DNA from: a virus
Direction: 5' to 3' (one strand)
Length of the DNA stretch: 37,037 bases
Virus record (IMG/VR): IMGVR_UViG_3300027833_000116
Location: 1 to 37,037 of that record
The position numbers were made by a program, and so were the translations under genes. Each line of letters opens with the position of its first letter. Position 1 is the stretch's first letter. Of this stretch, positions 1 through 37,037 are shown one piece after another. The notes beneath the pieces are model-generated. The model saw nothing but the letters and a program-made list of their open reading frames with translations. It searched no databases and was not told the DNA's origin.

Positions 1-148
1 CTTTAAGTGGAGGCTTAGTGGTTTTAAATTTTGCTAACTTCTTACCAATGTACTTTTTGTCATTAGTAGTGTTGGTGATTAGGTACACAAATGCTTCACA
101 GCCTTCGGGTAATTCATCTATTGGTTTGTTGTTATAATGCCATTGCAT
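1..148 (-). CDS. GIY-YIG-like endonuclease, 5' part only
   Basis: This is the N-terminal 49 residues of a minus-strand gene that runs off the left edge. It opens MQWHYNNKPIDELPEG. It contains FVYLITN, then KKYIGKK about ten residues later, the spacing of the two halves of a GIY-YIG nuclease motif (here VYL and YIG). Related short proteins in T4-like marine phages are annotated as GIY-YIG or Hef-like endonucleases; whether this one is a homing nuclease or a repair/packaging enzyme cannot be told because the catalytic Arg/Glu region is outside the window. The start is fixed by an in-frame TAA four codons upstream. The gene follows gp46 in the same direction with a 46-base gap, and its ATG sits at the foot of a hairpin (148-183). 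Confidence 0.65.
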   Translation of the reverse strand, partial: MQWHYNNKPIDELPEGCEAFVYLITNTTNDKKYIGKKLAKFKTTKPPLK

Positions 149-183
149 AGTACATAGTTATCCACTGCGAATACTATGTACTA
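148..183 (-). promoter_or_regulatory. Inverted repeat engaging the start codon of the GIY-YIG gene
   Basis: Positions 148-158 (TAGTACATAGT) and 173-183 (ACTATGTACTA) are perfect 11-base inverted repeats with a 14-base loop. In the minus-strand mRNA the 3' arm ends with the A of the AUG, and any ribosome-binding sequence (a weak GUGGA) lies in the loop. There is no T-run, so it does not look like a terminator. The placement suggests translational control of the downstream gene, like the early-transcript hairpins known over T4 genes e, soc and 49. That function is inferred. Confidence 0.6.
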
Positions 184-194
184 CCCTTTACCGG

Positions 195-1964
195 CTAGTC
201 GACATATTCTGTGTCTGTGTTGTATGCAGTGAAGCCACCTTCCTTTACAACTGTTAACACATTGTTTACACGACCTACTAATTCTTCTTTGTGAGATATA
301 AGCATAATGTTCTTGTTCTGCTCTCTGTTCATCTTCTTAAGAATAGCAAGAGCATTTTCTACACCCATTGTATCCATGCCGCTATCTATAAGTTCATCGA
401 TACACAACAAGTTCATTGGCTCGTTCAAACTCTCATACATGTCTCTAAATGCCCAAGACAGTCCTAGTATAAGCCTATTACGCTCGCCTCTAGATAAGTT
501 GTCAAAGTCTAAGTCTCTGCCGTACTCTGTTATCTCTACATTTAGATCGTTTGCAAACTTAACATCATGCGGTAATCCTAACTTATCTAGGTACCATGCT
601 AACCTGTGATTCAAGTATGCAATGTTTTGATCAATAATCTTTTTACGAATAAAACTATCTTTACTTGTTAATAGTTTGTGTAAAAACTCCTGGTGATCTT
701 TTAGATAGGTTAACTCGTTAATGTCATCGAAGCTAATTTCTACTATACCTGTTTCAGTAAGCATTTGAATCTGTTCGATATACGGGTTTATTTCTGCTTT
801 CTTAGACTCGTACTGTAATGCAATACCTTCTAAGTTATGCTTGTGTTCGTATGCTTCGTCGATTGACTTATAGAATGTGCTAACAGACGTAACAACATCT
901 TTGCTAATTTCTGCTACAGCATCCGCAAGCTCTGTAATTCTAGCACCTTGTTGATCGTAGTAGTCGCTTTCAGCTAATATCTTTGCTTGCAATTCTGCTA
1001 TGTATGTTTCGTGTGTGTCTAGATGTGATGTGCCTTGCTTACATGCATGACATACACCAGACTCAGCATCCTCTAAGTTTCCGCGGAGCTCGAGTAATCG
1101 TTGCTCGCTACGTTTAAAGCTAGTACTTGCAGTTTTATGATCTTTATCTAGTGTAGACAGTATGTCTGCTTGCTCTTTGGCTTCGGTATTTTGTTTGTGT
1201 GCTGATATCTCTGCATCAACATCTAATTCAGCAAGGGTAGTTAATGCAACTTCTAAATCATCTATTTTTGCATTTCTAGATACCTCCCACGCTTTCTTGC
1301 GACTTTCAATTTCTTTAATGTTTTTCTCTATGCGACCGTTGCTATCTTTAACAGCATTAATGCGCATCTCTTCTTCCTTGATGCTATCCTTAACAAACTT
1401 GTTCTTTTCTTTTAGTATATCTGCTTTAAGACTAAGGTCAGTAATACCGAGCAACTGCTCGATCATGTCACGCTGGTCGTTAGTCTTCATTGACAGGAAT
1501 GGTTCACTGTATGTGTTCAATGCAACTAAGTGCTTAAACATGTTATGCGGAAAGCCAATAATCCTTTCAATTGCTTTTTGTGTTTCTCTACTATCGCCTA
1601 GTTGTTCTTCGTTAGCAGTGTCTAGTCCATCTACGAAGAATCTTAGTACATTGGGACGTCTACCACGCTCGATACGATATTCAATGCCACCTGCTTCAAA
1701 CTCAACTGTGGTAATCATGCCTTTGGCATTTGTTTTATTAATTAAGTTATCACGTTTAATACTAGTAAGAGCTTCTCCATATAGCGCATAACTTAGTGCA
1801 TTAATAATTGTAGTCTTACCTGTGCCGTTTCTACTACCATCGCCACCCATGTCTAAGTTATGACCTAGCACTAAAGTTAGCTGACAGTTGTCAAAGTTTA
1901 CAGCCTGGGTATTGTTACCTACGCTCATAAAGTTCTTGGCACTTACATTTTTAATTTTTAACAT
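195..1964 (-). CDS. 46: gp46-like recombination nuclease subunit (SbcC/Rad50 family)
   Basis: This is the ATPase half of the phage end-processing nuclease that works with gp47 to resect DNA for recombination-dependent replication and host DNA breakdown. The 589 residues compare with about 560 in T4 gp46. Visible parts are a Walker A loop GSRNGTGKTT (residues 43-52), a long charged coiled coil broken by a zinc-hook CHAC (Cys305 and Cys308), the ABC signature LSRGERNR near residue 490, and Walker B LLCIDELID near 520. These are the defining elements of the Rad50/SbcC family, in the right order. The ATG lies 3 bases after the gp47 stop with no clear Shine-Dalgarno, so translational coupling is likely. 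It belongs to the leftward gp55-47-46 early operon. Confidence 0.96.
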   Translation of the reverse strand: MLKIKNVSAKNFMSVGNNTQAVNFDNCQLTLVLGHNLDMGGDGSRNGTGKTTIINALSYALYGEALTSIKRDNLINKTNAKGMITTVEFEAGGIEYRIERGRRPNVLRFFVDGLDTANEEQLGDSRETQKAIERIIGFPHNMFKHLVALNTYSEPFLSMKTNDQRDMIEQLLGITDLSLKADILKEKNKFVKDSIKEEEMRINAVKDSNGRIEKNIKEIESRKKAWEVSRNAKIDDLEVALTTLAELDVDAEISAHKQNTEAKEQADILSTLDKDHKTASTSFKRSEQRLLELRGNLEDAESGVCHACKQGTSHLDTHETYIAELQAKILAESDYYDQQGARITELADAVAEISKDVVTSVSTFYKSIDEAYEHKHNLEGIALQYESKKAEINPYIEQIQMLTETGIVEISFDDINELTYLKDHQEFLHKLLTSKDSFIRKKIIDQNIAYLNHRLAWYLDKLGLPHDVKFANDLNVEITEYGRDLDFDNLSRGERNRLILGLSWAFRDMYESLNEPMNLLCIDELIDSGMDTMGVENALAILKKMNREQNKNIMLISHKEELVGRVNNVLTVVKEGGFTAYNTDTEYVD

Positions 1965-1967
1965 ATA

Positions 1968-2984
1968 CTAGGTTTCTAACTCGTTATAAATTTCGATTAG
2001 TTTTTGCTGACTCATTGTGTTAGAATCAATAGTTTCTAATTGTTGTAACACAATCTGATCAACGCTTTCAAACTTTATTTCACTACCTTCGAATTGTTCT
2101 TCCTCTTCTTTGATAGGTATAAGTTGTAACTCTCTTACATTGTATTGCTCAGCAAATTTTTCTTTAATAAATGTTGCTTCTTCATACGAAACACTAATGT
2201 CTAATTTTACACGAGCATAGGTGTAACTGTCAAGTAGATTCTCATGATTGTCTAGCAGTTGCTTAAGACTAAACACTCTGTACTTTGGGCAAGCTGTCCA
2301 ATTAACATATTGCGGCTCTCCACCCCATGTTAAAAACATAGCGCCACGTTCGTCATCACCGACATCTGCATAGTTATGAGGGAATGCATTACCTAAGTAA
2401 TGGATGTTGTTTTTGTATTGACGTTTGTGGAAATGCCCACTGAACACATATTCAGGACCACTAAGCATTTTATCATTAATGCCGCCATGGTCTGGCATTT
2501 CTACCATTGCATTCATTTTAAAGTATGGTAACTCAAAATGACCAAACATGTATTTGCACTTCATCTTTGCAACAGTTTTGTAGTCGTCACCAACAAGCCA
2601 TGGAATAATAGCAACATCGTCTTGCTCAAAGAACTCATCAACCATTACAACGTTAGATAAGTCTCTAGCATACTCGACACTGTTCATTTCACGCTTGTCT
2701 CTATAATAGAGATCGTGATTACCTGTTATAAAATAAACTGTTTCAAATGCATCATTAAGTTTTTTGAGATCTTTTAAAGACGCATTCATAGTTGCAACAT
2801 TAATACTTGCCCTATGATGGCTCCAATCTCCTAGGAAGATGCATGTTTCAGCATTCCTGGCCTTAGCTTCTGCAATAAACCAATCCACATACCTGTGGCA
2901 ATCTTCTAAATGCAACCGACTGTTTTGCTTCAATCCGTAATGGATATCCGTGAAACAAGCCGCTGTTTTAAACAACTGACTCAT
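1968..2984 (-). CDS. 47: gp47-like recombination nuclease subunit (SbcD/Mre11 family)
   Basis: This is the metallophosphoesterase nuclease subunit that pairs with gp46. Its 338 residues match T4 gp47 (339). The five phosphoesterase motifs are readable: TDIHYG (Asp13, His15), LGDWSHHR (Asp53), GNHD (88-91), GHFE (148-151) and GHFH (183-186). These residues bind the two catalytic metals in Mre11-type enzymes. The acidic C-terminal third is likely the region that contacts the gp46 coiled-coil base (inference). The gene starts 5 bases after the gp55 stop and ends 3 bases before the gp46 start, so the three are translated from one message. No strong ribosome-binding site is seen at its own start. 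Confidence 0.96.
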   Translation of the reverse strand: MSQLFKTAACFTDIHYGLKQNSRLHLEDCHRYVDWFIAEAKARNAETCIFLGDWSHHRASINVATMNASLKDLKKLNDAFETVYFITGNHDLYYRDKREMNSVEYARDLSNVVMVDEFFEQDDVAIIPWLVGDDYKTVAKMKCKYMFGHFELPYFKMNAMVEMPDHGGINDKMLSGPEYVFSGHFHKRQYKNNIHYLGNAFPHNYADVGDDERGAMFLTWGGEPQYVNWTACPKYRVFSLKQLLDNHENLLDSYTYARVKLDISVSYEEATFIKEKFAEQYNVRELQLIPIKEEEEQFEGSEIKFESVDQIVLQQLETIDSNTMSQQKLIEIYNELET

Positions 2985-2989
2985 ATAAT

Positions 2990-3868
2990 TTACTCTGCCG
3001 CTGACTTAGTCTCAGACTCGATTTCTGTTTCTGCAAGCTCTCTTAAACTACGAATTTCATCTTCGTGTTTAATCTGTCTACTGAAACTCGGTAAATGACC
3101 TTGCTCAATTAAAATATCATCTCTGATGTTTTGATTACGCTTCTCAATATTTAGAACTCTAGTAAAGCTATTGTTCACTACTGCGGTATAATAAGCAAAC
3201 GGGTTATCTGACTTAGATTCGTTAAACTGTAAACCAATTTGACTAAGTTGCACTAATGCTTGCCCACGCATTTCGTCAACGTAAGTGTACCCACGCCAAT
3301 TAGCTCTATGCGAATAGCGTTCAACTAGCTTGAGGAACATGGTTCCTAGTTTGTTTGTAATTCTACCGTGATCAATAGAAAAGTCTCCGTTGCTTAAACT
3401 GCCTAGCCAATGACTACGAACAACTTCTACTAGTTCGTTGTTTTGGTAAGCATAATGTTTAAATGCTGGAAAGTTTACTTTTGCTTTGGTATCAGCTTCA
3501 GTTTTTGGATTCTTCTTACGACCCGGTGCCTCCGGAATGTGATCCATGTTTGTTACTCGGAACACAAGTTCCTCAATATCAAACGATTCTGGATCTACTG
3601 CAAATTCTTTTTGCTTAGGTTTGTTTTTATAATCAGCTCTGTCATGGGTTGACATAGCTACGGCGTATCCTTCGCTCTGTACCTTTGCTGATTTATTTCT
3701 TCGTGCTTCGTCAATTACAGAATCAGTAATTTCAGCAACACTACCGACAATAATGTCGTAGTTGTTGTATTTTTCGTCCTGTGCAAAGCAATACGTGAGT
3801 TTGCTTTTATTAATTTCCTTGAGTATGTCTTTATTATTCAAGTAGTTAACTGTGGTTGTTTTCCTCAT
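2990..3868 (-). CDS. 55: gp55-like sigma factor for late transcription, with long N-terminal extension
   Basis: The C-terminal half carries the gp55/sigma region-2 signature: WRGYTYVDEM, then NPFAYYTAVVNNSFTRVL, EKRNQNIRDD and LIEQGHLPSFSRQ. In T4, gp55 binds host core RNA polymerase and recognises the TATAAATA octamer; four such octamers occur in this window. At 292 residues it is much longer than T4 gp55 (185). The first 130 or so residues (opening MRKTTTVNYLNNKDIL) look like a separate conserved domain of unknown role. The clamp-binding tail SLDFLFE/YE of T4 gp55 is not evident; the end is Glu-rich and finishes KSAAE. A GGAG lies 12 bases upstream of the ATG, and a perfect sigma-70 promoter (3899-3926) precedes it. 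Confidence 0.92.
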   Translation of the reverse strand: MRKTTTVNYLNNKDILKEINKSKLTYCFAQDEKYNNYDIIVGSVAEITDSVIDEARRNKSAKVQSEGYAVAMSTHDRADYKNKPKQKEFAVDPESFDIEELVFRVTNMDHIPEAPGRKKNPKTEADTKAKVNFPAFKHYAYQNNELVEVVRSHWLGSLSNGDFSIDHGRITNKLGTMFLKLVERYSHRANWRGYTYVDEMRGQALVQLSQIGLQFNESKSDNPFAYYTAVVNNSFTRVLNIEKRNQNIRDDILIEQGHLPSFSRQIKHEDEIRSLRELAETEIESETKSAAE

Positions 3869-3898
3869 ATCTTTTTAAGTCTCCAGTGTTTGCTATAT

Positions 3899-3926
3899 AT
3901 TATACAGCGGTTCCTTAGGATGTCAA
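3899..3926 (-). promoter_or_regulatory. Early sigma-70 promoter driving gp55-47-46
   Basis: On the minus strand TTGACA (plus 3921-3926) is followed after 16 bases by TATAAT (plus 3899-3904). Both hexamers are perfect consensus. The bases just before the -10 are TG. The predicted start is about 25 bases upstream of the gp55 ATG. It is the only strong promoter in this gap on the minus strand. Confidence 0.88.
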
Positions 3927-3973
3927 GTAGTATTTAACCACTTTCAGCAATTATAACGGGATATATTGAATCA

Positions 3974-3981
3974 GATAAATA
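3974..3981 (+). promoter_or_regulatory. Late promoter octamer (GATAAATA) of the first baseplate operon
   Basis: GATAAATA matches the T4-type late promoter TATAAATA at seven of eight bases. By T4 geometry transcription would start near 3987, giving a leader of about 13 bases that contains AGGAG and leads to the ATG at 4000. This is the only one of the four late promoters here that leaves room for a Shine-Dalgarno sequence. Confidence 0.85.
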
Positions 3982-3999
3982 CATACATAGGAGAATAGT

Positions 4000-4767
4000 A
4001 TGACAAATAGTGGAAAGGGAAGTGGTGTAAGCAGTGTTACTGCATCTACCTATCTATCTTCGCTTGCCGAGCAACAAGATAAAATAAGTGCTGGCATTAC
4101 GACTAAAGGTAAACCACAGAAGGGTATAACTACCCCCGTTGATTGGCGAGCAAGATTAAGACCAAAGAATGGCGGCAGTGATATTTTTTGGAAAGGTAAG
4201 GGTGCTGGCGATTATTTAATGAAGCCGTTGCAGGATACTGGCGGCCTAGTTTGGCAGTATACCCCGGATCTACTTATCAGTGCGCAGGTTAACTACAATA
4301 TGCCGGACTTTCATGGTCAGAACTATCCATTAATGACATATAAGAATACAATGCCACCTGCTATCCCTGTAACATCCGATTTTAGTGCAAACACAATAGC
4401 AGAAGCACGTTACTTGCTAGGTGTTATGCATTTCTGCAAGGTAGCAACAAAGAGTTTCGGCGGTGATGCCGCAGTTGCAGATGGATACTACGGTACTCCA
4501 CCTCCAGTACTATTGTTCGAATACCTAGGAGCACACGGCTTTAACAAGGTACCTGTTGTACTAACATCGTATAATATAAGTTATCCAGCAGATGTTGACT
4601 ATGTGCCTGTGAGAACACAAACAACAGGCGAAGAAGTAACGTATGTTCCTTCGCTAGTTAATATACAGCTCAACTTACAGCCGAGTTATACACCGCATAA
4701 ATTGCGTAAAAGATTCGATCTCGGTGCATTTACTGCTGGTACAAATTACAAGGATGGGTTTATCTAA
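4000..4767 (+). CDS. Baseplate tail-tube cap/initiator (gp48/gp54 family)
   Basis: The protein is expected to sit on top of the baseplate hub and start tail-tube polymerisation. The 255 residues contain features of the T4 gp48/gp54 family: VWQYTPDLLISAQVNYN, FHGQNYPLMTYKNT, then FSANTIAEARYLLGVMHFCKVATKSFGG, PPPVLLFEYLGAHG and PADVDYVPV. T4 has two paralogues (gp48 and gp54), and from sequence alone I cannot say which is closer. A second copy is not in this window. The start is well supported by AGGAG 6 bases upstream and a late promoter just before it. Its stop codon overlaps the next ATG by one base (TAATG), so the two are coupled. Confidence 0.82.
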   Translation: MTNSGKGSGVSSVTASTYLSSLAEQQDKISAGITTKGKPQKGITTPVDWRARLRPKNGGSDIFWKGKGAGDYLMKPLQDTGGLVWQYTPDLLISAQVNYNMPDFHGQNYPLMTYKNTMPPAIPVTSDFSANTIAEARYLLGVMHFCKVATKSFGGDAAVADGYYGTPPPVLLFEYLGAHGFNKVPVVLTSYNISYPADVDYVPVRTQTTGEEVTYVPSLVNIQLNLQPSYTPHKLRKRFDLGAFTAGTNYKDGFI

Positions 4768-5066
4768 TGGCACAATTTCACAGAGCAGATAGCTTTTTAA
4801 AAAATACAGGTTTATATGATACGTTTTTAGACGTAAGCAAATTACCATCAGTACCAAAAAATGCATCAGATAAATTAATCATTCTCGATGCAAAGTATCA
4901 CCAGCGTTTAGACTTACTGGCATTCGACGAATACGGATCTAGCAGAGTCTGGTGGGTAATAGCACTAAGAAACATTGACGTTATCGAAGATCCTATAAAA
5001 GACTTTAAGCAAGGGTTAAAAATTTACTTACCGAGTAAAAAAGTAGTCGAAGAACTAACAGGTTAA
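4767..5066 (+). CDS. 53: Baseplate wedge protein gp53-like
   Basis: The 99 residues fit the LysM-like core of gp53-type wedge proteins: DAKYHQRLDLLAFDEYG, then WWVIALRN, DPIKDF and GLKIYLPS. This Y..R.DLLA..YG...WWVIA...I.DP...F..G..I.IP arrangement is typical of gp53/LysM wedge proteins in contractile tails. T4 gp53 is about twice as long, so this is a minimal version holding only the C-terminal domain. It overlaps the preceding stop by one base and is followed after 2 bases by the probable hub gene. The role in joining wedges to the hub is taken from T4. Confidence 0.82.
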   Translation: MAQFHRADSFLKNTGLYDTFLDVSKLPSVPKNASDKLIILDAKYHQRLDLLAFDEYGSSRVWWVIALRNIDVIEDPIKDFKQGLKIYLPSKKVVEELTG

Positions 5067-5068
5067 TT

Positions 5069-7552
5069 ATGGCAATAGTAGCAGAGCAACAGTTTGAACC
5101 GTTTCTTGGAAAATCAGTACACGGTAATATACTCGACCAGGTAGACAACTATCAATACAATGTAAAATTTTACATGATACCGCCTATCGCTAGTCCAAAT
5201 GGCTCAGCAAACACAACCTCCGATGTAAGTGACGAAAGAGCAGTAGGCCCGCCTAAACCCGGCCCATCAGGCGAAGGCGGATATCTAAACAATCGATACA
5301 CTGCTCCACCGCAACAAACAGTAGTACTTGCACAAACAGGCGTAACCGGTGCCCAACTCGATAACCTTGAAATTACAACTGCGATCGGCAAAGGCGGAGC
5401 ATTCCATACGTCAACTATTAACTTTGATATTATACAGCCGGGTGCCGCCGACTTCATGGATCAAATTATTGCGGCAAAGGCCTACCTAGGTGATGAGATA
5501 AATCAAAGTAACTCTCCGTTATTTTTAGAAATAGTTTTTAAAGGCTATTCTGCTGACATCGACGACGAAGACCTAGGCGGCAAGCCTATACTAGTATCAG
5601 GCCCACATCGGCACAGGATTACTATTAAGTCGGTGCAGTTAGAAATCGACGAAGAAGGCAGTAAGTATGCGTTCCAGTGTGTTGCTGTAGATGCTATGTC
5701 ATACAACGATGCCGCATTTAGGATACCAAAGAAGATGGAGTCAATTGGCACCACTATCGACGAGCATGTTAACGACTTGGTAAAAAAGATTAAAGAACAC
5801 AATGCAGAAAATAATGATGCGGCCCAAATACAGGATGAAATCCATATCGATACATCCGGCTTATCGTCAGGCAAGTACGCTATAAAAGATATGTCGCTAA
5901 CAACTTCGAGCGATACTCGAGCAGAAGAAATCAATAGGATTATGAATCCTGAGCTTGAAGGGAAAACAGAAGATGAGTACGAAGACATATTAAGAGAAAA
6001 TACAAAGGACGAAGGCAGTCTAGACATTGTAGTAGACGAGAATAGGGTAACAGTAAGAGAGAACGTTACTATTGAGCGGTACCTTGCTACCTTGTTATCT
6101 ATGAATGATGAATTCTTTGCAATGACTAGCAGGGCAGTAAATCCAGAAGATCCAGCAGACACTAAAGTTGACAAAGCGCAATCATTAATTAACTGGTTTA
6201 AAATTAATGGCGCTGTTAAGTACCTAGCATACGATAGAAAGCGTAACACTTATGCTAAGGCTAACGTATATAAGCCCGTTATATACGGCACAGCTAAAGA
6301 TACAGTGCAAGCAAAAGTAACAGAAAACGCTAATCTAACAGGTGCTGAAGTACAATCAAGATTAGATGGCATCCCAATTTGGAAAGCATACCATTACTTG
6401 TTTACAGGACTTAACGATCAAATACTTAATGCTAGAATCGAATACAAAGCAGGTATTGCTATACTTGCGATGCCAGCAGGCGGCGTGAGCGGCGACTTTA
6501 GTACAGTAATGGCAAAGGCGCTGAGTAACAGTGCTGGCCCAAATGAAGATCTAACAAATAGAGATCTAGCAACAGCGGCAGTAAGTACTGCATCAAAAGA
6601 AGACAGTGAAAACTTAGTAAACTCACTGTTTGCAGATAGCAGTCCTGAACGCGAAAGCGATATTAAAAGAATTGCAGACCAACTAGGCTTTAATCCAGCA
6701 GAAGCCGCAGACGCTATTAGAAATAAAAACGGACTCAATGCGCAAATCATAAAAGAAAGTTTAAAAAATAAAACATCAGCCGCCGCATTAGCTAATGCCC
6801 AACAACAGCAGAGCATACAGCAAACAACTAGTGATAACTCTAGAAATCCAGATGGCACAGATTATACACCTACACTTAGCGGCGCAGTATATGCCGCTGA
6901 CATCATCGGTAGTGTATCTGACAGATTAGAGCAAGCAGGCGCATTAGAAGCCGCTCAAACAAGAGCCGATGAACTTAGGGCAGGTGCTATTACTAACAAC
7001 TCTGGTGATCAGTCTATCGATCCAAAGCAAAGCTCAGGCGTACAGCCAGCTATACAGGTAATGTCGGTCCCTAACCAAGCAGAAGATGCAACATATAACG
7101 GCACACCACGTAATACTATATTTGGATATATGATGCAACAGCACGGCATGAAAGAATTTTTGGTCAAGATGGATATCGAAATCAAGGGCGACCCTTGGTA
7201 CCTAGGCCCACCTAGTGCAGATCATATTGACCCAGAGCGATCAGGGGCAGAAGATACCACAGACGAAACAGGCGCCGATGGAATACGTTTTGCAGGAGAT
7301 TCTAGTTATATATTGTTTGACTTGCAAACGCCTAGGCGATTTGATTTCAATACCGACGACGAAGATGCAAACACTGGGTATTGGAGCAAGATGGGCACAG
7401 CATATTTTATAACAGGTATATATGAGATAGTAAGTGTTGTTAGTGTATTCTCAGGCGGCACCTTTACACAAGAATTACAGTTAATAAAACAAACAGCAAC
7501 CGACCTTAAGAAAAATGAGAAACAGGCCGAAAACACAGAGAGCGACACATAA
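5069..7552 (+). CDS. Probable baseplate hub structural protein
   Basis: The 827 residues have no motif I can assign with certainty. Near the N-terminus are VDNYQYNVKFYM and STINFDIIQP, strand patterns common in hub proteins. The middle (about residues 250-640) is Ala/Asn/Glu-rich and probably helical. The C-terminus has MKEFLVKMDIEIKGDPWYLG (about 695-714) and GIYEIVSVVSVFSGGTFTQ (about 783-801). These resemble the beta-domain ends of gp27/gpD-type hub proteins that bind the spike. Its place between gp53 and gp5 supports a gp27-like role. It is much longer than T4 gp27 (391). It ends directly against the ATG of gp5. The hub role is an inference from position and weak motifs. Confidence 0.6.
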   Translation: MAIVAEQQFEPFLGKSVHGNILDQVDNYQYNVKFYMIPPIASPNGSANTTSDVSDERAVGPPKPGPSGEGGYLNNRYTAPPQQTVVLAQTGVTGAQLDNLEITTAIGKGGAFHTSTINFDIIQPGAADFMDQIIAAKAYLGDEINQSNSPLFLEIVFKGYSADIDDEDLGGKPILVSGPHRHRITIKSVQLEIDEEGSKYAFQCVAVDAMSYNDAAFRIPKKMESIGTTIDEHVNDLVKKIKEHNAENNDAAQIQDEIHIDTSGLSSGKYAIKDMSLTTSSDTRAEEINRIMNPELEGKTEDEYEDILRENTKDEGSLDIVVDENRVTVRENVTIERYLATLLSMNDEFFAMTSRAVNPEDPADTKVDKAQSLINWFKINGAVKYLAYDRKRNTYAKANVYKPVIYGTAKDTVQAKVTENANLTGAEVQSRLDGIPIWKAYHYLFTGLNDQILNARIEYKAGIAILAMPAGGVSGDFSTVMAKALSNSAGPNEDLTNRDLATAAVSTASKEDSENLVNSLFADSSPERESDIKRIADQLGFNPAEAADAIRNKNGLNAQIIKESLKNKTSAAALANAQQQQSIQQTTSDNSRNPDGTDYTPTLSGAVYAADIIGSVSDRLEQAGALEAAQTRADELRAGAITNNSGDQSIDPKQSSGVQPAIQVMSVPNQAEDATYNGTPRNTIFGYMMQQHGMKEFLVKMDIEIKGDPWYLGPPSADHIDPERSGAEDTTDETGADGIRFAGDSSYILFDLQTPRRFDFNTDDEDANTGYWSKMGTAYFITGIYEIVSVVSVFSGGTFTQELQLIKQTATDLKKNEKQAENTESDT

Positions 7553-9985
7553 ATGGCTTTTAGCACAAATCAAAATAAACAGAGTTCAAAGAATCCTACG
7601 TTAAAGTTAAATGAAGGCAGAGATGCTGTCTTTGGTATATATCTTGCTGAAATAGTTTCTACAAAAGATGTAAGTAGAACAGGCCGAGTGCGAGTGTTTA
7701 TTCCTGCAATTAGTAAAGACAAGAACTCAACAGCAGGCTACTTTGATGCAGTATGGACTAGTCCGTTTGCTGGAAGTACAGATCAGCGTAAAGTAGGAAC
7801 AAAAATAGAATCGCCACAAGAGGCAATGAGCAGTTACGGACTATGGGCACCAGTTCCAGATAACGGCAATTTAGTATTGATTGCGTTTGGCGATGGCAAC
7901 ACAAAATACCCAATGGTGTTGAGCTGTTTATTTCCAGACAAATTTAATTACATGCTACCGAGCAACGCCGGCGGCAAGACGTACCAAGCACCGGGTCTTA
8001 ATTTACCCACTGTAGAAAAGAACAAACGAACTGCTGACGTTAACCATAACGATACGTTTAGACCCATTCAGCACACACTAGCAGAAGCTATTGTTAGGCA
8101 AGGCTTAGCTGCCGATCCTATTCGAGGTGCAGGCAGTGCATCTGCTAGACGTGAATCGCCTAGTGAAGTATTTGGCTTGCTAACTCCAGGCCCACGTGAC
8201 CCGAGTGACTTTAATTATAGACTAGGCGGGCATAGTATTACACTAGACGACAACCTAGGCTCTAGGCAGATTAGAATTAGATCAGCACAGGGTAGTCAGT
8301 TATTGCTAGACGACACTAGCGGCATGGTTTACTTAATAAACAGAGATGGTAATGCTTGGATGGAATTTAGTGCATCAGGCGATGTGTACATGTATGCTGA
8401 AGGCGACATCGATATGCGAACTAAGAAGAGCTTCAACTTGCGAGCAGACCAAAATGTAAACATCGAAGCAGGCAATAATATAAATTTAAAAGCCGCAATG
8501 GACAATGATGGCGAATCTTATAAAGGCGAGGGCGAGGGCGTAGGAGGCGAGATAACATTAGATGCCAAAGCTGATCTGCATGTGTTAGCGGAATATAATT
8601 TATATGCTACCACAATGACAGGTGAAACCCATATTAACAGTGCAGGCAGTATCCATAACACAACAGGCGATTCATTACATAACAAAGTTGCTAATGACGT
8701 TTTTACAGAAGCTGGTAAAACATTTACTGTTAAGTCCGGCAAAGACACTGTACTCGAAGCAGGAGCCCAGATTGTAGAAAAAGCAACTAAGGTATTAATG
8801 AACAGCGGCGGAGCAAGTGCAGGCACAGCCGCGGAAGCAGTAACAGCAAAAGCAATTGCAACATCTAGCATAGATGATGCGGCAGTCGATGCACCTGGGT
8901 ACGACAGAGATTCTGATCAGCCAGTTATTACTAGCGGACAACGAACAGGCGAAGTAGCTACCATTACAACAATTGTTAGCACAATGGTTACTGCTGAACC
9001 TTTTGTAGGGCACGGTATTCCTAATCCAGCAAATGACGACGAAGAAGACATGGTACCAGATGAAAACATTGCCGCTGGATTCTCACCAGGCAGTAACGGA
9101 GTAGGCAACGACCCAGCAGATATTAATAGTCCTGCAGGTTTGCAGAAAGGATCTATAGGTAAAGACGGTACACCGACATTCTCTAGTCCTGCACAGTTCC
9201 AGAACAATTTCTCACTAGCAAAAAACAAACAAATGGAAGGCAAGATTACTGAATTAGCGTCAAGCATGGGAGCAAGTATTCCGGCTCTGAGACAGCCTAC
9301 TATGACACCACGTGGTGCATCTAAAATAGGCCTTAACGGTAAACTAACTGCAATGCAAAATCAGAGCAAGCAACTAGGCTACAACATGGCAGGGTTACCA
9401 GCAGACTTAGCTAGTGCTGATATGACAAAAATGAAAAACACCATCGGTAATGCTATGCAAGCAAGCGGCGGAGATCCAAAGAGGATGAAAGACGCCTTAC
9501 ATATTGCAGGTGTGCAAACTATTAACGATGCACAAAGTGTAATATATGTTAGCGCCGGTGGGCAAAAAATTGTTGACTTTAAACACGGTTTTGGTCCACT
9601 AGCAGTGCAAATGAACACAGGCAGTAACTTACTTAATACATCACGAGTAGTACGACAGTTTGTTAATGTACCAGTAAGCGACAATCAAATGCTATCTATG
9701 ATTAGTTTTGCAGATCACATAGGACATGATAACTTTTCGAAAAGTAGAGTACTTGATGAGATTAACTCAGGTAACTGGGCTAAAGTTCCTAACATGATGA
9801 CTGCGCATTCATCTAAAATGATTGCAGGAAAAGCAGTTCGCCAAGATGATATGTTACAGCGTAGGCAATTTGAAGGCGAGTTGTTTCAAACCCCGGATCA
9901 GTTTAAACTACCTGGGTATACTGGGCGTGTTAGCTGGAGACAACAAGCTAACGATTTAAAACGACTAAGAGACGGCCTTACTTAA
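7553..9985 (+). CDS. 5: gp5-like baseplate spike with C-terminal lysozyme-like domain
   Basis: This 810-residue protein should form the trimeric membrane-piercing spike. Residues 26-135 form a VgrG/gp5-type OB fold (VFGIYLAEIVS, GRVRVFIPAI, GLWAPVPDNGNLVLIAFGDG). Residues 226-416 hold GHSITLDDN, then repeated short beta strands (GDVYMYAEGDIDMRTKKSFN, NVNIEAGNNINLKA), a triple-stranded beta-helix needle. After a Pro/Asn/Gly-rich linker, residues about 655-785 resemble a GH24 lysozyme: VRQFVNVPVSDNQMLSMISF, NFSKSRVLDEINSGNW and LQRRQFEGELF. In T4 gp5 the lysozyme lies between OB fold and needle; here it follows the needle and its active-site positions look substituted. The last 21 bases overlap an antisense gene. 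Confidence 0.85.
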   Translation: MAFSTNQNKQSSKNPTLKLNEGRDAVFGIYLAEIVSTKDVSRTGRVRVFIPAISKDKNSTAGYFDAVWTSPFAGSTDQRKVGTKIESPQEAMSSYGLWAPVPDNGNLVLIAFGDGNTKYPMVLSCLFPDKFNYMLPSNAGGKTYQAPGLNLPTVEKNKRTADVNHNDTFRPIQHTLAEAIVRQGLAADPIRGAGSASARRESPSEVFGLLTPGPRDPSDFNYRLGGHSITLDDNLGSRQIRIRSAQGSQLLLDDTSGMVYLINRDGNAWMEFSASGDVYMYAEGDIDMRTKKSFNLRADQNVNIEAGNNINLKAAMDNDGESYKGEGEGVGGEITLDAKADLHVLAEYNLYATTMTGETHINSAGSIHNTTGDSLHNKVANDVFTEAGKTFTVKSGKDTVLEAGAQIVEKATKVLMNSGGASAGTAAEAVTAKAIATSSIDDAAVDAPGYDRDSDQPVITSGQRTGEVATITTIVSTMVTAEPFVGHGIPNPANDDEEDMVPDENIAAGFSPGSNGVGNDPADINSPAGLQKGSIGKDGTPTFSSPAQFQNNFSLAKNKQMEGKITELASSMGASIPALRQPTMTPRGASKIGLNGKLTAMQNQSKQLGYNMAGLPADLASADMTKMKNTIGNAMQASGGDPKRMKDALHIAGVQTINDAQSVIYVSAGGQKIVDFKHGFGPLAVQMNTGSNLLNTSRVVRQFVNVPVSDNQMLSMISFADHIGHDNFSKSRVLDEINSGNWAKVPNMMTAHSSKMIAGKAVRQDDMLQRRQFEGELFQTPDQFKLPGYTGRVSWRQQANDLKRLRDGLT

Positions 9986-10120
9986 TTCTGCAACTTTAAT
10001 ATATAGCTTATATCTCATATCAACTTCTTCCTTGATGATATTTTTTAGCATGGTTACTTCAATTTTGAGATCAGCTATTTCTCTTTGTTGCTTTGTCATT
10101 ACTTCGTGTAATTCTTTCAT
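9965..10120 (-). CDS. Small coiled-coil protein, unknown function
   Basis: This 51-residue protein begins MKELHEVMTKQQREIADLKI and is almost entirely heptad-patterned (I/L/V at a/d positions), so it is probably a short coiled coil. A longer reading frame to 10165 exists, but it starts inside a terminator hairpin. The ATG at 10118-10120 has an AGGA 8 bases upstream and is the better start. That AGGA directly follows the U-tract of the terminator at 10133-10166, so expression would need read-through or RNA processing. The last 21 bases are antisense to the end of gp5. The function is not recognised. Confidence 0.6.
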   Translation of the reverse strand: MKELHEVMTKQQREIADLKIEVTMLKNIIKEEVDMRYKLYIKVAELSKAVS

Positions 10121-10132
10121 TATGGGAATCCT

Positions 10133-10166
10133 AAAAAAAATATGTGTGTAGTTACCTACACACATA
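10133..10166 (-). terminator. Rho-independent terminator/attenuator on the minus strand
   Basis: Read on the minus strand, 10166-10156 (TATGTGTGTAG) pairs perfectly with 10151-10141 (CTACACACATA) around a GTAA loop of GNRA type. Eight Ts (10140-10133) follow at once. It begins 12 bases after the stop of the 86-residue gene. On the plus strand the hairpin is followed only by TTTAG, so it should act in the leftward direction. Confidence 0.85.
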
Positions 10167-10178
10167 TTTAGTCAAGAT

Positions 10179-10439
10179 CTAGAGAAAACTAGACCTCTCT
10201 ACCATCTTTTCCATTAGTGCAAACTCCACCGGCTTGGTGTTTTTGTCGTAACGGAAATTTCCAGCAAAATTAACTGAATCAAACAGCTCGTATTGCTTGG
10301 TAACTGAGTCATATAAACCAACAGTTACAAATCGCTTTTGTTGATGAAAGATACGTTGGAAGCGATTGCTACCTACACTTTCATTAACCTTCTGCGCCCT
10401 GCCCCAGAGTTGATCAAACTCACGATTTAATTTAAACAT
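10179..10439 (-). CDS. Hypothetical small early protein
   Basis: This 86-residue protein opens MFKLNREFDQLWGRAQKVNE and contains FHQQKRFVTVGLYDSVTKQYELFDSVNF, which looks like two or three beta strands after an N-terminal helix. I do not recognise a family. Expression is well supported: a near-consensus sigma-70 promoter lies at 10524-10551, a weak GTGAG lies about 6 bases before the ATG, and a clean terminator follows the stop by 12 bases. It sits antisense between gp5 and gp25, which are late genes on the other strand. Small early T4-like genes of this kind often modify host functions, but nothing in the sequence shows what this one does. Confidence 0.75.
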   Translation of the reverse strand: MFKLNREFDQLWGRAQKVNESVGSNRFQRIFHQQKRFVTVGLYDSVTKQYELFDSVNFAGNFRYDKNTKPVEFALMEKMVERSSFL

Positions 10440-10523
10440 TGCTGTCTCACTTTAATCGCTGATTAACGGGAATCCTAAAGATTAGGACTGTTTCTGTATC
10501 AAAGAAACCGATACATTAGTAAT

Positions 10524-10551
10524 AGTATACATGGTATTTTGCATTAGTCAA
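10524..10551 (-). promoter_or_regulatory. Early sigma-70 promoter for the antisense gene island
   Basis: The minus strand has TTGACT (plus 10546-10551), a 16-base spacer and TATACT (plus 10524-10529), with TG just before the -10. The layout matches the gp55 promoter exactly. The leader would be about 75-80 bases and contains a small inverted repeat (TCCTAA and TTAGGA at 10473-10487). Confidence 0.82.
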
Positions 10552-10589
10552 CCTTTTATTTGAAATTTAAAACTCTGTTTAAAGAAATG

Positions 10590-10597
10590 GATAAATA
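10590..10597 (+). promoter_or_regulatory. Late promoter octamer directly before gp25
   Basis: GATAAATA ends 6 bases before the A of the gp25 ATG at 10603. By T4 late-promoter spacing the first transcribed base would be the start codon itself. No Shine-Dalgarno is present between the octamer and the ATG. Confidence 0.85.
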
Positions 10598-10602
10598 CAT
10601 GT

Positions 10603-10971
10603 ATGGCAACGATATTCAAAGGTTTTAGTACAGTAAACAAGGTTAAGGCACCTTACACCCTTACCGACATGGCACTTGTGAAGCAAGATTTGCTAAACGA
10701 GTTCAATACTCGCAAAGGTGAGCGTGTTATGCGCCCAAACTTTGGTAGCATTATATGGGACTTATTAATGAACCCAGATGATAGTTTTACCACTGACGAA
10801 ATAAAACTAGACATTGAAAGAATCATTGCAAAAGAATCAAGAGTTCAGCTTGTAGACATTACACTTTTTTCAAGTGATCACTCAGTAAGAGCTGAAATAG
10901 AATTGAACTACATAATACTTAACAGTGCAGAAACATTGTTTGTAGAGTTCAACAGGGAACAACAGGTATAA
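10603..10971 (+). CDS. 25: Baseplate wedge protein gp25-like
   Basis: The 122 residues match the gp25/GpW family of wedge proteins that seed the sheath at the baseplate: KGFSTV near the start, YTLTDMALVKQDLLNEFNTR, then GERVMRPNFGSIIWDLLMNP with the family's R-M-R-P-x-F-G core, and a helix-strand C-terminus. Length is close to T4 gp25 (132). The start is secure because family similarity begins at KGFST, six residues in. The ATG is only 6 bases past a late promoter octamer, so the mRNA is predicted to be leaderless. gp6 follows after 3 bases; gp25 and gp6 are partners in the wedge core of T4. Confidence 0.93.
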   Translation: MATIFKGFSTVNKVKAPYTLTDMALVKQDLLNEFNTRKGERVMRPNFGSIIWDLLMNPDDSFTTDEIKLDIERIIAKESRVQLVDITLFSSDHSVRAEIELNYIILNSAETLFVEFNREQQV

Positions 10972-10974
10972 TAC

Positions 10975-13900
10975 ATGGCTTTAGTAAACAGACAAAATAA
11001 CCTCTTTGCCGCTGAAGATTGGAAGGTAGCGTATAAAGCGTTCAGCGAAGTAAACTTCCAAGCATACGACTTTGATACTATACGTTCAGCGTTGGTAGAA
11101 TATGTGCGTACTAACTATCCAGAGAGCTTTAACGATTATATTGAGAGTTCAGAGTTTATAGCAATCATTGAATTGCTTGCATACTTGTCGCAATCATTAA
11201 CATTCAGAATGGACCTCAACAGTAGAGAAAACTTTTTAGAAACTGCTGAAAGACGAGATAGTGTATTCAAACTTGCTAGACAGTTAGGGTACAATCCTAA
11301 AAGAAATATACCAGCAAGCGGCTTAATGAAAATAGTATCTGTTAGAACAACAGAGCCGTTAACTGATAGTATCGGCAACGAACTAAACAATATTAACATT
11401 TTTTGGGACGATGCAAACAACCCAGACAGCTATGAGCAATTTATTACAGTAATGAATGCGGCTATGAACACAGCTAACAGATTTAGTACTCCGGTTAAGA
11501 GCGGAACAATAGCTGGCATACCGACTGACATATATGAGATAAACACTCCCCCAACTGCACCAGTAGCATACGACTTTGATTTAATTGTTAACGGTGTAGA
11601 TAGAAAATTTCAAGTAGTTAATCCAACGTTTGAAGATGGCAAAGTGTTTGAAGAATTACACCCAGACAGATTAAACAACTTTAACTTGATATACAGAAAC
11701 GATAGTAAAGGTATTAGTAGTACTGACTCTGGTTTCTTTGTTATGTTTAAGCAAGGACAATTACAATTAAACGACTTTAACTACACTAATTCTGTACAAA
11801 GCAGAACACAGGATATTAAATCACTAAACATTAATGAAACAGATGTATACGTTCAGCAGATAGATAGCAACGGTGCAACAATTGCTAAATGGTCACAGAT
11901 TCCTAACACTGTTGGCCAGACGTTGAACTACAACGATCTAGCATTTGGTGTTAGAAGTCTCTATTCTGTTGAGAACGTAAACAACGCAGGTATTAAGTTA
12001 CGTTTTCCAGATGGTAACTTTGGTGATATTCCTACTGGCTTATTTAGAACGTACTTCAGAACTAGTGATCCAGAGGCATTTGTTTTATCACCCGAAGACG
12101 CAAGAAATGTTAAAGTTACTATTCCTTATGTTAACGCAATAGGAACACCATTTAACTTAACAGTAACATTCAGTTTACAGAACAGCGTAAATAATAGTTT
12201 AGCACCTGAGACACTAACTGCTATCAAGCAACGTGCCCCACAAGTTTACTATACACAGAATCGTATGGTAAGTGCGCAAGACTACAATGTATTTCCTTTT
12301 AGTCAGACAACTAACATTGTTAAACTAAAAGCAATTAACAAAACGCATGCCGGGCACAGTCGTTATATTGACATCAGTGACCCTACTGGCACATACCAAA
12401 ACCTAGAAACGTTTGCTAACGATGGGTCGTTGTACATGGAAGATGTACCTGGTACTGCTGGCATTACCGTCACACCTGACAATCCTGTTATTGAAGCAGT
12501 TGAGTATGCAATTCCGTTGCTATTTAAAAATAGAAATTTAAATAACTTTGTGTATGAGAATTATAGAGACTCATGGGCGAAGTACGATAACAATCACTTT
12601 GACTTATCTACAAAAAATGCAATATGGAAAACATTGCCAGCAGTTACAGGTAAAGCCAATACCGGCTACTTTACAGAAACTACTTCTGATCCGGGCAACG
12701 TAAGTATAATGACTACAGAATATCAAAGTGGCTTTGAGGCATTTGAGCCAAACAACTTTATTAAGTTTGTTGACACAGCTGATGTAAGCAAGTATAAGTG
12801 GGCAAGAATAGTAAGTGTGCATGATAATGGTACATTATATAGTGGGCTAACAACTAGCACTGGTCCTTTTGCATTAAGCGCACCCATCCAAGATGGCTAT
12901 AGAGCAGATGAATATATCGCTACAATGCGTAAGCTACTCAACGCTGACGAAAAGAGATTAATAACAGCAGAGATGACCAATAAGAGAACTTTTGGATTAG
13001 GCTACAATGCAACGCTAAGTCGCTGGTATGTTATTCAAAATAAAGATTTGCCAATTAACCCAGGTAAGACTAAATGGTCAGCAAACAATGCTAACAGTGT
13101 ATCGGGCAATAACGAAGATGCTAGTTGGCTGTTACTGTTTACTTACAGTGCAATTGATTCTACTAGCTACAAATACGTTGTGTCTATGCGAGGACAACAG
13201 TATGTGGTACAAAGTAAAGCAGACTTAAAGTTCTATAACATCAGTAATGTTAAAGTAGCAGATAGTGCAAACCAGGCAAGTAGGGACCTAGTGCAATTTA
13301 CAGAGTTAAATTACAAGCCTGGCACAGATGAATCATTTGCATGGCTACCGGCTGGAAACAGCACAGTTGCTAATGCATGGGTTAGTGCCGAAACAGGCTC
13401 GACATATAGACCTAACAGCTACAAACCAGAAATAGCATTAAAAACTCGTAGCATTAAGTACTACGATGTAAATATTGATTACGTTACTAATGGTGCTATT
13501 TACCGTGACGGAGATTCCACTGCTAACTTGTTTGTTAACAGCGCAGAGATAATTTTAAATCCTTACTTTGCTGATGGAACAGAAGGAACTGTAACTACTG
13601 CAAACGTAACAATTGCTAATAATACAGGACAAGTTAATGCTATACCTGCTAATATCACAATTCCGTTTACTAACACAACATTCGGCTACAATATTATTAA
13701 CGGTTCAGGTCAAGTAGTATACAAAGATTTAAACACTACTACAGGACAAAACGAAATATATCGTGCTTCAGATACAGCAGGTACATTTAGTTATGGACCA
13801 GCCAACACTGCTGTTACTGCTTATGCAGGTAGAATATTACTTACAGAAGTAGACTTATCAGCACAAACAGGTACCTTAGTTATTACAGGTATGTTTGATA

Positions 13901-15144
13901 ATAATTACACTTACCAGATTGATGCTTCCGGTACAGCGTCTAATGACAAGTTTGTTGTAAAGTATAAGAATTCAAAAGAACAATTAGATGCAAGTGTTGA
14001 CTGGAACGTGGTTGCACCTGTTAAGTACAACGATGGCTACACTGACAACAGAAAAGTTATTGTCTCACCGATTGACACTGACGGCGACTTAGTGCCTAAC
14101 AAGCCATTACAGTTTAGAGAGTTTGTAAACAAAGATGATTTAATATTCTTTGAATACTACACTGACTTTGATGGGTACTCATACACTAGGCCTATAACAG
14201 GTAGGATATTAGACTATCGTACTGCTAGTGCTTTAACTATTAACTTTAGTACAGACACAGCTAAGGCATCCGGTATGGTTGAGCTCGACACTGTGAGTAC
14301 CGCAAAGATTATGATTGTTAAAACTATTAGTTTAGTACCAGCAGTGGTACAAGACCCAACTGCTATTAATAACGTATCTGGTTTAGTAGTATACGATGTA
14401 ACAACAGATAAAATGTATCAGTATACTAAGAACAGTGTAGGTACTACAGCAAGCCCAATTGAAACAGCAGACTACTATGCACGAAACGGTAGAGCGGCAG
14501 GACAGAACACAGCACTTATCGAAAGCGATGAGATTATAATGAAGTGGAAGCACGTTGCACCCAAGGACGTTAGAATTGATCCTAGTGTTAGTAACATTAT
14601 TGAGATGCTTGTTTTAACAAGTAACTACAAAGACGAAATTAGTCAATACAAGAAAGTGCCAGGGACATCATTCCCGTTAGCACCAACACCAGCAGAACTA
14701 GCAACAGAGTTTAGTGCATTATCAGAATTTAAGAGTGCAAGTGATTCGTTAGTTTATAAAAGTGCAGAATACAAATTATTGTTTGGAGCAGATGCCCAGC
14801 CAGAGGCACAAGCTAAATTTAGAATTGTGAAACTAGCAGGATCTACTATGAGCGATAACGAAATTAAGAGTAAAGTAATTGCGGCATTTGACACCTTCTT
14901 TTCAGTTGAGAATTGGGAGTTTGGTGAAACATTTTACTTTACAGAATTAAGCAGTTACGTTCATCAGCGCATGGGCAGTAACATCGGTAGTATTGTTATT
15001 ATACCGAGAAACAGTGCAGGCTCGTTTGGTGATCTATTCCAGATAAAGGCAGACCCAAATGAATTATTCCTGAACACTGCAAAGGTTAATGATATTGAAA
15101 TCGTTGAGAAGATCTCTTCCCAAACACTCAGAGCTGATAGGTAA
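10975..15144 (+). CDS. 6: Baseplate wedge protein gp6-like, greatly enlarged
   Basis: gp6 dimers form the inner ring of the T4 baseplate. N-terminal similarity is clear (FDTIRSALVEYVRTNYPESF, then SSEFIAIIELLAYLSQSLTF and NSRENFLETAERRDSVFKLA). Further conserved blocks are YYTQNRMVSAQDYNVFPF (about residue 424) with HAGHSRYIDISDPTGTY, KWKHVAPKDVRIDPSVSNII (about 1190), and a C-terminal ETFYFTELSSYVHQRMGSNI through FGDLFQIKADPNELF. At 1389 residues it is about twice T4 gp6 (660). The extra length is mostly a central Thr/Asn/Gly-rich beta segment (about 510-1150) between conserved blocks. It follows gp25 by 3 bases and is followed by the giant gene after 9. Confidence 0.9.
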   Translation: MALVNRQNNLFAAEDWKVAYKAFSEVNFQAYDFDTIRSALVEYVRTNYPESFNDYIESSEFIAIIELLAYLSQSLTFRMDLNSRENFLETAERRDSVFKLARQLGYNPKRNIPASGLMKIVSVRTTEPLTDSIGNELNNINIFWDDANNPDSYEQFITVMNAAMNTANRFSTPVKSGTIAGIPTDIYEINTPPTAPVAYDFDLIVNGVDRKFQVVNPTFEDGKVFEELHPDRLNNFNLIYRNDSKGISSTDSGFFVMFKQGQLQLNDFNYTNSVQSRTQDIKSLNINETDVYVQQIDSNGATIAKWSQIPNTVGQTLNYNDLAFGVRSLYSVENVNNAGIKLRFPDGNFGDIPTGLFRTYFRTSDPEAFVLSPEDARNVKVTIPYVNAIGTPFNLTVTFSLQNSVNNSLAPETLTAIKQRAPQVYYTQNRMVSAQDYNVFPFSQTTNIVKLKAINKTHAGHSRYIDISDPTGTYQNLETFANDGSLYMEDVPGTAGITVTPDNPVIEAVEYAIPLLFKNRNLNNFVYENYRDSWAKYDNNHFDLSTKNAIWKTLPAVTGKANTGYFTETTSDPGNVSIMTTEYQSGFEAFEPNNFIKFVDTADVSKYKWARIVSVHDNGTLYSGLTTSTGPFALSAPIQDGYRADEYIATMRKLLNADEKRLITAEMTNKRTFGLGYNATLSRWYVIQNKDLPINPGKTKWSANNANSVSGNNEDASWLLLFTYSAIDSTSYKYVVSMRGQQYVVQSKADLKFYNISNVKVADSANQASRDLVQFTELNYKPGTDESFAWLPAGNSTVANAWVSAETGSTYRPNSYKPEIALKTRSIKYYDVNIDYVTNGAIYRDGDSTANLFVNSAEIILNPYFADGTEGTVTTANVTIANNTGQVNAIPANITIPFTNTTFGYNIINGSGQVVYKDLNTTTGQNEIYRASDTAGTFSYGPANTAVTAYAGRILLTEVDLSAQTGTLVITGMFDNNYTYQIDASGTASNDKFVVKYKNSKEQLDASVDWNVVAPVKYNDGYTDNRKVIVSPIDTDGDLVPNKPLQFREFVNKDDLIFFEYYTDFDGYSYTRPITGRILDYRTASALTINFSTDTAKASGMVELDTVSTAKIMIVKTISLVPAVVQDPTAINNVSGLVVYDVTTDKMYQYTKNSVGTTASPIETADYYARNGRAAGQNTALIESDEIIMKWKHVAPKDVRIDPSVSNIIEMLVLTSNYKDEISQYKKVPGTSFPLAPTPAELATEFSALSEFKSASDSLVYKSAEYKLLFGADAQPEAQAKFRIVKLAGSTMSDNEIKSKVIAAFDTFFSVENWEFGETFYFTELSSYVHQRMGSNIGSIVIIPRNSAGSFGDLFQIKADPNELFLNTAKVNDIEIVEKISSQTLRADR

Positions 15145-15153
15145 AAAATAAGT

Positions 15154-18100
15154 ATGTCAGATAAAAAGATTGTAAATCAGTTACCCGTAGTACTGCAAAC
15201 TAAAGCTGTAAAGAACTTCTTTGAAGCAACAGTTGAGCAACTCTACAGTGAAGCTAATACGACCACACTAGCAGGATTCATCGGAAAGAAGACCGGTGAA
15301 GATTACGGATTGTCAGGAGCGTTCCTCAAAGAGGATAACGCTGACAGAAGGCAATATAATCTCTCTCCTGCGGTTAATAACATTAACCCAATTACCGGTG
15401 ATAGTGAAAACTTAGTATTTTATGATGAGTTCATTGATACACTAGGCGTTTACGGTGTTAACACTAGTAACCATAACAGAATATTCGGAAGTAAGTTTCG
15501 TGTGTTTATGCCGCCTATAGAAATTGATAAGTTTATTAACTATCAAGAGTACTACTGGAGTTTAACTGGTCCAAGTGTTTCCACAATTACTGCTACCGCA
15601 GTTTTGCCAATTAACATTGAAAAAGATGTACTTGGGCAAAAGAGCTATACTTATAAGACATTAACACTGCGCAACGGCATGGTGTTAGTATTCTCTGATA
15701 ACAACAATACTATACCAGTCGGGACAACAACATCGTTAAATAAAGCAGGTGTTGAATACATAGTTGGCGGAGTTGGCGAAGGCATTTACTTAACACCTAA
15801 GTTACAAACTACTAGTACATTATACGGTGGCAGTAAAGCAACAACCAAGGATTATATAACAATGCAACGTGGCTCCGGCAACTGTAATGCATGGAGCAGA
15901 ACTAATCATTGGTACCACAGAAATAACTTTACTGATGTAGGCGATAAATTGCCTGCTAGAACATACCGAGCTAACAGACCAATTATTGAATTCAACAAAG
16001 ATATTGAGATGTTTAATGCTGGTACATCTAACTACGGACAAGCAGATGTTGCAGTAGTATCGTTAGATAAATCAGATGTGCAAGGCCAGGTAACAATGAC
16101 AATTGATACCAAGGTCCTAGCGAACGATGACATCATCTTTTTCCCTAACGCAACCACCACAGATTCTAAATACTTATTTAAAGTAGCCGGTGTAGGTGAC
16201 GTTACCGACGGGATTACACTTACTGCTACAAGTAGCACAGCTATAGCTAAAGATCAAACAGTTATTATACATGACGGGTCGTTATATAAAGGATTCGAGT
16301 ATATCTATAATGGTGTATACTATATTCATGGACAGCAAAAGCTAAAGCCTAATTCGAATCCGTTATTTGAATTGTACGATGATGCTGGCAAGAAACTAAG
16401 CAACTTAGGTTTATATAACAACAGTACATTTATAGGTAGTAAAATATTTTGTTATAAAGAAGGCACAGGCATTAACGATAAAGAGTTAGGCTTCCCTTTA
16501 ACATATACTCCATATAAATCAGTTAGTGAAATTACTTTCGAAAATTGTATGCAAACAGATGTTGTAAAATACAAGACATTCGGTGCTACAGCAGAAAGTA
16601 CAATCATTGGTACATTTTATTACAAGCTGTTAAAAGATACTCCAGAGTATTTCTCATACTGGAAACCTAGTACAGCTAAAAACGAACAAAAAATTATTAC
16701 TACTCATTACATTACGCAAACCGAAGTAGATGATAAGACAACAGTTTATAACATCGGTGCCGATCCACATACGTCAACTGTAACTGCAAGTGGGTATGAT
16801 ATACTTGTAACAGTTAACGATGTTATTGTTAACGACTTTACAGTTAATACAAATGCAGAAATCATGTTTACAACGTTTACTTTTAACGCAGGCGACATTA
16901 TTGATATTGAAGTTTCGAGCGATACTGGTATTACTAAAATATCAGATAGCAGATATGAAATCCCATTAAGCTGGAGAGCAAATCCGTACAATGAAGAAAT
17001 TGACTTTCTTGCTGAACCAGAGTACATGTCTCACTTTAATCGCTTCATCGAAAGGCAGGATGGCCTAGTAGGCAATTCTCTAGGTTCTAGTAACTTTGAT
17101 AGCACATCAAAAGATATCAGACATGCTAAAACTATTGTACAAACAGACCAAGATTTAATACTTGCTTCTTTTGCATTAGACGATCAGCCACATAATTTAG
17201 TAGACGCTTTACGTTTCGTAGGAAAAGAATACGAAAAGTATAAAGCACGTTTAATAAAACTAATAGACGATTACTATAATAACTTTGACACATCAGATCT
17301 AAGCAACGAATATGTGTTAGACAGAGTGTTAAGAAACCTTATTACTTATAGCATTGGTAAAGATGTGTTTGGCAGTTCTTATGTTTTACCTTTTGGCGAT
17401 AACTATATCCCGGAAGAGTTTGATGTACAGGATGTAAATGCAACAGTTTACACTTTAACAAATTATGCAGACTTAGACACGCTTACAAATAGCTTATTAG
17501 TTTATAGTGTTGATGCTACAACAAACAATCAAGTATTGTTAACAGTAGACGAAGACTATACTATTAGCACTACTAACCCTATTGTTATTGAAGTAACTAA
17601 GGCAATGCAATTAGCAGATACTATTGTTACTAAACTTTATAACAAAGATAGAGATAGTGCTGAATGTCCACCAACACCAAGTACAATGGGTTTATATCCT
17701 TTGCACGTTCCACGAATAGATGTTGACCATAGTTTTAAAGTCAAGAAGTCTGTGTTGATCGGACACGATGGCAGTAAGACGTTACTAAATGGCGATATTA
17801 GAGACCAGGTACTTTTAGAGTTTGAAATAAGATTATATAATTCTTGTGTATCTCAATTTAGGGTAGCAAACAGTTATGCAACACTAAGTCCATTCCATGT
17901 GCGAGCAGGCAAGTTTAGACCAGATAATTTTAGCACAAACGAATATGCAGATCTATTAAGAACAAGTTTCAGTAATTGGGTAGGTGCAAACAAAGTTGAC
18001 TACGTTACAAACGAATTTTACGATGCCAGTGACAAATTAACATGGAACTACAGCGGTACAGATGCTGAACTACCCGGGCACTGGAGAGGCTGGTTTGAAT

Positions 18101-21100
18101 ATCATTACGATACAGTAAGACCACACACTCATCCTTGGGAAATGATTGGCTTCTTTGAAAAGCCAACATGGTGGGGAACACAGTACGGTGAAGACTTTAG
18201 TAGCACTAACACAGCATTGTGGAGTGATTTAGAGCAAGGCATTATTAGAAGTGGACCAAGAGAAAACTTCATCAACCATGACTACAAATTAAACAATCCA
18301 TTTAGCAGACCAGGGTTATCCTTGCTATTACCGGTCGGTAAATCAGCTAGTGTTTTATTAACACCAGGCGAGATTACTAATACCGGGTCTACTAGTAAAA
18401 CATCAGTATGGACTAATTTACGTCCTAGCAGTACTGATGTTGCAGACCAATTTAAAGATGTAAACGGTTCAAACGGTTTAGCAAACGGCATTGGTGCAAC
18501 ATACGGTAGCTCTAGAGCTTCGCGAGTTATATTCGATGCAAATGATGCACCGAGCCCAGGCACGTTCTGGGATTACGATGGCACAGTTAGTGGATCAGTA
18601 GTTGGTTCGGGCTTTGCTGAAGGCCTTGACGGATTTGAAACTCCGTATGTTTACATTACTAATCAAAATACAAATAAAAGATATCAGTTATTTAATTACA
18701 CATTCGAACAGTTAGCGCCATCGCAGAATCATGTTTTAGAACTTAAAGACAAACTTCCTGCAACAGGCGCAATTGCTGTTACAGTAACAGGTGTACCTGT
18801 CTTAAATCCTGCAAATGTTGATACATGGAACAACGAAGGCGCATGGACTTACTCAGATGTTTACAATAACGAAGTTGTAGAAAATGCTACATACTTTATT
18901 GAAGCAGAGCAAGCGGGTATAGCAGAGTTTAGCACAACTGAACATTCACCTGTAGTTGCATGGGCATTCGATGGTTTACCAATTTACGGACCTTACGGTT
19001 ATACACAATACTACGCCGGAAACGGGCAAATTGAAACTAACACAATTACTAATATAAAAAGTCCTTTTATTTTAAGAAGCGGAACAAGAGCAACTGGGCC
19101 AGGCGGCACACATACTGGTGAGTTCGTAGAAGATTACACTTATAATATTGCACTAGCAGGAACAGCAGGGTACACAGGCGGTCAAGGAGATCACGGTAGA
19201 TATAATTTACGATACGGTGTTACACCTGACAGCGGTGGCGTACCGATTCACTTCTATGTTGCAACCCAGGACGATTCCGGGGCACCTATGTTCCCGTATC
19301 ACGTTGGCGGCACTGTTAGCAATGCCATTAACACATACGAAGGCCGTTATTACGGCGAAGCAGTTGAGAAAGATAAGAACAGTTCCGGTACAATAACAGA
19401 CGATGGCACACTAGTTGCTATATCAAGTAATAGAGTTATTACTCCTGTTACAAATACTAGCATCAGTAATGCTTGGAGATTCGGAGACGGAGCTCCAGTA
19501 GAGAATGCGTGGAAGTACAGTGTAGGATACCCGTTTGCAGTAGTTGAATCTATGTTGCTAAGTAAGCCAGGTAGATTTGCAACATTGTTCTCAGACCCAT
19601 TAATGAATGCAACACCTGCACTAGACACTAGCAAAGTTGTTAACAAAGTTACTAGAAAGCCTTTTGACTTTAGAAACAAAGAGCATTTCCATATACATGG
19701 CACAATAGATGATAACAACAACTTAATAACAAACGTAGGTTATACCCAGTTTATTCACAGCTGGTTAACGTACCAAGGATTAAATACAACAACTGACTAT
19801 GCAGATAAAGTTAGAAAAGTAAACATTAAGTTAGCACACAGAATGGCTGGCTTTACTGACAAAGATACTTTAACAGTTAGAGCAGATCAAACTAGTGTAA
19901 CTACTACATCTACTAACTTAATTATTCCAACAGAAAGTTATGATATTGTTGTACATGCTTCGCCATATAAGAACAGAAATTTCTACAGTGGCATTAGCAT
20001 ACAAAAAGTATCAAACGGATACAAGATACAGGGCTTTGATAAAAACTTTGGCTACTTTAATAGTATGCGCAGAAGCCTTACTGGTAGAACTACTAATATA
20101 CAAGTCGGTGGCGATGCAGTTGATTACGTTAATTGGTCTCAAAACACTAGCTACATTAAAGATACAGTTGTTGTAAACAACAATGCCTATTATCGGGCAC
20201 CTACTTTAGTTACAAGCAGTGATGTGTTTATGCCGTCATTATGGACTAGGTTACCTAGCTTACCAACAACAGGCGCAGTAAAAGCAGTTCTGTATTTAGA
20301 TGACGAGCCGTATATAGATAGAATTAATTATCAAACAGTATACGAAACATTCCAGGATGTAGTAAATACTATTATGGGCATCGGAGCCTATCAGGAGAAA
20401 CAAGGTTACGACTTTGGAATTTTTGATGCAGGCATACAAGCTGTAAGAAACTGGAGTTACTCGATTAAGCAATTCTTGTTCTTTGTTGCAGGCGGCTGGG
20501 AACAAAATAATACTATTGATCTAAGTCCAATGGCTAACAAGTTAACGTTCACTAGTACTACTGGCATGGTCGCTAAGATTATGCGATCAGATAAGAACCA
20601 GTTTACATTAATAGATCAAGACGGCAGAGCAATACAGCCTACAGAATGTGAGATAGTCAGAGATGGCAACACAATAGAAATTGTCCCCCCTACTGGCATA
20701 CAGATTTACGGTGCAATGCTGTTCACAAAAGAAATTGAACATGCAATGATATTTGATAACGTAACAGACTTCAATGATACATTGTTTAGTCCTAAGTGGA
20801 ACCAAGCACAAAGACGATTACGAATTAAAGGTAAGCGTACTGCTAACTGGAGCGGGTTGTTTAGTTCAGAAGGATTTATTATACAAGGTGATGAACTTAA
20901 ACCTAACTTAGATAATATGGCGCAGAGCTTGGGTCGTTATCATGAACTAGGATTCATTCCAGTTGAGAAACAAATTTATGAGCAAGCACGTGGACTATTT
21001 GGATACCAAGAAAGAACATATCTAACAAACTTAGAGCTTGAAGATGATGACCAGTTTGAATTCTATAAAGGTATGTTGCAGAGCAAAGGTACTGCTAAGA

Positions 21101-24100
21101 GTTTACAGAAAGTTGCTAAGAGTAAGAACATTATTCAGGGTGAGATGGGTGTATTTGACGAGTGGGCATTAAAAGTTGGCGACTTCGGCGACTTAGAAAA
21201 CGATCAAACAATTGAACTCAAATTAGAAAAGAGTGATGTAATACACGATCCTCAAATGATTACGTTGGCGTTTCCAGAAGATACAACAGGTATTATTGGG
21301 AAGGTTAACGTCATTGAACCGAAACACAGATACTTTGATGCGCCAATACTAGAGATTGCGGCTCCAAGTAATTTTCCTAAAGTGCAAGCAACAGCGTCAG
21401 CTGTATTAGCGGCAGACGGGACACTAAGCTCAGTTAACATTACTAACGCAGGCACAGGCTATGCACAGCCTGTACGTTTAGAGGTAATTGCAGGTGTACT
21501 AAGTATTGCAAATATTAGTACTATGTTTAATACTCCGATTGCAGTAAGTTCGAGTGCAATCTTAGATACAGATGTTCCCGGCCTATCGTTATCTACCCTT
21601 ATAATAAGTAATGTAGCAGATGCGAGTGTTAACATAGATCTAAGTGCTGTTACTTCTATTGCAAACGTAGTAACATTAATTAACGAAAAGGCATTGATTA
21701 ATTCACATGTTACTGCTGGATCGATTGAGAGTAGAGTGGTATTAGGCAATGCTGTAGTATCACAACATGTACTAACATTAACTGGTAATGATTTCACACT
21801 TGCTGGTGACACTGCTACACTTGCGGGACTTAATTTAGTAGCAGGTAGATACCAACCTAAGCAACGTTATTCGATCGGATCAGTTGCTAATGTTACTGGC
21901 ACCGATCATGGCGCCACTACTGCCGCTAATGTACGAGTTACAGTAGCAGGCGACGATGTTCCTTCAAACAGTGGCACTAACTGGATCTATAATCCGGGTA
22001 CTCGCCAACAGATTCCGTTTGCTATATCAGGGTCAGGTAGCACAGATTCAAGTAATGGAGTGGCTGAATCAGGTGATGTTAACATATCATTGCCAGTCGC
22101 TATTGATACATTGAATACAGCTAAAGAAAATAATTTAGTGTATCCACATGTAAATGTTTTTGTTAACGGCAATCAGTTAATAAACGATGTCGGTAACCCA
22201 AGATACTCATTAACTACAAATCAACTTACAATTCATAGTGTTGAGCAATTAGTTGAGAGCGGAATAAGAGAAGGTGCAAATGTTTACGTTGTGGAAAATA
22301 GTACAGTTGAATTCCAACCTTCATTCTTACTTGATGTACCAGGCGCAAATTTAAATATTAAAGTATTAACAGAAGACAACATTGCAATTACAACTAGAAC
22401 ACAAAGGTTGTATGACGTAACAGCGGATAGTAAAACAGACGATGTTATCTTTATAGACATTGATGATACTACAAGATTCTTAAAGAAGCCACTCGGTGTA
22501 AGAGATCAAAACTTATGGCCTACAATGGCTAACGTAGATTACACCGGTATAACTGACGCTCGTTATCACAGTATTCCGAATGCTGGATACGTTAATAGTT
22601 CAAATGTTGATTTTAGCTCTTTTGATATTCCGAGTATTGCTTCAATGTTTGACAAAGACATATTAATACACCCTGAAGAATTAAGCACAGTGCATGTTGC
22701 TGTAGCTGAAAACCAGGACTGGAACGTTTACAGATTCAAGAAAGTTAATACTAACATAGCGTTCGTTGAACAAGAGTCAGACGATGAGACTGCATACTTG
22801 TATGCAAATACATCATTGTTTACTTACACTGATCAAAATCAAATTGGCAACACAATTGATCCAGGTAGATTCTTAGATTATCATATTGCAGTTAAAAACG
22901 GCATCATGTCAGACAAGTTTGTTGTTTGGGTTAACGAAGAAACTGTTGATCAGAAGCAAGTACGACTATCAAACATTACGCCAATTGATATGATAGAAAC
23001 ACAAATTACTAGCCTAGGCCCAAATGTTATAACAAACATTACAGATATTCAGCCAGGCATAAGTGGGTTTGCAGTAGCTGAAGTAATCGGTAACTACGAT
23101 GGTACAGGTACTGCATTAGTCTATACAACTGTTAATGGCATAGATTCGCAGGTAAGTCCGACGATTGGATTTAGTACTGCTAACATAACAACTGACGAAC
23201 AAGTATTGTTTGGCAATGAATACGTTGCATCTAATATTAATACTACATCTGGTACATTTACAATTAACGAACAGGCGTTAACAGGCAACATTGCCGCTGG
23301 TAATGCAATGGTTAGATTCTTTAACAGAACTAAAATTACAGCACCCGGTCACGGACTTGGCGGTGGCCAGGAAGTTAAGATTGTTGCAGGCGGCTACAGT
23401 GGACAATGGCAAGTAGAAGGTGCAAGCGACGACACGTTTATGATCGACACTCAGTATGTAACTGGCGGTGTTACAACAGGTAACATTTTATTGCCTGAGA
23501 TCTTAATTACAACAACAGCGGCGCACGATATTAAAGCAGACTACCTAGACAAGAACATCGCAGTACACAACGCAACACAGCGTTACTACAACGGTGTTTA
23601 CAAGGTTAAAGAAGTACCTAGTGCAACTACGTTACTAGTTACTGGTGCGTTCCCGTTTGCTGATCAAGCAAACGTTAACTCCACTGATGCTTCACAGCCG
23701 GTTAGTGTATTAACTACACTTGACCATGATAAGATTTACTTAAACAACTCTGCTATTAAGATAGATAACATTAGCAGTTTAGACGGCATGATAGAATCGT
23801 TAAACATGTCACTCGAAATTAGAAGAGGATGGATACAAAGGCAGGGTAGTTTAAATATATCTATTCCGATGATGAGACTTCCTATGATGCCAGGTACTAA
23901 CCAGGGCTTACATCAGATAGGCGGCTTGACACCTCATGTTACTAATCAATTCCCTATTAGCACAAAAAATCTAGCAGTAGCAGGTGCTATCCCAGTTGAC
24001 TGGAAAAAGTTATCAAAGGTAGGATTTAATAAATCTAAGAGTGGACACCCAGCAGTCAGGGCTAGACCTATGCCTAGAACTACTAGAAGTGGCGCAGTTA

Positions 24101-27100
24101 CTAAAAACAGATCGACAACTATTAATACGTCACCGTTTAATCAGTATAACTCACTTAGCTCTCAAGTTGCTAACGGAAGAGGCATTGTCCTACCAACAAG
24201 TAATATTTTAGCTTCAGGTATGCCTACTTCAGTACTACCGCAAACCCCAGCAACATCTGCCGCGGCAAACATACTATCCTCGTTTGGATCAGGCAAGATA
24301 AACATGTTAACCGGTAACTTCGGACTAGGCGGCAATAGCTACGGTGGCGGAAGCATTACACTTAATTTGGGGGGCAGTGGCGGCTATGGCGGAATGGGAC
24401 AAACTACTATTCCTGCTAATCCTCTACCGCCAGCTAGACCTACCGGTAGACCAAATAGACAGAAAACAGTAATAGCAAAACCTCAGACGATAGCGTCAGT
24501 ACCGGCACCGATTAAAATTAAGACAAAGAAGCCAACGCAGAGCACAAACAATAACGGTGCAGTTGTAATAACAGGTAGTGTTGTACAAACATTAAAACCT
24601 AGACCATGTGGAGCGGCATTTATACCTGCTCCACCTAAGCCGCCTGTTCCACCTAATGCACGACCAAAAGCAGTTAACGATAGTTATGCTACTTCGTTTG
24701 AGACCCCTGTGTCGTTATCAGTATTATCCAATGATTCAGATGCAGACGGTAATACTTTAACAGTACAAAGCTACACACAACCTGCTAAAGGCACACTTGC
24801 AGTTGTTGGCGGCGCTACATCAGGCAGATTTACATATACGCCGGATGCAGGCTTTACTGGTTCAGATTCTTTTGCTTACACAGTATCAGATGGTGCCGGA
24901 GGCACAGCAACAGCAAAAGCAACAATAGCTGTTGGTGTTAAACCTGCAACACCGGTTACGCCTACTAAAACTAGCTTCATGAAAGAAGAGTTAGTAGAGC
25001 AGTCAGTTACAACACAGGGTGTAGACGATACTTGGAAATATCATATTCCTGTTGCAGGCAGAATAAAAATTATTATAGATATGGATGCCGCAACAGACAG
25101 ACTGTCAGCATACCAAAACCTTAACAACCATGGTTTACAAACGTCACCTAGGAAAGGCTGGACTGGAGCCGGTGTTAGAAGAGCAACACAACAAGAAAAA
25201 GATAAACTGTGTGATGCACGTGGTATAAAGAAACCAAAACCCCATGGCGGCACTGCTAGTGCAAACTACGGCTACATATCTATTGGCCATATAGGCATTG
25301 GCGGCGGCGGAGGCGGCGGCGGTTATTATAGTGGTGGAGCATTAAGAGACTTCGTACAGGATGGCGCAGGAATTAAGTACTGTGGCGTAATTGAGTTTGA
25401 TTGGAATCCTGCTAAAGGCGAATGGTTGAAAGTATTTGTAGACAAACTAAGTTCAGTATATAGATATTTAATTATCTATCCTACTTTAACTAATACTTCC
25501 TCAACAGGTAGACAACAAGCCGCATATTCGGGTGCTAGTAAAGCACCGAGTACAGTTGCAAAGAAAGCAACACCTATTTTTAAACCAACTGGTAAACCTA
25601 TTAGTAAAAAGAAAGTAGCACGTCACAGAGGTGGACGCAGTGGCGGCAATTATAGATATGCCGCGGCAGGTAATTTCTATGTAAGTAACTACGGTGGATT
25701 TAGTATCGCACCAATGGCCGGCTACAGCTTTATGCCAAGTGTATTCAAGAAGACAGTAAAAGTATCAAATCCGGATAATGTTGGTAGAGGTGCTGATTTA
25801 ACTGCTAGTGATTTTGTAAACAATGTATTCCAGCGTGTATCCGGAGGCAGAATTATTCCTCTAAGTGCTCCACCTATTGCGCCTATTGCAATTCCTAACA
25901 GAGGCATACGAGGGTTAGGACTAGCTAGCCAGGCAGGGTACGCTACATTAGGAAACTCGGGCACATTTAGAAACATGACTGTAGACCCTAAGGTATTACA
26001 GATTTCTAGTAGCAACTACGATATACAAAACTTAACAAGCCCAGGCACATTAGGCGCAGACGGAAGCAGTGGCACTAGCGGAACAAACGGCAGTGGAATC
26101 GGCGGAACTGCTGGCAGAGGCGGACGAGGCGGAACACTAGGTACAAACGGAACAAACGGCACAGCTAACGGAACATTCGTTATCCCAGGTGAATCAATTG
26201 CTACTCCTACGTTTACTGCAGGCCCGACACCGTTTGTTATACCAGGCGGCACAGTATATGATAGTTCAACGTTTAGAGGATTAGACAATACATTTAGTAA
26301 TAGTCTTATTCCTGCTGAAACACTTAACAGTGAAGATTCACCGTTAGATTCTACAATAGACTACGAAGACAAGCCAGTACTAACAATACAGGCTAAGAGA
26401 AAGATTCTTAATCCGGATGGCACATATACATATACGCCAGCTGGCCCAGTAGCAGTATGCCCGGTATGGTCACCTACTCCAAACGTTGTTATGAACGAAG
26501 ATGATGTTAGGGGATTAACCCCAGGTGATTCTATTGTTGTTAACAACAAAGCAATTAAGATACCAGGAACACCCGGCGCAGTACTAACAGAATTTGAATG
26601 TAGCGGCGGCTTCGGTTACACTACATCTATTACTACAAAGTTCGGTAAGCCAGCAGTTAAACTATCTAGTTGTACAAATGCTCCTATTACCTTTAAAGAA
26701 GGTTGCAGAGGCGGGGTTTACAAAGAAGTATTAGACTTTCACATTGTTAAGAACTTCTCACTAAGTGATTCATCACAGCAAGGATTTGACTTTACAAATG
26801 TAAGTCAAGACTTATCAGCTGGTGGTAACTTCCAGTCAGGCCCAATACCAGCCGCAAATATAAGTACGACAAAGCAAGGCACGTTTACAACAACGATGCC
26901 AGTAGTTAAAACTAATAATGTATTCACAGGCGGAGCAAACTACAGAGTAGGCGATAGACTGAGAGTTATTGGCGGCACACCTATAGCATCACCGTTTGGA
27001 TCAGTACACGAATTATGCGTTGAGCTCGAAGGCAGAGACTACTCATCAGAAGGAAACATTAAAGTATTCATAGGCGACGGAACAACACCTGGTTCTGAAG

Positions 27101-30100
27101 CAGAAGTTGAATCAGTTGAATTTAATACAAATGACGATGCTAACGGCATTAAGTCAATTAAATTAAAAGCAGGCGGACAGGGTTACGATCCAGCAAGACC
27201 GCCTAAGATTAGAATTGTTGACATTGGCGCAGGTAGTAACGGCCCAGCACCTACTCCTGCTAAAGTTAGACCTATTATTAAAACACAGGCTATGGGTGTC
27301 GATGGCAAGATGCACGATACAAGTGGCTTACCAGAAAGAGTTGCTAAGTTTAGAGTTGCACAAGTTGATCCAGTTACTGGCGCAATTTGGTCATTAGTGA
27401 TCTTAGACAGAGGCGTATACAAAGAGTTCCCAGCAGATTTAACAACTGGTGTTGCGCTTGAATACGATTCAATCGGACTAGGTGATGAGCATTCTGGCTC
27501 ACTACCACCGACAAGTGCTTCCGGGTTAGGACAATTTGATCCTATAACATTCGAAAGATTAGGCCCTGCAGGTAGTTACAGACCGAATGAAGGTATCTAC
27601 GGAGAACTTTCAGGTGAACCTGCTTACGGCACAGGCGCAAAAATATTCTTAACAGCTAGAGAGATTCCAGACTGTTCTGAAAAGGGCGATGCACTATCTA
27701 AGTTAGGTTTCCCAGGATCAGTACTAGACGTTCCTTATGTTCAGCATTTAGCAGACTTGTTAAACGAAGCATTAATAGCGGCTGGATATGATCCAATAGA
27801 TATAAACTTTACAGTTACTCCGATTAACGATGATCTCGACCAATTAGAACTATCAAGTCCAACATTTGACGGTGTTGAATTTGACGAGCTTACTCCAGGC
27901 TTCCTAGACAAGTTAGGATTACCGCCTGGAGATTACAATGCGGACATGACTCCTTTATCTGTAGTAGACGGCACACCAACTAACGATGTTAATATTAGTA
28001 TTGAAGATCTCGAAGGATTACTATCAACCGGCGGACCAGGAACTACTGGCACCGGCGGTCTAGGCGGAACAGGCGGCGTAGCAGGCACTAACGGCACTAT
28101 AGGCGGAGGAACAGGCGGGACTGGCGGCATAAACGGAAACAGCGGGCTAGGTGGCGGAAGCAGTACTAGCAGAACAGGTACAGAATTGCCAGAAGAAACA
28201 ATGGTTATCTACGGTGTGGACAACGGCGGCTTTAACAGTGACGGTAGCAGTATGTTAGGTAATGCAAACGTTACTTATGTCGGCGACCTATTCCAATACG
28301 AGCTACGTGATTTAGATGGTGGCCCAGTGCAGAGCACAGAAGATTCTGCTAGTGTTGAAATCTTGTACTTAGAAAGTGAGCGTTATGAAACCGAAACTGG
28401 ACTAACACTTGCTGATAAAGCAAATGTATGGATTGATAATTACAACAGTACAGGTAAGTGGGCATACTTAGAAGGCACTGACATAAAGCGTTCACAAACA
28501 GATTTAGTTGATCCTAAGTTTATTAGAAATACAATTATATACGATGCTACAACTGGTGAGAAAGATTATGATTACGACATGTGGGATCCGTTTAAAGGCG
28601 TACTACCTGCATTCGTTGATGCTGAAATAACATACTTTAGTAAGCATGACCCAGTAGCATACTCGGCACATCGTGCTATGTTTGGCGCAGAGAACATAGG
28701 TCAAGTATGGTGGGACACTAATACAATAAGATACAACTGGTATGAGCAAGGTTCGAACAGAGAGCGTTGGTTAAACTGGGGTAGTTCATTCCCAGGTAGT
28801 GCAATTACTTTATATGAGTGGACAGAAAACTTATCTCCACCGTTATCGTATACTGGCACAGGCACACCAAAGAATGGTAGCGAGTTTATAGTCGAAAGAC
28901 GTATAGAACCTACTACTGGCTCATTTGTTAACTATTATTACTACTGGGTGCAGAATGTTAACGCACTTACTAATAAAGCAATAACACAGCAAAACAGAAA
29001 GTTTACTACGTTTGAACTTGCTAGATACTTAGCAGATCCAATCGGACAAGGATTAAATACTGTTAGCTATATTAGTGCTGGAACATCTACATCAGAAAAC
29101 ATTGCAAGTTTTGTAATGGGCAATCTTACTAAGACATTGCGGGAAGATGAGCAAAACATACAAATTAATTTAAGCAGAAATCTTAATCCGTTAGGATTAA
29201 AGCATGCGGCGTGGAAACTTGTTAGAGAGAATGATAACAATAGTGTAATACCTGAAGACCTGTCAACTAAACTTATTGATAGTTTATGTGAGAGTGATGT
29301 AATAGGAAACGTAGTACCAGGAGCTAACCTCAGTGAAATTGAGCGTTACGGTGTTCAATTCCGTCCTCGTCAAACAATGTTTAAAAATCCTAAGCAAGCT
29401 AGACGTGCATTGCAGTATGTTATTAATGAAATACTAGCAGACATGAAATTAAATACACTTTACCCAGGCTGGGACAGTGTGTTACCGACTAATAACTTTG
29501 TTGAAACAATCAATTGGTATGATACACAACGTACTGACGGTGCAACAAATAAGAAAGTTAGATTCGATGATAGTTACAAAGCGGCATTTACTGTTAAGAG
29601 TGTAAAAGCACTAGATTCAGTTAACAGCGCAAATATCCCAGACGGCCAGGTTGTAATGGTAAGAGCTTCACAAAGCGAGAGATTTCAGCTGTGGAGATGG
29701 GATAGTCGTAGAGTTAGATTCTATCAAATGGCAATTCAAAATGAAACTGTTAGATTAAAAGATACAATACATACTAGTACAATTACACCTGCAATGCAAG
29801 CAGAGTTAAGGGCGTTCTTGACAGCACTTAAAGATACTGTATTCCAGGGTACTTCAAACTTTAATAGTGTATTCTTTGAAATGATGAAGTTTGCAATCGG
29901 AGAACATCAAGAACTTGACTGGGCATTTAAAACGTCATACATTTACGTTGAAAAAGAAGAAGAAGATCTTGTACAGCGTAAAGGTTATAAGCCAGACAAC
30001 TTTGACAGTGTACTAGAATACATGAATGAAGTCAAGCCTTATACTTCTAAAATTAGAGAGTACAAGGATGGTAAACGTGCTCCTATAGAATATATAAACA

Positions 30101-31905
30101 ATCAAATGCTTAGTGACTTTGATGTTCCTCCTTATGCTGACAGTGCATTAGGCACAATCAGAACACTAGACTTTACTAACGCAACTGACTATGCGCTAAT
30201 GGAAACGGATACTGATTATGCTAAAGTGTATAGTAAATACACAGCAGGCCAGCTAAATTGGGATAGCACAAGAGTATACGACGCTGTTAACGGCCCAGAA
30301 GCCGGACACACAACGGTAGCTCCTGTAAGAACAGGTAATGTTAGTCTTGTATTTGATAGAACTGATTGGCGTTTAGTTGAGGCACAGCATGACGCATCAA
30401 CAACTACTTACTCTCAGAGTATTGGCCAAAACATTGCAAACATAAATCTTGCAAATGTTGCAACTATATCAGATCTTACTAATAATAGTTACACAGCAAG
30501 TGGTAGACTGTTTAAGTTTGATGCGGAAGTTAGGACACAGTTTAATGCAGAAGTCGATACTTACTACGGAACAGGGGCAAGTGGTAATACAGATATTACA
30601 ACTAACGCAACTAAGATGGCAACGGCTGTAACAGCAGGCGCACTTAATAAGACTTTATACTTAGTGAAAGAGAAAGTAGGTGGCACATGGCAAGGTGGAG
30701 AACTAGATGCTAACGTGTTTACACAAAGTGTTGATGGCAGTGATTCACTATCATTACAATCTGCATACGGTTACGATACTACACCATTCGATTATGAAGA
30801 CGGCTTCGGTAAGGCGTTTGACAGTATGATCTTAGTAGAAAATTATGAAGGCATATTTAAAGGCAATAGTGACTACAGAGTTGAAGGTGTTACTTATAGT
30901 GGTTTTGATGGATTTAGCTTTAATCACTTATTATACGGCGAAGAAAGACCTGAGGAATTAGTATACCTTAGTCCTTTAGAAAACTTTATTATGTCCGTGC
31001 GTACAGACCCAATTGCATACGACGGCACTGGTACGCCAGTAGCGGCTTTGAGTGTTGGTCCATATGTTGCAGATTCTATTACAGCTTCAGATGCAAATGC
31101 AACAATTACTATTACTAGTCCACTAGCAAGTATGTTATTAAATAATAGCGATATTGTTAAACTAGTAGATGAATCGAATACTGTATTAGCAGGATCGCAT
31201 ACAATCAGCAACGTTACATCAACTACATTCACTATTAACTTATCTGGTGTTACTGCTAACGTAGTATCTTTGGCTGGCAATGTTACGATAACAAGTGGTA
31301 TTGATGCAGTATCAGTTGAATACATTATACATAACGACTTATACGGGCAGTCTGAATACTTACGAGTATTAACAGACGGTAGCACATCTACTACAATTGC
31401 TAAGGCAATTAATGCATGGGACACGGAGATTACAGTACTAGATTCAACTTTACTACCGCAACCACAGCCAGGCAAACCAGGCGCTATTTGGATTAGTAAA
31501 TCTGAGCGTGTTGAGTACGCAAGAATTGTAGGAAACGTGCTTAAAGATATTACACGCGGCACTAGAGGTACAGTTGTGCCTGCAGGCGATATTTACTCAT
31601 ACACCGGTAACGTTGCAGTAAGAACTGCGTTAACCCAGACACACGTTGTTGGGGCAAGTGTAGTGGCAGCCGGGGCTAGTGAGGTGTTTAATACATCAAC
31701 GTCGGATGGCGGTTCAGTAGGATACGATAGTAGAGATCCAGAAGATTCTAACTGGTTAAACCCAACAGGAGCACAAAAGAGCTTAACAGACCGATCAAAT
31801 AGATCAAGTACACAGAAGATTTCAGCATTCTTGCAGGGTGATAGCATTGCAAGTATTGGATTTGACAGTCGTGGATTTGATACAGTCGGATGGGACAGCT
31901 TTTAA
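15154..31905 (+). CDS. Giant virion structural protein (5583 residues), probable baseplate/tail periphery
   Basis: One unbroken frame of 16.75 kb. Much of it resembles long structural proteins of marine T4-like phages: residues 1-1000 include RVFMPPIEIDKFINYQEYYW and HPWEMIGFFEKPTWWGTQYG; the C-terminal quarter includes YFSKHDPVAYSAHRAMFGAE, TMFKNPKQARRALQYVINEI and VKPYTSKIREYKDGKRAP. Inserted or linked domains are a YHYH-like domain (about 1210-1386), a cadherin-like Ig domain (3173-3261), Gly-rich and collagen-like blocks (3050-3082, 3383-3390, 3630-3675, 4293-4336) and several GxGY segments. The end has short repeats around YDSR, FDSRGFD and GWDSF. It follows gp6 where T4 has gp7-gp10, so it may replace several wedge and short-fibre proteins (inference). 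No signal peptide or membrane segment was seen. Confidence 0.88.
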   Translation: MSDKKIVNQLPVVLQTKAVKNFFEATVEQLYSEANTTTLAGFIGKKTGEDYGLSGAFLKEDNADRRQYNLSPAVNNINPITGDSENLVFYDEFIDTLGVYGVNTSNHNRIFGSKFRVFMPPIEIDKFINYQEYYWSLTGPSVSTITATAVLPINIEKDVLGQKSYTYKTLTLRNGMVLVFSDNNNTIPVGTTTSLNKAGVEYIVGGVGEGIYLTPKLQTTSTLYGGSKATTKDYITMQRGSGNCNAWSRTNHWYHRNNFTDVGDKLPARTYRANRPIIEFNKDIEMFNAGTSNYGQADVAVVSLDKSDVQGQVTMTIDTKVLANDDIIFFPNATTTDSKYLFKVAGVGDVTDGITLTATSSTAIAKDQTVIIHDGSLYKGFEYIYNGVYYIHGQQKLKPNSNPLFELYDDAGKKLSNLGLYNNSTFIGSKIFCYKEGTGINDKELGFPLTYTPYKSVSEITFENCMQTDVVKYKTFGATAESTIIGTFYYKLLKDTPEYFSYWKPSTAKNEQKIITTHYITQTEVDDKTTVYNIGADPHTSTVTASGYDILVTVNDVIVNDFTVNTNAEIMFTTFTFNAGDIIDIEVSSDTGITKISDSRYEIPLSWRANPYNEEIDFLAEPEYMSHFNRFIERQDGLVGNSLGSSNFDSTSKDIRHAKTIVQTDQDLILASFALDDQPHNLVDALRFVGKEYEKYKARLIKLIDDYYNNFDTSDLSNEYVLDRVLRNLITYSIGKDVFGSSYVLPFGDNYIPEEFDVQDVNATVYTLTNYADLDTLTNSLLVYSVDATTNNQVLLTVDEDYTISTTNPIVIEVTKAMQLADTIVTKLYNKDRDSAECPPTPSTMGLYPLHVPRIDVDHSFKVKKSVLIGHDGSKTLLNGDIRDQVLLEFEIRLYNSCVSQFRVANSYATLSPFHVRAGKFRPDNFSTNEYADLLRTSFSNWVGANKVDYVTNEFYDASDKLTWNYSGTDAELPGHWRGWFEYHYDTVRPHTHPWEMIGFFEKPTWWGTQYGEDFSSTNTALWSDLEQGIIRSGPRENFINHDYKLNNPFSRPGLSLLLPVGKSASVLLTPGEITNTGSTSKTSVWTNLRPSSTDVADQFKDVNGSNGLANGIGATYGSSRASRVIFDANDAPSPGTFWDYDGTVSGSVVGSGFAEGLDGFETPYVYITNQNTNKRYQLFNYTFEQLAPSQNHVLELKDKLPATGAIAVTVTGVPVLNPANVDTWNNEGAWTYSDVYNNEVVENATYFIEAEQAGIAEFSTTEHSPVVAWAFDGLPIYGPYGYTQYYAGNGQIETNTITNIKSPFILRSGTRATGPGGTHTGEFVEDYTYNIALAGTAGYTGGQGDHGRYNLRYGVTPDSGGVPIHFYVATQDDSGAPMFPYHVGGTVSNAINTYEGRYYGEAVEKDKNSSGTITDDGTLVAISSNRVITPVTNTSISNAWRFGDGAPVENAWKYSVGYPFAVVESMLLSKPGRFATLFSDPLMNATPALDTSKVVNKVTRKPFDFRNKEHFHIHGTIDDNNNLITNVGYTQFIHSWLTYQGLNTTTDYADKVRKVNIKLAHRMAGFTDKDTLTVRADQTSVTTTSTNLIIPTESYDIVVHASPYKNRNFYSGISIQKVSNGYKIQGFDKNFGYFNSMRRSLTGRTTNIQVGGDAVDYVNWSQNTSYIKDTVVVNNNAYYRAPTLVTSSDVFMPSLWTRLPSLPTTGAVKAVLYLDDEPYIDRINYQTVYETFQDVVNTIMGIGAYQEKQGYDFGIFDAGIQAVRNWSYSIKQFLFFVAGGWEQNNTIDLSPMANKLTFTSTTGMVAKIMRSDKNQFTLIDQDGRAIQPTECEIVRDGNTIEIVPPTGIQIYGAMLFTKEIEHAMIFDNVTDFNDTLFSPKWNQAQRRLRIKGKRTANWSGLFSSEGFIIQGDELKPNLDNMAQSLGRYHELGFIPVEKQIYEQARGLFGYQERTYLTNLELEDDDQFEFYKGMLQSKGTAKSLQKVAKSKNIIQGEMGVFDEWALKVGDFGDLENDQTIELKLEKSDVIHDPQMITLAFPEDTTGIIGKVNVIEPKHRYFDAPILEIAAPSNFPKVQATASAVLAADGTLSSVNITNAGTGYAQPVRLEVIAGVLSIANISTMFNTPIAVSSSAILDTDVPGLSLSTLIISNVADASVNIDLSAVTSIANVVTLINEKALINSHVTAGSIESRVVLGNAVVSQHVLTLTGNDFTLAGDTATLAGLNLVAGRYQPKQRYSIGSVANVTGTDHGATTAANVRVTVAGDDVPSNSGTNWIYNPGTRQQIPFAISGSGSTDSSNGVAESGDVNISLPVAIDTLNTAKENNLVYPHVNVFVNGNQLINDVGNPRYSLTTNQLTIHSVEQLVESGIREGANVYVVENSTVEFQPSFLLDVPGANLNIKVLTEDNIAITTRTQRLYDVTADSKTDDVIFIDIDDTTRFLKKPLGVRDQNLWPTMANVDYTGITDARYHSIPNAGYVNSSNVDFSSFDIPSIASMFDKDILIHPEELSTVHVAVAENQDWNVYRFKKVNTNIAFVEQESDDETAYLYANTSLFTYTDQNQIGNTIDPGRFLDYHIAVKNGIMSDKFVVWVNEETVDQKQVRLSNITPIDMIETQITSLGPNVITNITDIQPGISGFAVAEVIGNYDGTGTALVYTTVNGIDSQVSPTIGFSTANITTDEQVLFGNEYVASNINTTSGTFTINEQALTGNIAAGNAMVRFFNRTKITAPGHGLGGGQEVKIVAGGYSGQWQVEGASDDTFMIDTQYVTGGVTTGNILLPEILITTTAAHDIKADYLDKNIAVHNATQRYYNGVYKVKEVPSATTLLVTGAFPFADQANVNSTDASQPVSVLTTLDHDKIYLNNSAIKIDNISSLDGMIESLNMSLEIRRGWIQRQGSLNISIPMMRLPMMPGTNQGLHQIGGLTPHVTNQFPISTKNLAVAGAIPVDWKKLSKVGFNKSKSGHPAVRARPMPRTTRSGAVTKNRSTTINTSPFNQYNSLSSQVANGRGIVLPTSNILASGMPTSVLPQTPATSAAANILSSFGSGKINMLTGNFGLGGNSYGGGSITLNLGGSGGYGGMGQTTIPANPLPPARPTGRPNRQKTVIAKPQTIASVPAPIKIKTKKPTQSTNNNGAVVITGSVVQTLKPRPCGAAFIPAPPKPPVPPNARPKAVNDSYATSFETPVSLSVLSNDSDADGNTLTVQSYTQPAKGTLAVVGGATSGRFTYTPDAGFTGSDSFAYTVSDGAGGTATAKATIAVGVKPATPVTPTKTSFMKEELVEQSVTTQGVDDTWKYHIPVAGRIKIIIDMDAATDRLSAYQNLNNHGLQTSPRKGWTGAGVRRATQQEKDKLCDARGIKKPKPHGGTASANYGYISIGHIGIGGGGGGGGYYSGGALRDFVQDGAGIKYCGVIEFDWNPAKGEWLKVFVDKLSSVYRYLIIYPTLTNTSSTGRQQAAYSGASKAPSTVAKKATPIFKPTGKPISKKKVARHRGGRSGGNYRYAAAGNFYVSNYGGFSIAPMAGYSFMPSVFKKTVKVSNPDNVGRGADLTASDFVNNVFQRVSGGRIIPLSAPPIAPIAIPNRGIRGLGLASQAGYATLGNSGTFRNMTVDPKVLQISSSNYDIQNLTSPGTLGADGSSGTSGTNGSGIGGTAGRGGRGGTLGTNGTNGTANGTFVIPGESIATPTFTAGPTPFVIPGGTVYDSSTFRGLDNTFSNSLIPAETLNSEDSPLDSTIDYEDKPVLTIQAKRKILNPDGTYTYTPAGPVAVCPVWSPTPNVVMNEDDVRGLTPGDSIVVNNKAIKIPGTPGAVLTEFECSGGFGYTTSITTKFGKPAVKLSSCTNAPITFKEGCRGGVYKEVLDFHIVKNFSLSDSSQQGFDFTNVSQDLSAGGNFQSGPIPAANISTTKQGTFTTTMPVVKTNNVFTGGANYRVGDRLRVIGGTPIASPFGSVHELCVELEGRDYSSEGNIKVFIGDGTTPGSEAEVESVEFNTNDDANGIKSIKLKAGGQGYDPARPPKIRIVDIGAGSNGPAPTPAKVRPIIKTQAMGVDGKMHDTSGLPERVAKFRVAQVDPVTGAIWSLVILDRGVYKEFPADLTTGVALEYDSIGLGDEHSGSLPPTSASGLGQFDPITFERLGPAGSYRPNEGIYGELSGEPAYGTGAKIFLTAREIPDCSEKGDALSKLGFPGSVLDVPYVQHLADLLNEALIAAGYDPIDINFTVTPINDDLDQLELSSPTFDGVEFDELTPGFLDKLGLPPGDYNADMTPLSVVDGTPTNDVNISIEDLEGLLSTGGPGTTGTGGLGGTGGVAGTNGTIGGGTGGTGGINGNSGLGGGSSTSRTGTELPEETMVIYGVDNGGFNSDGSSMLGNANVTYVGDLFQYELRDLDGGPVQSTEDSASVEILYLESERYETETGLTLADKANVWIDNYNSTGKWAYLEGTDIKRSQTDLVDPKFIRNTIIYDATTGEKDYDYDMWDPFKGVLPAFVDAEITYFSKHDPVAYSAHRAMFGAENIGQVWWDTNTIRYNWYEQGSNRERWLNWGSSFPGSAITLYEWTENLSPPLSYTGTGTPKNGSEFIVERRIEPTTGSFVNYYYYWVQNVNALTNKAITQQNRKFTTFELARYLADPIGQGLNTVSYISAGTSTSENIASFVMGNLTKTLREDEQNIQINLSRNLNPLGLKHAAWKLVRENDNNSVIPEDLSTKLIDSLCESDVIGNVVPGANLSEIERYGVQFRPRQTMFKNPKQARRALQYVINEILADMKLNTLYPGWDSVLPTNNFVETINWYDTQRTDGATNKKVRFDDSYKAAFTVKSVKALDSVNSANIPDGQVVMVRASQSERFQLWRWDSRRVRFYQMAIQNETVRLKDTIHTSTITPAMQAELRAFLTALKDTVFQGTSNFNSVFFEMMKFAIGEHQELDWAFKTSYIYVEKEEEDLVQRKGYKPDNFDSVLEYMNEVKPYTSKIREYKDGKRAPIEYINNQMLSDFDVPPYADSALGTIRTLDFTNATDYALMETDTDYAKVYSKYTAGQLNWDSTRVYDAVNGPEAGHTTVAPVRTGNVSLVFDRTDWRLVEAQHDASTTTYSQSIGQNIANINLANVATISDLTNNSYTASGRLFKFDAEVRTQFNAEVDTYYGTGASGNTDITTNATKMATAVTAGALNKTLYLVKEKVGGTWQGGELDANVFTQSVDGSDSLSLQSAYGYDTTPFDYEDGFGKAFDSMILVENYEGIFKGNSDYRVEGVTYSGFDGFSFNHLLYGEERPEELVYLSPLENFIMSVRTDPIAYDGTGTPVAALSVGPYVADSITASDANATITITSPLASMLLNNSDIVKLVDESNTVLAGSHTISNVTSTTFTINLSGVTANVVSLAGNVTITSGIDAVSVEYIIHNDLYGQSEYLRVLTDGSTSTTIAKAINAWDTEITVLDSTLLPQPQPGKPGAIWISKSERVEYARIVGNVLKDITRGTRGTVVPAGDIYSYTGNVAVRTALTQTHVVGASVVAAGASEVFNTSTSDGGSVGYDSRDPEDSNWLNPTGAQKSLTDRSNRSSTQKISAFLQGDSIASIGFDSRGFDTVGWDSF
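18781..19311 (+). other. YHYH-like domain inside the giant protein
   Basis: Residues 1210-1386 read TVTGVPVLNP, then a Trp-containing stretch, HSPVVAWAFDGLPIYGPYGY, and finally MFPYHVGG. The central and final motifs are hallmarks of YHYH-domain proteins, seen in bacterial secreted proteins and marine phage structural proteins. The short YHYH signature that should precede the HSPV block is not visible; NATYFIEAEQAG stands there instead. Confidence 0.75.
24301..24399 (+). other. Gly/Asn-rich low-complexity linker in the giant protein
   Basis: Residues 3050-3082 (FGLGGNSYGGGSITLNLGG and a following GGYGG) form a flexible Gly-rich segment. A Pro/Arg/Lys-rich stretch follows, up to a Pro cluster (PAPPKPPVPP) just before the Ig-like domain. 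It marks the left border of a region that looks unlike the rest of the protein. Confidence 0.6.
24670..24936 (+). other. Cadherin-like/tandem-95-type Ig domain in the giant protein
   Basis: Residues 3173-3261 contain AVNDSYATSFETPVSLSVL, SNDSDADGNTLTV, GRFTYTPDAGFTGSDSFAYT and VSDGAGGTATAKATIAVG. This is the standard pattern of the cadherin-like/Big-type repeats of bacterial surface adhesins, with the acidic NDSDADGN loop expected to bind calcium. It occurs as a single copy and is flanked by Pro-rich sequence. Confidence 0.82.
25300..25323 (+). other. Eight-glycine run in the giant protein
   Basis: Residues 3383-3390 are eight consecutive glycines, preceded by IGHIGI and followed by YYSGG. 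The codons are mostly GGC with one GGA and one GGT. It is likely a flexible hinge. Confidence 0.6.
26041..26178 (+). other. First collagen-like Gly-X-Y block in the giant protein
   Basis: Residues 3630-3675 have Gly at nearly every third position (GTLGADGSSGTSGTNGSG and then GG-rich triplets), with one phase shift. Collagen-like triplets are common in phage fibres and can trimerise. Pro is nearly absent, so a collagen helix is not certain. Confidence 0.6.
28030..28161 (+). other. Second collagen-like Gly-rich block in the giant protein
   Basis: Residues 4293-4336 repeat GGP, GTT, GTG, GLG, GTG, GVA, GTN and similar triplets, then more GG-containing triplets. It closes the unusual central region, after which similarity to marine phage structural proteins resumes (YGVDNGGFNSDG). 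Confidence 0.6.
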
Positions 31906-31925
31906 AATATAAGTTAATGAAAAGT

Positions 31926-31933
31926 GATAAATA
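31926..31933 (+). promoter_or_regulatory. Late promoter octamer before the 211-residue structural gene
   Basis: GATAAATA lies 20 bases after the giant gene's stop codon. Its last base is 7 bases before the A of the next ATG (31940). A start at about 31939 would leave a leader of about one base. Confidence 0.82.
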
Positions 31934-31939
31934 AGTACA

Positions 31940-32575
31940 ATGAGCGAAGACAAACAAACTGTAGAAGAAAGCAAAATGACTGAAGAAGATCAGATGGTTG
32001 ATAATGCAGGTTTAAACATGAGCGGACATATTTTGATCCGTGACGTCGAAACAGGCGAAGAGCTAATTAATAAAAGAAATGCAATCCATTACGGTAATAT
32101 GGCAAGGATTGTAGCAGAAGCGTTAAACAATACGGCTGATTCTTATATTAATTACATTGCATTTGGCAATGGTGGCACTAGTGTTGACAGCAGTGGCGGC
32201 AAAGTATTATACAGATCGCCGAGAGTAAGCGAGGCTTACGAAGCATCAGCATCGTTGTATAACAAGACACATCATAAAGATATACAAGGTGCAGAAGCAG
32301 ATTCTAGTAACAAGATTGAAATTGTTACCGGGCCTTCTTATACGGACATTAAGATGACTGTTACATTAGGCTATAATGAGCCAAGTGGGCAGGAAGTTTT
32401 CGATAGTAGTACAACAAACGAAGGTAATTATATCTTTGACGAATTAGGAGTTTTCACAAACGCAACAGAATTTGATAATTCAAAAATGTTAACGCATGTG
32501 ATATTTCACCCTGTTCAAAAGAGCCAAAACAGAGTGATAGAAATAATTTATACGATTAGGGTTCAACTAAGTTAA
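31940..32575 (+). CDS. Conserved phage structural protein, probable tail/baseplate component
   Basis: The 211 residues include GHILIRDVETGEELINKRNA, IHYGNMARIVAEALNN, IAFGNGGTSVDSSGG and FDELGVFTN, a pattern I associate with a structural protein of marine T4-like phages encoded near the tail fibres. The exact role is unknown. The first 20 or so residues are very acidic (MSEDKQTVEESKMTEED). The ATG at 31940 fits the late-promoter spacing of gp25. An internal ATG at 31976, preceded by a weak GAAGAAAG, is a possible alternative start. The next gene follows after 14 bases with its own GAGGA. Confidence 0.7.
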   Translation: MSEDKQTVEESKMTEEDQMVDNAGLNMSGHILIRDVETGEELINKRNAIHYGNMARIVAEALNNTADSYINYIAFGNGGTSVDSSGGKVLYRSPRVSEAYEASASLYNKTHHKDIQGAEADSSNKIEIVTGPSYTDIKMTVTLGYNEPSGQEVFDSSTTNEGNYIFDELGVFTNATEFDNSKMLTHVIFHPVQKSQNRVIEIIYTIRVQLS

Positions 32576-32589
32576 TGAGGATTTATTAA

Positions 32590-34626
32590 ATGGCGTATTC
32601 AATAACAACAAACGATGGGCAAGCGATACCAATAGCCGACGAACAGCTCGATAGTGGATCTTTGTCTTTAACTGTTATTGGGCGTAATGCTACAAACTAC
32701 GGTCAAAGTATTGCAACAAACACTTTAAGACAATTAGAAAACTTTGCTAGTAACACACCCCCTGGAGCAACATATACTCCAACTGGACAGTTATGGTACG
32801 ATAAAGGCGAAGATACCCTACGAGTTTACGACGGAACAGTATGGAGCAGAGTATCAGCAGTACCAGTCTCAGCTCAAGACTTAACGTTACAGGTTACAAC
32901 AGGTACTTCTTACTTTAATAATACAGAAGACAAACTTAAAGTTTATGACGGTGCAACCTTTAGAGATGCAGTCATACCGGGCGGTACTGTTACTTCAGCT
33001 TATGCTGGTAACACTGCGGCATCAGGTGATGCTAGTAACTACGGTGCTAAAGTAGAAACAATTTTCTTAACATCAACAGAAGCAACAGCAAGTGTTATAC
33101 CTGTTGTAGCAATTAAGTATGTAAGTGATTCAAATTCAGGACCACAAGGCGAACTAGCAGATTCATTACATGACAGTGCAAATGCAACAGTAATGGCTAT
33201 CTTCTCAGATAGAGCATTCCAAGTTGCGGACACTGATCCATATCACGATACATTAAGAGATTCGTTAAGTTTCGGTAACGGTGTTACTCCAAGTATCACA
33301 AAAGGTTTAAACTTACGAAAGAATTATACCGACACTACTGTAGCACAAGCAGGTACAACTGAATGGGCAGATAAAGCAAACGCTATTTACACCGGCGCAA
33401 CTATCAATGCCGCAGACATCATACATGTCGGCTCACCAAACTGGGTACCGACTGGTGCCTCTGTTCTAGGTAATAGTGCAAACGTCTTTGACGATCTGCA
33501 TGTTGAGCAAGCGCAATTTGGTAAAACAGCTACCGCTAAAGCAATTGGTTTTATCGGAGACGTTACACTAGGTAATGCATCCAGCTTAATAAAGCATGTC
33601 TACACAGAAGATTTAACTGTAACCGGTGATTTAAACTTCTCTGGTGTTAACGATATGGGTACTGTTGAAACTGCTACTATTGGTGCATTGACACTAACAG
33701 AAGGCACAATTTCAGATGTACCGACAGCAAGCACTGACATTGCAAACAAATTATATGTCGACAATGCAACAACATCAAGTTCGTTAGTTGCTGGCACAGT
33801 TACACTAGGCAGCGGTGCCGGTTCCAGCACTCATTATCCGATGTTTGCAGACAACCTTACCGGTAATGAAAACGCAAGAGTAAACGCGGCTTTTTCATTC
33901 GTTCCAAGCACAGGTGTATTAAGCACAGTTGCATGGTCCGGTACTACTGTAACAGCAACAGGAACTGTAACAGGTGCTACATTAACTGACGGTACTTTAA
34001 GTATTAACAGTGGTGCTTTAACTGGTGCAACTACAGGTAGCTTTAGTAGTACAGTTACAGCTAACTTGTTTAGTGGTAACACTACTGGTACTACTGTAAC
34101 AGCATCGGGTGCAGTAACAGGCGGTACATTAACAGACGGTACAGCATCATTAGCAGGCGGTGCTTTAACTGGTGCAACTACAGGTAGCTTTAGTAGTACA
34201 GTTACAGCTAACTTGTTTAGCGGCACAGCTACAGCGGCACGTTATGCTGACTTGGCAGAGGTTTATGCTACAGACGCAGATTATGCACCGGGAACGGTTG
34301 TTATGATTGGCGGCGAAGCTGAAATTACACAAACACTAAGTAGGGCTGAAACAGAAGTATTTGGCGTTATATCAACAGACCCAGCTTACTTGATGAACAA
34401 GGACGCTGACGGTTTACCAGTTGCTTTACAAGGACGAGTTCCTGTTAAAGTTGTTGGCCCGGTAGCAAAAGGCGAAAGATTAATTAGCAGTGATATACCA
34501 GGTGTTGCAGTAGGGGTTGGCGAAGAAGACTTTGCTCATCAGTTACAAGCAATAATTGGTCGTTCACTAGAAAACAAAACAGACGAGGCAGAAAGCCTTG
34601 TCGAAGCAGTGATAGGCATAAAATAA
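32590..34626 (+). CDS. Tail-fibre-like protein with Peptidase_G2-like C-terminus
   Basis: The 678 residues start with a domain found at the head of many marine phage fibre proteins (DSGSLSLTVIGRNATNYGQS, then PTGQLWYDKGEDTLRVYDGT). The middle is Thr/Gly/Ser-rich beta repeat, including two 49-residue units (about 455-550) from a DNA duplication. The C-terminus from about residue 548 (ARYADLAEVYATDADYAPGT, VFGVISTDPAYLM, VALQGRVPVKVVGPVAKGER) resembles the Peptidase_G2 auto-processing domain of phage appendage proteins, which acts as a trimerisation chaperone and may be cleaved off. Cleavage here is not shown. AGGA about 10 bases before the ATG supports the start. It sits between two other structural genes in one late operon. 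Confidence 0.75.
   Translation: MAYSITTNDGQAIPIADEQLDSGSLSLTVIGRNATNYGQSIATNTLRQLENFASNTPPGATYTPTGQLWYDKGEDTLRVYDGTVWSRVSAVPVSAQDLTLQVTTGTSYFNNTEDKLKVYDGATFRDAVIPGGTVTSAYAGNTAASGDASNYGAKVETIFLTSTEATASVIPVVAIKYVSDSNSGPQGELADSLHDSANATVMAIFSDRAFQVADTDPYHDTLRDSLSFGNGVTPSITKGLNLRKNYTDTTVAQAGTTEWADKANAIYTGATINAADIIHVGSPNWVPTGASVLGNSANVFDDLHVEQAQFGKTATAKAIGFIGDVTLGNASSLIKHVYTEDLTVTGDLNFSGVNDMGTVETATIGALTLTEGTISDVPTASTDIANKLYVDNATTSSSLVAGTVTLGSGAGSSTHYPMFADNLTGNENARVNAAFSFVPSTGVLSTVAWSGTTVTATGTVTGATLTDGTLSINSGALTGATTGSFSSTVTANLFSGNTTGTTVTASGAVTGGTLTDGTASLAGGALTGATTGSFSSTVTANLFSGTATAARYADLAEVYATDADYAPGTVVMIGGEAEITQTLSRAETEVFGVISTDPAYLMNKDADGLPVALQGRVPVKVVGPVAKGERLISSDIPGVAVGVGEEDFAHQLQAIIGRSLENKTDEAESLVEAVIGIK
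34012..34220 (+). repeat. In-frame tandem duplication in the fibre gene
   Basis: A 62-base sequence (34012-34073) recurs exactly at 34159-34220, an offset of 147 bases or 49 codons. It encodes GALTGATTGSFSSTVTANLF both times. The sequence between and just before the copies is similar but diverged (GTVTGATLTDGT and GAVTGGTLTDGT), so the unit is a beta-repeat of about 49 residues duplicated at least once. Confidence 0.9.
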
Positions 34627-34641
34627 ATTTAGGAGATTTAA

Positions 34642-35613
34642 ATGGCTTCAGGATCAACAATTACATTAAGCGGTGGGACTACTATGACCCAGGTCGTAGC
34701 GGGGACAGACTTAATTGATGCAGACGATTTCAACAATGCCCGTACTAACGTGAACGCATTGATGGCCGGTGCACAAGATGTTACTACCGGTACATTTACA
34801 GCGGCTTCAACATACGGATGGGGCCAAGGCGGTGTTGGTGTTTCATCTGCAGTCGTAGGCGCACTTGTTGTTGATGACGGTGCAGGCGGATTTAAAGATT
34901 TACAGGATGACGTACAGGCAATGTGTGCATTCTTAGGTCAAAGCGTTAGAAGTGGCGTAGAATCAGACGTAGACGAAACAGATACTATATTAGCGGCAAC
35001 TTGGAATAACTTGATGTTAAACATTAAGGACTGTTGGGATGGTAGATTTGTACCAAACAGCAGAACAGCGGCAACTGATGCTTCTGTTACAAGAACAAGT
35101 GCATGGACTAATACATTAACACAACAAACTGATTGGACTTTTGCCAGTGAAGGAGCTACTAGAGAGTTCTTTAACGGCGGTGGTGCATTAGGTGTTAGTG
35201 CTAGTAGAAGTGGCGGTACTTCGCATACGCAGAACACACAATGGACTAATAAACTTAGTGCATTAAGTGATGTATGGCTTTACCACAATACAACTACAGC
35301 AAGTGCAGGAACAAGTGCAGGTTTAGGTTTTTACGAACTAACTACAGCGTTCCAGCAGATTAATATTTACTATGGCGGCGCTTCTCCGTATACTTCGGAT
35401 TACATTCAAGTACTAGCTAAAGTAAACAGCACAACTAACCCAACTGTTGTATCAATACAAACAAAACTACTAGATGATGGCGATAACGTGCTTGACCAAA
35501 ACGTTGATGGTACTTTAACTATCAATGCAAGACGTCACCAGCCAGACGCAAGTGGTTCAGGATTTTCATTCGCAGTACCTACAGACTCAACAGGTGCAAT
35601 TAGCGGAAGTTAA
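34642..35613 (+). CDS. Tail-fibre/adhesin-like structural protein
   Basis: The 323 residues contain WNNLMLNIKDCWDGRFVPNS and REFFNGGGALGVSASRSGGT followed by WTNKLSALSDVWLY. The FFNxGG..ASRSGG and WTNxL blocks are typical of short adhesin-like fibre proteins in marine T4-like phages. The N-terminal half has GADDFNNARTNVNAL-like helical sequence (DADDFNNARTNVNALMAG). No enzyme motif is visible. The start has a strong AGGAG 8 bases upstream. The gene ends about 30 bases before a strong terminator, closing the operon begun at 31926. Receptor binding is a plausible role but is inferred only from context. Confidence 0.68.
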   Translation: MASGSTITLSGGTTMTQVVAGTDLIDADDFNNARTNVNALMAGAQDVTTGTFTAASTYGWGQGGVGVSSAVVGALVVDDGAGGFKDLQDDVQAMCAFLGQSVRSGVESDVDETDTILAATWNNLMLNIKDCWDGRFVPNSRTAATDASVTRTSAWTNTLTQQTDWTFASEGATREFFNGGGALGVSASRSGGTSHTQNTQWTNKLSALSDVWLYHNTTTASAGTSAGLGFYELTTAFQQINIYYGGASPYTSDYIQVLAKVNSTTNPTVVSIQTKLLDDGDNVLDQNVDGTLTINARRHQPDASGSGFSFAVPTDSTGAISGS

Positions 35614-35640
35614 TTACAACTTAAACTTTTCCATAAGTTT

Positions 35641-35673
35641 AAAAAGCCAGACTTTCGAGTTTGGCTTTTTTTT
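35641..35673 (+). terminator. Rho-independent terminator after the fibre operon
   Basis: AGCCAGACT (35645-35653) pairs with AGTTTGGCT (35658-35666), one G-T pair included, around a TTCG tetraloop (35654-35657). A run of eight Ts (35666-35673) follows. The upstream A-run extends the stem. It lies 28 bases after the stop of the last fibre gene. Confidence 0.93.
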
Positions 35674-35677
35674 GGGT

Positions 35678-35685
35678 AATAAATA
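35678..35685 (+). promoter_or_regulatory. Late promoter octamer (AATAAATA) immediately after the terminator
   Basis: AATAAATA begins 4 bases after the terminator T-run. It ends 6 bases before the ATG at 35691, the same spacing as at gp25. The predicted first transcribed base is the A of the start codon. Confidence 0.8.
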
Positions 35686-35690
35686 GTACT

Positions 35691-36050
35691 ATGAGCATAC
35701 GACTATCCAAAGCACTAGAATTCGCAAATTACAGAGTGACACTCAACAATCAGGGCTCTGCTCTGAAGGCTAAGACTCAGAACTTATTGAGTTACAGCCT
35801 AAACGGTGGCACATTTACTATTGATCTCCCATTGTTAACTTTTTGTAAACAGTTGATAGACTTAGAACATACAGAAGCGGTACTACTTGATAGCTATACA
35901 AATCCTATCAAAGTAGAGCTAAAAGAATTTTACGAGGAAATTCTAAGCCGCTGGTTCGAAGTGACAAACGACTATTACGTTGAATACGAAAAGCTACGCA
36001 AGGCTAGAAAAGTACACAAGGTTATAGATCTCAATGAAAAAGGAGAATAG
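35691..36050 (+). CDS. Conserved T4-like phage protein of unknown function
   Basis: The 119-residue protein opens MSIRLSKALEFANYRVTLNN and has FTIDLPLLTFCKQLIDLEHT, then EFYEEILSRWFEVTNDYYVEY and a basic KLRKARKVHKVIDL end. The style is that of a compact, mostly helical protein. It resembles an unnamed protein of marine T4-like phages, but I cannot assign a role. A longer frame exists from a TTG at 35661, but that codon lies in the terminator and the extension would span the promoter. The ATG at 35691 is therefore taken as the start, with a predicted leaderless message. It overlaps the next gene by 17 bases. Confidence 0.75.
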   Translation: MSIRLSKALEFANYRVTLNNQGSALKAKTQNLLSYSLNGGTFTIDLPLLTFCKQLIDLEHTEAVLLDSYTNPIKVELKEFYEEILSRWFEVTNDYYVEYEKLRKARKVHKVIDLNEKGE

Positions 36051-36930
36051 TCGCGGCATAGTAATGTTCGCGCACAACAACGATGAAATAGATTATTTCA
36101 AGTTGGCTGTTGTTAATGCACGTTTAATACAAAAGCATTTAGGTATTAAAAACATAACAGTAGTAACAGACTCGCATAGTCTTGCCCACGCAGAAGAAGA
36201 GCTAGGCAAAAAAGCAATCAAGAAAGCAATAAATAACATTGTAATATCCGAGAAGGATAGAAATTTCAAAAGAGCAAATATGCGTATCTATAAAGATACA
36301 AGCCATACTGCTAAACATTTATCTTTTTATAATGTTAACAGATGCGATGCATATGATATCTCACCGTACGATGAAACAATACTGCTAGACGCAGATTACT
36401 TAGTACTAAGTGATACATTGAACCAGTGTTGGGGACACAACAATGAGTTGATGATGAACTGGAAATGGCAAGATGTTATGCACGAAAGGAAGTTTGAAAG
36501 TTTAGATAGATTAAATGACCTAGGCATTACAATGTACTGGGCAACTGTTGTTTACTTTAGAAAAACTTCGTATGTAGAAAGTTTCTTTAATTGCGTACAG
36601 CATGTAAAAGACAACACGCAGTTTTATAGAGATTTGTACAAGTGGAAAGGAAACTTGTACCGGAATGATTATAGTTTTAGTGTAGCGGCACACATGATGG
36701 GTGGATTCGTAGATAAAGGAATACCGCAATTGCCAACTACACTGTATAAGACGTTTGACACAGATGATGTGCATAGTGCAGTGGATGCCAACACATTGTT
36801 ATTGTATTTAGAAAAACCACGCTCACCGGGCGATTTTATGATTACTAAGTGGAGCGGAGTTGATTTGCACGTTATGAATAAATGGGCAATCAACAGAATA
36901 AGCAAGGAGCTTTTGAGCTATGTCAAGTGA
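36034..36930 (+). CDS. Putative glycosyltransferase (GT-A type, DxD motif)
   Basis: The 298 residues start RGIVMFAHNNDEIDYFKLAV after six leader residues, then KNITVVTDSHSL, and later DETILLDADYLVLSD, whose Asp119-Ala-Asp121 fits the metal- and sugar-nucleotide-binding DxD of GT-A transferases such as family 8. WATVVYFRKTS and a C-terminal HVMNKW fit the same fold. The substrate is unknown; modification of virion proteins or of the host surface are both possible. The ATG at 36034 lies within the end of the previous gene and has no good Shine-Dalgarno, so coupling is likely. An in-frame ATG at 36064, preceded by GGAG at long spacing, is a weaker alternative that would cut off the first beta strand. 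Confidence 0.68.
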   Translation: MKKENSRGIVMFAHNNDEIDYFKLAVVNARLIQKHLGIKNITVVTDSHSLAHAEEELGKKAIKKAINNIVISEKDRNFKRANMRIYKDTSHTAKHLSFYNVNRCDAYDISPYDETILLDADYLVLSDTLNQCWGHNNELMMNWKWQDVMHERKFESLDRLNDLGITMYWATVVYFRKTSYVESFFNCVQHVKDNTQFYRDLYKWKGNLYRNDYSFSVAAHMMGGFVDKGIPQLPTTLYKTFDTDDVHSAVDANTLLLYLEKPRSPGDFMITKWSGVDLHVMNKWAINRISKELLSYVK

Positions 36931-37037
36931 AGACAAGGACTATAGGAAGATACAACAAGATTCAACAGAATTAAACGGAGATGGAAATCGCCAACGTGGT
37001 AGATACGGCGAAGACGAGAGTCATCTCAAACCTGACG
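36920..37037 (+). CDS. Hypothetical protein, N-terminal part only
   Basis: This gene starts MSSEDKDYRKIQQDSTELNG and runs off the right edge after 39 residues. The visible part is hydrophilic and probably disordered. AGGAG lies 10 bases before the ATG, and the start overlaps the previous gene by 11 bases, so it belongs to the same late operon. No family can be recognised from this fragment. Confidence 0.65.
   Translation, partial: MSSEDKDYRKIQQDSTELNGDGNRQRGRYGEDESHLKPD

Follow-up and report, generated by a model that had tools for sequence, protein, structure and literature searches.

Predicted leaderless mRNAs at gp55-type late promoters in a largely marine group of T4-type jumbo phages

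Late genes of phage T4 are transcribed from gp55/gp33/gp45-dependent promoters carrying the octamer TATAAATA, the first base of which is −13, about one helical turn before +1 (PMC2988020). Phage mRNAs that begin directly at the start codon are known from other systems. The lambda cI transcript is the classic example, and AUG is the preferred start codon of leaderless mRNA in Escherichia coli (PMC9031893). Most middle and late mRNAs of the Thermus thermophilus phage phiYS40 are reported to be leaderless, with IF2 rising and IF3 falling (PMC3594737). A search of open-licence papers revealed no report of leaderless mRNAs for gp55-type promoters or for the phage clade considered here. Within that literature, leaderless phage mRNAs as such are already known, and their predicted occurrence in a clade with gp55-type promoters appears to be new.

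The window analyzed is an IMG/VR record that covers a 37-kb piece of the genome of a jumbo T4-type phage. Here, a late-promoter octamer, GATAAATA, occupies positions 10590–10597 of the plus strand, and five bases without a Shine-Dalgarno (SD) sequence (catgt, 10598–10602) separate it from the ATG of gp25 at 10603, a distance of 6 when counted from the octamer end to the ATG. The gene (10603–10971, plus strand) encodes the gp25 baseplate wedge protein (Pfam PF04965, 48.9 bits, with PHROG support), and its start position is secured by alignment of Met1 across 13 relatives. Both the octamer-to-ATG distance and a gp25 start fixed by family similarity had been put forward in a preliminary description of this DNA, and both agree with the present analysis. 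Given a gap of 5 and the T4 register, in which the octamer begins at −13, roughly one helical turn ahead of the transcription start, A10603 would be at once +1 and the first base of the start codon, and the gap is predicted to span −5 to −1. An out-of-frame ATG beginning within the gap, at 10599, would be excluded from a transcript starting at 10603. As in T4, NATAAATA is present at the −10 position, the predicted start is some one helical turn further on, and a gp55-type late sigma factor, the presumed reader of the octamer, is encoded in the window itself (2990–3868, minus strand; phrog_12791, E 3e-91; phrog_234, 7e-26). The −13 base differs from T4, being G (or A, C, T) in the phages described here.

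Three further plus-strand promoters in the window are informative. The octamer AATAAATA at 35678–35685 stands 5 nt before the ATG of a predicted leaderless gene without PHROG match (35691–36050), and an intrinsic terminator, AAAGCCAGACTTTCGAGTTTGGCTTTTTTTT (35641–35677), ends directly at this promoter. Orthologues of the gene in two relatives (G001 and G018) also show gap 5. At 31926–31933, GATAAATA lies 6 nt before the ATG of a phrog_11259 gene (31940–32575), which is predicted to be leaderless or to have a 1-nt leader and whose orthologues mostly show gap 5. The recurrence of the gp25 spacing at the first of these sites, and its near recurrence at the second, had been pointed out previously and holds as gaps of 5 and 6. 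The contrasting case is GATAAATA at 3974–3981, with a gap of 18 that accommodates an SD sequence (AGGAG, 3989–3993) before a virion structural protein gene assigned by PHROG (4000–4767). The earlier claim that only this promoter leaves room for an SD stands within the window but fails across the clade, where leadered late promoters are common. When one mismatch was allowed, the window contained 79 octamers against 89 expected, which is no enrichment; thus, the signal is one of position and not of number. A single ORF of 5583 amino acids (15154–31905) occupies nearly half of the window.

The preliminary description had proposed octamer-to-ATG distances before gp25 in related genomes as a check, a tight peak favoring the leaderless prediction. 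Such a peak was observed: gp25 from 26 IMG/VR relatives, 53–78% identical to that of the window, was preceded by the octamer at gap 5 in 26/26 cases, with varying gap letters and no SD in any. Further gp25 loci recovered in a scan of 80 gp55 loci again showed gap 5. Most of the nearest jumbo phages in culture, PA5oct, RaK2 and GAP32 among them, have a gp25 that is 39–45% identical to that of the window, and an SD precedes gp25 in 8/8 cultured relatives (PA5oct, RaK2, CBB, GAP32, Atu_ph07, Phosso, Vibrio phage 2.275.O and S-H38). PA5oct (Arenbergviridae), the nearest cultured relative by terminase identity (58%), shares gp25, the terminase and late octamers, again with offset 5 occupied by A; it differs in that its gp25 starts with GTG behind an SD and is separated from its octamer by a leader (gap 23), and at most two of its genes combine gap 5 with ATG. 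The ATG of the PA5oct terminase (match at record position 128879, within L090, PA5oct 120001–140000) follows a terminator within ∼10 nt, with neither octamer nor SD, and this gene may possibly be leaderless too.

The same spacing was found genome-wide. In a 250,519-bp relative (G001), 26 of the 66 octamers upstream of ORFs stood at gap 5, all before ATG (binomial P = 3e-29), and among 20 other arrangements of the seven letters of ATAAATA the best reached 3 at gap 5. Corresponding gap-5 counts were 15/62 in the 340-kb relative G013, 9/28 in G020, 7/24 in G018 and 5/24 in G014, the excess across these five genomes having P values from 3e-29 to 4e-5. Pooled, 74/204 late octamers upstream of genes in these relatives stand 5–6 nt before the start codon. 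By contrast, no octamer stood at gap 5–6 in T4, RaK2 or cyanophage S-H38, and ATG lay at +1 in 0/30 T4 promoter-start pairs, compared with about a third in this clade. Lambda cI, transcribed from PRM, likewise begins at AUG, but it is a single gene, whereas the spacing here is conserved for a class of genes throughout the genome.

A clade set was defined as the five large relatives, G004 and the window, with gene starts taken from a simple ORF caller and some of them provisional. In this set, 80 genes had gaps of 5–6, of which 79 start with ATG and only 3 have an SD, compared with 88/114 with an SD among genes at gaps of 15–60. Gap 6 accounted for 12 genes and gaps of 7–8 for 8, spacings that imply leaders of 1–3 nt. 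The range from 9 to 14 was nearly empty (3 genes), as would follow from selection against leaders that cannot accommodate an SD. For gp25, for most terminase sequences and for the gap-5/6 genes genome-wide, the start codon lies at, or no more than 1 nt from, the predicted +1. The terminase illustrates conservation of this arrangement: among 44 distinct upstream sequences with differing flanks, 25 showed gap 5 and 8 showed gap 6 (33/44 together), and in several of the remainder the corresponding position is taken by a CTAAATA variant. Spacing before the phrog_11259 gene is kept likewise among relatives. Moreover, when G001 genes were compared with orthologues having a called octamer, promoter class (leadered or leaderless) was the same in 56/61 pairs.

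The position of +1 may be approached from the leadered promoters. In 114 of these, ATA occurred at offset 5 in 32 and at any other offset in at most 16, and 73 had A at offset 5. Transcription would therefore start at one common position in both classes, with ATA favored where a leader follows and ATG where there is none. The T4 start register is assumed here, and this signal lends it independent support by placing +1 at offset 5. The A-richness of the start of the coding region did not differ between leaderless and leadered classes.

Taken together, these data make it highly probable that a mostly marine group of jumbo T4-type phages transcribes a large minority of its genes, from late and sigma70-type promoters alike, as leaderless mRNAs; the proposal of a class of leaderless late mRNAs, made initially from the window, is strongly supported by the tight gap peak in relatives. 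In the mechanism envisaged, NATAAATA, spanning −13 to −6, would be recognized by a gp55-type sigma factor, and transcription would begin with the sixth base beyond the octamer, a position that leaderless genes give to the A of their start codon. The resulting mRNA would begin with AUG and enter the leaderless route, through binding of a 70S ribosome or IF2-assisted binding to the 5′-terminal AUG. Other late genes would use the same promoter, with a preference for ATA as bases +1 to +3, and would have an SD and a leader of at least 10 nt. Exact 5′ ends can thus be predicted for dozens of genes in a widespread uncultured phage group, in which orthologous late genes would differ between SD-led and leaderless initiation. 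One sigma factor serving genes with and without leaders would constitute a natural two-class set for testing what leaderless initiation is for, and gene callers that depend on SD motifs may misplace leaderless starts.

The composition of the two classes may bear on this purpose. Predicted leaderless genes in G001 include those for the terminase large subunit, gp25, a head-tail adaptor, a PAAR-type protein, a thioredoxin-like protein and unknowns; leadered genes encode sheath, tube, portal, a baseplate hub protein and large fibers, and the major capsid gene has an SD and lies inside an operon. The division may follow protein copy number, with low-copy proteins made from leaderless mRNAs. A more far-reaching possibility, which we consider clearly less likely than not, is that the clade or its host moved generally to leaderless initiation and that the presence or absence of a leader sets protein output gene by gene (baseplate wedge, terminase and neck adaptor without a leader; sheath, tube and portal with one), perhaps together with a phage ribosome factor. 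A bS21 ribosomal protein homologue is encoded in the 340-kb relative (G013:C1:145827-145979, locus L383); phage-encoded bS21 was rejected as a ribosome modifier, given its presence in only 1/10 records. A search for hosts through relatives in GTDB genomes returned only three weak matches, in MAGs labelled Rickettsiales and Gammaproteobacteria. An alphaproteobacterial host was rejected as the cause, since no gap-5 peak appeared in the 400 kb read from Agrobacterium phage Atu_ph07.

The preliminary description had also raised the possibility that the initiation mode switches as infection passes from early to late. For such a switch from SD-led to leaderless initiation, phiYS40 provides a reported precedent (PMC3594737), and the leaderless set comprises mainly late promoters. 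A switch is not supported here. In the five large relatives, the majority of late promoters are leadered, usually with an SD, and predicted leaderless starts extend beyond late genes. Sigma70-type promoters (near-consensus TTGACA, a 16–18-bp spacer and a −10 at most one mismatch from TATAAT) placed the ATG at the usual +1, 6 nt beyond the −10 hexamer, in 15/86 cases in the clade, compared with 0/118 in T4, RaK2, PA5oct and S-H38. Examples of TTGAC-17-TATAAT in which exactly this 6-nt distance separates the −10 from the ATG lie on the G001 minus strand near 13914, 20751, 54886, 121850 and 206827 (strand-relative; loci L054–L066) and mark predicted leaderless early or middle genes. The peak of ATG at +1 in this promoter type implies that leaderless placement would be a general feature of the clade. 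Although many phage genes here, as in phiYS40, are predicted to use a 5′-terminal AUG, the gp55-type promoter, the mixed classes and the placement shared with sigma70-type promoters set this group apart, and a true switch appears highly improbable.

It could also be argued that octamer-N5-ATG is itself a translation signal, A/U-rich and Kozak-like as in SD-poor hosts such as Flavobacteriia, with transcripts starting further upstream; the AT-richness of the region and the lack of an SD in gap-5 genes are compatible with this. However, the octamer also stands 15–60 nt before genes with an SD, where ATA is found at the same offset, the phage encodes its own gp55, and several octamer-N5-ATG units directly follow terminators. 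The strong SDs in these phages indicate, in addition, that the host uses SD sequences. We therefore regard a Kozak-like role as very unlikely.

The promoter might alternatively be real while most of the mRNA comes from read-through of an operon, so that translation depends on coupling or reinitiation. Some gap-5 octamers do overlap the preceding gene at its 3′ end (in G001, for instance, near 20843 and 245236), and such genes could be served in this way as well. By contrast, read-through does not require a fixed 5-nt gap, and terminators precede several units. An intrinsic terminator lay closely upstream of 7/79 gap-5/6 promoters, including that at 35641–35677 of the window, compared with 6/700 random positions. 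In IMG/VR-wide scans, where the terminator fraction among the matches listed and not abundance was compared, a terminator was found upstream of 24/99 GATAAATA-N5-ATGGCA sites, 3/75 gap-4 (N4) sites and 1/62 gap-7 (N7) sites. A terminator directly upstream means that a leader from read-through is not easily supplied for those genes, and little credence can be given to read-through as the main source of mRNA. Chance spacing at AT-rich promoters, conceivable from the three cases within the window, is excluded for practical purposes by the genome-wide gap peak, the 26/26 gp25 loci and the letter-arrangement control.

An imperfect inverted repeat, TTTAAAAC-TCT-GTTTAAA (10566–10583, plus strand), lies just upstream of the gp25 octamer, unlike in T4, whose late promoters have no conserved −35 region. 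Elements resembling ATTAAAAC-N3-GTTTTAAT are kept upstream of the gp25 octamer in relatives (L004–L029) and also occur before the phrog_11259 gene. As a determinant of leaderless placement the repeat was rejected, being equally rare at leaderless-type (8/79) and leadered (10/114) promoters; it could be bound by a dimeric regulator. Among G001 promoters, the first octamer base was G in 30/35 leadered and 11/26 gap-5 cases, a possible difference in promoter strength.
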